Positions 1-64,000 of a stretch of 64,000 nucleotides of DNA are shown piece by piece. The position numbers and the translations under genes are program-made. Position 1 is the first letter of the stretch. The number at the start of each line of letters is the position of its first letter. Source of the stretch: a virus; the IMG/VR virus record IMGVR_UViG_3300021091_000020, positions 1-64,000 of that record. One strand, written 5' to 3'. The notes beneath the pieces were generated by a model, which worked only from the letters and a program-made list of their open reading frames with translations, did no database searches and was not told where the DNA came from.

Positions 1-449
1 TGAATAAATTATTGTTGATACCGTTGTTCCTTTACACCGTTGGTTGTCAGTTATCACAATCGGATGCCATCCCAATTGAACCAGTCAAAGTTGTTCATGT
101 AGGTAAGCCGTTTGTTTTTACAAGGGTAGTAAAAAGACTGGTGACCAACGGCGTATCAACAATCCGTTACAAGTCTCCTGATGGTATTCACATCAACGGT
201 GATGTTGTTTGTGATATTACAGTTAGGTTTATACACAATAGAAATAACAAGTATGCCATCCGAGTAAATGGTAAACCGATTGGTTCACTACCTTATACCA
301 ATCAACCGCACAGAATACATAAACAATTTTATACATACCGTTACCAATTCCGTGATGCAGTTTACTATGAGTTTGAGATAGTAAATGCAGATGGTAAAGG
401 AATGAACAACTTGTTTATAGATAGTATAAGAATAGAAAGATATAAATAA
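1..449 (+). CDS. Putative lipoprotein, start codon cut by window edge
   Basis: The reading frame is open from the left edge. Bases 1-2 are TG and sit in frame, so an ATG whose A lies just outside the window would give a protein starting MNKLLLIPLFLYTVGC, a short basic end, a hydrophobic core and a lipobox-like TVGC (Cys16). An internal TTG at 12 is the alternative start. The mature part (about 130 residues) is beta-rich, with VNGKPIG and a closing NLFIDSIRIERYK; this pattern recalls carbohydrate-binding beta-sandwiches, but I do not recognise a family. It stops at 447-449, six bases before the tmRNA gene. A phage-encoded envelope lipoprotein could alter superinfection, which is inference only. 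Confidence 0.55.
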   Translation, partial: NKLLLIPLFLYTVGCQLSQSDAIPIEPVKVVHVGKPFVFTRVVKRLVTNGVSTIRYKSPDGIHINGDVVCDITVRFIHNRNNKYAIRVNGKPIGSLPYTNQPHRIHKQFYTYRYQFRDAVYYEFEIVNADGKGMNNLFIDSIRIERYK

Positions 450-454
450 CAAAT

Positions 455-805
455 GGGGGCGAATAGGTCTCGACTGGTCATTGATAAAACAAATGGAGCA
501 TACCGAGCTACGCTGGTGGAGCTCGTTAATACAACTGGCGAACTGATAAGTGGCAACACTACATCTTACGCAATGGCCGCTTGAGCCATGCCGTCCACCT
601 AAAACCACAACCCTCTGGGTTTAGTATGGGCGTTGCAAATTAGGGTTATATCATACTGATGAAACTGTGGTATGATGAAATTTAGTTTCTCGTAGTGAGG
701 AGGATTGTCTATGTTCCAATTCACTATTAAACTTAAACATTGACTATGTATGTAGTGCCTTTGGTTTATATGGGCAGGACTCGGGTTCGACTCCCGGCGC
801 CTCCA
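455..805 (+). ncRNA. ssrA: tmRNA (transfer-messenger RNA) with tag GNTTSYAMAA
   Basis: tmRNA rescues stalled ribosomes and tags their products for proteolysis. The 5' end GGGGGCG (455-461) pairs with CGCCTCC (798-804), seven base pairs with one G-U, closing an alanine-tRNA-like acceptor stem. The 5' part reads GGTCTCGACTGG and the 3' part holds a T arm CGGGTTCGACTCCCG, both matching the tmRNA consensus. The tag reading frame runs GGC (552) to TGA (584) and encodes GNTTSYAMAA, close to the usual YALAA ending. About 210 nt after the tag would hold pseudoknots, which I did not fold. The length (351 nt) is normal. CCA is not encoded after discriminator A805 (CAA follows), so it must be added. Confidence 0.93.
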
Positions 806-810
806 CAAAA

Positions 811-844
811 TGCTTTGATCTGAAGCATCGAATACTTATATTTG
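811..844 (+). promoter_or_regulatory. Bacteroidota-type promoter upstream of the M-R-M operon
   Basis: The -33 element TTTG (814-817, within GCTTTGATC) is followed by a 19-nt spacer and the -7 element TATATTTG (837-844). This matches the Bacteroidota housekeeping consensus TTTG/N19-20/TAnnTTTG. It begins just after the tmRNA 3' end and ends 26 bases before the ATG at 870. The same GCTTTGATC element is used at 3741, 4018 and 5669. Confidence 0.8.
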
Positions 845-869
845 TTGTGTAATATAATTGGAGACACCG

Positions 870-1769
870 ATGAAGTTTTGGGAAGAAGTAGATACTACAA
901 ACAAGTATAAAGAATTATTTGAAAGGAACCTGGAAAGATTTCCGAAGCGTATTGATGAAACGGGAAACATTGTGGACGATACATCTATGATTGGTAGATT
1001 AGGATTTTTACCGTCAAGTCTTTGGAAGCCAGACTCCACCATAACAAAAGAACTCAAAAGAATAATAAACGATACAGCACAAGTTAGACCATCATTGAAC
1101 TCAAACCGTAGTGATAGAAGGCATGGAGTAAATGATGGGAAGGCAAGTGTATTCAATCCACACCTAACTCAAATGATAATTTCAGCATACTGTCCGCTTC
1201 AGGGTAGAATATATGATCCGTTTGGTGGTGGTGGAACGCGTGGATATATGGCTACTAAAATGGGGCACAAATATCATGGAGTAGAAATCCGAGAAGAAGA
1301 AGTAGAAAGAATAAAGGGAGAAATGAAAACTTGGGGAATAGAGTTTGATATGGTTCTCGGTGATAGTTCAGAATACAAACCAAAGGAAACATTCAACTTT
1401 GCATTGACTTGTCCGCCTTATTATGATTTAGAACTATATTCCAACATGGAAGAAGATTTAAGTAATGCAGCTTCATACGAAGAATTTTTGGGTATGTATA
1501 AAAAAGTTATCCAGAATGTGTATGATTGTCTTGAACCAAATTCATTTGCAGTATTCGTGGTTGGTAATTTCCGAGACGAGAGTGGTGAGTTAATTCACTT
1601 CAATGGTGACACCATCCGTATTGCAAAGGAAGTTGGTTTTATTCTATGGGATGAAATTATATGGCAAGGTGCTTCAAATGTTGCACTCACTCGTTGTGGT
1701 AAGTTTGAAGTAAATAGAAAGTCTGTTCGTATGCATGAATATGTTGTAATACTAAAAAAGGTTTCTTAA
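870..1769 (+). CDS. DNA methyltransferase (N4-cytosine/N6-adenine type), M1
   Basis: A 299-residue S-adenosylmethionine-dependent DNA amino-methyltransferase. Motif I is DPFGGGGTRG at about residues 115-124 and motif IV is TCPPYY at about 180, in the gamma-like order I then IV; a CPPY motif is most typical of N4-cytosine enzymes. A frame-extended TTG at 858 is rejected, because TTGGAG at 858-863 is the ribosome site for ATG 870. The gene follows the promoter at 811 and is one base from the nuclease gene. It is clearly paralogous to the methyltransferase at 2459: both share a DPF-GG--RG motif I, an IREE segment and CPPYY-LE-YS. I read it as the first modification enzyme of a type II restriction-modification operon. 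Target sequence unknown. Confidence 0.85.
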   Translation: MKFWEEVDTTNKYKELFERNLERFPKRIDETGNIVDDTSMIGRLGFLPSSLWKPDSTITKELKRIINDTAQVRPSLNSNRSDRRHGVNDGKASVFNPHLTQMIISAYCPLQGRIYDPFGGGGTRGYMATKMGHKYHGVEIREEEVERIKGEMKTWGIEFDMVLGDSSEYKPKETFNFALTCPPYYDLELYSNMEEDLSNAASYEEFLGMYKKVIQNVYDCLEPNSFAVFVVGNFRDESGELIHFNGDTIRIAKEVGFILWDEIIWQGASNVALTRCGKFEVNRKSVRMHEYVVILKKVS

Positions 1770-1770
1770 T

Positions 1771-2454
1771 ATGCGGATAAACAAATACCTAAAAGAAAAA
1801 CTGACACCACTCATAGATGAAATAAGTGTGTCTATGACTGATAGTTTACAATTAAAGATTTTCGGAATAGAAGATGATAGTAAACAATCTATACTGATTC
1901 AAATGGGTAATGTTTGGGAAACATTTTGGAACACCGTCTTTTCGGAGTATGCAACGAATCTATTAGAGAATGGAAACCTGATAAAGGTAGATGGTAAGAA
2001 TAGACAGATAGACCATTTATTTTCAAGTAAACAAAACGGTGACATTCTTTATTACTTTGAATCAAAATGTAACCTAAACTTTGACTCCGAAAAAACACCG
2101 GCATCAAATAGAAAGGTAATGGAAGTATCGGAAACGATAGAGAAGGAAAATCCTAACAAGAAAACACTACATGGTTATTTCATACCATGTGTGATTGATG
2201 TTTCACCAGAAATGGTAAAGAGATATAAACATATAAAACTATATGGTGTTCGTGATCTTTTATCAATCATTGATGGCTTACCGTTTACTCTAAAAGAATT
2301 TGAATACTATTTACAAACCGAAGGTAGAAAGACATTCTATAAAAAATATAGATGGTTTTGGGAAACAAATGAAGGCAAACAGGAACTGATTGACTTCTTG
2401 GAAAAGAAGGGATATACTGTTTCAAAGAAGAAGAAACCAAAGATTAAGACATGA
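1771..2454 (+). CDS. Putative type II restriction endonuclease (PD-(D/E)XK)
   Basis: A 227-residue protein with a plausible PD-(D/E)XK nuclease core: Asp81 in RQIDHLF, then Glu97 and Lys99 in YYFESKCN, on two predicted beta strands 16 residues apart, with an upstream acidic helix around Glu50. Length, soluble character and position between two DNA methyltransferases fit a type II restriction enzyme. It starts one base after the M1 stop, and its own stop lies inside an inverted repeat overlapping the M2 start, so the three genes are probably translationally linked. Two methyltransferases would suit an enzyme with an asymmetric site, where each strand needs its own methylase (known for such systems; inference here). 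The C-terminus is very Lys-rich. An alternative is a non-restriction phage nuclease. Confidence 0.65.
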   Translation: MRINKYLKEKLTPLIDEISVSMTDSLQLKIFGIEDDSKQSILIQMGNVWETFWNTVFSEYATNLLENGNLIKVDGKNRQIDHLFSSKQNGDILYYFESKCNLNFDSEKTPASNRKVMEVSETIEKENPNKKTLHGYFIPCVIDVSPEMVKRYKHIKLYGVRDLLSIIDGLPFTLKEFEYYLQTEGRKTFYKKYRWFWETNEGKQELIDFLEKKGYTVSKKKKPKIKT

Positions 2455-2467
2455 CAAAATGTCATGT
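2449..2467 (+). repeat. Perfect inverted repeat spanning nuclease stop and M2 start
   Basis: ACATGACA (2449-2456), AAA, TGTCATGT (2460-2467) is a perfect 8-bp dyad. It contains the nuclease stop codon (TGA 2452-2454) and the putative M2 start codon (ATG 2459). A 17-base identical copy lies at 3607-3623. It could be a regulator binding site or an RNA hairpin that gates translation of M2. Confidence 0.75.
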
Positions 2468-3346
2468 ATGATTTTGGAAATACCGAGAAAAGTTTTGGCA
2501 AGAACATTAAAAGATATATTCACTGTTCCACCAATATCCGTGCTTGACGTAAAGCAGAAGTATTGGAAAGACCGGCGCAAGTATTGGTTGAGTATGGGTA
2601 TTCAATCAGAATTAGGGCGTGAAGAAAATCTACTTTCCCTTTCAGAATTATTACAACTGAAACAAAAGTCCACATCCATATTTGATCCTGTATTATGTGA
2701 AGTTATGTATAGATGGTTCACTGGCGAAGGTGACACCATATTTGATCCATTTGCAGGTGGCTCTGTTAGAGGAATTGTTGCATCCAAAACAAATCGTAAC
2801 TACATTGGAACAGACATAAGAGAAGAACAAGTATTATCAAACACAGAACAATCAAAACAACTATGTGATAATTACATACCAGAATGGATATGTTCAGATG
2901 CTTTGGATTGGGATGGTGGTGAGTATGATTTTCTTTTTACTTGTCCGCCATATTATTCCCTTGAAGTTTATTCAGAGTTGGAAACAGATTTGTCCACAAT
3001 GACGGATGAACAGTTTGAAAAAACATATGATGCCATCCTAACTAAACATTTAACACAATTAAGGAATAATCGCTTCTGTGCAATAATCATTGGTGACACA
3101 AGAGACGATAAAGGAATGTATAGAAAGTTTACAAATAAAACTATTGATATATTTGAAAAGAACGGTTGTGGTTTATACAATGACTTAATTCTATTACAAG
3201 AACCAGCAACCGCTGCTATGAGGGCATTCAAGTATATGAACAGTAGTAGAAAGATAGCCAAGTGTCACCAGAATGTTTTAGTATTCGTTAAGGGTGATCC
3301 TAAATTGGCTACTGAAAGATTAAAACCATTCGAGGACATAACATGA
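2459..3346 (+). CDS. DNA methyltransferase (N4-cytosine/N6-adenine type), M2
   Basis: About 295 residues. Motif I is DPFAGGSVRG (about residues 98-107) and motif IV TCPPYY (about 162), followed by SLEVYSELETDLS as in M1. The open frame runs upstream into the nuclease gene, but the first sensible ATGs are at 2459 and 2468; 2459 lies four bases after the nuclease stop. It is a paralogue of M1 (870-1769), so the operon is M-R-M. The two enzymes probably protect the two strands, or two halves, of one recognition site (inference). It overlaps the next small gene by ATGA at 3343. Final residues do not suggest any fused domain. Confidence 0.84.
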   Translation: MSCMILEIPRKVLARTLKDIFTVPPISVLDVKQKYWKDRRKYWLSMGIQSELGREENLLSLSELLQLKQKSTSIFDPVLCEVMYRWFTGEGDTIFDPFAGGSVRGIVASKTNRNYIGTDIREEQVLSNTEQSKQLCDNYIPEWICSDALDWDGGEYDFLFTCPPYYSLEVYSELETDLSTMTDEQFEKTYDAILTKHLTQLRNNRFCAIIIGDTRDDKGMYRKFTNKTIDIFEKNGCGLYNDLILLQEPATAAMRAFKYMNSSRKIAKCHQNVLVFVKGDPKLATERLKPFEDIT

Positions 3347-3579
3347 CAACAGAAGTTACAATACACGAAGGTCTGAAATTGTGTGTCCATGATTACATTC
3401 AATGTATATGGGAAAACTCAAACAATTTCCGTAGGACATGGAAACTCATTCATATATCCGATATGAATTACTATTTCAGAGATACCGGCGATGGTTCCGT
3501 TGGTATTATGAACCGTGACAAATTTCATTCACAGATTGATACCGGCTACTATGGCATCATTCCGTCAGATAGAAGTTGA
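3343..3579 (+). CDS. Small protein of unknown function at end of M-R-M operon
   Basis: A 78-residue soluble protein that I do not recognise. Its start overlaps the M2 stop (ATGA), so it is co-translated with the restriction-modification genes. The C-terminal half is rich in Tyr, Gly and Asp (FRDTGDGSVG, DTGYYGIIP) and looks beta-rich. It lacks a helix-turn-helix signature, so it does not resemble a classical restriction controller (C) protein, although its position would suit an accessory or regulatory role. A nine-codon open frame (3583-3612, MNYKKIYDT) follows and ends inside the second copy of the inverted repeat. Confidence 0.6.
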   Translation: MTTEVTIHEGLKLCVHDYIQCIWENSNNFRRTWKLIHISDMNYYFRDTGDGSVGIMNRDKFHSQIDTGYYGIIPSDRS

Positions 3580-3606
3580 TACATGAACTATAAGAAGATA
3601 TATGAT

Positions 3607-3623
3607 ACATGACAAAATGTCAT
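3607..3623 (+). repeat. Second copy of the ACATGACAAAATGTCAT dyad
   Basis: Identical over 17 bases to 2449-2465, with dyad arms ATGACA/TGTCAT. It again contains an in-frame stop codon (TGA 3610-3612 of a nine-codon frame), as in the first copy. It brackets M2 and the small gene after it. The following 110 bases up to the promoter at 3741 hold no gene; CTCCTAACTCC and AACTCCTTAA are short repeated words there. Confidence 0.65.
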
Positions 3624-3693
3624 AGCACTTAACTCCTTAAAAATCAACCACTTACGAACACTCCTAACTCCTTTATTTTCAAGGGGTTATACA

Positions 3694-3701
3694 TATTTAT
3701 A
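3694..3701 (+). promoter_or_regulatory. TATTTATA motif (candidate second promoter class)
   Basis: ACA-TATTTATA in an intergenic region, in the sense orientation of the downstream gene. The same octamer, usually preceded by ACA or TCA, occurs at 16562 (plus) and at 22766, 23450, 28998 and 46762 (minus). Function is not established. Confidence 0.25.
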
Positions 3702-3740
3702 TTTAGTCTAAATATAAATTTTACCTACCGAAAATAATGC

Positions 3741-3771
3741 TTTGATCTTTCATGCCAATGCCTTATATTTG
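3741..3771 (+). promoter_or_regulatory. Bacteroidota-type promoter of the small-gene array
   Basis: TTTG (3741-3744), 19-nt spacer, TATATTTG (3764-3771), with GCTTTGATCTTT at the -33 side and AATGCCT just before the -7 box. The spacer ends and the -33 flank are shared with the promoters at 4018 and 5669, so these look like duplicated promoter cassettes. Confidence 0.8.
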
Positions 3772-3793
3772 TATTGTAAGTTAAGGTAAACAA

Positions 3794-4009
3794 ATGAAAC
3801 AACTATTAAAATACTTCCCTCTGATGATAACCGTAGCCGTAACGGCTCTTGTTGTTTTTTCCTATCAAAAACACGAACTTCGTAACTTGTTGAGTATCAA
3901 CGACTTAAACATAAAACTCCGTGTCCTCCAATCAACTTCTCGTAAGTCATTGGTAGATAACGAGTTAGCGGAACAACTGGTAGAAGAAAAAAAATATGTA
4001 TCAAAGTAA
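3794..4009 (+). CDS. Small single-pass membrane protein
   Basis: 71 residues. One transmembrane segment is visible near residues 7-24 (YFPLMITVAVTALVVFSY) after a short Lys-containing end, so the helix probably crosses the inner membrane once. The remainder (residues 26-71) is charged and heptad-like, suggesting a coiled coil. The family is not recognised. It begins 22 bases after its own promoter and is followed by a second promoter at 4018. Possible roles include envelope or superinfection functions, but nothing in the sequence decides this. Confidence 0.6.
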   Translation: MKQLLKYFPLMITVAVTALVVFSYQKHELRNLLSINDLNIKLRVLQSTSRKSLVDNELAEQLVEEKKYVSK

Positions 4010-4017
4010 AATAATGC

Positions 4018-4048
4018 TTTGATCTTTGATGTCAATGCCTTATATTTG
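4018..4048 (+). promoter_or_regulatory. Bacteroidota-type promoter
   Basis: TTTG (4018-4021), 19-nt spacer, TATATTTG (4041-4048). About 45 of the surrounding bases nearly repeat the promoter at 3741, differing at only a few spacer positions. Confidence 0.8.
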
Positions 4049-4085
4049 TATTGTAAGATAAACAATAACCACATAGGAAACAACC

Positions 4086-4298
4086 ATGACATCAACCTAT
4101 TATTATTGGAGCGTAACCGCAACCGGTGCAAAATACTGCGAGGACGGTCCCGTTCAAAAATCAACGAAGATTATTCAAGCCAGAAACAAAGATATGGCTA
4201 TCGAATTTATGAACACATATATTGCCCGCAAATTGAAATGGAAATTTCAGGCGGACATAACCGAAGATGATGTATTTTTACTTATGAAAGAAGGATGA
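4086..4298 (+). CDS. Small hypothetical protein
   Basis: 70 residues, soluble, no recognised family. The start is fixed by AGGAAACAACC directly before ATG 4086, a leader shared by most genes of this block. The protein opens TSTYYYWSVTATG, suggesting a beta hairpin, then has a Lys-rich helix (NKDMAIEFMNTYIARKLKWK). First gene behind the 4018 promoter; ten bases separate it from the next gene. A longer overlapping frame starting at 4019 was rejected because it would begin inside the promoter. Confidence 0.6.
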   Translation: MTSTYYYWSVTATGAKYCEDGPVQKSTKIIQARNKDMAIEFMNTYIARKLKWKFQADITEDDVFLLMKEG

Positions 4299-4308
4299 GG
4301 AAACAACT

Positions 4309-4575
4309 ATGGCAAAATCAACTGGCCTCAAAATAGGCGATAAAATTTTCTGGCGTAATAATGTGAAAAAAGACATAGGCGTTTTGTTTGCCATGTTTTG
4401 TCAGAACAGATGGATGTATGACTATGAATATAGTCTCGGTAAAAAAGATGTTGTCTTGACAATTACCGGTCTAACTCCGTCACTAATTGTTGCTATCAAT
4501 GACGATGGATATAACAGACGCCATACCTTTACCCGTAGAATGTTTAACTCTTGCCCAAATCTTTCAAAACTTTAA
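4309..4575 (+). CDS. Small hypothetical protein
   Basis: 88 residues, basic, no recognised family. ATG 4309 follows the GAGGAAACAACT leader. It opens with KIGDKIFWRN, a pattern seen at the start of small SH3-like barrels, and has a central Tyr-rich stretch (YDYEYSLGKKDVVLTITGL). One conserved-looking Cys lies near the C-terminus. It sits in the middle of an operon of similar tiny genes (4086-5661). Confidence 0.55.
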   Translation: MAKSTGLKIGDKIFWRNNVKKDIGVLFAMFCQNRWMYDYEYSLGKKDVVLTITGLTPSLIVAINDDGYNRRHTFTRRMFNSCPNLSKL

Positions 4576-4587
4576 TAGGAAACAATT

Positions 4588-4815
4588 ATGAAACTTCTCA
4601 AAATAGAAAAAGAAACCGGTGCTTTCAGTCTTTACCATGACACAGACTATATCAATATAGAATATATTGTAACCATAAACGAATACAAAATAGGCGAAAA
4701 AAAGTGGGGTAGTAAAATTCGCGTCAAAGGTGCAGAAAATACTTGGATATATGATGTAAGAACACCCGAAGAAATTGCAAAAGAAGTAGAACAAATGTTA
4801 ATTTATACTAGGTGA
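4588..4815 (+). CDS. Small hypothetical protein
   Basis: 75 residues, no recognised family. ATG 4588 follows TAGGAAACAATT. The sequence alternates hydrophobic and polar residues (YINIEYIVTINEYKIG, SKIRVKGAE), which suggests a small beta sheet capped by a C-terminal helix (EEIAKEVEQML). Twelve bases separate it from the gene before, five from the gene after. Confidence 0.55.
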   Translation: MKLLKIEKETGAFSLYHDTDYINIEYIVTINEYKIGEKKWGSKIRVKGAENTWIYDVRTPEEIAKEVEQMLIYTR

Positions 4816-4820
4816 ATTGT

Positions 4821-4985
4821 ATGAAAAAATTTACAGAAACAGACAGATACCGTGAACTGAAAATGCTTTATGATGCAATGTGCTTTGCTGGGCAGTTTGG
4901 TGAAGCTCAAAAGGTATTTGACAGAACGGTGCAGGAACAAAAAGAATTTAATAACAAAGTAAAATTACAACAACAAGGACAATAA
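4821..4985 (+). CDS. Very small helical protein
   Basis: 54 residues, all-helical and highly charged, starting MKKFTETDRYREL and ending in a Gln-rich tail (KLQQQGQ). I found it by translating the gap between 4815 and 4987. It starts five bases after the previous stop and ends one base before the next ATG. No clear Shine-Dalgarno beyond AGGTG at 4810. No family recognised. Confidence 0.5.
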   Translation: MKKFTETDRYRELKMLYDAMCFAGQFGEAQKVFDRTVQEQKEFNNKVKLQQQGQ

Positions 4986-4986
4986 T

Positions 4987-5157
4987 ATGAGCACTTTTGA
5001 TGCAATTATGAATATCGAATGTAATGATGAATGCACAGAAGAACTGTATATCCAATCATTCCAAACTCTTATTGATAGTGGCGATGTTTGGACATTGCAA
5101 GGTTTCTATGGTAGAACTGCAATGGCATTGATTGAAGCCGGTTTGTGCACACGATAA
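4987..5157 (+). CDS. Very small acidic protein
   Basis: 56 residues, acidic, starting MSTFDAIMNIECND. Found by translation of the gap. It has three Cys residues (two in ECNDEC). The C-terminal part GFYGRTAMALIEAGLCTR looks helical. Start lies one base after the previous stop with ACAAGGACAATAAT upstream. No family recognised. Confidence 0.5.
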   Translation: MSTFDAIMNIECNDECTEELYIQSFQTLIDSGDVWTLQGFYGRTAMALIEAGLCTR

Positions 5158-5189
5158 TTTATTTTTTACTTTACCGAAAGGAAACTGTT

Positions 5190-5414
5190 ATGGAAATTGA
5201 TATGAACAAACATATATGGGAAGGTTGGACTGTGCAACAATTTGTAGATGAACTTGAACCCGCCTTCAATATGATAATGCGAGGTCAATCTTGGAAAAAC
5301 CCTTTCCAAACAAAAGAAGAATTAAAGGAATGGTGCAAATACGAACAACCATATTACAAGAAGCATATTCCAGGCGTCTATAATTACTTTCTCAAAAAAA
5401 CTAATTTGAAATAA
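5190..5414 (+). CDS. Small hypothetical protein
   Basis: 74 residues, no recognised family. The open frame extends upstream into the preceding gene, but GAAAGGAAACTGTT sits right before ATG 5190, so this start is chosen. Rich in Trp, Tyr and Lys (IWEGWTVQQF, KEWCKYEQPYYKKH), mostly helical by eye. Part of the small-gene operon behind the 4018 promoter. Confidence 0.55.
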   Translation: MEIDMNKHIWEGWTVQQFVDELEPAFNMIMRGQSWKNPFQTKEELKEWCKYEQPYYKKHIPGVYNYFLKKTNLK

Positions 5415-5424
5415 GGAAACAACC

Positions 5425-5661
5425 ATGTTATATTCAAAAACAATCAACGATAAACTTGCAGATGCTTGGGGCGACTATTCAAAGCTCATCCGTGAACAGA
5501 GTGAGTGTATAAACACTAATAGACAAATGACCAAAAAACAATATCAAGACTTCACCAGACGAAAGGAAACCGTCTTATATCGTATTGCTTTGTATAGTGA
5601 CGCACTTGACCAGATGAAAATGGGTGAAGGTGTGCCAACCAAAAATCTTTTCGGTATCTAA
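5425..5661 (+). CDS. Small hypothetical protein, helical
   Basis: 78 residues, no recognised family. AAGGAAACAACC lies directly before ATG 5425. Two predicted amphipathic helices (DKLADAWGDYSKLIREQS and the segment around RRKETVLYRIALYSDAL) suggest a helical hairpin. It is the last gene before the promoter at 5669, whose -33 box starts eight bases after the stop. Confidence 0.55.
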   Translation: MLYSKTINDKLADAWGDYSKLIREQSECINTNRQMTKKQYQDFTRRKETVLYRIALYSDALDQMKMGEGVPTKNLFGI

Positions 5662-5668
5662 ATAGTGC

Positions 5669-5699
5669 TTTGATCTTTCCCAAAAATGCCTTATATTTG
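5669..5699 (+). promoter_or_regulatory. Bacteroidota-type promoter
   Basis: TTTG (5669-5672), 19-nt spacer, TATATTTG (5692-5699) in the same GCTTTGATCTTT...AATGCCT frame as at 3741 and 4018. It drives the gene set starting at 5733, which includes the ArdA-like gene. Confidence 0.8.
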
Positions 5700-5732
5700 T
5701 AACATAATAAATAACCAACAAAGGAAACAACC

Positions 5733-6038
5733 ATGACGAAGAAACAGACGGCAAATGCAATGACAACCATCGAGAATTGTATTGGTGAATTGTCTTATGA
5801 TGAACTGGCAATTTTGCGTAGTATTGTGAACTCACGCATAGAATTTAAGCAACATGATAAGATGCTGACTATCAAAAACAAATTGCGTCCAGGTATGCCT
5901 TGCAAGGTAAACCACGCAAGAGTAGCCGGAAAGAAATTCACCGTTAAGAAAGTAAACAGAACAAAGGCGGTTCTAACTATGGAAGGAACAAAAGGAAACT
6001 GGACCGTTCCAATTTCACTAATTGAAATTATTAAATAA
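5733..6038 (+). CDS. Hypothetical protein with SH3-like C-terminal half
   Basis: 101 residues. The N-terminal half (residues 1-45) is helical; the second half is basic and beta-rich (LRPGMPCKVNHARVAGKKF, TVKKVNRTKAVLTMEG, WTVPISLIEII), like small SH3/KOW-type barrels that bind nucleic acid or protein. This is resemblance only. ATG 5733 follows AAAGGAAACAACC. First gene of the operon that also carries the ArdA-like protein 14 bases downstream. Confidence 0.6.
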   Translation: MTKKQTANAMTTIENCIGELSYDELAILRSIVNSRIEFKQHDKMLTIKNKLRPGMPCKVNHARVAGKKFTVKKVNRTKAVLTMEGTKGNWTVPISLIEIIK

Positions 6039-6052
6039 TAAGGAAAACAACC

Positions 6053-6601
6053 ATGAGTAAAGAACAATTTTTTATCAATGCAAAATTGACCGTGCAAGGA
6101 TGTGTCTATGATTTCCAATTAGACTTGGAAGATGGGTGGGAACCCGAAGATCTAATAGATAGCATACAAGAACAATTTGATTGTGCTGTCCATGACGGCG
6201 ATATTGTATTGGCAGACTGGATTTCTGGCATACGTCCAGAGGACGTTGACCACATAGACATTACCGAAGACATGGTGGAATTTGATTTAAGCGAATTGCC
6301 TGATTTCTTGAATGGCGATTGGGATAAAATTTCAGAATTTGCAGAACACTACTATAGCAGTTATTATGATATAGATGTATTCGAGGCGGCAAGCAACCTT
6401 GGTATTCCATTCTCTGATGTAGATGAGGCGTATAATGGCGAACACCGTTCTGACGAGGAATTTGCTGAGAGTATATGTGCAGAGTTTGGGTATATTCCAA
6501 GGGACTTTCCAAGTTGGATTGCTATTGATTGGGAAGAAACTGCACGCTCAATTATGTATGACTACGAAGAAGATAACGGCCACTATTTCAGAAGATTTTA
6601 A
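6053..6601 (+). CDS. ArdA-like antirestriction protein
   Basis: 182 residues, very acidic, as expected of ArdA, a DNA mimic that inhibits type I restriction enzymes in the cytoplasm. The C-terminal two thirds carry the family pattern: helix FEAASNLGIPFSDVDEAYNG, a DEEFAESICAEFG helix, then WIAIDWEETARSIM and a Tyr/Phe-rich end (GHYFRRF). Length is close to the usual 165-180. ATG 6053 follows AAGGAAAACAACC. It sits in the same arm as the phage restriction-modification operon, so this phage may both restrict competitors and evade host restriction (inference). Recognition is by eye from conserved C-terminal residues. Confidence 0.72.
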   Translation: MSKEQFFINAKLTVQGCVYDFQLDLEDGWEPEDLIDSIQEQFDCAVHDGDIVLADWISGIRPEDVDHIDITEDMVEFDLSELPDFLNGDWDKISEFAEHYYSSYYDIDVFEAASNLGIPFSDVDEAYNGEHRSDEEFAESICAEFGYIPRDFPSWIAIDWEETARSIMYDYEEDNGHYFRRF

Positions 6602-6614
6602 TACGGAAACAACT

Positions 6615-6995
6615 ATGAACATAAAACCAAACACACCAGGAACACCAAGTCTCTTTCTAGCAATACATGAGCTTGCTCGTAAGAAACTACCAGAACTGGC
6701 AAAGAAGGTAGGTAACAATATCAATACAGACTGGACTATAAAATTTGGCAAAAAGTATGCAAAGATTACAAACGGTTATACCAGAAAAGACGGAATGAGA
6801 ACCGAATCCGTTTGGGGTTTCGTTGTCCTCAAAGAATGCACGGTAGATGGGATTGATTACAAACCCGGTGACTTGCTCAAAGCCGCTTCACACAAGGCAC
6901 CTGCAAAACACGCAAGAGGAAATATCATGGATGGCACAGCAGACTACGATATTTGGGGTCCAACTTATTTACCGAACAGGAGAACATCATGGTAG
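6615..6995 (+). CDS. Hypothetical protein
   Basis: 126 residues, basic. The frame is open back to 6423, inside the ArdA-like gene, but ACGGAAACAACT before ATG 6615 fixes the start. N-terminal helix IHELARKKLPELAKKV, then a beta-rich part (YAKITNGY, SVWGFVVLKEC) and an Ala/His/Lys-rich segment (KAASHKAPAKHARGN). It looks like a small conserved accessory protein of plasmids and phages, but I cannot name a family. Overlaps the next gene by seven bases. Confidence 0.6.
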   Translation: MNIKPNTPGTPSLFLAIHELARKKLPELAKKVGNNINTDWTIKFGKKYAKITNGYTRKDGMRTESVWGFVVLKECTVDGIDYKPGDLLKAASHKAPAKHARGNIMDGTADYDIWGPTYLPNRRTSW

Positions 6996-7225
6996 GCAAA
7001 CCCGGCATCCGTGACCGCCGTTCACACCATGTAAAGCGTGGCACCAAATTCCAATGGTATTGCCCGAACCGTGGTAAGTGGATTGACTGCACGGTTACGG
7101 GAACCAACCGGGCTTGGGTTCGATATATTGAGAACCACAGAACCGGTGAAGCATTCAATGGTGAATTTAATTTCACCCGCAGAGACTTTAATCAATTTTC
7201 AAATATCAAAATTATTCAATGGTGA
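6989..7225 (+). CDS. Small basic hypothetical protein
   Basis: 78 residues, strongly basic, with a PGIRDRRSHHVKRG start and alternating beta strands (TKFQWYCPN, WIDCTVTGTNRAWVRYI). It could be a small nucleic-acid-binding barrel. AGGAG at 6979-6983 precedes ATG 6989, which overlaps the previous stop (TAG 6993-6995). No family recognised. Confidence 0.55.
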   Translation: MVGKPGIRDRRSHHVKRGTKFQWYCPNRGKWIDCTVTGTNRAWVRYIENHRTGEAFNGEFNFTRRDFNQFSNIKIIQW

Positions 7226-7228
7226 ACT

Positions 7229-7474
7229 ATGTTGCTAGATGAAGAACAAGTAAATGATATATGTTGTAATGCTCTGATGAAGTTTCACGAAAGTCTGGAA
7301 GACTACCAACATTGGAAGGGTGTAGTGAATGGGTTTGAAAAAGACGGTTACTGTTATGAGGATTTCCGCCAACAGAAGTTACTAGCATACGAAAACCAAT
7401 TGTTGGCATTCGGTATGCTCAAAGCCCTAACCGAACAAACAGTTTCTTGCACACAAGATTATAGGTGGAACTGA
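7229..7474 (+). CDS. Small hypothetical protein, helical
   Basis: 81 residues, acidic N-terminus (LLDEEQVNDICCNALMKF), mostly helical. Four Cys residues without metal-site spacing. Three bases after the previous stop; its own stop overlaps the next start (TGATG). No family recognised. Confidence 0.55.
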   Translation: MLLDEEQVNDICCNALMKFHESLEDYQHWKGVVNGFEKDGYCYEDFRQQKLLAYENQLLAFGMLKALTEQTVSCTQDYRWN

Positions 7475-7689
7475 TGAACAACTATACTGCATATCAAGAG
7501 TGGATTGTTATTCTCGAAGGCGAGGATGGCAACATGGAAAGAATTGAAACATGGGAACAATCATCGGACATGGCCGTTGAGAGTGCTCTATACGAAACCA
7601 GTATGACCAGAATAAAGTCCGTGGATGCCATCCCAAAGGATGAATACCGTAAGTGGATGCGTCAGTTACAATGCCAACCGATAAGTTAA
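7474..7689 (+). CDS. Small hypothetical protein
   Basis: 71 residues from ATG 7474, which shares bases with the preceding TGA; an upstream in-frame GTG at 7465 is less likely. It opens NNYTAYQEWIVILEGEDG, a beta hairpin pattern, then a helix (DMAVESALYETSM). No family recognised. Last gene before the promoter at 7697. Confidence 0.5.
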   Translation: MNNYTAYQEWIVILEGEDGNMERIETWEQSSDMAVESALYETSMTRIKSVDAIPKDEYRKWMRQLQCQPIS

Positions 7690-7696
7690 ATAGTGC

Positions 7697-7727
7697 TTTG
7701 CCGTTAGGCGAGAATGCCTTATATTTG
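7697..7727 (+). promoter_or_regulatory. Bacteroidota-type promoter
   Basis: TTTG (7697-7700), 19-nt spacer, TATATTTG (7720-7727). It keeps AGTGCTTTG and AATGCCT of the other copies but has CCGTTAGGCG in the spacer start instead of ATCTTT. Drives 7763 onward. Confidence 0.8.
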
Positions 7728-7762
7728 TATATCAATAAACAACTAACAAAAGGAATGACGAT

Positions 7763-7987
7763 ATGGATCAAGTCTATGTTCAAAAAGGTGAAGAATATAA
7801 CGGAAGATATATCCGTGAAGCCGAATGCCCACACTGCGGTAGCGATGATTGGCAAACTCTCGATCAAGGTATAGAAGATGACATATACTTCTATGAAATG
7901 GAATGTAACACCTGTGACGGTGAATGGGAAGACATTTACAGAATGACATTTTCAGCTATGCAAATAACCCCAAAGGAGACAGAATAA
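7763..7987 (+). CDS. Small zinc-ribbon protein
   Basis: 74 residues with two CxxC knuckles, CPHCGSDDW (about 23-31) and CNTCDGEW (about 49-56), the spacing of a four-Cys zinc ribbon. Such ribbons commonly bind nucleic acid or act as small adaptors. ATG 7763 follows AAAAGGAATGACGAT. A different-frame overlap starting at 7653 crosses the promoter and is rejected. Specific role unknown. Confidence 0.65.
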   Translation: MDQVYVQKGEEYNGRYIREAECPHCGSDDWQTLDQGIEDDIYFYEMECNTCDGEWEDIYRMTFSAMQITPKETE

Positions 7988-7988
7988 A

Positions 7989-8444
7989 ATGTGTTTGCTT
8001 GATTACAGAAAAACATTCGGAAACCCGTGGATTGATACACCCGAAGCGTATAGTGAATTAAATACAGTGCTTCGTGCAACGATTATTGCACGTATAAATT
8101 TTGAAATGCGTGAAGCCAATAATAGAAAAACCACTCCAAAGTTAGTATTACTCTTTCAAGAAGAATACCGCATTGTGTATGGTGACTTTGAAAATTATCC
8201 TGATGATGTTGAATTGAAATGGGTAGATAGAATTGTTTTTAATAACAAAGAAGAAATAGATAAGGAAACTTGGGTGTTCTCACACGAATACCTAGAATAC
8301 CAAGGATATGAGTCTTTTATACCTTGGCATTCTGTGAAGGATCAAATTCCAACTGATACCCTCATTGAAATACTGCGTGAATTACAACGATTGAATAATC
8401 ACCCTATTTCCGAAGTAGAAGAAGTGGAGGAAACCAATGATTGA
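7989..8444 (+). CDS. Hypothetical protein
   Basis: 151 residues, acidic C-terminus (EVEEVEETND), helical N-terminal half (NTVLRATIIARINFEMREA) and a central beta-rich part. I do not recognise it. It starts one base after the previous stop and overlaps the next gene by eight bases. Confidence 0.55.
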   Translation: MCLLDYRKTFGNPWIDTPEAYSELNTVLRATIIARINFEMREANNRKTTPKLVLLFQEEYRIVYGDFENYPDDVELKWVDRIVFNNKEEIDKETWVFSHEYLEYQGYESFIPWHSVKDQIPTDTLIEILRELQRLNNHPISEVEEVEETND

Positions 8445-8679
8445 TTACAGATATATGACCGGTGAAACGGAATATGAAAATGAAGGTGACTGGACAAAAG
8501 CTGAATTGGAAGCGATGCTAAATGATGCCGAGGATGACATTTATTATTACGAAGAAAAGATTTCGGAATTAGAAAGCGACCTTTGGAATGCTGAAGAACA
8601 ACACGAAATGGCAACATATTTACTTGACAATGAATTGTGGTATGTAGAAAATAACGAGGATGATAAAGATGAAAACTAA
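8437..8679 (+). CDS. Acidic coiled-coil protein
   Basis: 80 residues, strongly acidic, with a continuous heptad-like helix from about residue 20 to 68 (WTKAELEAMLNDAEDD, KISELESDLWNAEEQHE). GTGGAGG at 8425-8431 precedes ATG 8437. It could be a small dimerising adaptor or a DNA mimic; nothing decides between them. Overlaps the next gene. Confidence 0.55.
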   Translation: MIDYRYMTGETEYENEGDWTKAELEAMLNDAEDDIYYYEEKISELESDLWNAEEQHEMATYLLDNELWYVENNEDDKDEN

Positions 8680-8854
8680 CTACAAGAAAATGTATTCCGA
8701 TCAAACGGACAGATTGCTTGCTGAAATTTTAGACTTGTATATTGCAACACAATTCGATCAAACACCAGATAATCCAGATGTCCAGAGATTGATTGCCCTT
8801 GAAGATAAATTGAAACGAATAACCAGTAAACAACAAATAAAGGAGCCAACATGA
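8669..8854 (+). CDS. Small helical protein
   Basis: 61 residues from ATG 8669 (an earlier in-frame ATG at 8660 is less well placed; GAGGATGATAAAG lies before 8669). Basic N-terminus MKTNYKKMYS and two helices. No family recognised. Overlaps both neighbours by a few bases. Confidence 0.5.
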   Translation: MKTNYKKMYSDQTDRLLAEILDLYIATQFDQTPDNPDVQRLIALEDKLKRITSKQQIKEPT

Positions 8855-9147
8855 TACAGAATGAATTGCAAGAAACCTTTTTCCACGGTCTAACCAAACA
8901 AGAAGTGATAGACAGCATCATTGACTTTGAACTTGAACATGACATCATGCCAGATTGGCGTGAAGTGCTTGAGTATGGGTTCACTGGCTATCAAAATGTT
9001 GAAGATGAAGTGCTCAAGGAATTATATCTGGAGTATTTCACCAATGATGAATTGGAAGAAGATCCAGATTATCTTCCGGAAGATTATATCCCGATGGATG
9101 GACACGGAGACCATATCTCCAATGATTATGAAGGTGGTGCCCAATGA
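8851..9147 (+). CDS. Acidic hypothetical protein
   Basis: 98 residues, very acidic (ELEEDPDYLPEDYIPMDG). AAGGAGCCAAC precedes ATG 8851. The N-terminal half is helical (TKQEVIDSIIDFELEH). No family recognised; very acidic proteins in such arrays are sometimes DNA mimics, which is speculation here. Confidence 0.55.
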   Translation: MIQNELQETFFHGLTKQEVIDSIIDFELEHDIMPDWREVLEYGFTGYQNVEDEVLKELYLEYFTNDELEEDPDYLPEDYIPMDGHGDHISNDYEGGAQ

Positions 9148-9356
9148 GTAAATTGAGTGTAAAATATCTTATTGGGTTGCAGAACCTTCGCAACAAATCA
9201 TTCAACGATGCCATCCAACGCTTAGTTGATAGTCTTCCAGTCGATCAAAAGCCCATTCAAATGGTTTACAATGACGCCGGTGAATTGGTAGATGTGCGAG
9301 ATTATGTGAAGACAATGAACGAACCACAAACAAGACCTATCGGTTTTTTACAATAA
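9144..9356 (+). CDS. Small hypothetical protein
   Basis: 70 residues starting MSKLSVKYLIGLQNLRNKSF, overlapping the preceding stop by four bases (ATGA). One helical half and a central PIQMVYNDAGELVDV beta hairpin. No family recognised. Confidence 0.5.
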   Translation: MSKLSVKYLIGLQNLRNKSFNDAIQRLVDSLPVDQKPIQMVYNDAGELVDVRDYVKTMNEPQTRPIGFLQ

Positions 9357-9376
9357 CATTTTAAGGAATAAACAAC

Positions 9377-9589
9377 ATGACAATTCTAACGCCAATCATT
9401 CTCGGACTGCTTATTATATCTGCGGGTTCCGGTCTTATTTATCTGGCAATGCAAATCCAAACTATTTTGAACTGGACTGGTTTCACCAAACGGTTCATCG
9501 GTGAACAGATGCCAAGTTATATCGGAAACATTCATCTGGTATCAATCACTACTGCCATAATTCTCATGGTATTGGAGTTGTTTCTATGA
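9377..9589 (+). CDS. Small membrane protein, two transmembrane segments
   Basis: 70 residues. Two hydrophobic segments are visible, near residues 5-26 (PIILGLLIISAGSGLIYLAM) and 51-70 (IHLVSITTAIILMVLELFL). AAGGAATAAACAAC precedes ATG 9377. Its stop overlaps the next membrane protein's start, so the three membrane genes 9377-10036 form a translationally coupled set. Function unknown. Confidence 0.55.
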   Translation: MTILTPIILGLLIISAGSGLIYLAMQIQTILNWTGFTKRFIGEQMPSYIGNIHLVSITTAIILMVLELFL

Positions 9590-9759
9590 CCGATATTATT
9601 GGATCTATTCTAATCGGTATTGCACTTGTTCTGGTATGGGCAGTTGTGACCAATATATCAAATTGGACTTATGGAAAGTTAGAATCTTATCGGTATGCCA
9701 AATGGAACGATAAGGATTTGAAATTTATTGAACATATATTAAGGAGATATAGGCGATGA
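9586..9759 (+). CDS. Small membrane protein, one transmembrane segment
   Basis: 57 residues found by translating the gap. Hydrophobic segment at about residues 4-22 (IIGSILIGIALVLVWAVV), then a basic cytoplasmic-looking tail ending HILRRYRR. Start overlaps the previous stop (ATGA). No family recognised. Confidence 0.5.
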   Translation: MTDIIGSILIGIALVLVWAVVTNISNWTYGKLESYRYAKWNDKDLKFIEHILRRYRR

Positions 9760-9893
9760 AAGTGTTTGTGCTTTACAATCAAAGATTTTGCGAAATTCGT
9801 GGAGTATTCACCACACACGAATTGGCAATGGAAAATGCGGAATACGGAACAGACTTTGTATTTGAATGCACTCTTGACGAGGTATTTGTATGA
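9756..9893 (+). CDS. Very small hypothetical protein
   Basis: 45 residues (MKVFVLYNQRFCEIRGVF...), beta-alpha-beta like. AAGGAGATATAGGCG precedes ATG 9756. The pattern FTTHELAMENAEYG resembles a small helix seen in other short phage proteins. Start and stop overlap both neighbours. Confidence 0.5.
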   Translation: MKVFVLYNQRFCEIRGVFTTHELAMENAEYGTDFVFECTLDEVFV

Positions 9894-10036
9894 TTCGTAA
9901 ACATTCAAGGTTATGGACTGATGATTCACCAAGAATGGTGGACTTTATATTGGATGTGGTGGTGTGGTTGATTGGATTAACTGTGCTGAATACTGTTCTG
10001 ATTGGGATGATACTGTGGATGTTGTTTAGCAAATAA
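9890..10036 (+). CDS. Small membrane protein, one transmembrane segment
   Basis: 48 residues. A basic start (MIRKHSRLW) precedes one long hydrophobic segment at about residues 18-46 (VDFILDVVVWLIGLTVLNTV). Start overlaps the previous stop. No family recognised. Confidence 0.5.
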   Translation: MIRKHSRLWTDDSPRMVDFILDVVVWLIGLTVLNTVLIGMILWMLFSK

Positions 10037-10105
10037 GTGGTGAGGGATGTAACCAACTCAAACGAAGTTTGAAGTGGGAACATTCCGAACACAATAGGAG
10101 TTTAT

Positions 10106-10564
10106 ATGATGAAGTATATCATTATGGTATTGATGACTTGTGTTGTATCATTTGCACAACCTAATGGTCTGATGTTTCAAGTTACAAACGCACAATTCTC
10201 CGATGGAAATTTAAGGTTGGCGACTGTGTATAGAATTAGCAGTATCGCTTATGTGGGTATGGAAACAGAACTGTTGAGGATGGGTTCGACAAACATACAA
10301 AATACTGGTGTGGCCGTTCATTTGAGAACCAACTCAATAACCAATCGTGGTGCTGGTGGAACTTATTTCTTCGGCTCTGGATTTTGGGGAAGAAACATTC
10401 TCGGTGAAATGGGAAGAATCGGTGGTGGTATTCGGCTTGATATAACACAAAGAATGGGTTTCCATGTTTCCCTTGAAAGAACATGGAAGAACTTTGAATA
10501 CTTCGACAGAAACTATACCGATGAAAATGTGAACATTAGTTATGGATTAACATTTGGATTTTAA
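10106..10564 (+). CDS. Small outer-membrane beta-barrel-like protein
   Basis: About 151 residues. A signal peptide is visible: MKYIIMVLMTCVVSFA-Q, with cleavage likely after Ala17. The mature part alternates hydrophobic and polar residues in strand-length runs with Gly/Asn turns (RLATVYRISSIAYVGMETELL, NVNISYGLTFGF), and it ends in Phe, the outer-membrane insertion signal. Around 135 residues would make an eight-stranded barrel like OmpX/Ail/Lom. TAGGAG precedes the two candidate ATGs at 10106 and 10109. Phage-encoded barrels of this size can mask receptors or exclude other phages (known for Lom-type genes; inference here). Confidence 0.6.
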   Translation: MMKYIIMVLMTCVVSFAQPNGLMFQVTNAQFSDGNLRLATVYRISSIAYVGMETELLRMGSTNIQNTGVAVHLRTNSITNRGAGGTYFFGSGFWGRNILGEMGRIGGGIRLDITQRMGFHVSLERTWKNFEYFDRNYTDENVNISYGLTFGF

Positions 10565-10566
10565 TT

Positions 10567-10719
10567 ATGAAAGAACCAAAACAAATTCTGGAATCCCGCG
10601 GCGAGCGACTGACGAATATATGGATTGGGGTTGGCATTTTCAACGCACTTATATTCATTTTTCTTGCCGGCGACTTTATGAGAGCGATAAAAGGTTTCCT
10701 AACTATATTCGGAGAATGA
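10567..10719 (+). CDS. Small membrane protein, one transmembrane segment
   Basis: 50 residues. N-terminal charged part (MKEPKQILESRGERLTN), then a hydrophobic segment at about 18-36 (IWIGVGIFNALIFIFLAG). Starts two bases after the barrel gene and ends one base before the next gene. No family recognised. Confidence 0.5.
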   Translation: MKEPKQILESRGERLTNIWIGVGIFNALIFIFLAGDFMRAIKGFLTIFGE

Positions 10720-10720
10720 T

Positions 10721-11050
10721 ATGAATGGTATAAGTGAATTACAGATATTGGATTGGATTGACCAATGTGATGACGAACTCAAAAAATTACAGAACGCAAA
10801 AGATTTTTTATACCGTGCTTATTACGAAAGAAATTTAATAGATTATTCTGTTGAAGAAAATCTCCGCGACCGGTTTGGTGATAGAATACGAGAATTAAAA
10901 GCTAAGCGTGAACTATTGTGGAAAATGTTGGAACAATCAAAGACAGATGATTTGATAGTGATGTTCGACTATCAGTTTCCGGATACTCTGGTAAATCAAT
11001 TACCAGAAGGTATGAGAAACGAATTTTTCCGTTTCGTATATGAAATGTAA
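10721..11050 (+). CDS. Hypothetical coiled-coil protein
   Basis: 109 residues; mostly helical with heptad character ([37 protein letters not shown]), ending in a short globular part. CGGAGAATGAT precedes ATG 10721. Last protein gene before the tRNA. No family recognised. Confidence 0.55.
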
Positions 11051-11055
11051 TTAGA

Positions 11056-11140
11056 AGTCCGGTGGCGAAATGGCAGACGCACAGGACTTAAAATCCTGAG
11101 AAGTGTAAACTTCGTGTGGGTTCGAGTCCCACCCGGACTA
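11056..11140 (+). tRNA. tRNA-Leu (anticodon TAA)
   Basis: 85 nt. Acceptor stem AGTCCGG/CCGGACT (11056-11062 with 11133-11139) is perfect; anticodon stem CAGGA/TCCTG encloses loop CTTAAAA with anticodon TAA at 11089-11091; the T arm is GTGGG-TTCGAGT-CCCAC (11116-11132); an extended variable arm (AGAAGTGTAAACTTC) is typical of tRNA-Leu. Discriminator A11140; CCA is not encoded. It reads UUA codons, which suit an AT-rich genome. Confidence 0.95.
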
Positions 11141-11149
11141 CAAAATTAT

Positions 11150-11185
11150 TTTGCTTGTTTGTTACAATCAATATATTTATATTTG
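11150..11185 (+). promoter_or_regulatory. Bacteroidota-type promoter, TTTGCTTG variant
   Basis: TTTGCTTG (11150-11157), then 20 nt, then TATATTTG (11178-11185). The CTTG half gives the normal spacing. The same TTTGCTTG/N20/TATATTTG arrangement occurs at 12670 and, on the minus strand, at 59893. Drives the methyltransferase at 11224. Confidence 0.7.
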
Positions 11186-11223
11186 TAAATGGTTATATGT
11201 TTAATTACCGTTAGGTAAAAGTT

Positions 11224-11772
11224 ATGTCACATCAAGCACAAAGAGATTTTTGTTCTAGAATTAAATCTTTATATCCCGAACATTTCAAAAACAGTAAAGT
11301 TTTGGATATTGGCTCCCTTGATATAAATGGAAACAACAAATTCCTATTCGATGATTGTGAATACATTGGATTGGATATTGCAGAAGGAAACAATGTTGAT
11401 GTTGTTTGTATAGGTCACGAATACGATGCACCAGATGAAACATTCGACACAATAATATCAACCGAAGCACTTGAACACGATATGTATTACGAGAAAACAA
11501 TACTTAATGCCATCCGTATGTTAAAGAAAGGTGGTGCATTTGTATTGACTTGTGCTAGCACGTTCAGACCAGAACATGGGACACCGAGAACTGACGGATC
11601 ATGGGCGGCTCCGCTATTGAAAGAAGTATCAGAAGAATGGAAAAACTATTACAAAAATTTGGATGAAGATGATTTGAAACAAATACCTGGTTTTGTTGAT
11701 ACATTTCCAGATGGTATCTATGAATATAATCATAATAAAATGGATATGTATTTCTTCGGTATTAAGAAGTAA
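11224..11772 (+). CDS. Class I SAM-dependent methyltransferase
   Basis: 182 residues with a methyltransferase type-11 layout: motif I VLDIGSLDINGNN (about 26-38), motif II acidic end YIGLDIAEG (about 47-55), motif IV FDTIISTEALEHD and the post-motif LKKGGAFVLTC. The substrate is not evident; related stand-alone enzymes in glycan clusters modify sugars. It stands alone between the 11150 promoter and a hairpin. The C-terminal part is short and polar. The family call is firm, the role open. Confidence 0.8.
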   Translation: MSHQAQRDFCSRIKSLYPEHFKNSKVLDIGSLDINGNNKFLFDDCEYIGLDIAEGNNVDVVCIGHEYDAPDETFDTIISTEALEHDMYYEKTILNAIRMLKKGGAFVLTCASTFRPEHGTPRTDGSWAAPLLKEVSEEWKNYYKNLDEDDLKQIPGFVDTFPDGIYEYNHNKMDMYFFGIKK

Positions 11773-11803
11773 TATACGACTATAAGAGAATACGAATACA
11801 TCA

Positions 11804-11833
11804 ATGGGTAGTGGTTTTTTAATCACTACCCAT
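11804..11833 (+). terminator. Perfect 10-bp hairpin, probable terminator
   Basis: ATGGGTAGTG (11804-11813) and CACTACCCAT (11824-11833) form a perfect stem around GTTTTTTAAT, followed by ATTTATTTATA. It closes the methyltransferase unit. The run of T lies in the loop rather than after the stem, so termination efficiency is uncertain. Confidence 0.6.
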
Positions 11834-11878
11834 ATTTATTTATACAGTTAATTGTTTTATTATTATAGAGGTTTCATC

Positions 11879-12142
11879 ATGTTAGATACCTTAAAAACAT
11901 TTATTCCCCTTTTAGTTCTTTCCGTGATTGCTATTGGTGCAACATTTGGGGATGGTAATTTCAGCACATTTGCAGTAGGACTTTCAAAGTATGCACTTGC
12001 TGTTGGAGCTGCTTGGTTTGTTGATTCATACTTAATCAAGGAGGTAAGAACCCGTGAAATACTTGCAGAAAATCCTATCGCTTATGCTATTTGGTTGTTT
12101 GCTAACATCGTCACTGCCGCTCTCTGCTTCTCAAACAGTTAA
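11879..12142 (+). CDS. Holin-like membrane protein
   Basis: 87 residues from ATG 11879 (AGAGG eight bases upstream; the frame is open to 11852). Three hydrophobic segments are visible, near residues 6-25 (FIPLLVLSVIAIGATFG), 32-50 (FAVGLSKYALAVGAAWFV) and 66-84 (YAIWLFANIVTAALCF). Its 3' end contains the ribosome site and start of a secreted peptidoglycan hydrolase, which is the usual arrangement for a holin. The residues alone do not name a holin family, so this is a context call. Confidence 0.6.
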   Translation: MLDTLKTFIPLLVLSVIAIGATFGDGNFSTFAVGLSKYALAVGAAWFVDSYLIKEVRTREILAENPIAYAIWLFANIVTAALCFSNS

Positions 12143-12635
12143 TCAGACAGACGGTGAAAGAGTTAGAAAAATTGCGTATGGTTTTGTTGGAACAAAAGAA
12201 GTAGGAAACAACGGAGGATTTTGGGTTACAAAATTTTTGAAATCCGTAGGACTTCGACCAGGTAATCCTTGGTGTGCAGCATTTGTTTCATTCTGTCTTG
12301 ATAGTGCCGACATAAAAACAATGCGTGTTCGTTCTGGATTGGCAAGACATTTTATATCCAAGAACAAGACAATCAAAGCAACAAAAGTTTTACAATCCAA
12401 TATGAAGATACCGATGGGTTCGGTTGTAGTTTGGCGTAGAGGAACAACTACATTTGGTCATGTTGGTTTTGTAGACAAGTGGGAAGGTAAAAGTGGAACC
12501 ACAATAGAAGGTAACACTACTTCCGGTAAAGGTGGAAAAGAATGGGATGGCGGGGGCGTATGGTATCGTAAGAGAACGATAAATCCATATAACCATTTCC
12601 GAATTACAGACTTTGCTCTGTTAGACCAACGATAA
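12054..12635 (+). CDS. Secreted CHAP/NlpC-type peptidoglycan hydrolase
   Basis: 193 residues from GTG 12054, with AAGGAGG at 12039-12045. Signal peptide: MKYLQKILSLMLFGCLLTSS, cleavage likely near SAS-Q at 26; LFGC is a weak lipobox alternative. The catalytic Cys lies in NPWCAAFVSFCL (about 71-82), the His in FGHVGFV (about 138) and a polar partner in EGNT (about 153), the CHAP order. It should cut peptide bonds of murein in the periplasm. It overlaps the holin-like gene by 89 bases and is followed by a terminator. It is the second lytic enzyme of the window, the other being the GH19 enzyme at 21394. Confidence 0.8.
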   Translation: MKYLQKILSLMLFGCLLTSSLPLSASQTVNQTDGERVRKIAYGFVGTKEVGNNGGFWVTKFLKSVGLRPGNPWCAAFVSFCLDSADIKTMRVRSGLARHFISKNKTIKATKVLQSNMKIPMGSVVVWRRGTTTFGHVGFVDKWEGKSGTTIEGNTTSGKGGKEWDGGGVWYRKRTINPYNHFRITDFALLDQR

Positions 12636-12640
12636 AATTA

Positions 12641-12671
12641 AGGTGAGTTTCGGCTCACCTTTTTTATTTTT
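12641..12671 (+). terminator. Rho-independent terminator of the lysis pair
   Basis: AGGTGAG (12641-12647), loop TTTCGG, CTCACCT (12654-12660), then a T-rich tail. Confidence 0.88.
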
Positions 12672-12705
12672 TGCTTGGTATTTATGAATAGATTTCGTAT
12701 ATTTG
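12670..12705 (+). promoter_or_regulatory. Bacteroidota-type promoter, TTTGCTTG variant
   Basis: TTTGCTTG (12670-12677), 20 nt, TATATTTG (12698-12705). It abuts the preceding terminator and drives the glycosyltransferase at 12734. Confidence 0.72.
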
Positions 12706-12733
12706 TTACATTCACAAAAGTTATGTAAATAAA

Positions 12734-13537
12734 ATGATAGACTTATGTATCACACATCATAAAACCGAAGGTTTGATAGAAAAACTGTTAAAAGAATTAC
12801 ACGAAGATGTTTTTAAATTAAATGAAAATTGTAAAATATATTTGTATGATTCTGGCTCAGGTGAAAAGTTCAAACAATGGATTAAAAAAAATATAACCAA
12901 ATACATAATAGAAAAGGTTTATTTTAAAGAAAATAATGGATATGCATATGCATGTAATTATATGGCATTAAAAGGCAATTCTGAAATAATAGGATTTATT
13001 CATGGCGATGTTATTATATCGGCTAAAGATTTGGAACAAGTAAACCGTATTTTTTCAGAAAATCCTGGTATACACATCCTCGGTCCAAAAGTAATTACAG
13101 ACGATAATAAGATAGACTCTGCTGGTACATTTGGTTCAAATTTTAAACCGGAATTTCGTGGATTGAATGAAATTGATAAAAACAAAAACCTATACAGAGA
13201 CAGACAAAAATGTATAAATGTATCCGGCTGTGCTTATTTCATAAGAAGAAATGTGTGGAATGTTTTAACAAATCATCCAAAATATAGAAGATTATATCCA
13301 AACGCATTAGGTGCATTTTTAGAGACACCACATTTTTTTGAAGAAGTATGGTGTTCATACTTTGCAAGATTTCTTGGTTACAATGTTGTTTATGATGGGA
13401 GTATAACCGTAAAACACACGGTAAGATCATCATCAGTATTACCTGCCGAACATAAAAATTCAGTTGAAAATACGGCATATGAAATAAGTCAGAAGATATT
13501 TTTGTATACTTGCGATAAAATTAATATACCAATTTAA
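12734..13537 (+). CDS. Family 2-type glycosyltransferase
   Basis: 267 residues. GT-A layout: N-terminal IDLCITHHKTEG, nucleotide-sugar segment KENNGYAYACNYMALKG (about 75-91), the acidic metal site in FIHGDVIIS (about 99-107) where HGDV replaces the usual DDD, then DSAGTFG and a W/Y-rich acceptor region. It transfers a sugar from a nucleotide donor; donor and acceptor are unknown. It lies apart from the large glycan block at 29-47 kb and has its own promoter. Confidence is good for the fold, low for substrate. Confidence 0.78.
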   Translation: MIDLCITHHKTEGLIEKLLKELHEDVFKLNENCKIYLYDSGSGEKFKQWIKKNITKYIIEKVYFKENNGYAYACNYMALKGNSEIIGFIHGDVIISAKDLEQVNRIFSENPGIHILGPKVITDDNKIDSAGTFGSNFKPEFRGLNEIDKNKNLYRDRQKCINVSGCAYFIRRNVWNVLTNHPKYRRLYPNALGAFLETPHFFEEVWCSYFARFLGYNVVYDGSITVKHTVRSSSVLPAEHKNSVENTAYEISQKIFLYTCDKINIPI

Positions 13538-13560
13538 TAAATAAAACAGGAGAATGTTAT

Positions 13561-13752
13561 ATGGAATTTCCATTGACTGCACAAGACAGAGATTATTTTG
13601 AAAAAAATATATCATCTAACAACAATTATCAATCAGAAACTATTAGTGATACAAAAAGAAATTTGATACGAATTGTATCGGAAATGGAAGTAGAAATGAG
13701 GATGCTTGAAAATAAAATTGAAGAAATTAAAACAATAATCTATCATTTGTGA
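13561..13752 (+). CDS. Small coiled-coil protein
   Basis: 63 residues; polar N-terminus, then a single heptad helix (IRIVSEMEVEMRMLENKIEE). CAGGAGAATGTTAT precedes ATG 13561. No family recognised. Could oligomerise with a phage structural protein. Confidence 0.55.
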   Translation: MEFPLTAQDRDYFEKNISSNNNYQSETISDTKRNLIRIVSEMEVEMRMLENKIEEIKTIIYHL

Positions 13753-13804
13753 ATTTACCACATATTTATTAGTGTTATGTTTTAGTGTTATGAGTTAGTG
13801 TGTT

Positions 13805-14500
13805 ATGAATAAAAAGATGGGCAGACCACAACTAATACTTACCGAAGCACAAGTTAGATATGCAATGCAAAACAGTTTCGGTAATAAAGATGCTGCCAGA
13901 TTTCTCAAAGTAGATTACAGAACTTACAAACGATGGGCGCAACAGCACATTGATAGTGAGACAGGTAAAACTCTATTCCAATTACATTCAAAACTTGGTG
14001 TTCCACTTACGCGTGAAAAGAAAGATGATAAGTGGAATGGTAAATCGTTTGACTGTAATAAAGGTTACAAAGAAAAGTTAGAGGATATTCTTGACGGTAA
14101 ATATCCTGCATACGAAACAAAGAAGTTACGAAAAAGATTATTACTATCAGGATGGGTTCCGTGTGTTTGTGCCGCTTGTGGGTGGGATGAACCAAGAATG
14201 ACTGATGGTAATTATCCCCTTCTGATAGACTTCATAGATAATAACTGGCGTAATTGTAAGTTAGACAATCTGCGTCTGTTATGTTTTAATTGTTATTTCA
14301 ATCTTGTAAGGACACCATCAACGTCCTATCAAGGATGGACATACGGAACGGTATCAAAGACACCTTGGTATGGCGAGAAACGCCCAAGAGACGGCAGATA
14401 CCGTAGAAGATTGGAAGAACGCATCAAACAACAAGAACAAAAGAAAAAAGAAGAACAAGAAAAATTCTTTGATTGGGATGAAATTCCTGGCGAAGAATAG
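13805..14500 (+). CDS. HTH plus degenerate HNH-fold protein
   Basis: 231 residues. Residues 10-50 form a helix-turn-helix region (LTEAQVRYAMQNSFGNKDAA, FLKVDYRTYKRWAQQHI). Later come CVCAAC and CFNC, the zinc knuckles of an HNH domain, around LLIDFIDNNWRNCKLDNLRL. In active enzymes this core reads DH-DG and the second knuckle is followed by His; here the catalytic His is Phe and the last is Tyr, so cleavage is unlikely. The same dead-HNH plus HTH design is common in large phages. I infer a DNA-binding role, perhaps transcriptional. The C-terminus is a long Lys/Glu helix. No strong ribosome site is visible. Confidence 0.68.
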   Translation: MNKKMGRPQLILTEAQVRYAMQNSFGNKDAARFLKVDYRTYKRWAQQHIDSETGKTLFQLHSKLGVPLTREKKDDKWNGKSFDCNKGYKEKLEDILDGKYPAYETKKLRKRLLLSGWVPCVCAACGWDEPRMTDGNYPLLIDFIDNNWRNCKLDNLRLLCFNCYFNLVRTPSTSYQGWTYGTVSKTPWYGEKRPRDGRYRRRLEERIKQQEQKKKEEQEKFFDWDEIPGEE

Positions 14501-14545
14501 ATGTTATATGTATGTTACATTTTTTAATTTAATTTGGAGGTTTTT

Positions 14546-14839
14546 ATGAGATTGTTGCCATTAAGAGATGGTATATTGGTTAGACCAAGAAAATCCGAAG
14601 AAAGAACATCATCGGGAATTATTATACCCGATTCTGCACAAGAAAGACCAGTTCAGGGTATTGTACTATCAACTGGTGATGGAATTACTATGTTAAATGG
14701 TAATGTTGTTCCAACGAAAGTTCAAGCGAATGACGAAATCATTTACCGTAGAAATGCTGGCGTAGAAGTTACAATTGATGATGAAACATTATTGTTACTA
14801 AATGAAAGTGATGTTTTAGCAATTTTATATGTAGAATAA
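14546..14839 (+). CDS. groES: Co-chaperonin GroES
   Basis: 97 residues, starting MRLLPLRDGILVRP. The frame extends to a TTG at 14534, but TTTGGAGG (14533-14540) is the ribosome site for ATG 14546. The mobile loop (about 17-32, EERTSSGIIIPDSA) contains the GIII hydrophobic tripeptide that docks on GroEL, and IVLSTGDG and DEIIYRRNAG match the conserved barrel. It caps the GroEL folding chamber. It lies 21 bases before groEL with no terminator between, so it is an operon. Phage-borne groES with groEL is uncommon. Confidence 0.95.
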   Translation: MRLLPLRDGILVRPRKSEERTSSGIIIPDSAQERPVQGIVLSTGDGITMLNGNVVPTKVQANDEIIYRRNAGVEVTIDDETLLLLNESDVLAILYVE

Positions 14840-16507
<1,668 letters not shown>

Positions 16508-16520
16508 TTGAATTTTAAAC

Positions 16521-16553
16521 AAAACCTCCCATAAAATATGGGGGGTTTTTTTT
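16521..16553 (+). terminator. Rho-independent terminator of groES-groEL
   Basis: AACCTCCCATA pairs with TATGGGGGGTT (one G-U) around AA, followed by eight T. Confidence 0.88.
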
Positions 16554-16561
16554 ATACAATA

Positions 16562-16569
16562 TATTTATA
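16562..16569 (+). promoter_or_regulatory. TATTTATA motif before the leader-peptide gene group
   Basis: TATTTATA lies only three bases before ATG 16573 and directly after the groEL terminator, so the gene group 16573-19191 must start nearby. The same octamer precedes several other late-type genes (22766, 23450, 28998, 46762 on minus). Confidence 0.3.
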
Positions 16570-16572
16570 TTT

Positions 16573-16803
16573 ATGATAAAATTAATGGATATATTGTTAG
16601 AAAAACGAGATACCATCCGAGATAGGAACGGTGAACTATTTGGTACAATAGAAACTACATCAAACGGTATACAGATATTCCGTGATAAGAACGGTAGAAG
16701 ACTCGGAATATACAATCCAGCTACAAATAAAACATTTTCACATACAGGTGCTTTAGTTGGTAGAGGAAATGTTTTAACGGCTTTAATAAGAATATACAAC
16801 TAA
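16573..16803 (+). CDS. Short beta-repeat protein with capsid-targeting-like leader
   Basis: 76 residues. It opens MIKLMDILLEK, near-identical to the leaders of the proteins at 17594 and 18028. The rest is two to three copies of a beta-hairpin repeat: TIRDRNGELFGTIETTSNG, then IFRDKNGRRLGIYNPATN, then GALVGRGN. The RDRNG/G-I spacing resembles short repeat proteins frequent in Bacteroidota genomes, and a longer version is encoded at 17594. If the leader is a T4-type capsid-targeting sequence, cleavage would fall after Glu10 and the protein would be packaged in the head (inference). Confidence 0.55.
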   Translation: MIKLMDILLEKRDTIRDRNGELFGTIETTSNGIQIFRDKNGRRLGIYNPATNKTFSHTGALVGRGNVLTALIRIYN

Positions 16804-16815
16804 CGGAATGTATCA

Positions 16816-17601
16816 ATGCCAATGCCACTATTAAAAGACTTAATAAAACGTAGAGACTTATCTGGAGTTGTTTACGATACTGTTTCTTATTTGGCATCCC
16901 AACCATCAAAGAAAGTTTTATTCATTACTACATCAACTCGCTATCCTTTCAATACACAATACGATAAGGGTGGTGTTGAAAATGAATTACCGAAATCAAC
17001 AGAACTTGCTCTATTCATAAAAGAAAATATAAAGAATAAATCAGAATGGATAGATGTTCCACAATTAAAGATAGTTCCATGTGAGGGCAATGTATCACAT
17101 AAAACTGGTAACAGTTGTGGTGTAATGGATGCGGTATTAAAAGATAAATCAAAAAATCCAAGTGGTAATCATAGATGTTGGGCATCAGTAAATGAAAAGT
17201 CAGACCAACTTTGGCAGATAAGTAAAGAGATATTCAAAGCAGATATTGTTCTTTTCTTTGCATCTATTCGATGGGGGCAAACAAATGCAGAGTATCAAAA
17301 GCTAATAGAAAGATTAACATGGATTGAAAACCGTCATAGCACTTTGGGCGAAGATAATTTACTACAAGGAAAACAAGCCGGTTTTATTTGTATAGGACAA
17401 AATTGGAATGGTGCAGATGTTACACAAACTCAAAAGAATGTTTTGAAATTCTTTGGATTTGATACACCTGACAATTTATTTTGGAACTGGCAATATACAA
17501 CAAATGCAGAAGATGAAACACAACAATCGTATGAGGCATCAGACAAACAGTTTCATTTGGATTTAGGAATACCATATATTGATCCGGAAAAATATGATTA
17601 A
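16816..17601 (+). CDS. Flavodoxin-fold (NADPH-dependent FMN reductase-like) protein
   Basis: 261 residues. After a basic start (MPMPLLKDLIKRRD) there is a beta strand and phosphate-loop-like segment (KVLFITTSTRYPF, about 34-46). The central part has ADIVLFFASIRWGQTNAEYQKLIERL, in family terms the flavodoxin strand plus the SPVYWG-like FMN loop and helix. Later strand: QAGFICIGQNWNG. It may bind FMN and act in redox chemistry, though no catalytic residue can be named. It sits between two genes with capsid-targeting-like leaders, an unusual setting. The last eight bases overlap the next gene. Confidence 0.6.
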   Translation: MPMPLLKDLIKRRDLSGVVYDTVSYLASQPSKKVLFITTSTRYPFNTQYDKGGVENELPKSTELALFIKENIKNKSEWIDVPQLKIVPCEGNVSHKTGNSCGVMDAVLKDKSKNPSGNHRCWASVNEKSDQLWQISKEIFKADIVLFFASIRWGQTNAEYQKLIERLTWIENRHSTLGEDNLLQGKQAGFICIGQNWNGADVTQTQKNVLKFFGFDTPDNLFWNWQYTTNAEDETQQSYEASDKQFHLDLGIPYIDPEKYD

Positions 17602-18031
17602 ATTAAAAGACATATTGGAAGAAGCATTTGAGTTAACTTTTAGTGTAAACTTGAATGTGATAAAATTAGGAAGGTCTCCTTCTGGCAATATATTCTTAAA
17701 CTTCAATGATAATAGTATAAGAGAAGGTAGATCACCATCAGGAGATATTCTACTTAATATAGATCGAGACAAAATAAGATTGGGTAGATCGCCATCAGGA
17801 CAAATACTGGCAAGATTCATAAACCCTTTTGTAAGACTTGGTGAATCAAGAACAGGTAAAGTTATAGCAAATATAGATTCCTCAAATAGAGTAAGAGAAG
17901 GCAGGTCTCCATCGGGTGATATACTTGCCACAGTTGCAGTTGTTAAAAGAGAAAAGACAGATGCTAAAATGGCTGGAGCAGCAGCAGCTGTTTATTTGTA
18001 TACTAAAAATATGATAAGGATAATAGAATGA
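17594..18031 (+). CDS. GRSPSG beta-repeat protein with capsid-targeting-like leader
   Basis: 145 residues from ATG 17594 (an earlier start at 17579 would precede the shared MIKLKDILEE leader). After the leader come five tandem repeats of about 22 residues with core RxGRSPSGxIL (for example IREGRSPSGDILLNID); the fourth is divergent (RLGESRTGKVI). This predicts a regular beta-solenoid or stacked hairpins. A basic/alanine-rich tail (KREKTDAKMAGAAAAVYLY) closes it. The leader resembles the propeptide of T4 internal head proteins. It overlaps its neighbours on both sides (8 and 4 bases), so the group is one operon. Confidence 0.62.
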   Translation: MIKLKDILEEAFELTFSVNLNVIKLGRSPSGNIFLNFNDNSIREGRSPSGDILLNIDRDKIRLGRSPSGQILARFINPFVRLGESRTGKVIANIDSSNRVREGRSPSGDILATVAVVKREKTDAKMAGAAAAVYLYTKNMIRIIE

Positions 18032-19191
18032 TTAAATTAAGAAACATATTGAATGAAGATACAAAATGGGCAAAAGAAAGCCGTAAAAGATTTCGTATGG
18101 TAAATGAAGCAACCGGTGATATTGAAATACCATTAACTGGAAAACAACTTAAACAATTGGATACCATATTCACCGAATACGAATCGGATTTGGATCAAGT
18201 TGTTGATGTTAAACTTCAAGAAGCAGATGTTGATTATACAAAAATGTCTTCTGCTCAATTAGAAGAAGTTAAAGGTGTTCTCAAAGTAGATGGTTCAATT
18301 ATGGAAGGTATTGATGAATTGCTAGAGTTAGGCGGTGAAGCAAAGAATTGGTATGCTGAAATGAATAAAACTATATTGGATGCATTCGGAGATACCGAAG
18401 GAACTATGTTTCTCATTCTACTCGCAATCTTTTCACCAAGAAATACATTATCACAGAACTTCAAACTTGCTGCTCAAACATTTCGTGGTATTAAAAAGGA
18501 TTTATCAAATCCAGAAAGTAAAGAAAAGTTAGAAAAAATGATGGAGATAGAACCAACTAAACTTTACAACATGATGAAAACACAAGATGCTTACAAAGAC
18601 TTAGCAACTGTTCGTGGTATGATTAAAGGAAACATGGGCGTTAATACTTATCTACCAAACATTCTACGCTTCTTAAAACTATTGAAAGCAAATAGCTATG
18701 GATTAACTAGAGAAACTGCAGTAAAAGAAATAGCAAGACACATTAAACCAACCGGTGCTTTGGATGATACCACGGTTATATCTGCTGAAAAAGTATTCTC
18801 TTTTACTCTGAACTTACTTGATCCAAATTATACTTTCGAGGATTTAGGTTGGGTTCCTGTTACGATGGACACATGGATGGCATCATTTTTCTATCCACAG
18901 TTAGACAAGAAACAGAAATCAAAACTATTGGCAAAGACACCGAGTTATGTTTATATGGCAAGACTAACACAAGATATGGCATCAAAGTTTGGAATGACAC
19001 CACCAGAATTTCAAGCTGCCATTTGGGTTGGGAAGATAAAGAAAACAAAAGGCGAGGCATACGATAACACATTCCTAACGGCAATAGATAAGAACTTGAA
19101 GAAACTAAATGTGAAGATAGATGAAATGAAAAATGCAAATAACTTCTTCAAACAGGCAATAGCAATAGTTGGTGATAAAGGAATAAGATAA
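18028..19191 (+). CDS. Hypothetical phage protein with capsid-targeting-like leader
   Basis: 387 residues. The leader MIKLRNILNED is followed by an all-helical protein. The region about 150-320 holds LILLAIFSPRNTLSQNFKLA, then PTGALDDTTVISAEKV, VTMDTWMASFFYP and, near 330, TPPEFQAAIWVGKI. This order (a partner segment, DTW, then a P-E-x-QAAIW-G end) resembles a phage-associated family of unknown function (DUF7178-like), which I cite tentatively. It starts by ATGA overlap with the repeat protein and is the last plus-strand gene before the convergent terminator. No catalytic site is evident. Confidence 0.5.
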   Translation: MIKLRNILNEDTKWAKESRKRFRMVNEATGDIEIPLTGKQLKQLDTIFTEYESDLDQVVDVKLQEADVDYTKMSSAQLEEVKGVLKVDGSIMEGIDELLELGGEAKNWYAEMNKTILDAFGDTEGTMFLILLAIFSPRNTLSQNFKLAAQTFRGIKKDLSNPESKEKLEKMMEIEPTKLYNMMKTQDAYKDLATVRGMIKGNMGVNTYLPNILRFLKLLKANSYGLTRETAVKEIARHIKPTGALDDTTVISAEKVFSFTLNLLDPNYTFEDLGWVPVTMDTWMASFFYPQLDKKQKSKLLAKTPSYVYMARLTQDMASKFGMTPPEFQAAIWVGKIKKTKGEAYDNTFLTAIDKNLKKLNVKIDEMKNANNFFKQAIAIVGDKGIR

Positions 19192-19196
19192 AAGTA

Positions 19197-19224
19197 AACC
19201 CCTCGAAATTCGAGGGGTTTTTTA
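19197..19224. terminator. Bidirectional terminator at the convergent junction
   Basis: AACCCCTCGAA and TTCGAGGGGTT form an 11-bp perfect dyad (19197-19219) with T6 after it on the plus strand and TTTACTTTT after it on the minus strand. It separates the rightward arm from the leftward arm. Confidence 0.9.
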
Positions 19225-19506
19225 TTAGAAGATGTCTTGTTTCAAATCTGTTGTTATTATGTTCAAAAATTCAACACCCTTTGTAGTTAATGAACAATCA
19301 TTAAATCGTATTCTATTTTTAATTCCCATTACAATATCATAATCATATTTACGCCTATCTTTAATCTTATGTAGTTTAACTAATACCCAATCTATCTTTT
19401 CCAAAACATCTTCTCTTTGTTCTTGTGAATTGTATGGAGTATATTCCGTATAATTCAAATCTGATACATCATCTATTTCCAAACTACTAAAAAACTGTTC
19501 TAACAT
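19225..19506 (-). CDS. Small hypothetical protein
   Basis: 93 residues, acidic N-terminus (MLEQFFSSLEIDDVSDLNYT), then a basic helix (VLVKLHKIKDRRKYDYD) and a C-terminal part with TTKGVEFLNII. That last segment resembles the end of winged-helix domains (LT-KG-EFL), but the rest does not. It lies five bases behind the large gene 19512 and is the last gene of the leftward operon. Confidence 0.55.
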   Translation of the reverse strand: MLEQFFSSLEIDDVSDLNYTEYTPYNSQEQREDVLEKIDWVLVKLHKIKDRRKYDYDIVMGIKNRIRFNDCSLTTKGVEFLNIITTDLKQDIF

Positions 19507-19511
19507 TTGTA

Positions 19512-21392
19512 TTAACCCATGAATATCTTTGTGACAGAAGCACCATCGGTTGTTCTATCAGCTTCAACTGCAAATGTAAATTCAGAACCACTATTACATT
19601 TGAAAGCAATTTCATTGTAAATGAAATCCGAATCCATCGGTTTCGATCCAACTGAACCTTTGTAATCAGAAAGACAGAAGATTGTTATATTGTAGTATGT
19701 TGCAATCTCACCACTCTTGCCTGCACTTGGAGTTATTTTCAAACCAATTATCGGGATTGTTTTTGCGGAGTTAAAGTAATCAACCATATTCTTTGTGTGA
19801 TTATCTTCATACTTATCACGTGAACCGTATTTGATAATTACTTTACCATTGTATTTTATTAGAGGAACATCTATTGCACCACCAAAAATTGCTTCCGCAT
19901 TTATTTGTGTTGCAAATTTTACCAAGTTTGTTATAGCTTGTTTTGTATTTCTCTTGTTAGTTTGTTTCAAATAATCTTCAACCATTCTATGTAACATACT
20001 AATTGCAATAAAGTTTGCATTTGACATCAACATATTTTTAAGTTCTTTACGCGTGAATGTTAGTGGTTTTGTTCCATCAAATAAAAGTTTACACTTTGAT
20101 TTGTTATTCGATGAACCACCGGATTTTTCCTTTGCATTTTTTACTCTCTTTATGATAGATTCTATTTCTCGCATCTTATTTTGGTAATCTCTATTCTTTG
20201 TTTGTATGGATTCAAACCTCAATCTAAAAAAGTTCTTGGTTGAGTATTCCGATACGGTCTTTTGAAAGTCAGTAAATACAGTATTATATTTCTTTGTATT
20301 GTTATTAAATTTTGAATACCAATTCAATATCTTATCTCTAAAGCAAACACTTACTTGTATTGGTTCATCTTCACTTGCTTCTGTTATTGGTTTACCTGAT
20401 ACATTGAAGTATTCTACAATTTCTTCATCAAATGCCTGTAAAACATCTTCTGCATCTTGTTCCAATTCTTTTACTTCAACTTGAGCATCGGCAACATATT
20501 CACTTGATGGTGCGAACACATCAGTTAATTCATCTTTGGCACCCTTAACCCATTCTGTAAAATCTGTTGCATATTCTTTTGCCTTCTTTATTACTACAGA
20601 TCCAGCATCTTTGACTTTCGATACTGCAGATTTGAATAAATCCATAACACCTTCATTTACTTGTTCAGAAAAGGATTCATTTGACAATTGGGATTCTTCA
20701 CCAAATTTATCTATGAATAAGGTTGTTACTTTACCAACACGACCTTCTAGTGCCTTCAAACTAACACAGGCCATTATTGTTTTACCGTCACTTAATTTAA
20801 TAAGAGAGTCTGCATCTGGTTTCATTCCTTTTAACAAATCACCTTGAAATGCATTTTGAACTTTACCGGGTCCCCAAAATAAAACAACATCTGCTGTAAA
20901 TGTTTTACTTTTCTCATTGTATTTGGAAACAGACTTTAACTTAGCATAAAACTTCGTTATATTAGCATGAATGAATCCTGATGCCGGTTTGCCATTATAC
21001 AGATCCTTTAACGATGGTGCACCAGGATCTATTGTTCCACCAATAACTATTTTGTTAAAGGTATCGAATGCCTTTTGATCATTCCGTATTTTTTTAAGAA
21101 CTTTCAATAACCACTCTTTGCCCTGTGAATCCCAATCATAAGGTTTATCAAGTAGGGTAATCATATCTTCAGCAGTTAAATTACTCTTTGATGAAACTGC
21201 AAATATCAATGGTATAGTCTCGAATACTTTTGTTTTGTTTGGTAGTGACTTCCACGACTGTTCTATGAATCTTTCATTTGCAGTCATTTTAACAGTTGCA
21301 GGTGCTTCCTTTAACTGACTTTCCTCTAATATTTTTCTAACTGATTGTATTATATTCTTTTTATTTTTCAATAGTCTATTGAAATTTTCCAT
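19512..21392 (-). CDS. Large structural-type protein of unknown function
   Basis: 626 residues. N-terminal helices (MENFNRLLKNKKNIIQSVRK, ILEESQLKEAP) include an ILEES end that resembles a prohead-protease site. A beta-rich part follows (about 95-235), then an acidic/basic helical stretch (SAVSKVKDAGSVVIKKAKEY), and a C-terminal globular domain. The size, operon position beside the endolysin and leader-like start suggest a virion component or packaged effector. I see no enzymatic motif. Confidence 0.55.
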   Translation of the reverse strand: MENFNRLLKNKKNIIQSVRKILEESQLKEAPATVKMTANERFIEQSWKSLPNKTKVFETIPLIFAVSSKSNLTAEDMITLLDKPYDWDSQGKEWLLKVLKKIRNDQKAFDTFNKIVIGGTIDPGAPSLKDLYNGKPASGFIHANITKFYAKLKSVSKYNEKSKTFTADVVLFWGPGKVQNAFQGDLLKGMKPDADSLIKLSDGKTIMACVSLKALEGRVGKVTTLFIDKFGEESQLSNESFSEQVNEGVMDLFKSAVSKVKDAGSVVIKKAKEYATDFTEWVKGAKDELTDVFAPSSEYVADAQVEVKELEQDAEDVLQAFDEEIVEYFNVSGKPITEASEDEPIQVSVCFRDKILNWYSKFNNNTKKYNTVFTDFQKTVSEYSTKNFFRLRFESIQTKNRDYQNKMREIESIIKRVKNAKEKSGGSSNNKSKCKLLFDGTKPLTFTRKELKNMLMSNANFIAISMLHRMVEDYLKQTNKRNTKQAITNLVKFATQINAEAIFGGAIDVPLIKYNGKVIIKYGSRDKYEDNHTKNMVDYFNSAKTIPIIGLKITPSAGKSGEIATYYNITIFCLSDYKGSVGSKPMDSDFIYNEIAFKCNSGSEFTFAVEADRTTDGASVTKIFMG

Positions 21393-21393
21393 G

Positions 21394-21999
21394 TTAAATT
21401 ACTCCGAGTATCTTACCAAACTTTGTTGTGTATTTGATACGGTCTTGTAAACCATTTGTTCCACCGTTTATTCTCTTTGTTAATTCGAGTATAACCGTTT
21501 CAGCCAAACCTTTATCTGATATTGTATTTAGTTTGTTCTTGTGGAAAAACCAAGCGGCTGAAAGTAATGGATATTTTTTGGCTACCAAATCTGGTTCAAG
21601 TATAATGTTTTCATTCACAAACTTATCAAATGCAGTGTAATTACTTTTACCGGTTAATTGTATGTAACCTCTGCCTCTAAACTTCCAGCCTTCGTGTGTT
21701 CCTTCCGAACCATTACCCATTCTGTCTGCATACACTCTTGATGCAATACGTTCTGGATTTCTGGCATATGCTTCAGCAAGACCAGGTTGTTTAAAGTATT
21801 TTGGAAATGTTGCTAACAACCCTTTTGTAGAATAGTTTAGGTTTTCGGTAGTGAACTTAAAATTACCGCTTTCGTGTGCGCATTGTCCCAGGAAGTGTGC
21901 TAATCTTGTTGGGGTGTTTATCTGAAAGGTAATCCAAACAGACTGTATTTCACCGTAAACATTATCTGGTATTTGTCCTTTTAGTTTTGTAATATCCAT
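21394..21999 (-). CDS. Endolysin, glycoside hydrolase family 19 (chitinase-like lysozyme)
   Basis: 201 residues from ATG 21999, which has AAGGAG eight bases upstream; an in-frame GTG at 22008 is less well spaced. The GH19 pattern is clear: HFLGQCAHESGNF with the catalytic Glu43, ENLNYS-KGL, the VYADRMGNG segment, the core FRGRGYIQLTGKSNY (about 110-124) and a C-terminal INGG. It cleaves the glycan backbone of peptidoglycan. No signal peptide, so it would need a holin, perhaps the one at 11879. Its neighbours carry capsid-targeting-like leaders; a virion-associated role is possible. Confidence 0.92.
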   Translation of the reverse strand: MDITKLKGQIPDNVYGEIQSVWITFQINTPTRLAHFLGQCAHESGNFKFTTENLNYSTKGLLATFPKYFKQPGLAEAYARNPERIASRVYADRMGNGSEGTHEGWKFRGRGYIQLTGKSNYTAFDKFVNENIILEPDLVAKKYPLLSAAWFFHKNKLNTISDKGLAETVILELTKRINGGTNGLQDRIKYTTKFGKILGVI

Positions 22000-22004
22000 T
22001 TGTA

Positions 22005-22325
22005 TCACTCCTTGTTAGCAAAAAACTCTGTTACATGAAGCTTTGCCCAATCCTCTGGTGTATTTTTCCAACTATCTTTTCTCAATCTTTCTAACATTGA
22101 AGCAACATCTTCTGTTTTTGCTTCCGTTTCATTTACGCTAAAAAAATCCCATTCATGTTGAACGGCTGCAGTGTATCGTGGATTATTAGCAAGTCTGTTA
22201 GTTAATACTTCTTCTTTTGCTTTTGGTGAAAGTTCTATACCTAAATCCTGAAATATATCTTCTTTCAATAAGACTTTCCGAAATGTATCTTGTAATTGTC
22301 TTCCTTCATTTACCAAATCTTTCAT
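22005..22325 (-). CDS. Small protein with MKDLVNEG leader
   Basis: 106 residues from ATG 22325; a GTG at 22334 is the alternative. It opens MKDLVNEGRQLQDTFRKVLL, closely matching the leader of the next upstream gene (MKDLVNEGRKLQDGFKNKLI). The rest is unrelated, helical and charged, ending HVTEFFANKE. A shared short leader on otherwise different proteins points to a targeting propeptide; a cut after Asn-Glu would fit a T4 gp21-type prohead protease. Function of the body unknown. Confidence 0.6.
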   Translation of the reverse strand: MKDLVNEGRQLQDTFRKVLLKEDIFQDLGIELSPKAKEEVLTNRLANNPRYTAAVQHEWDFFSVNETEAKTEDVASMLERLRKDSWKNTPEDWAKLHVTEFFANKE

Positions 22326-22326
22326 A

Positions 22327-22734
22327 TCAATCACCTGTCCATGTTGTTACTTTAATTGGTATTATTATACTGCTTCCCTTTTGAGTTGGTCTACCTGGAT
22401 AATGATCGGTATTATAGTTGTCTAATAAATCACATATCATTTTAGCAATTTTACCAGCATCACGGAATAACATTTCTGGATCACTCATTGTGTTAATACC
22501 AGGAGACTTAAATCCGAATGTCATCATCATGGTGGACTGAGCGGAACTCATTGATTTCGATTCACCACCCGATTGTTGAATACTTAATAAAGTCAATACA
22601 GGATGATTTATCTTATAGTGTATATCCAATTTTGACTGCCCCTTTATGTTTGGATTAGCCATTGGATTTTCTTTAATGAGTTTGTTCTTAAACCCGTCTT
22701 GTAGTTTTCTACCTTCATTGACCAAATCTTTCAT
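22327..22734 (-). CDS. Protein with MKDLVNEG leader
   Basis: 135 residues from ATG 22734, preceded by AAAGAGAATGAT; the frame is open to 22764. Leader MKDLVNEGRKLQDGFKNKLI (20 residues), then a body with INHPVLTLLSIQQSGGESKS, a Met-rich run (STMMMTFGF) and a beta-rich end (GSSIIIPIKVTTW). It is the first gene after the TATTTATA motif at 22766. Body not recognised. Confidence 0.58.
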   Translation of the reverse strand: MKDLVNEGRKLQDGFKNKLIKENPMANPNIKGQSKLDIHYKINHPVLTLLSIQQSGGESKSMSSAQSTMMMTFGFKSPGINTMSDPEMLFRDAGKIAKMICDLLDNYNTDHYPGRPTQKGSSIIIPIKVTTWTGD

Positions 22735-22765
22735 ATCATTCTCTTTATGAATAATAAATACCACA

Positions 22766-22773
22766 TATAAATA
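22766..22773 (-). promoter_or_regulatory. TATTTATA motif
   Basis: On the minus strand GATACA-TATTTATA-TGTGG, 32 bases upstream of ATG 22734. One of six intergenic occurrences in sense orientation. Confidence 0.35.
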
Positions 22774-22788
22774 TGTATCAAAACCAAA

Positions 22789-23424
22789 TTACTCTACTTC
22801 ATGGTTGTAAAAATAATAAGCAGTATTACCATAACTTCTATCAATATCTTCACTTGATATTAGTGGATTGTTAATTTTTATTATTGGTGGTTTATCCTTA
22901 TCATATGGAATAATGAAATCAGGATTGTGCCACCTTAATAAATTGTTTGGATGAATACAAAAGTTACCGTCTTCCAATTCTATAAAGTGGTAACATTTAC
23001 TATCCATATCTTGTGAATAACCAACATGAATTTCATTTGGATCAGTATAGTAATCGTCTATTGTAAAATGATAGATACCAGTACGCCATTTCTTGTCTCT
23101 ACAAAATACATCCACCCGTTTGTGTTGAAGAAATTTGAAACAACAAACAGATATGGCAGTTGATTGACAGTCCCATGTTTGCAACAACTGTAATCTTTTC
23201 TTTTCATCAGTTGAAAGTATATCAAATTTTTCTGTGTGGAAGAATGCACTTATTGGCATATTCCAAAAATTAGCACCTATTTCGCTTTGAAAGTGAAACA
23301 ACATAGGATAATTCAACATAGATTTTACACCGAAAATATAACCGTGTAAGTGTTTATCATAACCTGTTATTTCTTTTCGTATGTAACATTGAATATACGG
23401 AGTATTAGCATTCAACTGTGCCAT
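22789..23424 (-). CDS. Hypothetical protein
   Basis: 211 residues, aromatic and His-rich (YIQCYIRKEITGYDKHLHGY, HFQSEIGANFWN, FFHTEK). Six Cys residues including CC, without an obvious metal-site spacing. It looks globular and cytosolic or virion-associated. I do not recognise a family. The TATTTATA motif lies 26 bases upstream. Confidence 0.5.
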   Translation of the reverse strand: MAQLNANTPYIQCYIRKEITGYDKHLHGYIFGVKSMLNYPMLFHFQSEIGANFWNMPISAFFHTEKFDILSTDEKKRLQLLQTWDCQSTAISVCCFKFLQHKRVDVFCRDKKWRTGIYHFTIDDYYTDPNEIHVGYSQDMDSKCYHFIELEDGNFCIHPNNLLRWHNPDFIIPYDKDKPPIIKINNPLISSEDIDRSYGNTAYYFYNHEVE

Positions 23425-23449
23425 TGTTTTCTTCCATATTTAACATACA

Positions 23450-23457
23450 TATAAATA
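23450..23457 (-). promoter_or_regulatory. TATTTATA motif
   Basis: Minus strand TTTCA-TATTTATA-TGTATG, 26 bases upstream of ATG 23424. Confidence 0.35.
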
Positions 23458-23482
23458 TGAAATTATTTGGTATAAACAGAAA

Positions 23483-23503
23483 TCGCCAGACATAATCTGG
23501 CGA
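23483..23503 (-). terminator. Terminator hairpin after the fibre-like gene
   Basis: TCGCCAGA and TCTGGCGA form a perfect 8-bp stem with a 5-base loop; on the minus strand it is followed by TTTCTGTTTA. It ends the unit 25357-23537. Confidence 0.75.
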
Positions 23504-23536
23504 CTTCGTAACTCCATTAACACATGGTTATTGAGA

Positions 23537-24712
23537 TTATTCTACTACAACCCATTTATTACCATTGAACCAAAGTGTTCTTGATTGATTTGGCAACAAT
23601 GTATAATCAAGTGCGGTATCTGTTCCCCAATCTATATTTTTAATTGTAACAGTATTTGCAGTTGAGCCATTGAAAACGGAAACGAGCTGACCCAGAGCCG
23701 GATTTGTAGGGGCGATAATGTTGTAATCCACCGCAACACGACTGACGATCCATCTTGTATCTCCAGAGATAAGTGTTGGTGCGACTGTATAAACTGCAAC
23801 ACTATTTGTTCTATGTTGTGGATTAACTTCCCATGTGATACCGTTTGTTCCTCTTGTTGCATACGAACCGACTGTTGCGGTCTCACCACCTTCGAGAGCA
23901 AATACATTGATTGCTCCTCTTTGGACATTGCGTGATGCCACCGTTGAATCCACCAGAAAGGTAGCGGTATCAGCTTTAACTGAACGAGCAGCGTTTGTTG
24001 CAAATGCTGATGTGGAAGCAAAGTCAGCATGGTTTGCATCATAAGCAAACACCGATGTATCTGCATCAAATGCATGAGCAGCGTCACGGGCAAATATACT
24101 TGTATCAGATTTAGCAGAATGAGCAGCAGTTGAGGCGTAGGTTGCCAAGTCTGACAGAGTTGCCTTACCAGCGGCACGAGCAGTATCTGCAAACGCCGAT
24201 GTGTTTGAATGATTACTTACTCTTGCAGAATCTGAATTAACAGATGTTAGTGAACTGTTTGCAGTTAAAGAATGTGCAGAAATCTTAGCACTATCTGCAA
24301 CCTTTGCCTTATTAGCAGTTCCAGCAACTTTTGCCTCAGCAGCTTCCAAAGAATATGTTGAGAGTAATGAATACGGAACTGAACGAATTTGTAATCTACC
24401 AAGTGAAACACCGTTCACATAAGCATAAACAAAAAGTTTCTTACCGTAGTTATCAATCAAGATGTTATCTGCAACATTCTCAATAAGATAATTGATGATA
24501 CCGTTATTCACTTCTACATCAACATTCTCACGATACCAAAGAGCACTTGTGTTAAGATGTGATGTTTCATCGAAAGTGCTATCTGCAATATAGATAGAGA
24601 ACTTCGAGTTAATGTCTGTTCCAGCAGGTGCGTGTGCCTGATACTGAATGTTTGTTCCTGCAAATGCATTGACTGCAATCAAAGTAAAGATTGCCAAAAA
24701 TACTTGTCTCAT
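23537..24712 (-). CDS. Secreted, Ala/Asp-repeat fibre-like protein
   Basis: 391 residues. A classical signal peptide (MRQVFLAIFTLIAVNAFA-G) is followed by a globular beta domain ending in GRLQIRSVPYSLLS, the pattern found at the start of bacterial collar/tail-fibre-like adhesins (xVPYAxxA). Residues about 125-255 are a repetitive heptad region of Ala, Asp, Ser and Thr (DTSIFARDAAHAFDADTSVF and similar), predicting a trimeric fibre. The end (residues 290-391) is a beta domain with a Trp-rich finish. A signal peptide is odd for a phage tail fibre, so this may be an exported host-derived adhesin. It is paired with the T9SS-signal gene 14 bases upstream. Confidence 0.68.
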   Translation of the reverse strand: MRQVFLAIFTLIAVNAFAGTNIQYQAHAPAGTDINSKFSIYIADSTFDETSHLNTSALWYRENVDVEVNNGIINYLIENVADNILIDNYGKKLFVYAYVNGVSLGRLQIRSVPYSLLSTYSLEAAEAKVAGTANKAKVADSAKISAHSLTANSSLTSVNSDSARVSNHSNTSAFADTARAAGKATLSDLATYASTAAHSAKSDTSIFARDAAHAFDADTSVFAYDANHADFASTSAFATNAARSVKADTATFLVDSTVASRNVQRGAINVFALEGGETATVGSYATRGTNGITWEVNPQHRTNSVAVYTVAPTLISGDTRWIVSRVAVDYNIIAPTNPALGQLVSVFNGSTANTVTIKNIDWGTDTALDYTLLPNQSRTLWFNGNKWVVVE

Positions 24713-24726
24713 TTTTTCCTCATTGT

Positions 24727-25149
24727 TTAATTGAAAATAACTTTTGTTGAATAACTTTGTTTATCCCATGTTGTAATTCTGATGTAGAATACACCACGAT
24801 TTGGCAATGTAATTGTATTTGATACACCACCAATTGTTTCCATAACTACTCTACCATATACATCCGTTACTTGTATTGAAGCGATCCCATCAATACCGAA
24901 TGATACTACACCGTCATTCGTTGGGTTTGGATATGCCAACAACCCAATACTATTAGTTTCTTCTACGGACAACGCCACCCTTTTAGGAATACGAATACCC
25001 ACATGAAACTTATTCTTGTAACCAGCAACTACTTGACCGAGAGTTGCATTACCGTTACCACCACTTACTATTGACTTAAGCAAGAATGGTTTTGTGTCAC
25101 CAGCAGTCAATACGCCAACTGCTAGGAACATAGCAATGATATAATTCAT
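24727..25149 (-). CDS. Secreted protein with T9SS type A sorting domain
   Basis: 140 residues from ATG 25149 (AAGGAG upstream). Signal peptide MNYIIAMFLAVGVLTAG, a short GGNGNATLGQVVAGYKNK segment typical of Bacteroidota outer-surface proteins, and from about residue 66 a complete C-terminal sorting domain: YPNPTNDG, IQVTDVYGRVV, then GVFYIRI and a final STKVIFN. This domain directs proteins through the type IX secretion system and is normally cut and attached to the cell surface. Between the two signals almost nothing is left, so it is a minimal secreted protein or a remnant of a larger one. Downstream lies the fibre-like gene. Confidence 0.8.
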   Translation of the reverse strand: MNYIIAMFLAVGVLTAGDTKPFLLKSIVSGGNGNATLGQVVAGYKNKFHVGIRIPKRVALSVEETNSIGLLAYPNPTNDGVVSFGIDGIASIQVTDVYGRVVMETIGGVSNTITLPNRGVFYIRITTWDKQSYSTKVIFN

Positions 25150-25174
25150 TGACATAACTCCTTGAATAAAACTA

Positions 25175-25357
25175 TTAAAACTTTTGTATATGTTGTTCTC
25201 TCAATGCCTTATTGATGTCAAGATATACTGTATCTTTCTTTGGTTTCTCTTTCTTGCAACAAGAATTATTTTTCTTCATTTTCTTTGGCTTTACTTCTTC
25301 TGCAAGAAATGTGTATGTTACAAACATAAAGCCAACTATTAACATTAAAATCTTCAT
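25175..25357 (-). CDS. Small exported Lys/Cys-rich protein
   Basis: 60 residues. Signal-peptide-like start (MKILMLIVGFMFVTYTFLAE), then KKMKKNNSCCKKEKPKKDTV and a helical end. GGAG upstream of ATG 25357. First gene of the unit driven by the promoter at 25382, which also contains the T9SS-signal and fibre-like genes, so three consecutive products are predicted to leave the cytoplasm. Function unknown. Confidence 0.6.
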   Translation of the reverse strand: MKILMLIVGFMFVTYTFLAEEVKPKKMKKNNSCCKKEKPKKDTVYLDINKALREQHIQKF

Positions 25358-25381
25358 AGCAATCTCCTATAAATTACAATA

Positions 25382-25412
25382 CTAATATATGAAATTTATT
25401 CATACGATCAAA
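25382..25412 (-). promoter_or_regulatory. Bacteroidota-type promoter, TATATTAG variant
   Basis: On the minus strand TTTG (25412-25409, in TTTTGATC), 19 nt, TATATTAG (25389-25382). The TTTGATC matches the -33 flank of the plus-strand promoters. Drives the secreted-protein unit. Confidence 0.68.
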
Positions 25413-25419
25413 ATAAAAA

Positions 25420-25752
25420 TTATCCCATTGGGTTGGCATCACGGATTTTTTCTTTAATCCATTCGTATACCTTTTCATCGTGAGCATTTACTTTCCACTC
25501 TTTAACCGTTCTGGTATCCATTTCGTGAAGTCCAAATGGACGGACATCGGATATTTTAGCAACATGACCAGTCTCAAATTCAATATGCCATGCCACCTTT
25601 TCTATTCCATCAAATTCATCACCCGATTCCGTGGAGAATGTTGGTTGTCCAAATGCCTTAAGCAGGTGTCTAAACTCACATTCCATAACGCCAACTTGTG
25701 GTGCAAGTCTTACCACAACATCTTTTCCCAATCTGTGTTTAGGATAATTCAT
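25420..25752 (-). CDS. Hypothetical protein
   Basis: 110 residues from ATG 25752, with GAGGTT upstream; the open frame to 25806 runs into the neighbouring gene and is rejected. The body has LLKAFGQPTFSTESGDEFDG and VAWHIEFETGHVAKISDV, a compact alpha/beta pattern seen in many phage genomes without assigned function. Ends just beside the promoter at 25412. Confidence 0.55.
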   Translation of the reverse strand: MNYPKHRLGKDVVVRLAPQVGVMECEFRHLLKAFGQPTFSTESGDEFDGIEKVAWHIEFETGHVAKISDVRPFGLHEMDTRTVKEWKVNAHDEKVYEWIKEKIRDANPMG

Positions 25753-25765
25753 AATATAACCTCTT

Positions 25766-25960
25766 TTATATTTTATCTTTGTAATCTGTTTCGTAAAAAC
25801 CATCACCTTTAAAAATTGGTTTAGATTTTCCGAATGTTTCTAATTTCTTTAATTTACATTTTTTTCCACACGAACATTTTTCAGGAACACTTGAAAAACT
25901 CTTGACATAATACTCTTTAATATCGCCACATTTTTTACATTCAAAATCATAAATTGGCAT
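25766..25960 (-). CDS. FmdB-family zinc-ribbon protein
   Basis: 64 residues. PIYDFECKKCGDI (CxxC), then CSCGKKC, and the family signature near the end, FKGDGFYETDY. The two Cys pairs should hold zinc. FmdB-type ribbons are small proteins of uncertain, sometimes regulatory, function. Full length for the family. Confidence 0.8.
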   Translation of the reverse strand: MPIYDFECKKCGDIKEYYVKSFSSVPEKCSCGKKCKLKKLETFGKSKPIFKGDGFYETDYKDKI

Positions 25961-25961
25961 A

Positions 25962-26129
25962 TTAACCTCCTTGTAATAAAAACTTTATAGCGAGTTCAAT
26001 AAAATAACAACCAATTGCAATCGGTAAACCAATAACAAATGTAAAAAGTATTGTAACAACAGAATAACCCAAATATATTATTGGTGTGAGCAATCCAGTT
26101 GCTATAAATTCAAAAAACTTATTAGTCAT
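25962..26129 (-). CDS. Small membrane protein, two transmembrane segments
   Basis: 55 residues, too short for a standard frame cut-off. Hydrophobic segments near residues 6-22 (FEFIATGLLTPIIYLGY) and 25-47 (VTILFTFVIGLPIAIGCYFI). It ends CAAGGAGGTTAATATG, so AGGAGG inside its 3' end serves the zinc-ribbon gene. Holin-like size, but no such family is recognised. Confidence 0.6.
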   Translation of the reverse strand: MTNKFFEFIATGLLTPIIYLGYSVVTILFTFVIGLPIAIGCYFIELAIKFLLQGG

Positions 26130-26144
26130 AACAAAACCTTAAAA

Positions 26145-26468
26145 TTAATCTTTAATTGAAACATTAACAATATATCTATAATCAACATTATTTAAATTAA
26201 CAACTTCCTTCAAAACAGATAGCTCTATTTTGTTTAAGTTTTTTTTCATAAATGATTTTAAGCAATCTTTTATATCTGGTAAAACTGTATCCAAAATATC
26301 ATCAGTGATAAATTCATAATCATTTAGTATACTATTGATTGTATTTTTTTTAGAAATAAATTCTTCTTCTTGAATTATTGAGTTTATTTCAAATTTTAAA
26401 TCTTCATCTAAATGTATCAAATCATTTATTGTTCTTGTATCAAAATTAATCGTATTGATTTTTTTCAT
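26145..26468 (-). CDS. Hypothetical protein, helical
   Basis: 107 residues from ATG 26468, which lies within the previous gene; an upstream frame to 26495 exists. Rich in Ile, Asn and Asp, helical (EISKKNTINSILNDYEF-like segments). No family recognised; no clear ribosome site. Confidence 0.5.
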   Translation of the reverse strand: MKKINTINFDTRTINDLIHLDEDLKFEINSIIQEEEFISKKNTINSILNDYEFITDDILDTVLPDIKDCLKSFMKKNLNKIELSVLKEVVNLNNVDYRYIVNVSIKD

Positions 26469-26646
26469 GTGAAAGTTTATTTGGTGATATATCAATTAAA
26501 TAATAATATAACATAGATTTGATTTCTTCTTCCGTGAAATCATTTTCAATGTAATTTTCAATATCTTCTTTTGTTATCACAATAAATTTTCCACTTGAAG
26601 AATATATTATATTATCATCTATGAAAATAAAGGGAATATTTTTCAT
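26446..26646 (-). CDS. Small hypothetical protein
   Basis: 66 residues. Beta strands at the start (IPFIFIDDNIIYSSSGKFIV) then an acidic helix (DIENYIENDFTEEEIKSML). It overlaps the acidic-tail gene by ATGA and the next gene by 23 bases. No family recognised. Confidence 0.5.
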   Translation of the reverse strand: MKNIPFIFIDDNIIYSSSGKFIVITKEDIENYIENDFTEEEIKSMLYYYLIDISPNKLSHEKNQYD

Positions 26647-27239
26647 ACTCCAAATTCATCTGATTCTTCATCATCAAAGTCTTCATTGAAATCATCATCA
26701 AAGTCTTCAACGTCATAAAACTCTTCTTCATCAAAGTCTTCATCATCAAAGTCTTCTTCTTCAACATCATCCCATTCTAATTCATTTTCGATGTCATCTT
26801 CCATTTCGTTTTCCATATTATCTTCCATGTCTTCTTCTCCATTAAAGTATTTCATATATCCACGAACTGCATCCAAATAATTTTCTGCTATTGAAAGTTT
26901 ATATTGAACCCAATCTTCAAGTTGAATATTGTTTCCAATCATTCGATATAACTCTTTTGCGTTTTCCATTATGGAAAGTAATTGTGCCTTAGCCATTTCA
27001 CTTTCATCTTCTATTCCGTGATTTTCATTTACTTTACGAATTTGTTTTAAAAGATTTGCTTCAGTTATAGAAACTATTTTTTTTGCTACTTTATATTTTT
27101 TAGGATTATTTTTAACAATCTTTGATGTTTGAACTGCCTCATAAAGATCACGAGTTAAATTTTGAATATCTTTTTCTTGTTTCATTTCTCGCAAAACATT
27201 AGCAGTTTCTTCAATTATCATTTTCTTTATAGGGTGCAT
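26643..27239 (-). CDS. Protein with long acidic C-terminal tail
   Basis: 198 residues from ATG 27239, preceded by GGAG; an earlier frame start at 27257 is less likely. Residues 1-135 are helical (HPIKKMIIEETANVLREMKQ at the start, recalling a leader), and the last 60 residues are almost entirely Asp/Glu with Phe/Tyr. Acidic tails of this sort occur on prohead core proteins such as T4 gp67 and on DNA mimics; which applies is open. It has its own promoter at 27269. Confidence 0.6.
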   Translation of the reverse strand: MHPIKKMIIEETANVLREMKQEKDIQNLTRDLYEAVQTSKIVKNNPKKYKVAKKIVSITEANLLKQIRKVNENHGIEDESEMAKAQLLSIMENAKELYRMIGNNIQLEDWVQYKLSIAENYLDAVRGYMKYFNGEEDMEDNMENEMEDDIENELEWDDVEEEDFDDEDFDEEEFYDVEDFDDDFNEDFDDEESDEFGV

Positions 27240-27268
27240 TACAATCTCCAATATCATTTAAGTGTATA

Positions 27269-27299
27269 CAAATATACAAAAATTATTTTATATTACAAA
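27269..27299 (-). promoter_or_regulatory. Bacteroidota-type promoter
   Basis: On the minus strand TTTG (27299-27296), 19 nt, TATATTTG (27276-27269), 30 bases upstream of ATG 27239. Exact consensus in both boxes. Confidence 0.78.
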
Positions 27300-27304
27300 G
27301 CAAA

Positions 27305-27769
27305 TTATTCTTCATCTATAATATCATCCATCCCACCAAAAAGATAATCCAATTCATCATCTTCTTCATCGTGAGAAATAAAATCACGTTGTCCAACTCT
27401 TGTATCTAAATCAACAAATGAATCCAGAAATACATCCTTATCTGGAGATATGTATGACTTTCTTTTCATAAGTGGTTCAACCATTGCTACGAACATTTCC
27501 TTTTCAGCATCGGTTGTTGGTTGAGATAGTTTGTTCTTCAAACGAAATGTATCTTTTGGAGAATACTGTGTAACACGATGTCCGAATACATCTTCTTTCA
27601 TCATGTCCATTATGTATCTCGCTTCTTCTATTTCTTTATACATTTTCTTTCTCTTTTTTCTACCAGCACAATGAGCCTTCTGACTAAATCCCTTTGGTCT
27701 GGAACAATTTATGGACTTCTTATATTTTCTAGACCACTTCTCTAATATGTTTTCTATTTTAGTTTCCAT
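27305..27769 (-). CDS. Conserved phage protein with Cys/His/Lys motif
   Basis: 154 residues from ATG 27769. A short basic segment near the N-terminus, KKSINCSRPKGFSQKAHC (about 18-35), followed by AGRKKRKK is a motif I associate with large marine-type phages; its role is unknown, but one Cys, one His and many basic residues suggest nucleic-acid or metal contact. The C-terminal third is acidic (DEEDDELDYLFGGMDD). Starts METKIENILEK, weakly like the capsid-targeting leaders. Confidence 0.55.
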   Translation of the reverse strand: METKIENILEKWSRKYKKSINCSRPKGFSQKAHCAGRKKRKKMYKEIEEARYIMDMMKEDVFGHRVTQYSPKDTFRLKNKLSQPTTDAEKEMFVAMVEPLMKRKSYISPDKDVFLDSFVDLDTRVGQRDFISHDEEDDELDYLFGGMDDIIDEE

Positions 27770-27780
27770 GATAATAAATA

Positions 27781-28212
27781 TCAAACTCTTTGTATTGCAT
27801 CATAAATTTGTGAAGATATTGGTTGTGGTAGATTATCTTTTGTGAACCAATTAACATCTTCGTGTTCCCAATCTATCTTAACAAAGAAACGTTTTTTGAC
27901 TGTATACAAAAAGAGAAAATACATTCTATTATCTGCAAAGTATCGATCTATACAAACCAATTTAGCATCTGGTGGTATTTGATGTGTTGTTTCCTCAAAG
28001 AACTCTCTACGAGCACAATTTTCCATAGATTCTAAATTATTGACATTTGCTTCGCCGGATGGAACTGACCAATATCCACCGAGATAATGTGCTTTTAATG
28101 TTCTCTTTGTTAAAAGAAATTCACCAGAAGTGGTCATGGTAAGAATACCAGCTGCTCCCGGCTTTATTATTTTTGATAGTTCCTCTGGTGATATATGATT
28201 TATATTAGGCAT
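27781..28212 (-). CDS. Nudix hydrolase
   Basis: 143 residues. The Nudix box runs from Gly53 to Glu74: SGEANVNNLE, then CARREFFEET containing the REXXEE metal site. GGYWSVPSG precedes it, as in MutT-type enzymes. It hydrolyses a nucleoside diphosphate linked to another group, using Mg2+; the substrate (oxidised dNTP, sugar nucleotide or RNA cap) cannot be told. It overlaps the next upstream gene by eight bases. Confidence 0.87.
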   Translation of the reverse strand: MPNINHISPEELSKIIKPGAAGILTMTTSGEFLLTKRTLKAHYLGGYWSVPSGEANVNNLESMENCARREFFEETTHQIPPDAKLVCIDRYFADNRMYFLFLYTVKKRFFVKIDWEHEDVNWFTKDNLPQPISSQIYDAIQRV

Positions 28213-28399
28213 CCGTGTTCAACTCGGTTGGGTATTTACCGTTTTTTATTCTATTGTATACCATAATTAGTTCTACCTCTGACATATCATCAAGGTGTCT
28301 TTTACCCACAACCTGTTGGCACCATGACATGAAGTTTTTATCTCCATCCCAAGATACACCCATCTTATCTGCAATCTTATGTACGTCTTTCGGTATCAT
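28205..28399 (-). CDS. Small hypothetical protein
   Basis: 64 residues, helical (DVHKIADKMGVSWDGDKNFM, SEVELIMVYNRIKNGKYP). The pattern of a helix, W-D-D and a closing L-D-x-S-E-x-E-L is common in small phage proteins, function unknown. Overlaps both neighbours. Confidence 0.55.
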   Translation of the reverse strand: MIPKDVHKIADKMGVSWDGDKNFMSWCQQVVGKRHLDDMSEVELIMVYNRIKNGKYPTELNTDA

Positions 28400-28584
28400 T
28401 TATTGTATGGAAACATATCATTTAATTTTTGTTGTCTTTTACTACAACCACAATCCTCTTTACCAGCAGCTTTAGCAACTGCTTCAGCAACCTTGTCCAA
28501 ACCAACAGCGTGTGTAACCTTTGCAATAGTGTCACCAAGGCCTTTTGATTTTTGATTTTCGTTTAGTTGTGTTTGTTCACTCAT
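28396..28584 (-). CDS. Conserved small phage protein, GLGDTIAKVTHAVG type
   Basis: 62 residues from ATG 28584 with AAGGTGG upstream. The segment GLGDTIAKVTHAVG...EDCGCSKRQQKLNDMFPY matches a short family that I have met repeatedly in phage genomes: a Gly-rich amphipathic helix, then CGC and a closing RxxxLNxxFPY. Two Cys may bind metal. Function unknown. Confidence 0.65.
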   Translation of the reverse strand: MSEQTQLNENQKSKGLGDTIAKVTHAVGLDKVAEAVAKAAGKEDCGCSKRQQKLNDMFPYNK

Positions 28585-28606
28585 AGTAACCACCTTTAAA
28601 TTAGTT

Positions 28607-28963
28607 TTACTTTAATGTAATTAAATAACGAAGTTTATTAAATTGTGCTAACATTTCATCACGGATGTTAAGCAAGTCTGTATCAGTCTGTCCGTTAAGA
28701 ACATTATCCAAATTCAAAAGATACGATACGGTTTCGTCTATAAAAGACATAATATCTTTTTCATTTCTATTGTACAGTTTGAATGGCATAGCAGGAACTC
28801 TACCGTATTTCCCCATTAAAACCTCAACAAAATTGTCAATCAAACCATCCATTGCACTATATGTCCCCCCATATGCTTGATGGCGTGCGTATGATTTAGT
28901 CTGCCAATGAAAGAAACGAAGTTGTGTTTGGATAGCAACAAGTGTACTTGCTATTTCATGCAT
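28607..28963 (-). CDS. Dps-like (DUF5856-type) helical protein
   Basis: 118 residues. The start IQTQLRFFHWQTKSYARHQA is the hallmark of a ferritin/Dps-like helix found in large phages (DUF5856-like). The His/Gln/Trp positions resemble Dps helix A, but the ferroxidase Glu/Asp set is not obvious. Four helices can be drawn. Possible DNA protection or iron binding is inference. Full-length for the family; the TATTTATA motif lies 35 bases upstream. Confidence 0.7.
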   Translation of the reverse strand: MHEIASTLVAIQTQLRFFHWQTKSYARHQAYGGTYSAMDGLIDNFVEVLMGKYGRVPAMPFKLYNRNEKDIMSFIDETVSYLLNLDNVLNGQTDTDLLNIRDEMLAQFNKLRYLITLK

Positions 28964-28997
28964 ATCAATCTCCCAAAATTAAAATTTATATTCCATG

Positions 28998-29005
28998 TAT
29001 AAATA
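28998..29005 (-). promoter_or_regulatory. TATTTATA motif
   Basis: Minus strand ACTACA-TATTTATA-CATGG, 35 bases upstream of ATG 28963 and just after the stop of the sugar dehydrogenase gene. Confidence 0.35.
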
Positions 29006-29021
29006 TGTAGTTAATTTTGTT

Positions 29022-29858
29022 TTATTCATCCGATACCGCTCTTCCTTTCATATTTTCCCAATTTCTATTTGTTCTTATCCTATCATTGACTTTTATCGCA
29101 CTATCAATCAATAGTGGATAATAACCAAGAGTGGATGCGTAATAAACAAGTGCCTTCATATCTTTTGGAAAACAATGACCACCATATCCTCTGTCACCAT
29201 CTGGACCTGGAACCATCCAGTGACTATTACCAACTCTATCATCGTATTTTACAATATCTACCATTTTATTGTAATCAACATTAGATTTTTTACAAATATC
29301 ATAAATGTTATTGGCAAAAGAAACTTTGGTTGCAAGAAAACAATTTGTAACGTATTTAACCATTTCAGCAGTTTTTCTATCGGTTTTTAATATAGGAATA
29401 CCCTTAAAAGATATATTGAATATTTCTTCAACAATATACAAAACCTCTTCAGATCCACCACCCAAAACTATCCTGTCTTGATTGATGAAATCATCAACTG
29501 CATTCGCTTCTGTTAAAAACTCTGGATTAAATACAATATGCAAATTAGTATATTTTTCAGAAAACTTATCACAAGTTCCAGGAGGAACTGTTGATTTCAA
29601 TATGACTATCTTATTACCATAAGAGTTTAATTCATTCAAAACAATTTCAACTATACTGGTATCACATTCACCTGATTCTCTCATTGGTGTTGGCAAACAA
29701 ATAAACATAATATCTGATTTAGTAAACAGTTCATCCAAATTCTTTACTGTTCTTTTCTTTTCAATAATATCGTATGTTTCTATATTGAAGTATTTTTTAA
29801 GTCCTTCTTTAACAGAATTACCAACGAAACCTTGCCCAACTATACCTATTGTTTTCAT
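29022..29858 (-). CDS. UDP-glucose/GDP-mannose dehydrogenase family protein, short form
   Basis: 278 residues. NAD-binding GIVGQGFVGNS (5-15), KSTVPPGT (about 93-100), FNPEFLTE and the catalytic Cys in GYGGHCFPKD (about 225-234) are all present. It should oxidise a UDP- or GDP-sugar to the uronate with NAD. It is about 120 residues shorter than cellular enzymes, lacking the C-terminal sugar-nucleotide domain, which matters for substrate binding; either it is a short phage form or impaired. Last gene of the glycan block, ten bases behind the epimerase. Confidence 0.85.
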   Translation of the reverse strand: MKTIGIVGQGFVGNSVKEGLKKYFNIETYDIIEKKRTVKNLDELFTKSDIMFICLPTPMRESGECDTSIVEIVLNELNSYGNKIVILKSTVPPGTCDKFSEKYTNLHIVFNPEFLTEANAVDDFINQDRIVLGGGSEEVLYIVEEIFNISFKGIPILKTDRKTAEMVKYVTNCFLATKVSFANNIYDICKKSNVDYNKMVDIVKYDDRVGNSHWMVPGPDGDRGYGGHCFPKDMKALVYYASTLGYYPLLIDSAIKVNDRIRTNRNWENMKGRAVSDE

Positions 29859-29867
29859 AATGCCTCT

Positions 29868-30872
29868 TTAATTATTTTTCCAAAAAGAATATATGCCCTT
29901 ATCCAATTCATAGTTTTCCCAAATGAATTGTTCTCGCATGGGTTGAGTTTTTGCCCACTCCCACATTTGTTTCAAACCTTCGTCAAGAAGTGTCTTGTCT
30001 TGATAATCTAATAGTCTAACGGACTTATCCCATGTTGGATGAGCATATTTTACCTCATGTCTTGGTTCAAGGTAAACGGTATCGTAATATCCAGTAACCG
30101 AAGATAATACTTGATTTGCGAAGTTAATACTTTGTTCATGGGTTCCACCAACGTTTATTATCTGTTTTGATGCTCTGTCATCAACGGCGGCTTTCCAAAG
30201 AGGTTCAAGACAATCATCTATGTAACTAAATGATCGAACTTGATTACCGTCACCATATATGGTCATTGGTTTATTGTTGAGTATTTGATGCATCCATATA
30301 CCCAACACATTTCTATACTTGTCCCAAATGTTTTGTTTGATACCGTAAACATTGTGTGGTCTTATTATGCACCAATCCAATCCATGTTGTTCACCTGCAA
30401 TTTGTATGTCTTGTTCACATGCAAACTTAGCAACACCATACGGATCTATTGGAACTGGTTGATGGTCTTCATCAAATGGTGGCGTTCCATGACCATATAC
30501 TGCCATTGTTGATGTGAACACCAATCTCTTTATATCATGTTTAATACAGTTGTTTACAATGTTGGCAGTTGCTAATAGATTATTCTCGTAGTTGAAACAC
30601 CTAATAAACGGAGACAACCCTTCGGCTGCGTAAGCTGCCATGTGATACACATAAGTTGGTTTGTGTTTATCAAATATATCATCTATACCTTTTCTATCAA
30701 CACAATCTACTTCATAGAAGGTTGCATCCTTATTTACATTTTCGATATAACCACCGGATAGGTTATCCACAATAACAACATTGTATTCTGGTTTATTCTC
30801 TATTATCCAATCTGCAAGTCTTGAACCAATTAGACCTGCACCACCAGTTATCAATATAGTTTCTTTATTCAT
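29868..30872 (-). CDS. NAD-dependent sugar-nucleotide epimerase/dehydratase (extended SDR)
   Basis: 334 residues from ATG 30872; the open frame continues upstream into the glycosyltransferase gene, but this ATG overlaps that stop by eight bases and starts the Rossmann fold at once. GGAGLIGSR (10-18) binds NAD; Ser121/Thr122, Tyr145 and Lys149 (PYGVAK) form the catalytic set; HNVYG and SFSYIDD complete the signature. Likely a UDP-glucose/GlcNAc-type epimerase supplying activated sugars to the block. Confidence 0.88.
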   Translation of the reverse strand: MNKETILITGGAGLIGSRLADWIIENKPEYNVVIVDNLSGGYIENVNKDATFYEVDCVDRKGIDDIFDKHKPTYVYHMAAYAAEGLSPFIRCFNYENNLLATANIVNNCIKHDIKRLVFTSTMAVYGHGTPPFDEDHQPVPIDPYGVAKFACEQDIQIAGEQHGLDWCIIRPHNVYGIKQNIWDKYRNVLGIWMHQILNNKPMTIYGDGNQVRSFSYIDDCLEPLWKAAVDDRASKQIINVGGTHEQSINFANQVLSSVTGYYDTVYLEPRHEVKYAHPTWDKSVRLLDYQDKTLLDEGLKQMWEWAKTQPMREQFIWENYELDKGIYSFWKNN

Positions 30873-31653
30873 ATCGTATTCCTTTAATTGTATTTCCTTT
30901 GGGTGAATGTGAGTTTTCTTTTGTTCTGAATGGATTGAAACCCCATTTGTATGTGAATGTTTCAGCAGCATCCCGCTCACTTTCCTTGAACCGTTCTCCT
31001 TCTGATCCATTCTTTGTTGCCATACTTCCGAAGTGATAGAAGTTTAGTTTTCTACTTCTTAAAAAGTTACACCCAATCAGTTCCAATTTTAGAAAGAAAT
31101 CCCAATCACAAATGAATGGTGAATTGTATATCGTATCAAAGCCACCAACTGCCATATAGTATTTCTTTTGTATGATGAAAGGAAATATCTCACCATCGTT
31201 TGTTAGTTTATTCTCTCTATGATTTTGTTCTTCATTTGTGTATCGTTTGAAATCAAAATCATCTACACCACCAAAATTAAGAGTAACGAAATTAAATATA
31301 CTTGGAGTTCTTTCAATTTGATTTGGTGTTATGATTAACTTATCTTGAAAATCCTTTTCGAGTACAGTGTCCCAATCTTTCGGAAAAATATTGTCATCAT
31401 TTACAATCAACACCCATTCATTTGTTGAATTATACACACCAAGATTTAGAGCATATTGCATACCAGAGTTTTGTTCCAATGGTATGAAAGAAACTCTGTT
31501 ACTATATTCATCAATGATATGTTGTGTTTCTTCAACGAAACCATCTATCACAACTATTATTTCATTCTCATACTTTTGATTTTCCAATGCAGACTTCAAA
31601 CAAATATCCAAACACTTCGGATTTCTGTATGACGGTATTATTACTGAAATCAT
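30865..31653 (-). CDS. Family 2 glycosyltransferase
   Basis: 262 residues. Canonical GT2 start ISVIIPSYRNPKCLDICLKS, IIVVIDGF, the metal site in VLIVNDDNIFP (about 88-98), an acceptor-side segment GGFDTIYNSPFICDWDFFLK with the catalytic acid, and a C-terminal RTKENSHSPKG tail. It transfers one sugar to an unknown acceptor. Overlaps both neighbours (4 and 8 bases), so the block is one transcription and translation unit. Confidence 0.86.
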   Translation of the reverse strand: MISVIIPSYRNPKCLDICLKSALENQKYENEIIVVIDGFVEETQHIIDEYSNRVSFIPLEQNSGMQYALNLGVYNSTNEWVLIVNDDNIFPKDWDTVLEKDFQDKLIITPNQIERTPSIFNFVTLNFGGVDDFDFKRYTNEEQNHRENKLTNDGEIFPFIIQKKYYMAVGGFDTIYNSPFICDWDFFLKLELIGCNFLRSRKLNFYHFGSMATKNGSEGERFKESERDAAETFTYKWGFNPFRTKENSHSPKGNTIKGIRYE

Positions 31654-32339
31654 ATTTTACTCCAATCTGTTAGTGGTGATAACCAAGCAGTTTCACCATG
31701 AGTTGAATAACCCGGAACCGAAGTTACTAATATACGATTTTTTTCTCTCAATTCCAAGAACATTTTATAGTCGTCTGGATAGTGACCTCTGTTTGTCCAC
31801 TTTCTCAAAACTTCTTCATCTTCTTTTAATACCTTAACAGTAGATGCAAATGTCATCGTTGTGCTGTTGGTTATTTTCCAATGGCATGATTTTGATAAAA
31901 ATAGTTTTGTATATTCGCCACCATCATCATCTATCTGTGGATTTCCACCACGACTTGCTGGGATGTATTTATCCGGATGGTCATACAGACTCAAATACTC
32001 TGCACCCAAATCAATACCTTCAACCAGGATGTTTTCGGAACCTGGTCTATGTAAATAATCATTTTCCAAAAAGTATATTATATCATCTTCATTTTGTTTC
32101 AATGCCCAATCTAGTGCAAGATTGAATGTTCCTGCACCATGACCAATGGAAACCTTTTGAATACCATCAACATATTTCAGTATCGTTTGTTCTGTGGTAT
32201 CTGAAACATTATCCGCAATAATATGAAAGTTATCTCTACCAAATACTTGAACTGCATTTCTTAAACAGTTTTCATTTGTTATGTATTCTGGTTTAACCTT
32301 GTTGTAACCAGCATCTGATATTCTATAAACTATTTTCAT
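31650..32339 (-). CDS. Glycosyltransferase, GT-A type
   Basis: 229 residues. KIVYRISDAGYNKVKPEYIT opens a nucleotide-sugar fold; FLENDYLH (about 88-95) is the metal-binding acidic site and HPDKYIPASRGG a loop typical of a phage/cyanophage GT subgroup. No second domain. Substrate unknown. Starts 15 bases after the GT-B gene. Confidence 0.7.
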   Translation of the reverse strand: MKIVYRISDAGYNKVKPEYITNENCLRNAVQVFGRDNFHIIADNVSDTTEQTILKYVDGIQKVSIGHGAGTFNLALDWALKQNEDDIIYFLENDYLHRPGSENILVEGIDLGAEYLSLYDHPDKYIPASRGGNPQIDDDGGEYTKLFLSKSCHWKITNSTTMTFASTVKVLKEDEEVLRKWTNRGHYPDDYKMFLELREKNRILVTSVPGYSTHGETAWLSPLTDWSKI

Positions 32340-32354
32340 TTAGTTAATTTTATT

Positions 32355-33320
32355 TTATTTAACATGACTTAATACATATTTAGCGAGTTTAGTTGTAGTT
32401 AGTTCTGATTTTGTATATGATACTAACTTATCAATATAATGTGAATACAAATTGTAAAAGTCATCATCTATTGGTAAATTGTTTATCAAATTTAAATCTC
32501 TATTCATTATCATAGTATTCCTATCATCATATTGAAACTCACCACCCATATTAAATAAATCGTATATGCCTGATTTTTTATAGTATTCAATCAGAATTTC
32601 TTTTGGGTAAGTTGTACAAATAGTTGGTGGACATTTTTCAATATCCAAAAATAAAGGCATACAACCTGTTGAAATGATTTCATAATGGCGAAGACAATCC
32701 CAACCAGATTTTTTCCAAGTAAATCCAAATAAAGAAACTGCATAATCTGTAAAGTATTCGTTTTCATCATTGAATATAAAAGTTTCTGCAACACCAGGAA
32801 TTACATGAGCAACTAACTTTTCTTTTTGTAATACACCGCGAACAATTTTATTATCTGGCTGTGCAAATGATATTGGCTTTATGAATGGATATTTGTAATA
32901 ATCATCTAATAAAAATTCACGTTTGAAATATATTGTGTTTAATATGTATTCACTTGCCAAATCTGTTTCGTCTTGACCATCCAATACAATTATATTATCT
33001 TCATTGTAATAATGGAATACAATATCTTTTAGATCTGAATTTCTTTGTATGTTACCGTAAATAACCGCATCAAAGTATTTGTTTTTTATTTTATTCTCTA
33101 TGTCACTTCTATCAGAATTATTAGGTGGCAATGAAGCGTAATATGTAAACCCTCTACCATGAAATCTATTAACAAGCATATTCTTATCAATATCATCATA
33201 CATATACCACAAAGGATTGTAGTCTACAACTTCAACACCGTCTATATTTAAAAGTCCATGAAAAACTGCATCGGACAGAAAATCATTTTGTGAATTATTT
33301 GCAATAAAAAGTATTTTCAT
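32355..33320 (-). CDS. Glycosyltransferase, GT-B (exostosin-like C-terminus)
   Basis: 321 residues from ATG 33320 (an open frame to 33350 runs into the preceding gene). N-terminal Rossmann start MKILFIANNSQND; the donor-binding half carries LFGFTWKKSGWDCLRHYEII and STGCMPLFLD, the E-x(6-7)-G-x-x-P pattern that holds the nucleotide sugar in exostosin-like and GT1/4 enzymes. Acceptor unknown. Confidence 0.72.
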   Translation of the reverse strand: MKILFIANNSQNDFLSDAVFHGLLNIDGVEVVDYNPLWYMYDDIDKNMLVNRFHGRGFTYYASLPPNNSDRSDIENKIKNKYFDAVIYGNIQRNSDLKDIVFHYYNEDNIIVLDGQDETDLASEYILNTIYFKREFLLDDYYKYPFIKPISFAQPDNKIVRGVLQKEKLVAHVIPGVAETFIFNDENEYFTDYAVSLFGFTWKKSGWDCLRHYEIISTGCMPLFLDIEKCPPTICTTYPKEILIEYYKKSGIYDLFNMGGEFQYDDRNTMIMNRDLNLINNLPIDDDFYNLYSHYIDKLVSYTKSELTTTKLAKYVLSHVK

Positions 33321-33330
33321 TTTAATAAAC

Positions 33331-33942
33331 CTATCGTGTAAACAAAACATCTTTCTGCATTATTTTACCATTAATCACGTGATCATATATTGGTGTATTG
33401 TTTTCAAAACCAATACTATTCATGTAATCAATTACATCATCAATCTTCGGAGAATTTTTATTATATTCTACAACAGAACATTCCATTAAAATATAATCGG
33501 CGAATTGTAGTAAACTCGAACCACCTTTGATAATATCAATTTCAGAACCCTGCGTATCAAGTTTTATGAAATTGAAACGCATATTTGGTAACAAAGTATC
33601 AAGTGTTTTTGCATTTACCATGACTTCAATTACATTATCATCATTGAAGTGTTCGGTCAATTCTCTATAATAAGAATTACCAGTAGAAGTTAAATCATTT
33701 TTATTCATATAGTAACAAACATCACGTTCAATATCAGACAACAATGTTATATCATAGGTTGCAAACTCAATGCCTTTTAGTGATTGTTCACAATTGACAT
33801 TCGCCTCTATCATATGATATTTAGCATTCGGAAACAACTCATACATTGATAAAGTAAATTCGCCAAGATGAGCACCAATATCTAATACACTCTCTACATT
33901 TAATTCGGACAACTTTCTTAAATAAGCAAAATGATTTAACAT
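33331..33942 (-). CDS. FkbM-family methyltransferase
   Basis: 203 residues from ATG 33942 (a TTG at 33948 is the weaker alternative). SAM-binding VLDIGAHLGEFTLSM (about 18-32), the acidic residue in MIEANVNC, and the FkbM-specific FIKLDTQGSEIDIIKG (about 124-139). The family O-methylates sugars and related hydroxyls, so it may cap the glycan made by this block. Starts close to the previous gene's stop (TGATCATG). Confidence 0.86.
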   Translation of the reverse strand: MLNHFAYLRKLSELNVESVLDIGAHLGEFTLSMYELFPNAKYHMIEANVNCEQSLKGIEFATYDITLLSDIERDVCYYMNKNDLTSTGNSYYRELTEHFNDDNVIEVMVNAKTLDTLLPNMRFNFIKLDTQGSEIDIIKGGSSLLQFADYILMECSVVEYNKNSPKIDDVIDYMNSIGFENNTPIYDHVINGKIMQKDVLFTR

Positions 33943-33944
33943 GA

Positions 33945-34904
33945 TCAACCTAAATAAACATTCTTAAATATATTCATAACATTCTCTGGTGTATATTGAG
34001 TATATGCATTCCAATCATTTTTTGATGAAATTATTTCTTTTGCGTTTAATATCTTTTCAATTAAATCATCATAGTCTGAATATAATACACATTTATCTCC
34101 CAACATTTCAAGGTGAGCACCATCACATAATGCATCAGTACAATATGTTGTTGTAAATACTGGTTTATTTTTAACAGAAAATTCTGCAACCGTCAATCCA
34201 AAACTTTCACCACCATTTCTAGCATGAAGACAGGCATCACAAGTATTTATGAAACCAACTTTTCTTTCCATGTCAGTTGTTGCATCAAGGAATATAATAT
34301 TATCTATTCCTTCACAAAAAGGTTCAGAGTTCATAAATAAAAAGTAAATGTCTTTATATTTTTGAGCAACATCAATTACTGCCTTCTTTGCAAAATCTAT
34401 ATTAAAAGAAGTTGGTCCACCGTAATAACCAAATACAGTTGCGTCCTTTGGTATGTTCAAAAAATCTCGGTAATTCATATTGTGATCGTGTTTTAATATG
34501 TCTATCATGTGTGGAACATATGGCAATTCACCATCACTTGCTTTTTCTGATAACCACTTCGATACATAAGCATATACATCGCCATGTGGTTGTCTATATT
34601 GAAAAACAGAATGAACTACATTCTTTATTCCAGGAACAAGTAATCCGTCATTTGATCCACCCTTAATGTAATATATCAAATCTATTTTATTTTTACCAAC
34701 TATATTATTTACTTCAGAAAAGTTATCATAGAGTATTACTTCAAATTCACGATTGAATTTTTCGTAAGCAGACATATCGGCATTTCTATCTGAAACTATT
34801 ATTGATTTGTTACCAAGAATTTCTCTATTGTAATAGGCATAATCATATAAAGAAATTTCTGTTCCTCTAACACCAAGTTGGTTACTGTGAAATGCTATCT
34901 TCAT
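33945..34904 (-). CDS. Glycosyltransferase, GT-B family 4-like
   Basis: 319 residues. N-terminal KIAFHSNQLGVRGTEISLYD contains the GT4 glycine/acceptor motif (G-RGTE); the donor domain has YYGGPTSFN and, near 245, GGESFGLTVAEF, the E-x7-E retaining-enzyme motif. It should transfer a sugar with retained configuration. Short relative to typical GT4 (about 370). Confidence 0.82.
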   Translation of the reverse strand: MKIAFHSNQLGVRGTEISLYDYAYYNREILGNKSIIVSDRNADMSAYEKFNREFEVILYDNFSEVNNIVGKNKIDLIYYIKGGSNDGLLVPGIKNVVHSVFQYRQPHGDVYAYVSKWLSEKASDGELPYVPHMIDILKHDHNMNYRDFLNIPKDATVFGYYGGPTSFNIDFAKKAVIDVAQKYKDIYFLFMNSEPFCEGIDNIIFLDATTDMERKVGFINTCDACLHARNGGESFGLTVAEFSVKNKPVFTTTYCTDALCDGAHLEMLGDKCVLYSDYDDLIEKILNAKEIISSKNDWNAYTQYTPENVMNIFKNVYLG

Positions 34905-35482
34905 AACAAACTAATCTCCACATCATCTGAAAAGAAGATTATTCCTGTTCCAGTTATGTGTCCATAATCTGTTACATCCATTTTATTTTGTTCTACACCA
35001 TACCAAAATATTTCCATTCCTTCATTCAAATGTATATCATCCCAAATAGTAATACCTTTGTAATTATTATCAACTAACCAATCATAACACATTTGTTCAA
35101 ATTCACCAGTATGTGGTGCATCTATGAATATCATTTTTGAGTTTAGGATTTTTTCTTTGTATTCATCATCACCATTAAATTCGCATAACCTAAACGATAA
35201 GTTTTTTATATGAGACAAATCATTTTCTTTTACATCAACAATATCGTATGTAATAACATCATGGTTAGTTGCGGTTGCCAGTGCAACTGCAGATGTTCCA
35301 CAATGTGTTCCTATTTCAATGATAGGTCCATCTATGTTTTTTGCGAAGTATTTTAATAAACGATAATGTTCTTGTCCACTTGGTTTGTCATAGTAATCTT
35401 GATAACAACCTATAACTTTCATATCATCAGACATATCTATATCGTCTAATGTTTCATTGTCTAAATAAATAATTCTTGACAT
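34901..35482 (-). CDS. Class I SAM-dependent methyltransferase
   Basis: 193 residues. Rossmann motif PIIEIGTHCGTSAVALA (about 53-69), acidic residue in TYDIVDVKEN and MIFIDAPHTGEFEQM resembling the methyltransferase family 24 / cephalosporin-hydroxylase-like fold (FIDA-H). It likely modifies a sugar in the block. ATGA overlap with the GT4 gene. Confidence 0.75.
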   Translation of the reverse strand: MSRIIYLDNETLDDIDMSDDMKVIGCYQDYYDKPSGQEHYRLLKYFAKNIDGPIIEIGTHCGTSAVALATATNHDVITYDIVDVKENDLSHIKNLSFRLCEFNGDDEYKEKILNSKMIFIDAPHTGEFEQMCYDWLVDNNYKGITIWDDIHLNEGMEIFWYGVEQNKMDVTDYGHITGTGIIFFSDDVEISLL

Positions 35483-35483
35483 A

Positions 35484-36200
35484 TCACACCTTTCCTTTTA
35501 AAAATAATTTATATTCAGTTTCACTTGGCCACTCATTTGGATTACCGTATAATTTTGTAAACCATTCACTATATTTAGGAACATCTATTCCATTGAAAGC
35601 AGTTTCATATGTATATCCACCCCATTTTTTATCAACATAATTTGCATTAGCAGGTGAAGTCTCTGGTGGTTTAACATCATCGTTATTAGCAATACTGCAA
35701 TTAAATGCATTTGATATTCCTAATGTTTTTACTTCTATACCATTTAATTCACATCTATATTGATAATCATTATCTTCACATCCACCATAAACTATATTCT
35801 CATCAAATCTACCAACCTTTTCAAATGTATCTCTGTGTATTGCAAACGTTGAAAATGTAAAGCCGTTATTAAATGTACCACACAAGGTATTTGGATTGCA
35901 TTCTTTAAGCAGAACATCAAATATTTCTTCCGATATTCTTGCGTCTTCTTGTCCTATTATTATTTTTTCAAATCCATAATATTTAAAACCAATATCGCAT
36001 ATTAAATTCCATCCCCCAGCACATCCAACATTTTGTTTATTGGTGTGGATGATATATGGATTTATTTTATTTGATGATGTCTGTCTACCATTATCTATTA
36101 TTCTTAAATTGGTATTTGTGAACTGATTGAAGTCATACCATTGCTCGAAATAATTTATTGCGTTATATCCCAAAACAAAATAGTTATACATTAAATTCAT
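35484..36200 (-). CDS. Glycosyltransferase, family 2-like
   Basis: 238 residues. TNKQNVGCAGGWNLICDIGF (about 53-72) is the nucleotide-sugar stretch, IIIGQEDARIS the acidic metal site, and VGRFDENIVYGGCEDNDYQY the acceptor side with the catalytic Asp/Glu. An unusually short N-terminus (no clear first strand after MNLMYNYFVLGYN) sets it apart. Substrate unknown. Confidence 0.75.
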   Translation of the reverse strand: MNLMYNYFVLGYNAINYFEQWYDFNQFTNTNLRIIDNGRQTSSNKINPYIIHTNKQNVGCAGGWNLICDIGFKYYGFEKIIIGQEDARISEEIFDVLLKECNPNTLCGTFNNGFTFSTFAIHRDTFEKVGRFDENIVYGGCEDNDYQYRCELNGIEVKTLGISNAFNCSIANNDDVKPPETSPANANYVDKKWGGYTYETAFNGIDVPKYSEWFTKLYGNPNEWPSETEYKLFLKGKV

Positions 36201-37108
36201 TATTCCAATTCCTTAATAATATGTTCAATAACTTCTTCATCGGTTAAAAAAGGATCTAATACAACATGATCTGAGTTTGGAAAGTAATATTTTGGTCCTA
36301 ATTTTGGTTCATCTATTTGTTTCAAAACTCCTTTTGGTCCATAAAGTTGATGGATAAAATCTCCTGTTAGTATTGTTTTTGTACCAACACCTGCAGCTAA
36401 ATTCGCTAAACCACCTTCTGTCCCAACAAATGCATGACACATTTTAATAACTGACGCCTGGAATAATAGTGATAATGGCGATTCATCTTCAATATATTGT
36501 GTTTGATATTGACTAATTTCTTGCTCAAATCCAACAAATATGACATTAAATTTTTCTTCAAGTTTATCAACTATGTATTCAACATTTCGGTGTTTACCAC
36601 CATAGCCACGTAGTGGTATATCCACGGCATTCTCATATTGTTCTGGTGTAAATCTATACGTTTTTTCTTTCCAATTACGCATCACTGCTATAAATTTTTT
36701 ATTAGGATCAAACGGATGTTCTCCGGAACTCATTTGAGCTTCAAAGAAAACATCATAATCAAAATCTGTGTATACTTTATATCCAGAAGATGGATTCCTA
36801 ACTCCAGCAAATTTTTGAAACTCAATAGTTGGTGGTTCTAAAAATGATAATGGTTCCAATTTTACAATCTTGTCATACTTTGATGCGTCTATTTTACTAT
36901 GGGTAGGTGACGCTAACGGTATCTCTGAAACATATACATTATTTACGTATGGATTATTTTTTAAAAGTCTTGCAACTTGTGGAAACCCTATTAAATAATC
37001 AACATTTACAAATTGATTTTCTTGTTTTAACTTTTTAGCAATTGAAGATGCAAAAAGTATATCACCAAAAAATCCATGTGTTACTATTAAACAATTAGTA
37101 TTTATCAT
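36200..37108 (-). CDS. Glycosyltransferase family 9 (heptosyltransferase-like)
   Basis: 302 residues, GT-B. The GT9 start THGFFGDILFASSIAKKLK (about 10-28) includes the catalytic-type GD, and GTEGGLANLAAGVGTKT (about 234-250) is the ADP-sugar-binding signature, with HAFVGTEGG preceding it. The family adds heptose to lipopolysaccharide core, but distant members use other sugars. A one-base overlap joins it to the next gene. Confidence 0.82.
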   Translation of the reverse strand: MINTNCLIVTHGFFGDILFASSIAKKLKQENQFVNVDYLIGFPQVARLLKNNPYVNNVYVSEIPLASPTHSKIDASKYDKIVKLEPLSFLEPPTIEFQKFAGVRNPSSGYKVYTDFDYDVFFEAQMSSGEHPFDPNKKFIAVMRNWKEKTYRFTPEQYENAVDIPLRGYGGKHRNVEYIVDKLEEKFNVIFVGFEQEISQYQTQYIEDESPLSLLFQASVIKMCHAFVGTEGGLANLAAGVGTKTILTGDFIHQLYGPKGVLKQIDEPKLGPKYYFPNSDHVVLDPFLTDEEVIEHIIKELE

Positions 37109-37472
37109 ACGACTTTTCCTCTACAAAATTTGAATTTGTTTTTTCGTTTATTTCTTTTTTTATAGTAAATCTTAAATCATTTGTAATATACACATTTCTT
37201 GCGTAAAAAACAAATTCTTTATCAAATTGTTTTAATTTTTCTTTACCGCGAATTAAATCTTCTGTTTTCCATAATTCCACATTAATGTCATACAGTTTGT
37301 TAAATAAATCAGCTATGCCATCTATTGATAACAAATTTTTTGATAAACGATTTAATTCTCTGTATTCCTTGAATATATTTACTAGCTTCGTTTCATCTGA
37401 TATGTTTTCCATTTTTATCTTCAATATAGAAAGTTTATCCAGAAGTTCACCATTTGATATTTCTACCATCAT
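37095..37472 (-). CDS. DUF6165-like protein of glycan clusters
   Basis: 125 residues starting (M)MVEISNGELLDKLSILKIKM, a pattern I associate with DUF6165, a small helical family found next to glycosyltransferases. No catalytic motif; likely accessory. It overlaps the GT9 gene by 14 bases and is joined by ATGA to the gene upstream. Confidence 0.7.
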   Translation of the reverse strand: MMVEISNGELLDKLSILKIKMENISDETKLVNIFKEYRELNRLSKNLLSIDGIADLFNKLYDINVELWKTEDLIRGKEKLKQFDKEFVFYARNVYITNDLRFTIKKEINEKTNSNFVEEKSYDKY

Positions 37473-38200
37473 AGACGTATCTCATAATTTATTTCACTAC
37501 CATCCAACATTTTTAATTCTTCTTTTTTCAAAAATGGAATCATCTGTGGATATATGCCAAAACCATTTGATGATCCATACAAACCTGCAAACGGGATAAT
37601 ATCCGTTTCATCATTATCTACTAAATCTATACAATAAAATTTATCAAAATTATTAGAACTCATCCCCTCAAATTTCCAAGGAGTAACATTCATGTCCCCA
37701 TCCAATAGTTCAAGAAATGTACTTTTTTTCCAAATGGCAGTCATCAAACTTGTTCTCCATTTTTGTTCTTTTGTTATCTCTCGTATAAAAACATTATCAT
37801 TTACTTCAAGAGAAATTCCATTTCCAGGAGGAGAAGTTATGAACCTAACATAATCTATTTTGTTTTCAATGACATAATCTATTAAAGAACTTAATTGATT
37901 TTGATCAACATAATCAATCAATGCATAATCTTCTTGCATATAGATGAAGTAATCACAATCAATACCATTCAAAAATGTTTTAATCATATACGACCAATCG
38001 GTTGGACCGTTTGACTCCATATTGAACTTTACATTCTTTAATTTAAGTGATGTTTCAAACTTTGGAAATTCTGAATTTTCTGACAAATAATATATTGGAT
38101 ATGGACAATCTTTCCAATACTTATTAAATAATTGTAGTTGTATATCCCATAGGTATCTATACTTATCACAACTACTAACAATAACAGGTATATTATTCAT
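37469..38200 (-). CDS. Glycosyltransferase-like, GT-A
   Basis: 243 residues. Opens IPVIVSSCDKYRYLWDIQLQ, has a YFIYMQEDYALIDYVD acidic site (about 84-99; QED instead of DxD) and KWRTSLMTAIWKK acceptor-side Trp motif. This fits a GT2-related subgroup seen in phage and bacterial glycan clusters, not matched precisely. Substrate unknown. Confidence 0.68.
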   Translation of the reverse strand: MNNIPVIVSSCDKYRYLWDIQLQLFNKYWKDCPYPIYYLSENSEFPKFETSLKLKNVKFNMESNGPTDWSYMIKTFLNGIDCDYFIYMQEDYALIDYVDQNQLSSLIDYVIENKIDYVRFITSPPGNGISLEVNDNVFIREITKEQKWRTSLMTAIWKKSTFLELLDGDMNVTPWKFEGMSSNNFDKFYCIDLVDNDETDIIPFAGLYGSSNGFGIYPQMIPFLKKEELKMLDGSEINYEIRL

Positions 38201-38203
38201 TTC

Positions 38204-38833
38204 TTATCTCCTAACATATAAACCATCACCCCAGCCATTACCTGTATCAAAATATTTTACAAGTTCAAAACCGAGTGACTTCATATAATTGGTAAATTCT
38301 GGTTCAAGCATACAACCTTTATACATACTATCAAAATTCAATTCCGTATAAATGTAATCAATATATTGTATGTTTTTTAAGAAACCTTTTATGGCAAAAA
38401 CTTCAGCACCTTGAATGTCTAACATCAAAACATTATATTTATTCATATCAATTTTTTCTCTTTCAATGAGAGTGTCAATCGTTATACTTCTTAATTTAAG
38501 AACATCAATAACATCAGACATCGTTGGATAGTAATATGAATGTCTATCAAATTGTAGCATTGAAGATGATTGTAAATGATTTGATATATTAAAATCATAT
38601 TCAATCCCATCAACATCTGATACAAGTTCATTAAAAATTAAACACCCACTATCAACATTATTTTTAAGTTCAGAAATGATATTTGGATTTGCTTCCACAA
38701 ATATAAAATCCGATATACCAATTTGTTTGAGTTTCAAAAATTCTTTGGAAATAAAACTTCCAATTTGTATCAGACCTTTAAAATTTAAATCAAACTCTAA
38801 TTTCAATTCATTCAAATCTAATTCTTTTAACAT
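38204..38833 (-). CDS. FkbM-family methyltransferase
   Basis: 209 residues from ATG 38833 (a GTG at 38839 is less likely). GLIQIGSFISKEFLKL replaces the usual GANxG motif, so SAM binding may be atypical; IFVEANPN and MLDIQGAEVFAIKGFL (about 131-146) are the characteristic FkbM motifs. It probably O-methylates a sugar. Second FkbM enzyme of the block. Confidence 0.82.
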   Translation of the reverse strand: MLKELDLNELKLEFDLNFKGLIQIGSFISKEFLKLKQIGISDFIFVEANPNIISELKNNVDSGCLIFNELVSDVDGIEYDFNISNHLQSSSMLQFDRHSYYYPTMSDVIDVLKLRSITIDTLIEREKIDMNKYNVLMLDIQGAEVFAIKGFLKNIQYIDYIYTELNFDSMYKGCMLEPEFTNYMKSLGFELVKYFDTGNGWGDGLYVRR

Positions 38834-38835
38834 TA

Positions 38836-39798
38836 TCACAATTCCAATATATCAATAATTTTATTAGTTATATTCGGACCAGACGCGTTTTTAATATACC
38901 ACTCTCTCGCATTATTTGATATAAAATTTAAATAGTCATCATCGTTTATCACTTGATTGTATCTATCTATTATTTTATCTGCAAGTAATTGTGGATTTTT
39001 ATATCTATAAATTTCATCGAAATCGCAATCAACCGATATGTAATGGAAATCTGGAATAAGTTCATCGCTAGATTTAACTGCATATTTCGGTCTTATAGTT
39101 GGTATTCCCATCCCATACATTTCTATATCTCTAAAACAAAAATCGCCACATACATAACCACCACCAACTCCAAAACATAATGCAAGTTTAAATTGTATTG
39201 ATTCTTGAATGTAATCATCAAACAATAATGGACTATCACCGAAATAAAAACTATCCAATTTACTGTTTAAAATTTGTATAGACAATCTTCTATTAAATTC
39301 TACCATATTAGGATTACGATATATGCTACCACGCCAATATAATCTTTTGTCCAATTCTATTGAATTTCTATATTCTTTTATTGTTTCATAATTTTCTATT
39401 CCAAAATTCCAACAACTTTCTGGATAAACACTTGGTTTTATTTTATCAAGTAATTCTTTATTTTCTATTATTTGATTCCATAGTTGTTGATTATATTGTC
39501 CTATTGCTGCTCCAATGAAATTTTTAGATTTAGATAATTCAACAGTTAATGTTGGTGCATCACCGAAATCAAAAGTCTTAAATTTTTTTGTATCATCAAA
39601 TTCAAATATAATAATAGATCCTTGATTTATTAAGACATTACAATCGTTTTGATAATAAAACTTATCATCGCCATTCATATCATGGTGATTTATTTCATAT
39701 CTGTTCCCTAATATTTTTTTCAATTCATTTGTATTATGTGCATCAAATCTATGATTTGGAATACCTCTATGAAATGTGTATATGTTTAGTTTTTGCAT
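38836..39798 (-). CDS. Glycosyltransferase-like, GT-B
   Basis: 320 residues from ATG 39798. Motifs: IYTFHRGIPNHRFD at the N-terminus, LYWRGSIYRNPN in the middle, and CFRDIEMYGMGIPTIRPKYA (about 228-247), a donor-site E-x-x-G-x-P-x pattern similar to exostosin and GT90-like enzymes. Donor and acceptor unknown. Confidence 0.66.
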   Translation of the reverse strand: MQKLNIYTFHRGIPNHRFDAHNTNELKKILGNRYEINHHDMNGDDKFYYQNDCNVLINQGSIIIFEFDDTKKFKTFDFGDAPTLTVELSKSKNFIGAAIGQYNQQLWNQIIENKELLDKIKPSVYPESCWNFGIENYETIKEYRNSIELDKRLYWRGSIYRNPNMVEFNRRLSIQILNSKLDSFYFGDSPLLFDDYIQESIQFKLALCFGVGGGYVCGDFCFRDIEMYGMGIPTIRPKYAVKSSDELIPDFHYISVDCDFDEIYRYKNPQLLADKIIDRYNQVINDDDYLNFISNNAREWYIKNASGPNITNKIIDILEL

Positions 39799-39799
39799 A

Positions 39800-40531
39800 T
39801 CAATCCATAACAATGTAATTTTTACTTTTCAACCATCTAACATTTGCAAATTCAGTTTGAAATTCAGTAACATCAGCTTTCATATTTTTATAGCCGATGT
39901 GTCTTTCTTTGAAAGCATTTTCTATGTAGTATTTTTTTCCATCAAAGAAATCTTTTCTACCGTCATCATCTTTTTTATTCATATCACCATTGTCTTCGTG
40001 ATATAAACAATAGAATGTTCCGAGTTCATTTCTTTTTACGGGTATATTTGCCCAAACAAATCGTTCACGCAAATCTTCATCTTCATTACCCCAACCACGA
40101 TACTTTGGGTTGAACCCATTGATAGTTTCAAAGTGTTCTCGCTTCATACAAATAACTCCACCGTAAAATCTACTATCAATTTCATTTGACCATTTACGAT
40201 AACCGGCAGGTATGTCTGTATATTCTCTTGGAGACTTATTATCTTTGTCTAAAAATATACCAACTCTTGCAGGAAGAACTGGAATATCATCAACTTCATA
40301 TGAAACATCATCTGCAGGAACATAATCTACTTGATGAAATATAACAATATCGCCAGTTGATTTTCCGTATCCTACATTCTGAACACATGATATTTGAAAG
40401 TTATCGTTATTATTTTGTTCAGAAATTATTATCTCATAATCTTTACCGGAAAATACTTCTTGTAATCTTGGTAACAATACACTTAAATTATCTTCTCGGT
40501 TTCTATATGGTATTATTATTGAGTATTTCAC
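39800..40531 (-). CDS. Family 7-like galactosyltransferase-type enzyme
   Basis: 243 residues from GTG 40531; a TTG at 40537 is the alternative. It opens with SIIIPYRNRED. It has the two conserved features of GT7 (beta-1,4-galactosyltransferases): IPYRNRE at the start and FNPKYRGWGNEDEDLRERF (about 144-162), the GWGxEDDDL metal/acceptor site. It likely adds Gal or GalNAc to a sugar acceptor (inference). Confidence 0.8.
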   Translation of the reverse strand: MKYSIIIPYRNREDNLSVLLPRLQEVFSGKDYEIIISEQNNNDNFQISCVQNVGYGKSTGDIVIFHQVDYVPADDVSYEVDDIPVLPARVGIFLDKDNKSPREYTDIPAGYRKWSNEIDSRFYGGVICMKREHFETINGFNPKYRGWGNEDEDLRERFVWANIPVKRNELGTFYCLYHEDNGDMNKKDDDGRKDFFDGKKYYIENAFKERHIGYKNMKADVTEFQTEFANVRWLKSKNYIVMD

Positions 40532-40533
40532 AA

Positions 40534-41169
40534 TCAAACTCTCTTATATGATGCCTTTTTTCCATCATTTTCAATTAACTGAAACTTATTGTCTTTTAAT
40601 AATTTGTTTTGTATTTTCGATAAATCATAATAAGTAACATCATCGAATACAATATACCCACCAATAGAAATCCTATCCATAAAGAAATCAACTTCTGCCA
40701 TAACTTCGGATAGTGAATGTGGACCGTCAAGATGAACCAATGCATAGTTTGTATACATTGTTTTATCAATATCGTATATTGGAACACCGTCTTTATATTT
40801 ATCAAAAAATTCAGTATCTTCCAAACATATCAAATCAAATAATATGTTTTTTTCCATTGCAAGTTTGTAGAGTTTTATCATTGTATCATATTTCATTTGA
40901 TTGGTATAATCAAATCTAACTCTCGCCCCTTCCATAGAACTGTATATCAAGTTACCATACGGATCTATCGCAATGAATGGCCTTTTTGTATTATCGGTGT
41001 CCATACATCCTATCATCATAACGCCCATACCACCACCTTGTCTTAAACCAACTTCACAAACTATTCCGTCAACACCAACAATATCTTTTGCCGCATTATA
41101 CAAAACATTGTGATCATTATGATCAAACTCTAATCCAAACTGTTTTGCTCTTAAAACTATTGAACTCAT
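40534..41169 (-). CDS. SAM-dependent methyltransferase (TylF-like)
   Basis: 211 residues. GIVCEVGLRQGGGMGVMMIG (about 35-54) is the SAM loop, PFIAIDPYGN the acidic residue, and VHLDGPHSLSEVMAEVDFF (metal-site HxDG) resembles TylF/macrocin O-methyltransferases. Likely sugar O-methylation. Confidence 0.76.
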   Translation of the reverse strand: MSSIVLRAKQFGLEFDHNDHNVLYNAAKDIVGVDGIVCEVGLRQGGGMGVMMIGCMDTDNTKRPFIAIDPYGNLIYSSMEGARVRFDYTNQMKYDTMIKLYKLAMEKNILFDLICLEDTEFFDKYKDGVPIYDIDKTMYTNYALVHLDGPHSLSEVMAEVDFFMDRISIGGYIVFDDVTYYDLSKIQNKLLKDNKFQLIENDGKKASYKRV

Positions 41170-41193
41170 ATAAACTCCAATTAAAATTTAAAA

Positions 41194-41955
41194 TCATAAC
41201 CTATCATACTGATGTACTATTGTATATTCACCAACTTTATTTATATCAAATTTAACATGACCACTTGCAATTACGTGAAGATGTACACCAAACTTATCAT
41301 TTAAATCCGTGAACATTACATCATCTTTATATGATGTTTGTATCAAATAATTAAATGATGTTTGATCAGCAACAAGTTTTTTACCAACAGACATAAGATA
41401 AATGTCTTTACATATATTCTTTACATAGTGACCACCACCACCGAAAACACCAACATTGTAAACTTCTTTGTCCATCAATGTGTCAGTTCCTATTCCACCT
41501 AAATTAACAAACAAGTGCCGTTTATTCCAATCTTCGTTTTCATATTTAACAACTTCACTTGAAGCAATTATCAAATTATGTGGTATCTGGTGAAAAGGAT
41601 CTCTATTGAAATATACGTCCCTAACATCAGTTATCAAAACTTTTTCATAATCATTATCATTTAAAAATTGCCATATATGAAAGAAACGAACATTGTGAAC
41701 AAGATTGTATGATGTTTCAATATCCATCTGTCCGGTGTCTGTTAAAAATTCATTTACAATATCACCGTAAATATTATGTTCCGGCAAAATAACTTCTACT
41801 TTATTTTCTTTTAGATACGATATAATATCTAGATTGGAATTGTTATACAGTAATAATACACGATCACATTCTATTGAGTTTGATGTTTCAACCCACTTTT
41901 GAATATCACTTACTTTATAGTTTCCACTTATTGCACCGATAATTAAATTATCCAT
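41194..41955 (-). CDS. Glycosyltransferase-like, GT-A with DxD
   Basis: 253 residues. IIGAISGNYKVSDIQKWVET, DRVLLLYNNSN, then VLITDVRDVYFNRDPF (about 106-121), whose DVRD is a DxxD/DxD metal site followed by the F-x-x-DPF pattern of nucleotide-diphospho-sugar transferases; HLFVNLGGIGTDTLM is on the acceptor side. No family name assigned. Confidence 0.75.
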   Translation of the reverse strand: MDNLIIGAISGNYKVSDIQKWVETSNSIECDRVLLLYNNSNLDIISYLKENKVEVILPEHNIYGDIVNEFLTDTGQMDIETSYNLVHNVRFFHIWQFLNDNDYEKVLITDVRDVYFNRDPFHQIPHNLIIASSEVVKYENEDWNKRHLFVNLGGIGTDTLMDKEVYNVGVFGGGGHYVKNICKDIYLMSVGKKLVADQTSFNYLIQTSYKDDVMFTDLNDKFGVHLHVIASGHVKFDINKVGEYTIVHQYDRL

Positions 41956-41966
41956 TTAATATCACT

Positions 41967-42590
41967 TTACATTTTTGAATAAAAATCATTTTGTTTTTCT
42001 TGACGTTCTATTGTTTTCGGATGATAAAAACAAAAATCATCTTCTGCGGGTAATGATGTATGTGATGTATATCCAGACAATCTTTCATGTACTTTATTTT
42101 TCCAAACAATTTCTTTTTTGTTTCTGTATATGCGTGTTTGATAATCTGGCCAATTTATTCTTCCATGTTCATCATACACCCATCCCCACTTATCAATATG
42201 TTCCTGAGTTATATTATCAACTGTATTCCATCTTGGGACTAAAAACATTTCAACTTCTGAATTGTCTTTTAATATAGTGTATATGTTTCTTATCAAAAAG
42301 TCCGATGGTATTTCATCTGCATCTATATTGAATATCCATTCTTTTTTACAATGTTTCTTCAAATTGTTCTTAAATTTTGAGAAATTATTATTTAATGGAA
42401 ACTCAACAACTGTTAGGTTTTTTATTAAATGTTTATTATTTTCTATCAAATTTTTAACTTCATCCGTAACGGTATCTTTATCCATTTGAATAACAATTTC
42501 ATCTGCATCTGTTATTTTATTTTTCAAATAATAAATTAATCGCAATAATTCATCATGTTCATTGCAAACTGTTATAGTATATGAAATCAT
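41967..42590 (-). CDS. Family 2 glycosyltransferase
   Basis: 207 residues. ISYTITVCNEHDEL is the GT2 start, EWIFNIDADEIPSDFL (about 88-103) the DxD site, and VWKNKVHERLSGY the acceptor-side KxHE motif typical of waaE/SunS-like enzymes. Overlaps the upstream gene by ATGA. Confidence 0.84.
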   Translation of the reverse strand: MISYTITVCNEHDELLRLIYYLKNKITDADEIVIQMDKDTVTDEVKNLIENNKHLIKNLTVVEFPLNNNFSKFKNNLKKHCKKEWIFNIDADEIPSDFLIRNIYTILKDNSEVEMFLVPRWNTVDNITQEHIDKWGWVYDEHGRINWPDYQTRIYRNKKEIVWKNKVHERLSGYTSHTSLPAEDDFCFYHPKTIERQEKQNDFYSKM

Positions 42591-43909
42591 ATTTTTTCTC
42601 CATTGAGATCTATTTTTTTAAGAGTTGGTAATTTTTTAAGTTGAGGTAAATTTAAGTCTAATTTTTTAGAGAATATAGGCAAATTACTTTCAAGTATGCC
42701 AATAAATTTCTGATGCATTGCATCAAATGACCACAACTTTTCCAATTCTCTAATAGATCTCTTTGAACTTATCAAATACTTTTGATAATTTTTATGCACC
42801 TTATCCAATTCAATTGCTGCAGATTGATAGTTTACATTAAACCAAGACGATCCATCGTTGATAATTCCTTCCCACACTGCACTTTTATGCACAGGTTTAA
42901 CTTCACCTTTTAACAATACATGGAAATTTTTATTAACAAAATCAGTATGCCCACTCCAATCCGAAACAAGAACAGGTTTTCCAGAAGTGATAAATTCAGC
43001 AATTGGTCTACCATAACCTTCACCCTTTGTAAAAGAAACAAGTGCCTTTATTTTTTCGTGATTGTAAAGAGTATTCATTTCAGGATCTGTTAAATCACCA
43101 TGTAACAAATAAACATTTGGTAAATCCGTTTTATTAGTCATTGTTTTTATCAAATTTATTTTTTCTATTATTCTACTCTTATCCGTAACAGAAAATGTAC
43201 CCGAAGAAGATTTTAATAACAATGCAGGTTTGTTTGGTTTGTTTGCAAATGTTTCCAAGAAAGTGTATATCATTCCAGAAATATCTTTTCGGTCTTGACC
43301 GAAATCGCCTTTCAACCAATGACCAACGAAAAGATAAACAAATTTTTCATCAATTTCATTTATGGTTTTAGTTATACCTTCATCCATAGTGTTTGATTTA
43401 CCATATATTTCAAGTCTAACTCCTTCATGTAAAATTTCAATTGGAACATTAACTGAAAGATTACCAACCGCCTGATTAGTATGTTTATCTCTCTTTTCGT
43501 ATGATGTATTTAGGAATACATTTTTTGCATGTTTTGATGGAACAATTACTAAATCCATTCTATTACAACCTTCAATCCATTCGTGAGAACATATGTCAGT
43601 TTCTACACCTGCTGTTATTCCGATATTATATTTACCAACTTTTTGAAATTCATTTGGTATAGTACATTGCATCCAAATATCTGGTTGTGATGTGAGTGAT
43701 CCATTATGTATTAAATCCAATATAAGTTTGTGTTCTGGATTATTTTCATCCAAAGCATTCATTGGAGTTTCCCCCCAATTTATAGACATAACTTTTATAT
43801 CAAACTTATCCATTTTTATTAAAGATAAAAGTATATCTCTTGCATGTGCGCCATATCCACTAACAGTAGTAACCGGAGCACAAAAAGCTAATTGTGGTCT
43901 ATAATTCAT
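42587..43909 (-). CDS. Family 4 glycosyltransferase
   Basis: 440 residues. N-terminal CAPVTTVSGYGAHARDILL; GWIEG-like acceptor region; donor half with VYLFVGHWLKGDFGQDRKD and FTKGEGYGRPIAEF (about 288-301), the E-x7-E motif. C-terminal 45 residues are Lys/Leu-rich and probably peripheral. A full-length GT4 enzyme. Confidence 0.85.
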   Translation of the reverse strand: MNYRPQLAFCAPVTTVSGYGAHARDILLSLIKMDKFDIKVMSINWGETPMNALDENNPEHKLILDLIHNGSLTSQPDIWMQCTIPNEFQKVGKYNIGITAGVETDICSHEWIEGCNRMDLVIVPSKHAKNVFLNTSYEKRDKHTNQAVGNLSVNVPIEILHEGVRLEIYGKSNTMDEGITKTINEIDEKFVYLFVGHWLKGDFGQDRKDISGMIYTFLETFANKPNKPALLLKSSSGTFSVTDKSRIIEKINLIKTMTNKTDLPNVYLLHGDLTDPEMNTLYNHEKIKALVSFTKGEGYGRPIAEFITSGKPVLVSDWSGHTDFVNKNFHVLLKGEVKPVHKSAVWEGIINDGSSWFNVNYQSAAIELDKVHKNYQKYLISSKRSIRELEKLWSFDAMHQKFIGILESNLPIFSKKLDLNLPQLKKLPTLKKIDLNGEKI

Positions 43910-43916
43910 ATCATCC

Positions 43917-45341
43917 TCATGTTAAGTATAATTCAAAACGATTTTTTGGTTTAAAGTTTTCCAACACGGCATTTATATCAACAATGATTCTATTAGCCAT
44001 ATTGTCTCTTGACATTCCAACTGCCTCATTCATCAGAAACTCTCTACCCTTTAAACCAGCAGAAGTTCTTTCTTGTTTTGGTGTCTTATACCATTCATAT
44101 AAAGCATTACCAATATCTCTGAAATCGGCACGGTCATCAAAAATATATGGTGTTGGGACTGAACCTTGTAATGATATATTTGATGGCCAAACTGGCTTAA
44201 CCCATTCACCATGTTTCAAATGTCCCCATTCATCTTTTCTATGTAAAGTGTGTATTTCAATATAGTCATCAGCAGTAAAATAATCATTTGTTTCTGGATT
44301 GATAAAACCACATTGGTCTTGCATACCACCTGTTACATTAACAACAATAGGAGTTCCGGCAGAAACAGCTTCTGCTGTTCCCAATCCAAATCCTTCATTT
44401 GATGCCATATTAACAACAACATCTGCATTGTTGTAAAGTATATTCAATTGATTTCCAGAAATTACTTTTTCATCAAACAATACGGAATATTCATTACATA
44501 ATTCTCCAACTAAAGCAACCAAATCAGTTCCATTTGGATCGATAGGTTGCGTGTGCATGAATAACACACAATTGTTTTTAGCATCACCGCCATTCTTATC
44601 AATTAACTGACACATATGTTTGTAAGCAAGAACAACATCACCGGGATGTTTACGATGAATATTTCTGTTATTCCACATTACTACAAATTTATCTGGATTG
44701 TTTCCTCGAATTTTTTTACTTTCATCTTCCATTTTTTGAAAATCAGGATGTCCTTCATTTATTGGAAAAAATATTCCAGTATCAATTCCGTGTGGAACAT
44801 AAGTTATTCTATAACTTGGCGCCGGTTCATTTATTCTAGAGAATATTCTTTTATTTATGCCATATGTTTGTTTTGAAATTGCCATCAATAAATCACAACT
44901 CGCATAAGCTTCTTTGTTCCACATTGGATCCGTTGCGGTATCTCCAATCAAACCAGCACCATCCCAAATGTTCAAATACATTAGTGGTATCTTTTGGCGT
45001 ATTTCATGTTCCATATTATACAACCATCCCCAAAATCTTGGATCTGTAAAGTGAAGAATTGCATCTGGTTTTTCAATTTCAATAAGTCTCCTCAATAAAA
45101 ATGAATCACCATACCCATCATTACAATATACTTTTACATACGCATCTTTTACTCCAGTCATGTTTTTAGTATCTTCACATAAATCCATAACCTTACCTTT
45201 ATCTGGATGATTTATAGCCGCACCAACTTGAACCCAATCAAATTCTCTTGCAGTTCCAATTACTATATCTCTTGATACAGTTGCAATGCCGGATGTTAGT
45301 CTCAAATCATCTGACAACAATAATATCTTTTTCTTTGCCAT
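43917..45341 (-). CDS. Family 4 glycosyltransferase
   Basis: 474 residues, the largest transferase here. SDDLRLTSGIATVSRDIVIG (acceptor Gly-rich loop), YVPHGIDTGIFFPI (a GT4 hallmark HGID), FVVMWNNRNIHRKHPGD (donor-binding Arg/Lys) and NEGFGLGTAEAVSAGTPIV (about 316-334), the E-x7-E motif. It should be a retaining glycosyltransferase. Ten bases separate it from the next gene upstream. Confidence 0.88.
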   Translation of the reverse strand: MAKKKILLLSDDLRLTSGIATVSRDIVIGTAREFDWVQVGAAINHPDKGKVMDLCEDTKNMTGVKDAYVKVYCNDGYGDSFLLRRLIEIEKPDAILHFTDPRFWGWLYNMEHEIRQKIPLMYLNIWDGAGLIGDTATDPMWNKEAYASCDLLMAISKQTYGINKRIFSRINEPAPSYRITYVPHGIDTGIFFPINEGHPDFQKMEDESKKIRGNNPDKFVVMWNNRNIHRKHPGDVVLAYKHMCQLIDKNGGDAKNNCVLFMHTQPIDPNGTDLVALVGELCNEYSVLFDEKVISGNQLNILYNNADVVVNMASNEGFGLGTAEAVSAGTPIVVNVTGGMQDQCGFINPETNDYFTADDYIEIHTLHRKDEWGHLKHGEWVKPVWPSNISLQGSVPTPYIFDDRADFRDIGNALYEWYKTPKQERTSAGLKGREFLMNEAVGMSRDNMANRIIVDINAVLENFKPKNRFELYLT

Positions 45342-45350
45342 GTGAAACCT

Positions 45351-46736
45351 TTATATGTTAAAAAACTTCTGTGTTGTGTTTGTGGAAACGGTTTGCATAT
45401 TCAATAACATCTTACGATACGGTTTGAATTTGTAACCCATCTGTTCCAATGAAGAATTAAACCAATCTTCCGAATAATTATCTTTATTTCGTTTACCATT
45501 TGAAACTATCGTTTGCATATCACGAATAAAGTTATCAAGTTTATTCATGTCTCTGGTCAATCTTATCAATCTCAATCTTCTTCTGTTATATTCTTCTTCA
45601 TCTTGTTCTAATCTTTGTATCTCCAATATAAGACTTTTTAACGAATTTTCCAAATCATTTATATCATAAGACAAAACTAATTCAGCAAATTCTGTTCCTT
45701 TGAACAAGTCAATATATGTTTTATCATAAATTGGAATAGTCATCAAGTTCTTTTCTATCTGAGCATATTCAAATCTTGGTGTGATGAACATTCCGAAGAA
45801 AGGCACTTTGGTGTTTGTTGTTGATATACTAAATCTACAACCAGTTAAAAAGTTCATCATACTTTCCATCGTGTATGTTCCGGCGAGTATCATTGGTTTA
45901 TCGTTATCAAAAACTTTGAACACAGTTGGATCCAAATCAAAGTCTGGTAGAAATGTATCACTAAAAGTTTTACGAGAAACATTTGCGTGTTCTGCTAATA
46001 TCTTTACATGATTGAAATAATTTTCGGGCGAGTAAGTGTTTCCGATGTGAACCAATTTCTTACCTGAAAGGTCTTTCAATCCTAAATTGCCCATTGTTTC
46101 TACTATCGGTTTGAAGTTCCCATGACCTTTGAATTTAGCATAGTATGCACATTCTGAAATATATGGTAATTCTTTTTTATCTATCCATGATTTTTCAATC
46201 CACTTGTCATAGATACTCATGTCAATGTAACCACCGACTTGAAAAGTATATGCAGAAGTTCCTCTCATTCCAATATACTCTTTGAGTGCATCCACAAAAA
46301 ACGGTGTGTATGTTAAATAATAATCACTATATTTTATGAAAGCAGGAACACAAATAGTATTGAAGTGCATGCCCTCATACGGGTATATCTCATGGTCAAA
46401 GAATGCAGTTATAGTATTCAACTTACAATACATCTTTGCCAAGTCAATCAATTTTTGTTTGTGTTCTGGTTTTCTTTTTTCTATACCATCAACATCATAG
46501 ATAAATTTGTTGAGGTTCAAAACAACAATATCATAACCTTCCAATTTGTTTTTCAGTTCTGTCATTTCCATTTCGGAAATATCTACACAGTTCTGATATT
46601 CAGATTTGAAATTATTTGTTTCGCTAGGATTAAAGTAAAAGGTATCAACACTATCCAGTGATGATATATTTTTTGTAAAGGTATGTATGCCCCTATAAAC
46701 CGAAAGGTCAATAATTGCTAATTGAGCTATTTTCAC
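45351..46736 (-). CDS. Glycosyltransferase-like, GT-B, phage type
   Basis: 461 residues from a GTG start at 46736. KIAQLAIIDLSVYRGIHTFT at the N-terminus, then ILAGTYTMESMMNFLTGCRF with a ritual donor-site feel and TPRFEYAQIEKNLMTIPIYD (about 318-337), the E-x-x-x-E/P pattern of GT-B donors. C-terminal Arg-rich helix (EYNRRRLRLIRLTRDMNKLD). Family uncertain; it heads the glycan block, which the TATTTATA motif at 46762 precedes. Confidence 0.6.
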   Translation of the reverse strand: MKIAQLAIIDLSVYRGIHTFTKNISSLDSVDTFYFNPSETNNFKSEYQNCVDISEMEMTELKNKLEGYDIVVLNLNKFIYDVDGIEKRKPEHKQKLIDLAKMYCKLNTITAFFDHEIYPYEGMHFNTICVPAFIKYSDYYLTYTPFFVDALKEYIGMRGTSAYTFQVGGYIDMSIYDKWIEKSWIDKKELPYISECAYYAKFKGHGNFKPIVETMGNLGLKDLSGKKLVHIGNTYSPENYFNHVKILAEHANVSRKTFSDTFLPDFDLDPTVFKVFDNDKPMILAGTYTMESMMNFLTGCRFSISTTNTKVPFFGMFITPRFEYAQIEKNLMTIPIYDKTYIDLFKGTEFAELVLSYDINDLENSLKSLILEIQRLEQDEEEYNRRRLRLIRLTRDMNKLDNFIRDMQTIVSNGKRNKDNYSEDWFNSSLEQMGYKFKPYRKMLLNMQTVSTNTTQKFFNI

Positions 46737-46761
46737 GAAACACCTAATGATATTAGTTTAC

Positions 46762-46769
46762 TATAAATA
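46762..46769 (-). promoter_or_regulatory. TATTTATA motif upstream of the glycan block
   Basis: Minus strand CTAGA-TATTTATA-GTAAAC, 26 bases before the GTG at 46736. The only clear promoter candidate for the roughly 18 kb glycan block. Confidence 0.35.
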
Positions 46770-46796
46770 TCTAGTATTTTTACAAAACATTAAATT

Positions 46797-47708
46797 TTAG
46801 AATGGCATTATGTTTCTTTTTTCTTTCGGACAAAGTTCTTCGTTAGTATTAAATTCACAATACTTACAGTTTGAATAATTGTTACCGCCTTCGGCAGGAT
46901 ATATTACATCCAATTTATATTCACCGTCTTCGGTAAATACAGTTGTAATAAATTCAGCAATTTCTTTCTTTATATTGTTTTGAGAAACTTTGCCGTTCGA
47001 TGGTTCAAATCTTTGAACTCTTTGTTTCATTGCTTCGTATTCTGCATCTTCAATAATCTTTCTACGCAGAATTAAATACTCAACATTTATTTCTTCTGGA
47101 CTAACACCATATTGTTTTGCATAATATGTTTTGTATAGAACAAGTTGTGATGTCTTTACCTTATCTGCCTTTGCATATTTGTTCCAACCGTTTGTGCTGG
47201 TTTTGAAATCATATATGTATATCTCACCAGTCTTTGTATTCTTAATAACCAAATCCAAAAATCCAACAAGTTTAACTGTTGGATGTGTTTCGAGTGGAAC
47301 AATGTTTATAGGCATTTCAATACCAACCAATTCATAATCTTTCTTTTGAAAGAAATCTGCTCTATGTGCCTTAAACCAATGAAGAATTTGAACACCGTCT
47401 GAATAGTATTCTTTAAGTTCTTTATCACTTGAAAAGTGAACATCTTTATTTTCGGTGAGTAATTTTTTATATTCATCACGAATACCACTCTGTAACATTT
47501 CATTGAGATCAAGTTTATTTGCCTCAACAATTGATTTCTCATAGATGGTCTTAACATACTCTTGCAACACTTCATGCATTACTGTTCCGAATAGAGCAGC
47601 AGTTGATGGTTGATAAGTTGCGAGTTTATCTATGTATGCGAGTTTCCATCTATGAGGACAACCTTTCCATATTTGATATTGTGAAAAAGATACCTTTTTG
47701 TTAGGCAT
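46797..47708 (-). CDS. Cas4/RecB-like PD-(D/E)XK nuclease with Fe-S cysteines
   Basis: 303 residues. FSQYQIWKGCPHRWKLAY (Cys17), H45-E46 in GTVMHEVLQ, D152 in FLDLVI and D167-F-K169 in YDFKTS form the RecB-type active site, while Cys281, Cys284 and Cys293 complete a four-Cys cluster, as in Cas4 and AddB-type iron-sulfur exonucleases. In the replication cluster it probably trims DNA ends during recombination-dependent replication (inference). It overlaps the neighbour by a shared stop/start (TAATG). Confidence 0.85.
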   Translation of the reverse strand: MPNKKVSFSQYQIWKGCPHRWKLAYIDKLATYQPSTAALFGTVMHEVLQEYVKTIYEKSIVEANKLDLNEMLQSGIRDEYKKLLTENKDVHFSSDKELKEYYSDGVQILHWFKAHRADFFQKKDYELVGIEMPINIVPLETHPTVKLVGFLDLVIKNTKTGEIYIYDFKTSTNGWNKYAKADKVKTSQLVLYKTYYAKQYGVSPEEINVEYLILRRKIIEDAEYEAMKQRVQRFEPSNGKVSQNNIKKEIAEFITTVFTEDGEYKLDVIYPAEGGNNYSNCKYCEFNTNEELCPKEKRNIMPF

Positions 47709-48094
47709 TATTTACCCCACTTACCTGACTGAACAAGTTGTGCAATGATACCATATACCGAAATATCTTTGAATGTATCATCCAAACATTCACCGACTGC
47801 ATCTTTTGAACCAAACATAATCATTTGTTTGTAACGATTTACTTTATCATTTATACGAAAGAAAAGACCCTGTAAAGAAAGTTTACGGTCTTCTTCTCTT
47901 TCCAATGATGATCCCATAGAGATATTATCAGGACCATAATTAGACTGTTTTGCACAAAATAATTCATATTGTGCCTGTTGTATTCTCTTAAACTCGGCAG
48001 TCATCACCGGAAATTTCTTTTCCATTTCAGTAACAACATCGGGCTGTTTCCTACCCAAATCAATTTCTTTTATTGACATTTTATTATTCCTCAT
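47708..48094 (-). CDS. NMAD1 (nucleotide modification associated domain 1, DUF1599) protein
   Basis: 128 residues; ATG 48094 overlaps the upstream TGA, with a second ATG at 48079. The pattern YELFCAKQSNYGPDNISMGS, SLQGLFFRINDKVNRYKQM, VGECLDDTFKDISVYGIIA and GKWGK matches DUF1599/NMAD1, a MazG-like helical family found beside phage nucleotide-modification genes. Its position beside DNA polymerase-clamp genes and DNA methylases supports a role in dNTP or base modification. Confidence 0.84.
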   Translation of the reverse strand: MRNNKMSIKEIDLGRKQPDVVTEMEKKFPVMTAEFKRIQQAQYELFCAKQSNYGPDNISMGSSLEREEDRKLSLQGLFFRINDKVNRYKQMIMFGSKDAVGECLDDTFKDISVYGIIAQLVQSGKWGK

Positions 48095-48543
48095 TTTATA
48101 TTCTTTAATTGTTTTTCAAATTTAGTAATATCTGCTTCCGGCGTTCCATATTGTTTCAATATATCAATAAGTTCATCTTGGTTATTCTCTTTCAGAAATC
48201 TGATGTATGCATATACTTCATTTTTTCCCAACTCAAAGTGGTTACAAAGTGTAGATAGAATTTCTGGTTCTATTTCCATTTTGTGTTTAGACTTTATGTA
48301 TTTCAGGAAAATGGATTTCTTTGGGAGAATATCTAGCAAAAGTTTATAGTAATCCTTTGAAGATAGTATTCCATTTGAATATGTTTGAAACTCATTTATG
48401 ACTTCAACAAATTCCGGCTCCATTGAAAAGAAACGAGCAATCATATAATTGCTCCATGATTTTGTATCTTCTTCTGAAAGTTCTTCCCATTTTGTTTTAC
48501 GGAAAGTAACTCCTTTAATATGATCAAATAAACTTTTTGCCAT
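48091..48543 (-). CDS. 62: Clamp loader small subunit (T4 gp62-like)
   Basis: 150 residues. Position between the clamp-loader ATPase and replication accessories, plus the helical segment WSNYMIARFFSMEPEFVEVI and YYKLLLDILPKKSIFLKYIK, identify it with gp62-like subunits of T4-type phages. It forms part of the pentameric loader that opens the sliding clamp. Sequence conservation is low in this family, so the call relies on order and pattern. Confidence 0.75.
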   Translation of the reverse strand: MAKSLFDHIKGVTFRKTKWEELSEEDTKSWSNYMIARFFSMEPEFVEVINEFQTYSNGILSSKDYYKLLLDILPKKSIFLKYIKSKHKMEIEPEILSTLCNHFELGKNEVYAYIRFLKENNQDELIDILKQYGTPEADITKFEKQLKNIK

Positions 48544-48551
48544 GATAATCC

Positions 48552-48821
48552 TTAATCGTTTAGTTGTTGTCTTTTTGTTGGCATAAATTCGTCATTGATA
48601 TGACCACATTGCAAACAAGCATAAGTTGGAATTGGAACAATACCTTCCTGTCCGTTTGGCGAAATCAATGCCGAAATCTTTTTGAAGAAAGTTACTTCGT
48701 GAAAAAATTTGTGTCCACATTTTGCACATGCAATATCTGATGCTTGGTTTAGATCAAAACTAATTCTTTGTTGATCTTGTGGTGGTTGTCCACCACCATT
48801 GATGTCATAAATACCCATCAT
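48552..48821 (-). CDS. Zinc-ribbon protein of the replication cluster
   Basis: 89 residues; ATGs at 48821 and 48818, AAGGAGAAA upstream. Two CxxC knuckles (CAKCGHKF at about 33 and CLQCGHIND at about 69) bracket a hydrophobic core. Four Cys give a zinc ribbon that could contact DNA or a partner protein. Its start overlaps the ATPase stop. Specific role unknown. Confidence 0.7.
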   Translation of the reverse strand: MMGIYDINGGGQPPQDQQRISFDLNQASDIACAKCGHKFFHEVTFFKKISALISPNGQEGIVPIPTYACLQCGHINDEFMPTKRQQLND

Positions 48822-49759
48822 TTTCTCCTTTGGTCAATTTCCATAATAATTTGAATAAACATAGCCATGGCATTTATTTCATGGTCTACAACAAAACTAT
48901 CTTTGTATTGTGCTTCAGCAATAATCAAAATAATAGTTGATACGAAACCATTAGCGAATGTATCAACAGTATCGTAAAGATGTCTGAACATTTGATTGAA
49001 GTCACGAACATGATTGTCAGCAAGTAACTGACGAATACCATCAAACTTTTCTTTTTTGTTTTTATTTGATTTGAGAATATCAACAATTGAAGAAAGATAA
49101 TTGTGTTCTACCAAAGTTGTTTCATCTAATTTCAAAACACCACCAATAACACATCGTTGAGTTGTGTTAATTACACGGCGAATATCTGGATATGATTGAT
49201 TGATAATCGTTGCAAGATTATCCTTTTCATACTTTATATTCTCACCATCAAGAATTTTTACAAGATGTTGTGCAACTTCTTTTTTTGACGGTGGAACTAT
49301 GTTAAAGATTTGACAACGAGATTGAATTGGATCAATAATCTTATCTACATAGTTACAAGTCAAAATAAAACGAGTTGTCTTACTGAATGTTTCAATTACA
49401 TTACGAAGTGCCGCCTGAGCATTTGGCGTCATGTAATCACATTCATCCAATATAATTAGTTTCAATCCACCAAAACCAATCGAAGAAGCAAACTGTTTGA
49501 TTTTATCACGAACAGTATCTACTGAATTTTCATCTGAAGCATTGATGTAAATATAATTATCTTTTGCAATAGTATTTGCAACAATCTTAGCAAGGGTAGT
49601 TTTACCACTACCGGCATCGCCATACAAAAGAAGATGTGGAACATCACTTGTATCAATATACTGTTGGAATGTTGCCTTTACAGTTTCATTGCCAACATAA
49701 GTGTCAAGTGTCTGTGGACGATACTTTTCATTCCAAATTGTGTGTGAAGCGTTAAACAT
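48818..49759 (-). CDS. 44: Clamp loader ATPase subunit (T4 gp44/RFC-like)
   Basis: 313 residues. IWNEKYRPQTLDTYVG is the RFC box, GDAGSGKTT (47-55) Walker A, LIILDECDYM (101-110) Walker B, FILTCNY sensor 1 and IIDPIQSRCQIF (141-152) the SRC arginine-finger motif. It hydrolyses ATP to load the sliding clamp with gp62. Second gene after the 49791 region. Confidence 0.95.
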   Translation of the reverse strand: MFNASHTIWNEKYRPQTLDTYVGNETVKATFQQYIDTSDVPHLLLYGDAGSGKTTLAKIVANTIAKDNYIYINASDENSVDTVRDKIKQFASSIGFGGLKLIILDECDYMTPNAQAALRNVIETFSKTTRFILTCNYVDKIIDPIQSRCQIFNIVPPSKKEVAQHLVKILDGENIKYEKDNLATIINQSYPDIRRVINTTQRCVIGGVLKLDETTLVEHNYLSSIVDILKSNKNKKEKFDGIRQLLADNHVRDFNQMFRHLYDTVDTFANGFVSTIILIIAEAQYKDSFVVDHEINAMAMFIQIIMEIDQRRK

Positions 49760-49790
49760 AACATACCTTATTGGTTAATAAATTCATCTA

Positions 49791-49821
49791 CTAATATATG
49801 TAATTTTCGCCTAATATCCTA
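49791..49821 (-). promoter_or_regulatory. Weak TATATTAG promoter candidate
   Basis: Minus strand TATATTAG (49798-49791) has the -7 look of the promoters at 25382 and 53268, but the position 19 nt upstream reads TAGG rather than TTTG. Lies 32 bases before the clamp-loader ATG. Confidence 0.3.
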
Positions 49822-50889
49822 GCGATTTTTTTGAAATACGAAGATTGGCTCTCTTTTATAGCCAGCCCCCATAACAGCGGACAGTATCAGTTGTAGAGTA
49901 TCGGTGTGATCGAAACCAACTAGGTTGGCATACTTTATAGTCATTTCTTCCAAATCTTTATACTTTGGTGTGTTGGCTATGTTTATTAGCATATAGCCAC
50001 CCATTTTCAATCCGTGATAACAATTACGGAAAGTTGATTGAAGAAAACCAGAACCCCAAGTTTCACGGGTTGGAAATTTATTATACGATTGAGTTTCTTC
50101 ATCTGCATATTTTTCAGTATCGAAATATGGTGGCGATGTAAAACATAAATCTAAACTATCTTTTTCGGGAAGATAATCTTCCGAACCCATCATATTCAAT
50201 TGAATATCTTTACCGAGATAATCAAAATCATCGCGTAATTTACACAGACCTTCAAATGTTTTCGTTGATGGTTCTGTTCCAATATAAGTTTTAATATGAG
50301 GGGAAGCAAGAGCACCAACCAATCTTCCACCCCAACCACAAGACATATCCCACATCACACCGTCACCACCATACTTTTTATAGATAACACCAGCAGCAGT
50401 TGGTCTAAAATTGGAAACACCTTGAACACCAGAATATATTTTAAGTGATTGACGAAGACGGTTCTCTTGAAAGGAACTACCCCAATGTTTTGACAACCAC
50501 TTCAAACATTTGCGTATTGTCATTTTGAATGTTTGGTCATTCAAAAAATTATCGATTGGAGACATCTTTGAGTTTCCGCATTTAACTTCCATCGCGTGCG
50601 GAAAGTATGACCACGCTAACCGAAGTCCGTTCATGGTTTGAATTATATCACCGTCTTTGAAAATACTATCATAATCAAACTGTTGTAGTTTTCTCATGTG
50701 TTCATGTTTTTCGTGTTCAGTAATTTTCATATATGGATAACCGTGTTTGCGGTAATACTGAAAGATACAATCTATTGTATCATCCAATTCTCTTTTACCT
50801 GCAAAAAATTCACCGGTCTCTTTCCACAAACGAACTTCTAGCGGATCAACATCAAAGAATTTACTTAAACTATCGCCGTTAGGTTTCAT
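49819..50889 (-). CDS. DNA methylase, TSPPYF type (first of three)
   Basis: 356 residues from ATG 50889, one base after the previous stop; the frame to 50940 overlaps that gene by 50 bases. MWDMSCGWGGRLVGAL is motif I and TSPPYFDTEKYADEETQSYN motif IV, with GYMLINIANTPKY and MGAGYKREPIF at the end. The order I-IV and TSPPY suggest an amino-methyltransferase. The N-terminal 150 residues are a separate region. Paralogous to 50891-52513 and 55812-57038. Confidence 0.85.
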   Translation of the reverse strand: MKPNGDSLSKFFDVDPLEVRLWKETGEFFAGKRELDDTIDCIFQYYRKHGYPYMKITEHEKHEHMRKLQQFDYDSIFKDGDIIQTMNGLRLAWSYFPHAMEVKCGNSKMSPIDNFLNDQTFKMTIRKCLKWLSKHWGSSFQENRLRQSLKIYSGVQGVSNFRPTAAGVIYKKYGGDGVMWDMSCGWGGRLVGALASPHIKTYIGTEPSTKTFEGLCKLRDDFDYLGKDIQLNMMGSEDYLPEKDSLDLCFTSPPYFDTEKYADEETQSYNKFPTRETWGSGFLQSTFRNCYHGLKMGGYMLINIANTPKYKDLEEMTIKYANLVGFDHTDTLQLILSAVMGAGYKREPIFVFQKNR

Positions 50890-50890
50890 G

Positions 50891-52513
50891 TTAGGGTTTA
50901 TAGAAAACAAAAATTGGTTCGTGCTTAAACCATTCACCATTGTATAAAACTTTATTTGCTAATCGTTCTGGATCGGAATTACCAATCATCTTTGTCATAA
51001 GCATACACATTTTACCTTTGTATTCCATTCCCAAAGATTTTAATATATCAATAGAATCTTGTTCAAGATTTATTGTTTTGGTTGCAGATACTTTGATATT
51101 TGCAATGTTCCAACAAATATATCTATCATTTTTCAAATAAGCAACAGCAGTTTCCAATGTTGGTTTCAAAAAGTTATCACGCCAATCTGCGTATTCTCCG
51201 TGTGCCTTATATGATTGTGTATCATCATCAGAATACATTTCACGATTGAAATACGGCGGTGATGTGAAAACAAAATCCAATTTACCTTTATACTTTTGAA
51301 AATCAGGATTGAATTGTATTGTTTCAGAACCATCTTGGAAAACTTCGTATGTATGGTCTTCTCTTACATCAAAGAACTTCGATGAAAGTGAACTACCTTT
51401 CTCACCAATAGACTTCAAATAAAAGTCTGCAAGATATTCATAACGAGTAATTCCCAAATCAGGAATTGAATTGTCTGTGTTTGGATCCGTTCCAACATAA
51501 TGTATCGGCCTACTCACCGACATTGCTCCTAAAATTCTTCCACCCCAACCGGCACTTGGATCATATACCGTAACCATTTCACTTGCTGGAATATGTTTTG
51601 TAAAATGTTCATACAAAAACTTTGCAGTCATTGGTGGAAAGTTTACAGCAGGTTGTGAGAAAGAAATACGGAATATCTGAAATGCTTGTGGAAATAATTT
51701 TGCACTCTTTTCATATACTCTTACCAAGAAAACATTTACTCTTGGTTCTTCACCGTCTTTTTTTATCATAAAATTATCAGACAGTTCTTCTATATCACCT
51801 AAATAAAATATCATACTCACATCAAGTATTCCATCCTTAACAAACTCACGGATTTGGTCTGCCTTTATAGTCAAATACTTTGTATATTTTTTATTGTAGG
51901 TTTCAAGTGTGCAAGATATTTTTGATATACGCAAACCTTGTCCATCAAATCTACCATCACCATTCTTAAATGCAAGAAAGAAATCGCGTAGAGTTTCACC
52001 TTCTCGGAAATAAGGGTTCTTGATTTGATTTGATGAAATAGATTTACTATAAAGATACATCGAGTCATTGTAAAGAGTTCTACGCATAACATGATGAAAA
52101 GTATCTTTCATTTCATCGGTAAAGAAATCATAGATTGATCTAGATGTCTCACCACTTGTTCCACTCGCAATCTTTGTTTTCAGCATCGTTGGAAAGAATT
52201 GATTAGCAGCAGAACCATTTTTAGAGAAATTGGCAATGACGCCGATTATATCTTTGTCATTGCCTTTATCTGGATTATGAAAAACTTTTGATGAATTGAA
52301 TTGACGGAGCTTTGAAAACGATTGAACAATCTCCTCTTCGGATCTGCCAACGAGTGGTGGTTTACCGTTTTCATCCCAATCTTTCAAAAACCTCATTCGT
52401 AAATCTTCTACCCATTCGGAAAACTTTTTATCATCATAAGTTACCAATTCACCGTATGTAATATTACACGGCCAAGATAGAACATTACCCTTTTCATAAA
52501 AATATTTTTTCAT
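50891..52513 (-). CDS. DNA methylase, TSPPYF type (second of three)
   Basis: 540 residues from ATG 52513, which overlaps the sliding-clamp stop (TGATG). Motif I VYDPSAGWGGRILGAM (about 317-332) and motif IV FTSPPYFNREMYSDDDTQSY (about 412-431) are followed by WNIANIKVS. An N-terminal 300-residue extension (KNGSAANQFFPTMLK) distinguishes it from its paralogues. Likely modifies phage DNA; the base and target are unknown. Confidence 0.85.
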   Translation of the reverse strand: MKKYFYEKGNVLSWPCNITYGELVTYDDKKFSEWVEDLRMRFLKDWDENGKPPLVGRSEEEIVQSFSKLRQFNSSKVFHNPDKGNDKDIIGVIANFSKNGSAANQFFPTMLKTKIASGTSGETSRSIYDFFTDEMKDTFHHVMRRTLYNDSMYLYSKSISSNQIKNPYFREGETLRDFFLAFKNGDGRFDGQGLRISKISCTLETYNKKYTKYLTIKADQIREFVKDGILDVSMIFYLGDIEELSDNFMIKKDGEEPRVNVFLVRVYEKSAKLFPQAFQIFRISFSQPAVNFPPMTAKFLYEHFTKHIPASEMVTVYDPSAGWGGRILGAMSVSRPIHYVGTDPNTDNSIPDLGITRYEYLADFYLKSIGEKGSSLSSKFFDVREDHTYEVFQDGSETIQFNPDFQKYKGKLDFVFTSPPYFNREMYSDDDTQSYKAHGEYADWRDNFLKPTLETAVAYLKNDRYICWNIANIKVSATKTINLEQDSIDILKSLGMEYKGKMCMLMTKMIGNSDPERLANKVLYNGEWFKHEPIFVFYKP

Positions 52514-53232
52514 CAATTGTTATCCAATTTTACTAAATAATATTTTGCATCATAGTCATCAATATCAAATTCAACTTTTGCCAAACCTTCTGATGAAACT
52601 TTGAGTGTTCCACCATTCAAATCTTTATTAGCAGCAAGAATACCATTGAAGTATTTAGCAGAGAAACTAATTGGTTCAATATCATCACTAGCATTACAAT
52701 CAATATCAATTGAGATACGATTTGAATTTGTATTTGAATAACCGAGAACAATTTGATACTTATTCAGTTTATCATTTTTTAATACCGTAAACTTTTCAAT
52801 ATCCGATAGAGCAGACTTTGCCTTGATGAATTTATCAATAAATTCTTTTGTAATTGTAATATCCAACTCAAACTTTGGCAATTCTTTCAAGTCTGGTGCA
52901 GGTGGAATAACTGCAAGGTCAGCCAACATATAATTTACAGTAGTTGATTTATCATCAATAGTCAATGAGAATGCCTTATCACCAGCACCATTCACTTGAA
53001 AGTTTACTGTGTTACCAAGAACACCAAGAAGACTTACAAGCAAGTCTGTGTTATACACACCAAACTTCCAATCATCACCTTGAAAACTTTTCAACTTAAC
53101 TTCGCCAACTACACATTTATCATCAGAAATAAAACGAGTGGAAAGCCCACCATTTGCATTCCAAGCAACAGACTGTATCAGCTTACCCAAATGATACTTA
53201 CTGATAAAGTTCAACAACTTTGATTTTTCCAT
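52513..53232 (-). CDS. 45: Sliding clamp (T4 gp45-like)
   Basis: 239 residues. Position between pol and loader, with the repeated beta-alpha-beta layout of gp45 (MEKSKLLNFISKYHLGKLIQ at the start, LADLAVIPPAPDLKELPKFE linker, KYFNGILAANKDL and SEGLAKVEFDIDDYDAKYYL at the end). A trimeric ring tethering the polymerase, and in T4 also the late-transcription complex. Gene runs from its own promoter at 53268. Confidence 0.9.
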   Translation of the reverse strand: MEKSKLLNFISKYHLGKLIQSVAWNANGGLSTRFISDDKCVVGEVKLKSFQGDDWKFGVYNTDLLVSLLGVLGNTVNFQVNGAGDKAFSLTIDDKSTTVNYMLADLAVIPPAPDLKELPKFELDITITKEFIDKFIKAKSALSDIEKFTVLKNDKLNKYQIVLGYSNTNSNRISIDIDCNASDDIEPISFSAKYFNGILAANKDLNGGTLKVSSEGLAKVEFDIDDYDAKYYLVKLDNN

Positions 53233-53267
53233 AACAACAATCCTTAATGAATAGTAAATAATTTATG

Positions 53268-53298
53268 CTAATATATGAAATTTTTGCGTAATTTCAAA
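53268..53298 (-). promoter_or_regulatory. Bacteroidota-type promoter, TATATTAG variant
   Basis: On the minus strand TTTG (53298-53295), 19 nt, TATATTAG (53275-53268), 35 bases before the clamp ATG at 53232. Its -33 box overlaps the end of the polymerase gene. Confidence 0.66.
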
Positions 53299-55810
53299 AC
53301 GAAAAAAACTTTTGTGCAACTTTTTTATTCTCGGTTGGGAAATCCCACTGCATTGCCTCATAGAAATTTTTTAACTTGCCATCCAATTCCGAAACAAATA
53401 ATTCATTGGCATCAAAATAATCCTTGACAAATTGTATAATTTCTTCTGGATCCGAATCACCACGAAATGCCAACTCTTCCAATCCGTATTTGTTTGATTT
53501 CAAATAAGCAATCTTAACCTTATCACCATTTTTAATTGGCGGATATTTAGGAGGACAACCAAATATAGTCAATAACTTATTATAGTTTATAGCCGCCTTG
53601 ATATGTGATGGCGTTCCCTTTGCATACTTACCGAGAACATCATCTTTAACGGGAGTAGCATACTTTTTAATATCTTTTATTGAAGAAGTTTTTGCAACCT
53701 CGTTTATCAAAACATCATTCAAATTCTTTTTGAAAGTCAATATGTATTCATCAATTTCATTTTTATCTTTACCTTTGAGAATATCAATCATCACATCCTT
53801 CATACATTTTTGAAATGATTTGGGAAAAGATGAACGAACAATATCCAAACCTTTAACTTCCAACTTATCCATTGGAACACCGTTATCAGAAATAATCCAA
53901 AGTGCATATCTCTTTTTCTTTTGCCAGAATCCTGTTCTACCAATCATTTCTTGTTTGATTTCCAAACGATGTTTGTCAGTATTGAATATCTTTTTGGCAA
54001 AAACATCATAAAATTGATTGACATAATCTTGAACTTCCGTTGCAATCTCATAAATCTTCGGCGTCATTGTTTCAATATCGTTTGTATCAATATCCGGAAA
54101 TCTATTATTCACCAAAGGTAAACACGAAACAAACACAGAGTCAGTATCAACATACTGCACATAATCAATATCATCGGTTTTCAATTCTTTATTGTATTTC
54201 ATATTGATAGCAGCTTCTGTTTTCTTGATAACCGTTTGACCAGAAAGTGTAACTGCTTCTGCATTGTCAATATCATAAAAACGAAATGCAGGTAATCCCA
54301 AGATACCATACATACTATTCAAAAGAATTTTCTGAACAAGTTGTCTTTTCTTGTAAAACTCATACTTTTCTGTATTTCCAGCTTTACCCCACTTCTTCAT
54401 TTCATTTTTATATTCCACCCGTTTATCAAACCAATCTGAAAGAATTGCTGGAATAAGTCCTGTTTTATCTGAACTATACATGACACCATTTGATGAAACT
54501 GTATACTTGTATTTATCAAGAAATGCTTTTAATTTTTCTTTTGATATACGGTCATTGCCAACAATATATTCATCTTTTTTTCCACGAAGAAAATCCTCAG
54601 CATTCCAATCTTCAATCTTAGCAATCTTTGTTTCTGGAGAAATGTTTAGTGTCATAATGATTGACGGATATAGTGATGTCAAATCCAAGTCATACATCCA
54701 ATCATATCTACCCGGAACAGGATCCTTAACAAATGCACCGATAAATCCTTTCTCACCGCTCTCTTTCAATTCTTGCATCTTTTCTTGTCTATCAGCAGGT
54801 TTGTTCGGAGCAACAACACCGCCAATATGTTTAAGATAAGTAAGCATAGCACCTTCCAAATACTTTGATGAATATACAAAGTCTTCATAAGGAACATGGC
54901 CAACATGAGCGATACCACGAACTAAATCAATATACTGTAACTTCTTGTCCAATTCGATAACCAACTCAACGTCAGTAATGTTGTATTCTATAAATGTATC
55001 AATATCATTTTCCATCAAGTCATCAAGGTTGCCTTCATACTCAACCTTACCACGACCAAGTTCGGTCATACAAACTGCGTTTAGAGCATAAGATGGTAAT
55101 TCTTTATATGAGAATTTTTTATACACGGTCATATAATCTAACACGGATGTTCCACCGATTGTATAACGATTACGATATGGTGAATAAAACATTTCACCAA
55201 TTACTGAAAGACTATTTGCTTGTTTTTTACCAAGAACTCTTTTGATACGATTATACAAATATGGAATATCGAATGCATCACAATTCCATCCAGTCATAAT
55301 ATGGGGTTGGATTTCTTGAATAGCATCTATGAATTTAAGCAACAAAGTTTTTTCATCTGGACAAGGAATTACTTTTTTGTTTTCCGTAGTTTTATTTTCC
55401 AATTTTCTTTTCTTGTCCAATACAAGAATTGTATATTGGTTTGTTGCGGAATCATGGTAAGCAATAGATGTAACTTCGTTATTACCTTGTGTTGGATCAG
55501 GAATACCGGTAATCATTTCAACCTCAATATCAAATGTCATTGTAACAATTCCTTTCGAGGGCATATCGGAATCACTATACATATCAACAAGAATACGAGT
55601 TGTCTCTGCAATATCCGATTCAAATAGGTCAGGATCATTCTTTACAAAGTTTGTAACCTTTGAAAGTTTATCACCGTATAGAGAAATATATTTACCGTTA
55701 GGATCTTTCTTGTAAGCATAAGGCGTGTATTCAAAATGCATCAAACCTTTGGCATCATCCCACACCCATGCTTCTTTTGTATTTGTTTTAACAAAAATGT
55801 TTTGATACAT
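53294..55810 (-). CDS. 43: DNA polymerase, family B (T4 gp43-like)
   Basis: 838 residues from ATG 55810, two bases after the methylase stop. The frame continues to 55984, but that part lies inside the methylase gene. Exonuclease motifs: DIE (94-96), NCDAFDIPYLYNR (176-188) and YNITD (276-280). Polymerase motifs: DLTSLYPS (376-383), KILLNSMYG (494-502) and YVDTDSVF (553-560), all intact. The C-terminus ends KKVAQKFFSF, a clamp-binding-like tail. This is the replicative polymerase with proofreading. Confidence 0.97.
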   Translation of the reverse strand: MYQNIFVKTNTKEAWVWDDAKGLMHFEYTPYAYKKDPNGKYISLYGDKLSKVTNFVKNDPDLFESDIAETTRILVDMYSDSDMPSKGIVTMTFDIEVEMITGIPDPTQGNNEVTSIAYHDSATNQYTILVLDKKRKLENKTTENKKVIPCPDEKTLLLKFIDAIQEIQPHIMTGWNCDAFDIPYLYNRIKRVLGKKQANSLSVIGEMFYSPYRNRYTIGGTSVLDYMTVYKKFSYKELPSYALNAVCMTELGRGKVEYEGNLDDLMENDIDTFIEYNITDVELVIELDKKLQYIDLVRGIAHVGHVPYEDFVYSSKYLEGAMLTYLKHIGGVVAPNKPADRQEKMQELKESGEKGFIGAFVKDPVPGRYDWMYDLDLTSLYPSIIMTLNISPETKIAKIEDWNAEDFLRGKKDEYIVGNDRISKEKLKAFLDKYKYTVSSNGVMYSSDKTGLIPAILSDWFDKRVEYKNEMKKWGKAGNTEKYEFYKKRQLVQKILLNSMYGILGLPAFRFYDIDNAEAVTLSGQTVIKKTEAAINMKYNKELKTDDIDYVQYVDTDSVFVSCLPLVNNRFPDIDTNDIETMTPKIYEIATEVQDYVNQFYDVFAKKIFNTDKHRLEIKQEMIGRTGFWQKKKRYALWIISDNGVPMDKLEVKGLDIVRSSFPKSFQKCMKDVMIDILKGKDKNEIDEYILTFKKNLNDVLINEVAKTSSIKDIKKYATPVKDDVLGKYAKGTPSHIKAAINYNKLLTIFGCPPKYPPIKNGDKVKIAYLKSNKYGLEELAFRGDSDPEEIIQFVKDYFDANELFVSELDGKLKNFYEAMQWDFPTENKKVAQKFFSF

Positions 55811-55811
55811 A

Positions 55812-57038
55812 TTATACCTTTTTGAACATCCATATTGGTTCACAAAACTTTTTATCTTTATTCTCTTGAGCAAACTGAACACTATCATCAAGAAAGTGTC
55901 CGTCTCTTGTAGCTGTTCCTGCACCGGCAGAGTTAGGTCTTTTGGACATTTCCATTCCGATACATCCCAAGTATTCCATTCCACTCTCTACAAGAAAATC
56001 ATTCATCGGGTTTGTTATCTCTAACCATTGTCTACCCGTAGACCATGCGGAATTTGTGTAAACATCTGCAATGTTTATTGCCATGACACCACCAACTCGC
56101 AATGATGGTATAATATTTCCTAGTGTCTTTTGTAGAAAATCTTTATTCCACATATCAATTCCTTTATATCGAACCCAACTCTGTGTATCTGATTGTGAAT
56201 ACTTCTCAACATTGAAATACGGTGGTGATGTAAACACCAAATCAAAATGTTCTGGATATTGTGAGAAATCAAAATCTTCTGCTGGTGATTGATAGAAATT
56301 TGTTTTCTTCTTACCTTCAAAGAAACCTAAATTCTTTTCATAGAACTGGACTTGTTCATCATATATCGGATGGTTTTCTACTCTTGGATCCAATCCAACA
56401 TAATGTTCGGTGCAAGAGGCAGCGTAAAATCCCGCAAGTCTGTCACCCCATCCCATAGAAAAGTCTAATACATTTTTTGCACCTAACATTTCGTACATAC
56501 ACTTTGCAACATTAGGTTTGAACTGTGAACAAATGTATTTACGCAATCCTAACATTGTTCTCAATTCTGATTTACCGATTGTTTCCATTTTAAGAGAATA
56601 CATAGAACCCATAAGTGACTTCATAAACTTATGGTTTTGCCATGTTCTAGCAGGACCTGGTGATACGGATGCATCAACTTCCCAACGGTTCTTTTGTTGG
56701 AAATAGTTTGATGCATCGTTACCAGTATTAAGACGACTGAAATATAACTGTTTTCCACCATAAGTCAAAGCATATTTTGGTTCGGATGCTTTTCTTGGAA
56801 ACCACTCACCTTCTTTTAGAATTTCATTCCAACGAATACCTTTCAATTTTAGAAACTCGCTTTGAGCACTTTCGATTGTAATATCCGCATACGGTAGTGG
56901 ATATGTCATTGCTATTTCAGCCAGACGGTCTTTGACATATTCTTTATCAAAGTTTTCTTTTATGTATGTTATTTGTTCAGCAGTTATGGATAGATACGGA
57001 TTCATTCCGTAAAATTGTTGGAAATAATCTTCTTCCAC
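55812..57038 (-). CDS. DNA methylase, TSPPYF type (third of three)
   Basis: 408 residues from a GTG at 57038. VLDFSMGWGDRLAGFYAA (about 190-207) is motif I, VFTSPPYFNVEKYSQSDTQ (about 270-288) motif IV, and GGVMAINIADVYTNSAW a later strand. Overall order matches the other two. It sits immediately before the polymerase gene, so methylation is coupled to replication in expression. Base target unknown. Confidence 0.86.
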   Translation of the reverse strand: MEEDYFQQFYGMNPYLSITAEQITYIKENFDKEYVKDRLAEIAMTYPLPYADITIESAQSEFLKLKGIRWNEILKEGEWFPRKASEPKYALTYGGKQLYFSRLNTGNDASNYFQQKNRWEVDASVSPGPARTWQNHKFMKSLMGSMYSLKMETIGKSELRTMLGLRKYICSQFKPNVAKCMYEMLGAKNVLDFSMGWGDRLAGFYAASCTEHYVGLDPRVENHPIYDEQVQFYEKNLGFFEGKKKTNFYQSPAEDFDFSQYPEHFDLVFTSPPYFNVEKYSQSDTQSWVRYKGIDMWNKDFLQKTLGNIIPSLRVGGVMAINIADVYTNSAWSTGRQWLEITNPMNDFLVESGMEYLGCIGMEMSKRPNSAGAGTATRDGHFLDDSVQFAQENKDKKFCEPIWMFKKV

Positions 57039-57051
57039 AAAACACCTTTTG

Positions 57052-57348
57052 TTAATCTATTGAATAAAAAGCACCTATACGGTCACGAAGGTCATATACT
57101 ATTTGATATTTTCTAATAAATTCCTCTTGTGAATACACAATAGGTTTATTTTCTTCAACTACAATATAAGAATTTGGAAAACATTTTTGACCATCACCGA
57201 ATGTAATTACATATTTGTTTTCAAAGTTTTCATTCCTACCTATAATACATTCCCATTTTTCAGATGCTTCTTTTGCAGATTGTTCGCTACCATTAAAATG
57301 ATAGGCACCGAATTTACTGCGTTTTGGTTCGACCATAACAAAATCCAT
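57052..57348 (-). CDS. Small hypothetical protein
   Basis: 98 residues. N-terminal VEPKRSKFGAYHFNGSEQSA, a single-Trp segment, KYVITFGDGQKCFPNSYIVV, then acidic and Tyr-rich helix. No family recognised. Five bases behind the next gene. Confidence 0.5.
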   Translation of the reverse strand: MDFVMVEPKRSKFGAYHFNGSEQSAKEASEKWECIIGRNENFENKYVITFGDGQKCFPNSYIVVEENKPIVYSQEEFIRKYQIVYDLRDRIGAFYSID

Positions 57349-57353
57349 AACAA

Positions 57354-57638
57354 TTATTTCCTCATAATTTTTGTTTTAACTTCTTTCATAAATTCTGTAT
57401 CATTATCGCGTATTACCGGATCAATATAAGTCTTTCCGTCTTTTGATGATGTCCAAGGATCAGAAATTTCATCTTCCTCCGGCATCATTATTTCTTCCAA
57501 TAATTCCAAATCACCATGAGTTGCGGTGATGTGATCTTTAATTTGTTTTCTACTCTTACGATGTGCATGGACTTTATCATATTTTTCAGAAATTCCAGCA
57601 TTGCCTATTATAGGATTTTTTCTATATGAACGGCTCAT
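57354..57638 (-). CDS. Small basic phage protein, SYRKNPI type
   Basis: 94 residues. It opens SRSYRKNPIIGNAGISEKYD and HAHRKSRKQIKDHI, the pattern of a short basic family common in phage genomes, then an acidic middle and Lys-rich end. Its function is unknown; nucleic-acid contact is plausible. Confidence 0.62.
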   Translation of the reverse strand: MSRSYRKNPIIGNAGISEKYDKVHAHRKSRKQIKDHITATHGDLELLEEIMMPEEDEISDPWTSSKDGKTYIDPVIRDNDTEFMKEVKTKIMRK

Positions 57639-57658
57639 AATAATACCTTTAATAAAAA

Positions 57659-58306
57659 TTAAATGTCAATATCTTTCCAATCACCATTTGCAATAGTTTT
57701 TGTTGCCCATTTACCCATTATGTTTGCGTGTTTGTAGTAGTTATCTTCTATTATCGTTTCAAGTAATGTGGTTTCAAACATGAATGGTCTACCACTAACC
57801 TTTGTCATAAACTCACCACCTTGCCCCATCTTTCTATCTTTGAACTTAACTTCTTTACCAAAACCAGGATACGAACTTTCACAATCACTTGTTCCAATTA
57901 GTGTAGAACCATCGCCGTCTTTTGGAATATAGAGAATAGAATCCTGTTGATACTTACCGCCAAGATTTATCAAGTCTTCTCGCAATTTTCCTTTGTCTTT
58001 CAAATCAACAACAAAGTAAACATTTTCTTTAACTTCTTTTGCATCAGGTGTTCCGTAGTTTTCAATATAAGCACCTTGAACTGCAGTAACACCGTAACCC
58101 ATCATTTGAAGATTGGCATATAATTGTCTGTTTCTTTTTTGATTGTCACCTTTTGAATATGGTTTATCTTCAGCTGTAGCACAACCTTCTTTGGAACGAA
58201 ATGCAGTTATTGTGCCACAATCATGTTCTTCCATATGTTTTGACAATCGAGCAAGCCCACTCTCGTTTAATTGTTTATCTGGTAATAAATGTTTTAACTT
58301 TGCCAT
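57659..58306 (-). CDS. Conserved phage protein of unknown function (DUF3293-like)
   Basis: 215 residues. Central block: ITAFRSKEGCATAEDKPYSK, then RNRQLYANLQMMGYGVTAVQ (about 58-77), GTPDAKEVKENVYFVVD and LGGKYQQDSILYIPKDGDG. This order (open fold with a GYG-V-G pattern, then QDS) is common in cyanophage and other large-phage proteins of unknown function; DUF3293 is my closest association, tentative. Not an evident enzyme. Confidence 0.6.
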   Translation of the reverse strand: MAKLKHLLPDKQLNESGLARLSKHMEEHDCGTITAFRSKEGCATAEDKPYSKGDNQKRNRQLYANLQMMGYGVTAVQGAYIENYGTPDAKEVKENVYFVVDLKDKGKLREDLINLGGKYQQDSILYIPKDGDGSTLIGTSDCESSYPGFGKEVKFKDRKMGQGGEFMTKVSGRPFMFETTLLETIIEDNYYKHANIMGKWATKTIANGDWKDIDI

Positions 58307-58349
58307 TGTTTCTCTCTGTTATGTAAACTGTTTACAATAAATATCAAAA

Positions 58350-58844
58350 TTATTTCTTATCTGTTGAACCAAAACCACCATCACCTCTATTACTATCGGA
58401 CAATTCTTTTACTTCTTCCAAGTGAACTTTTGGATATGGTATGATTACCAATTGAGCAACTTTGTCACCAATAACTGGAATTATTCCTTCGTTTACGCCT
58501 GAATATGGTAACTCAAATCTTACAAGAATTTCACCACGATAATTTGAATCAATAACACCTACTGAATTTTTAAGTGAGACACCTGGTGCCGATTTTGTAA
58601 TTGAACTTCTTGGAAATAGAAGTCCAACATGGCCATGTGGAATTTCTACAGCAATACCAGTTCCAAATTCCATAAAGGTATCTGATACTCTAAATGATGT
58701 TGCTGTCAAATCCATACCAGCATCACCATCTTGAGCATATTGTGGTGTTACTGCTTCTGAAACTAATTTACGAAATTTTACGGTTAGATCAAAATCATTT
58801 TTATATTCTACCGTAACATTAGGATTCGATGTATGCCAACCCAT
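58350..58844 (-). CDS. dut: dUTP diphosphatase
   Basis: 164 residues; trimeric dUTPase signature in order: DAGMDL (41-46), FPRSS (78-82), NSVGVIDSNYRGE (93-105), GDKVAQLVI (126-134) and RGDGGFGST (153-161), the last closing the active site. It hydrolyses dUTP to dUMP, keeping uracil out of DNA and feeding thymidylate synthesis. Single-copy gene between the PLP enzyme and a conserved hypothetical. Confidence 0.95.
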   Translation of the reverse strand: MGWHTSNPNVTVEYKNDFDLTVKFRKLVSEAVTPQYAQDGDAGMDLTATSFRVSDTFMEFGTGIAVEIPHGHVGLLFPRSSITKSAPGVSLKNSVGVIDSNYRGEILVRFELPYSGVNEGIIPVIGDKVAQLVIIPYPKVHLEEVKELSDSNRGDGGFGSTDKK

Positions 58845-58845
58845 T

Positions 58846-59595
58846 TTAACCTCCTACATTCCAAAATAATGCATCTTCCGATGCGTGTTCTTTAATAAAT
58901 GACCAAACTTTTGAGTCATAGTAATCCGAAGAAGGAAATGGTGGCTTCTCTGCCGGTTTACATTTTTGTTCAAATTTATATTTCGATATGAATACTTCTG
59001 CCCTACCCCTCTCTCTGTCTGTTGTATTATGGCCAACCCTAACACCATAGACTTTTGCATCTGGCCATGCCCTCTGTAATCCTCTTGAAAGAACTCCCGA
59101 ACTTATACAAGACCAAACTTCTTTTGGTTTGATTGGCAACTGACTAGCAATTCTGGCAACTTCATCAATAACAACAGGATGATCAAGACCGAATGGCAAC
59201 AATTGTGTATCGGGTGTTTCAAGGGCATACTTTTTAGCAACACTTTGGATGTGTGTTAGAAACCCCATAGGAACTTCTATGATGTTTGCACCAATAGATA
59301 TTGCTTCTTCGGTTAGTGGTAAGTGTTTTCCTTTTGGAATAACAACGGTTGCCTTCAATCCTAAATCTTTACAAGCATAAGCAAGTGCTACTTGAGCATA
59401 GCCAACTCTTGGAGACGCATATACCCATTCACGAACATGGGATTGTGATTGAAGATAACGATAAAGGAAACGTCTTTTTGTTCCACCCGGAAGCAAATCA
59501 TCACGGACTACCCAAATGTTTTCGTGTTTTTCGATAACAATTTCAGGTAAAGTTATAGTGACATCTTTCGTGGGATATTGAAAGAAGTCTGTCAT
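58846..59595 (-). CDS. PLP-dependent enzyme, fold type II (ACC deaminase/D-cysteine desulfhydrase-like)
   Basis: 249 residues. RDDLLPGGTKRRFLYRYL (31-48) contains the PLP-binding Lys40; ASPRVGYAQVALAYACKDLG (about 60-79) is the substrate side, and WSCISSGVLSRGL (about 160-172) binds the phosphate. Cellular relatives have 320-350 residues; this is shorter. Phages use PLP enzymes for thymine hypermodification, and this gene lies in a cluster with dUTPase, NMAD1 and DNA methylases, so that is a fair hypothesis, not shown. Confidence 0.78.
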   Translation of the reverse strand: MTDFFQYPTKDVTITLPEIVIEKHENIWVVRDDLLPGGTKRRFLYRYLQSQSHVREWVYASPRVGYAQVALAYACKDLGLKATVVIPKGKHLPLTEEAISIGANIIEVPMGFLTHIQSVAKKYALETPDTQLLPFGLDHPVVIDEVARIASQLPIKPKEVWSCISSGVLSRGLQRAWPDAKVYGVRVGHNTTDRERGRAEVFISKYKFEQKCKPAEKPPFPSSDYYDSKVWSFIKEHASEDALFWNVGG

Positions 59596-59603
59596 GTGTC
59601 ACC

Positions 59604-59861
59604 TTAAAGACTATTGATAATTTGTTCGTAATATGACATTGGTTTTAATCCAACAACTTGCTGAACTACTTTACCATGTTTTTCAAACAAAACAGTTGGA
59701 ACTGCACGAACACCATATTGTTGTGCTATTTCTGAATTTTGATCAATATCTATTTTTTGATAGCCAATCATTGGATATTCCCCAACTATTTTTTGTATGA
59801 TTGGCGTTAATTGTTTACACGGTTGGCACCATGCTGCTGTGAAATGTTTTATTGTAATCAT
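59604..59861 (-). CDS. Thioredoxin-like protein
   Basis: 85 residues. Redox site WCQPC (11-15) with Gln instead of Gly, cis-Pro in AVPTVLF, and a complete short thioredoxin fold. Phage thioredoxins reduce ribonucleotide reductase or assist polymerase (T7); which applies is unknown. First gene after the promoter at 59893. Confidence 0.93.
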   Translation of the reverse strand: MITIKHFTAAWCQPCKQLTPIIQKIVGEYPMIGYQKIDIDQNSEIAQQYGVRAVPTVLFEKHGKVVQQVVGLKPMSYYEQIINSL

Positions 59862-59892
59862 AATATATTACATATTGTTAAAAATGTATAAT

Positions 59893-59928
59893 CAAATATA
59901 TGAATTTTTGAAATAAAAAGCAAGCAAA
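59893..59928 (-). promoter_or_regulatory. Bacteroidota-type promoter, TTTGCTTG variant
   Basis: Minus strand TTTGCTTG (59928-59921), 20 nt, TATATTTG (59900-59893), 32 bases upstream of the thioredoxin ATG. Likely drives the replication-linked cluster. Same layout as plus-strand 11150 and 12670. Confidence 0.74.
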
Positions 59929-59935
59929 TACTTTA

Positions 59936-60247
59936 TTAAAATTCATCACCTTCTATTTGTATGTCTTTTATACTTGAGAATATGGATGATAAAGAAAACC
60001 CACTATTTGAGTCCATCCCAGCAAAAAAGTTAGTGTCAGGCATATTTTCTCTATCATCTGTTTCTTCCAGAGGAATTGCTTCTTCGTCTGGTTCATTCAA
60101 TTCACCGAAAGAATTACATAATATTTGGTATATTTTATTGTCATACTCTACTATATGAGACATATCTGTAAAATCTTCGGTATCAAAGTTGTAATATGGT
60201 GCAGTTTCAAGTATGATACCTTTTTTATAGACATGTAAATTTTTCAT
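59936..60247 (-). CDS. Small acidic hypothetical protein
   Basis: 103 residues, acidic (LNEPDEEAIPLEETDDRENM). N-terminal KNLHVYKKGIILETAPYYNF looks like a beta hairpin; the end is Ser-rich (NSGFSLSSIFSSIKDIQ). GGAGGTTTTTT precedes ATG 60247. Follows the large structural-type gene by 15 bases. Not recognised. Confidence 0.55.
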   Translation of the reverse strand: MKNLHVYKKGIILETAPYYNFDTEDFTDMSHIVEYDNKIYQILCNSFGELNEPDEEAIPLEETDDRENMPDTNFFAGMDSNSGFSLSSIFSSIKDIQIEGDEF

Positions 60248-60262
60248 AAAAAACCTCCAATT

Positions 60263-63200
60263 CTATGTTGATATTGCAATTTTTAAATATACTTCATCAT
60301 TTGGTGTTTTAATAATTGGTTTACTTGGTTTAGCTATAGCAACCAATTCATTTTGATCACTGTAAAATCCTATTGCTGTAATATATGTAATCGGTTCATT
60401 ATCAAAACACTCATTCTTTATTTTTCCTTTCTGTGATAGTGCATTGTCAGAAACAACAAATGTGGGATTATTACTATAATTTGCTTCCATGTGTTTTATC
60501 TTTAAAAGGTATTCTGTTCTTATTTTCTTATGGGCTTTTCTAGCTCTAATAGGATTATTCAAAGAAGCGGCACCACTTATTGATGTAAATATTTTACTGG
60601 AATTATCACCATTTATATTACTGCCGGTTACGGTATTAAAGCTCAATTCATTACGCAATTTTTTTCCATCCAATACAACTAAATTTAATAAAGGATATAT
60701 TGTTCCATAAGTATGCAATGAACTTGTATTATAGTATCCGTTTACTAAACTACCACTAACAATATCAAATGATGTATACGGTGATGTTGAACAAAATTCT
60801 TCATTTCTTAAATCATTTGAAGTATCTATCAAAGTTATTATTTTTTTCGATGAACTGACTTGAACATTACTACCAGTAAATACATTGTTGGCATAAGTAC
60901 CACCATTTAATTCTGCCAAACTTAATTCAAAGTTTCCAGGATCTATACCATCTTTTGCATATTCACTATAAAAGTTAATAGTATAAATTTCATCAACATT
61001 TTGGTCAATCACGCCATTTGTGTAGAAACTAAATTTAGTTGTTGGTGATTCTTGTGTTATCAATCTGTATCTCGAATAAACAGCGCGTGATGGTGAATCA
61101 TTTGACTCAAATGAACTCTGAACTGATCCTGAACCATTAAAGTTACCATAACTAACTGCAAAATATGGAGAGTATGTTTCACATTGATGACAACCTACAA
61201 CGTCTCTATGATATTCATATGAGGAACTTCTTTGCATAGAAGAAGTGAAATAACAATCAGGACTATCTGAATTATTGAACATCGGATAATTTTCTATTAT
61301 TTCTTTTGCATATAAAATATCCGTTTCAGGATTTATCTTATGATGAACTTTAACATCAACTTTACCACAATCAATGCTAACCGAATATCTAGTTTCTGTT
61401 TTCTTTGGTAATTTGTTTGGTGGAATTATTTGATTATCATAATAATAAAGACCATCATCCAAACAAATTTCATAAACATTATCTATGTATATTTCTCTGC
61501 ATCCACATGGATCATCGGGATCAATAACTGGTGTTCCAGCAACTTTTATTTCTATACAATCACACATTATTTTTTCGGGTTTTTCCCAAACTGTTTGTGT
61601 AGTTGTGATATACTCTATACTTCCGCTAAAAAATCCATTGTAACGCTTCCAAGCAAAACCATCGAATATAACATTTTCTTCTCCCTCATTCAACGGCGAT
61701 GCATCTGTCCAGCAATCTTTACTATGAGTCACTTCATAGTATTCTGTAATATCGTATACCGTTTTATATCCCTGATAACATGGAGATTGAGGATCTCTTG
61801 TTTTTATAGTTTCTGTTAATTCCTCATTTCTTATTTTTGTTATTTTAGGAACAAAACCAATTATTTTTGGTAATTTTTCTTCAGGAACTTCATCTATTCC
61901 TACTACGAATTGAAACGAAGGATCTACAAATTCTTTTGCTTCTAAAAATGGATTACTACTGTATGGAATCCACACGGCATCTTCACAATTTACATATTCT
62001 GGTTTAACATCGGCTGCAAGATCCGAACCGGGTGCCTTTGGATATTCGTCTCTAAAATCCCATCTATATGAACTTTGAGTGCAAGGAGTTTCACCTATTA
62101 CTTTATTTTTGAAACGAGTTATGTCATAAGGAATAACATATTTATCAACCGCATCTTTTAATACCAATTTACCAAAAACTCCTTTAGGTTCTTGATCAAT
62201 CAATATAGGAAGATTACCAAACGAATAACTGTAATATTTTTCATTTTCTTGAAGATATGGTTGCCAATGTCTATTATTCATCTCCTCATATGCATTTTGT
62301 TTCAATATATGATTCAAGAGAGTTATTCTTGTTTCTCCGTTAATAAAAGAAAGTTCATAATCTTTCATTCTATCTAACGTGACTGGATCTCCAGGTTTTA
62401 ATCCCGGTAAACCCATTTTGTATTTTCTATTTCTATCTGCACCAGTTAGAGCGGATCTTATATTATTTGCATGGTGATTATACCCTTGACTTAATGGAAA
62501 TAACGAATTAATTTGACTAACACTAAATCTGTATTCATATTTAACAGAGTTCCAATCAAATAAATCTTCACAATCTTGATTTATGCTAGTTACTAATTGA
62601 CCTCTTGCTAAAATATAATCTGGATAAAGAATACCAACAAACATACGTACTGTGCCAAATGATGGATTTTGTATATCTCTGTAAGTTGGAATATACATAT
62701 ACAAATCTGCAATTAGATTGAAAACTCCTGGAATTACTCTATTATTTACTTCCGCAATAGTTCGGGTTCTCTTTTTTACTCTACCACGTGAATCTCTTTC
62801 AATATCGTATGTTGGAACAAATCGTATATCTCTAAAAAAGTAATTTGCAAATTGTGGATTTGGTCCGTTTGGAACATAATACTTTCTATCATCTTCGTAA
62901 TTATCAACAGGAATTATGTATGCCGGATTCAAAGAATGAAAACCATCAATAGTATTTCCACTCAAAGTATTTCGTGCTCTTTCATTTTCTATTTCCAAAT
63001 AAGAACGTGTACTGGCATAAACATCATTTGCATATCCAGTTGTTCCGAATCTAAATGTTGGTGCAAGAATCAATCCTTTTGATGTCTCTATCCACATATC
63101 TTTCGCATCAAATGATAATGGAGGACATCCGGATGAACCCATGAGCAATGCTTTATCGGTAACAAAACTTAAAGATCTCCTGTTTCCTAAAAAATAATCA

Positions 63201-64000
63201 GGTATAGGTTTTAATATATTACCATCTTTATCTAATTGAGTTCCAATTGGTAAATTTTTTGGTCCGGTATAATTTGGTGGGTATCCTGCGTCATTTTGCA
63301 AAATTGTGTATGGATTTACAAAAAGTGTTGCTCTTCCAGGATATAAACCATTGAATGTATTTGGAACATTTCTTAAACATATCCAAGGACTACGATAAAA
63401 TCCTTCACGGCCAATTTCAACTCCTGGTGGTATTTGACCAAATTTATTTTGATCCCATTGACCACCGTACCATAGAACCATTCCTTTTGCCACTTGTGTA
63501 GCATCAAGTGGCTTAACGTATTCGGTTGGCCTATAAAATGCATTTGCTGGTGGAATAACGGCTGCGGATGATGCATTTGTTAGACCAGCAAGATTTGTTG
63601 TTGAAGTGATATTACCTGAATTTACAAGTGAAATGTTTCCCGATTTAAAAATTTCATCTTGGTATCTGGATGTTCTATAAAATGGTCCAGATCTAGTACC
63701 ATCTGGATTATCTACCCAATATTTTTCAGCTTGATATGCAAAACTTGGACTTCCCCATTCGGGTATCCATTCCCAGTCTATGAATTTTACATACATTCCA
63801 AAAAAATCAAGAAAGCCCTTATCGTTTTTTTGAAAATTTTCTCGGCCTGCGGGTGGATTGTTAAAATTTAACCAATTCATATCTAATTTTTCATCACTAG
63901 AATTTTCATCAAGTGCCACCGTTCTAGCAACTAGTATGTTATCATTTCCTCTTGCCGGCGGTTTTGATAACCCGTAATATATGTATAGTTTATCCAGCGT
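60263..64000 (-). CDS. Very large structural-type protein, open at right edge
   Basis: At least 1245 residues; the frame has no stop up to base 64000 (reading TLDKLYIYYGLSKPPARG from the edge), so the true start lies outside and the GTG at 63919 is internal. The sequence is beta-rich, Gly/Pro/Tyr-rich and repetitive in its N-terminal half (NRRSLSFVTDKALLMGSSGC), with Cys-rich stretches around 900-1000. The C-terminus (NEPITYITAIGFYSDQNELV, then AIAKPSKPI) is a pattern that I associate with baseplate or tail proteins of large T4-like phages. A virion component, probably baseplate or tail. Confidence 0.65.
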   Translation of the reverse strand, partial: TLDKLYIYYGLSKPPARGNDNILVARTVALDENSSDEKLDMNWLNFNNPPAGRENFQKNDKGFLDFFGMYVKFIDWEWIPEWGSPSFAYQAEKYWVDNPDGTRSGPFYRTSRYQDEIFKSGNISLVNSGNITSTTNLAGLTNASSAAVIPPANAFYRPTEYVKPLDATQVAKGMVLWYGGQWDQNKFGQIPPGVEIGREGFYRSPWICLRNVPNTFNGLYPGRATLFVNPYTILQNDAGYPPNYTGPKNLPIGTQLDKDGNILKPIPDYFLGNRRSLSFVTDKALLMGSSGCPPLSFDAKDMWIETSKGLILAPTFRFGTTGYANDVYASTRSYLEIENERARNTLSGNTIDGFHSLNPAYIIPVDNYEDDRKYYVPNGPNPQFANYFFRDIRFVPTYDIERDSRGRVKKRTRTIAEVNNRVIPGVFNLIADLYMYIPTYRDIQNPSFGTVRMFVGILYPDYILARGQLVTSINQDCEDLFDWNSVKYEYRFSVSQINSLFPLSQGYNHHANNIRSALTGADRNRKYKMGLPGLKPGDPVTLDRMKDYELSFINGETRITLLNHILKQNAYEEMNNRHWQPYLQENEKYYSYSFGNLPILIDQEPKGVFGKLVLKDAVDKYVIPYDITRFKNKVIGETPCTQSSYRWDFRDEYPKAPGSDLAADVKPEYVNCEDAVWIPYSSNPFLEAKEFVDPSFQFVVGIDEVPEEKLPKIIGFVPKITKIRNEELTETIKTRDPQSPCYQGYKTVYDITEYYEVTHSKDCWTDASPLNEGEENVIFDGFAWKRYNGFFSGSIEYITTTQTVWEKPEKIMCDCIEIKVAGTPVIDPDDPCGCREIYIDNVYEICLDDGLYYYDNQIIPPNKLPKKTETRYSVSIDCGKVDVKVHHKINPETDILYAKEIIENYPMFNNSDSPDCYFTSSMQRSSSYEYHRDVVGCHQCETYSPYFAVSYGNFNGSGSVQSSFESNDSPSRAVYSRYRLITQESPTTKFSFYTNGVIDQNVDEIYTINFYSEYAKDGIDPGNFELSLAELNGGTYANNVFTGSNVQVSSSKKIITLIDTSNDLRNEEFCSTSPYTSFDIVSGSLVNGYYNTSSLHTYGTIYPLLNLVVLDGKKLRNELSFNTVTGSNINGDNSSKIFTSISGAASLNNPIRARKAHKKIRTEYLLKIKHMEANYSNNPTFVVSDNALSQKGKIKNECFDNEPITYITAIGFYSDQNELVAIAKPSKPIIKTPNDEVYLKIAIST

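Follow-up and report, generated by a model that had tools for sequence, protein, structure and literature searches.

In a tailed phage, the tight three-gene operon at 870-3346 of the window (64 kb from the start of a 123.5 kb IMG/VR record, possibly a fragment) finds its best explanation in a type II-like restriction-modification module carried by the phage, a reading to which we give a probability of roughly 0.7. All three genes lie on the + strand. M1, a DNA methyltransferase of 299 aa (870-1769), is followed after 1 bp by R, a predicted PD-(D/E)XK endonuclease of 227 aa (1771-2454), and the stop of R is followed after 4 bp by M2, a second DNA methyltransferase of 295 aa (2459-3346). The start of M2 is best taken as the ATG at 2459; the longest ORF would begin with the TTG at 2390. 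The coordinates and residues given in an earlier note on this DNA are right, as is its description of three ORFs on the + strand in one tight operon. Restriction-modification, the function proposed there, is also the reading that we favor, on the basis of a fold model of R and of a conserved linkage between R relatives and methyltransferase genes in cyanophages. The features of a type II system found here are methyltransferases with their motifs, a predicted nuclease fold with catalytic residues, and the linkage of restriction and modification genes.

M1 and M2 both match the N6_N4_Mtase family (PF01555), M1 with 61 bits (E 2.1e-16) and M2 with 43.4 bits (E 5.1e-11), each above the Pfam gathering threshold of 26.7 bits. 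Motifs I and IV are intact in M1 (DPFGGGGTRG from 1215, CPPYY from 1410) and in M2 (DPFAGGSVRG from 2744, CPPYY from 2942), which bears out the earlier description of two CPPYY-type DNA methyltransferases flanking the nuclease. The phrog_12517 profile matches M1 at E 7e-59 and M2 at E 5e-84, and phrog_498 is also matched by both. The two proteins are 31% identical to each other and fall in two separate clades in a tree with their relatives. M1 groups with proteins from the viral loci L124 and L125, which match it along almost the whole length at 57% and 54% identity. The group of M2 contains proteins from L044, L045, and L046 (79%, 63%, and 62% identical). Thus, a recent duplication giving rise to M1 and M2 was rejected. 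Across 95% of its length, M2 also shares 47-48% identity with the methyltransferase domains of ParB-like phage enzymes (phrog_498/phrog_12517; for example, Listeria B054 gp77 and Enterococcus phiFL3A gp36). Many of these relatives have an extra N-terminal part, annotated as ParB-like in several of them, which is missing from M1 and M2. We did not find an annotated restriction enzyme in the neighborhoods of the relatives in Listeria LP041, Croceibacter P2559S, Bacillus G, and Microcystis Mel-JY01.

R falls in no Pfam family. It matches phrog_26553 (E 5.1e-50, residues 4-181 of 227), which is annotated as function unknown in PHROGs, and the GenBank relatives in the Synechococcus phages S-CAM8 and S-WAM2 are listed as hypothetical proteins. 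R belongs to this family and shares its invariant catalytic residues. Across an alignment of 27 R relatives, which are 34-47% identical to the window protein, E50, Q79, D81, E97, and K99 are invariant, so that the Asp81, Glu97, and Lys99 that the earlier note had named for its predicted nuclease (codons at 2011-2013, 2059-2061, and 2065-2067) are unchanged throughout. Invariance at this level of divergence argues for conserved catalysis. An AlphaFold2 model built with the 27 sequences (pLDDT 87.6, pTM 0.80) consists of a helix (38-60), strands (70-98), a helix (102-126), and a further strand (131-137). This is the alpha-beta-beta-beta-alpha-beta order of the PD-(D/E)XK core. In the model, D81 is placed between strands, and strand 92-98 has E97/K99 at its end.

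Foldseek of the R model against the PDB returned mostly PD-(D/E)XK nucleases, all of them weak (best E 1.9e-3, TM ~0.3, none at or below 0.001). They include Cas4-like ACE1, Card1, cap-snatching endonucleases, and the restriction enzymes EcoO109I, Nt.BspD6I, and BstEII. Among viral models (BFVD), the clear fold match is the S-CAM8 protein G8EXS7 (E 4e-18); the matches there also include M1HMA1 and A0A0P0YNF5, and three of the four top matches are unnamed entries. A PADLOC type II restriction endonuclease model matches R weakly (E 6e-5), and sequence searches of the PDB with R alone and with R profiles gave no meaningful match. R resembles the HinfI family (NF045831) weakly over its catalytic region (residues 56-118) and is not a member of it, at 18.3 bits (E 0.0011) against a cut-off of 175; the S-WAM2 relative scores even less, 11.9 bits. 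From the model and the conserved residues we predict that R is a PD-(D/E)XK nuclease, and we infer that it cuts DNA.

The genomic neighborhood of the R relatives carries much of the argument. In S-WAM2 and S-CAM8, an R relative 41-46% identical to the window protein is followed directly by a gene annotated as "DNA adenine methylase," which belongs to the Dam family (TIGR00571, E 8e-55 and 3e-49), a methyltransferase class unlike that of M1 and M2. Profile scans of IMG/VR for R returned up to 70 loci per scan, which were reduced to 51 distinct sequences. Within the available sequence, a Dam-family gene is present in 37/51 of these loci, from T4-like cyanophages and viral contigs, and lies mostly -4 to +34 bp away. 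Dam is mostly downstream of R and is upstream in some loci. Several of the 14 loci without Dam reach the end of the contig close to R. In the phage collection, the Synechococcus records with this Dam gene (E <= 1e-30) are exactly the six that carry R. In one record of 176.7 kb, R has no Dam beside it, but a Dam gene is located elsewhere. The distance matrices of R and Dam are correlated (Mantel r 0.81, with 0/2000 permutations as high), a result that is supportive only, because linked phage genes co-diverge without a functional bond. The recurrent pairing of R with unrelated classes of methyltransferase is what would be expected if R were a restriction enzyme, dependent on a partner for protection. 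In the cyanophage contigs L010, L091, L093, L100, and L110, which have the Dam-R order, a separate TSPPYYGLRDYG-type methylase of ~310-360 aa is encoded upstream.

The phage in the window differs from the cyanophages in that two PF01555-type methylases flank R, where the cyanophage phrog_26553 loci have one Dam-family neighbor. Dam (TIGR00571) was not found in the record of the window phage (G000, 123.5 kb, possibly a fragment), and M1 and M2 are therefore the available partners of R. The same three-gene order, which the earlier note suggested looking for in related phages, is absent from the 51 distinct R loci, and a search with the R profile within ~3 kb of 80 M1-family loci found none. The M1-R-M2 order is thus unique to the window phage among the loci searched. 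R itself was sought in bacterial and archaeal genomes by two pattern-based scans covering 84,980 species, and in plasmids by tblastn, with no match. Because divergent members can escape such scans, a virus-only distribution holds within this search; within the searches made, the R family appears to be confined to viruses.

The presence of two methylases raises the question of which one serves R. Granted that the operon is a restriction-modification system, there is about an even chance that R is the cognate of M1 or M2 only, in a conventional M-R pair whose site is palindromic, and that the other methylase is a bystander. This is a sub-hypothesis of the restriction-modification explanation and is compatible with it. 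It agrees with the single Dam methylase beside the cyanophage R relatives and with the placement of M1 and M2 in two different clades. A related phage contig of 68 kb (G001, of which L044 is a part) points the same way. There, M2 starts at position 161 of L044, straight behind its own promoter (90-120), with neither M1 nor R in between, as if M1-R had been gained ahead of M2 as a unit in the window phage or lost in its relative. Since G001 ends shortly 5′ of M2, the comparison with the window operon is limited. Against a bystander role, M2 has been kept 4 bp from R, and known systems can use two methylases per site, as in DpnII, where DpnM and DpnA serve one site.

A separate point, for a single cognate as well as for the restriction-modification reading in general, comes from L046, where the M2 relative is preceded by a candidate nuclease of its own. 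A 189-aa ORF (5422-5991), unrelated in sequence to R, is immediately followed by the M2 relative (5992-6867, 62% identical). Its model (pLDDT 83.8, from three sequences only) has weak fold matches to NaeI (the best, E 3.8e-3), DpnI, PvuII, and NhoI, and several low-probability oxidoreductase matches rank alongside these restriction enzymes. In L116 and L119, relatives of this ORF lack a neighboring methylase of the M2 kind. A PvuII/NaeI-like nuclease with an M2-family methylase is a possible second phage restriction-modification pair, and we treat this model-based candidate as a lead only.

The methylases may also have nothing to do with R. M1 and M2 would then be independent anti-restriction methylases, shielding the phage against restriction enzymes of the host, and R a separate early nuclease, acting in host-DNA degradation or recombination, that shares their operon. 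Both methylase clades have members in phages without R, and the nearest members of each show no R copy. We did not find R in L124 or L125, where the M1 relative lies near a gene that looks from its sequence like a cytosine-5 methylase, nor anywhere in the 68 kb of G001, where M2 follows directly on its own promoter. Either M1 or M2 could thus be a plain anti-restriction methylase. We nevertheless consider full independence unlikely. The R relatives repeatedly adjoin a methyltransferase of another class, in both orders and with correlated divergence, and a free-standing host-degrading nuclease would need no such neighbor.

More doubtful still is the earlier suggestion that two methylases indicate an asymmetric, type IIS-like site, of which M1 and M2 would methylate one strand each. 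Many asymmetric-site systems do have the layout seen here, with one nuclease flanked by two methylases. R is small, though, and its 227 aa with one core fold leave little space for recognition by a domain of its own. In its relatives, a single adjacent Dam-family methylase, of a kind normally specific for the palindrome GATC, fills the partner role. Both the M1 clade and the M2 clade have members that stand alone, without R, so that the co-occurrence of the two methylases can be explained without an asymmetric site. The weak fold matches would also suit an R that has degenerated, is catalytically inactive, or acts as a DNA-binding regulator, a reading that the invariance of the catalytic residues across 27 sequences makes very improbable.

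Returning to the restriction-modification reading, motif counts were of little help in finding a recognition site. Many six-base palindromes are depleted in the window, including TATATA (0 observed against ~83 expected), TTATAA (0/59), GATATC (0/29), and GAATTC (0/33), and shorter motifs are reduced as well (GTAC 27/162, GANTC 76/206, GATC 112/233). With so many palindromes depleted, no single recognition site can be assigned, and such strong avoidance indicates that methylation by the phage itself gives it no broad protection. Dam-family enzymes normally methylate the palindrome GATC, and GATC as the site of R is a guess taken from the cyanophage partner. GATC is abundant in the cyanophage contigs with R, as would be expected if it were protected, although the count is no proof. 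Inference of the site from missing motifs was rejected, as R contigs that lack a neighboring Dam show no strong depletion of GATC.

The operon has its own promoter, as the earlier note had it. The sequence TTTGATC-N16-TATATTTG at 814-844 (+) has four exact matches in the window (at 814, 3741, 4018, and 5669) and none in 100 shuffles, and the same class of promoter occurs several times in L044, 5′ of genes. It resembles the -33/-7 promoter type of Bacteroidota, and the host of the window phage is therefore probably a Bacteroidota bacterium. Directly 5′ of the promoter, outside the module, is a complete tmRNA gene (455-806, +), identified by ARAGORN (tag GNTTSYAMAA) and Rfam (RF00023, 144.9 bits, E 7e-57). 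No tmRNA was found in the related 68 kb contig G001.

At the other end, the operon may extend into a 78-aa ORF from the ORF list (3343-3579, +), which shares 4 bp with M2 at the M2 stop. The related phage has a relative of this ORF at L044:3340-3618, where it is not beside M2. A Pfam match to rve_2 was below threshold and was disregarded. Within the operon, the junction of R and M2 contains an inverted repeat, ACATGACA AAA TGTCATGT (2449-2467, +), a perfect 8 bp repeat with a 3-nt loop that spans the R stop and the M2 start. The predicted RNA fold of 2435-2480 has an energy of -14.6 kcal/mol (z -5.4). The palindrome, ACATGACAAAATGTCAT, recurs as a 17-bp copy at 3607-3623, 3′ of the 78-aa ORF, and a 15-bp version is present in the related phage (L044:4831-4845). 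The hairpin could serve as an operator, as an attenuator, or in occlusion of the start codon.

Other genes in the window also touch on DNA modification. Three more divergent methyltransferase-like proteins are encoded around the DNA polymerase gene, on the - strand (49822-50940, 50894-52516, and 55815-57038). They have the common motif SPPYF...E.Y...TQS and PF01555-like counterparts in G001. Together with a threonine-dehydratase-like protein (58849-59595), they are possibly a DNA base hypermodification set. The phage also encodes a GroEL chaperonin (14861-16504, +; phrog_5725, E 2e-169), part of whose gene is ~78% identical in DNA to Bacteroides phage DAC16 and its relatives. A series of sugar-related genes on the - strand (29871-45341) includes a match to a nucleotide-sugar epimerase (29871-31010) and glycosyltransferase-like genes (35487-36200, 42590-43909, and 43920-45341).

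Complete restriction-modification pairs are best documented in algal and amoebal viruses, and the methylases of tailed phages are mostly described as orphans. Chloroviruses (CviAI) and Marseilleviridae (mel_015/mel_016) encode GATC restriction-modification systems (PMC7253447, PMC7019647), in which a virus-owned restriction enzyme likewise adjoins a methylase, a likeness of gene layout. The host chromosome is attacked in chloroviruses (PMC7019647), and rival viruses are the proposed target in marseilleviruses (PMC7253447). In melbournevirus, the GATC methylase lies beside a nuclease without a recognizable domain (PMC7253447, PMC7019647), a pair that resembles the R-Dam pairs of cyanophages. 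These viruses infect eukaryotes and the activity of their systems is known, whereas that of R is predicted. Jumbo phages have predicted Mom-REase fusions directed against host or superinfecting phage DNA (Iyer et al., PMC7824862), which are likewise predicted phage-owned units of modification and nuclease. In those, a Mom acyltransferase is fused to the nuclease, whereas here the methylases are separate and the nuclease is unfused and of another family. A limited open-access literature search found no paper that gives the R family a role in restriction, which does not by itself prove novelty.

Under the restriction-modification reading, R would cut a short site when it is unmethylated, and methylation of that site by M1 and/or M2 would protect the phage's own genome. 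The targets during infection would be host DNA that lacks this protection and/or the DNA of a co-infecting phage or plasmid; such destruction of host or competitor DNA, as proposed in the earlier note, is plausible. The module looks chimeric, joining a cyanophage-type R to methyltransferases, one or both of which come from phage lineages that are otherwise seen without R. The shared recognition site, the cognate (M1 or M2), and the cellular target are inferred. In a broader and more tentative view, which we put at somewhat short of even odds, R would represent a virus-confined family of restriction enzymes that switches partners, with Dam in cyanophages and two CPPYY enzymes in a probable Bacteroidota phage. 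It would act as a portable restriction-modification weapon against rivals or the host chromosome, and M2-type methylases would likewise recruit unrelated nucleases, as in L046.

These results propose a function for an unnamed family of phage proteins that is present in dozens of cyanophage contigs. They predict a testable R-Dam pair in S-CAM8 and S-WAM2, T4-like phages of Synechococcus, and open phage-on-phage restriction to experiments on phage isolates. They also suggest that phage restriction enzymes can switch their methylase partner.
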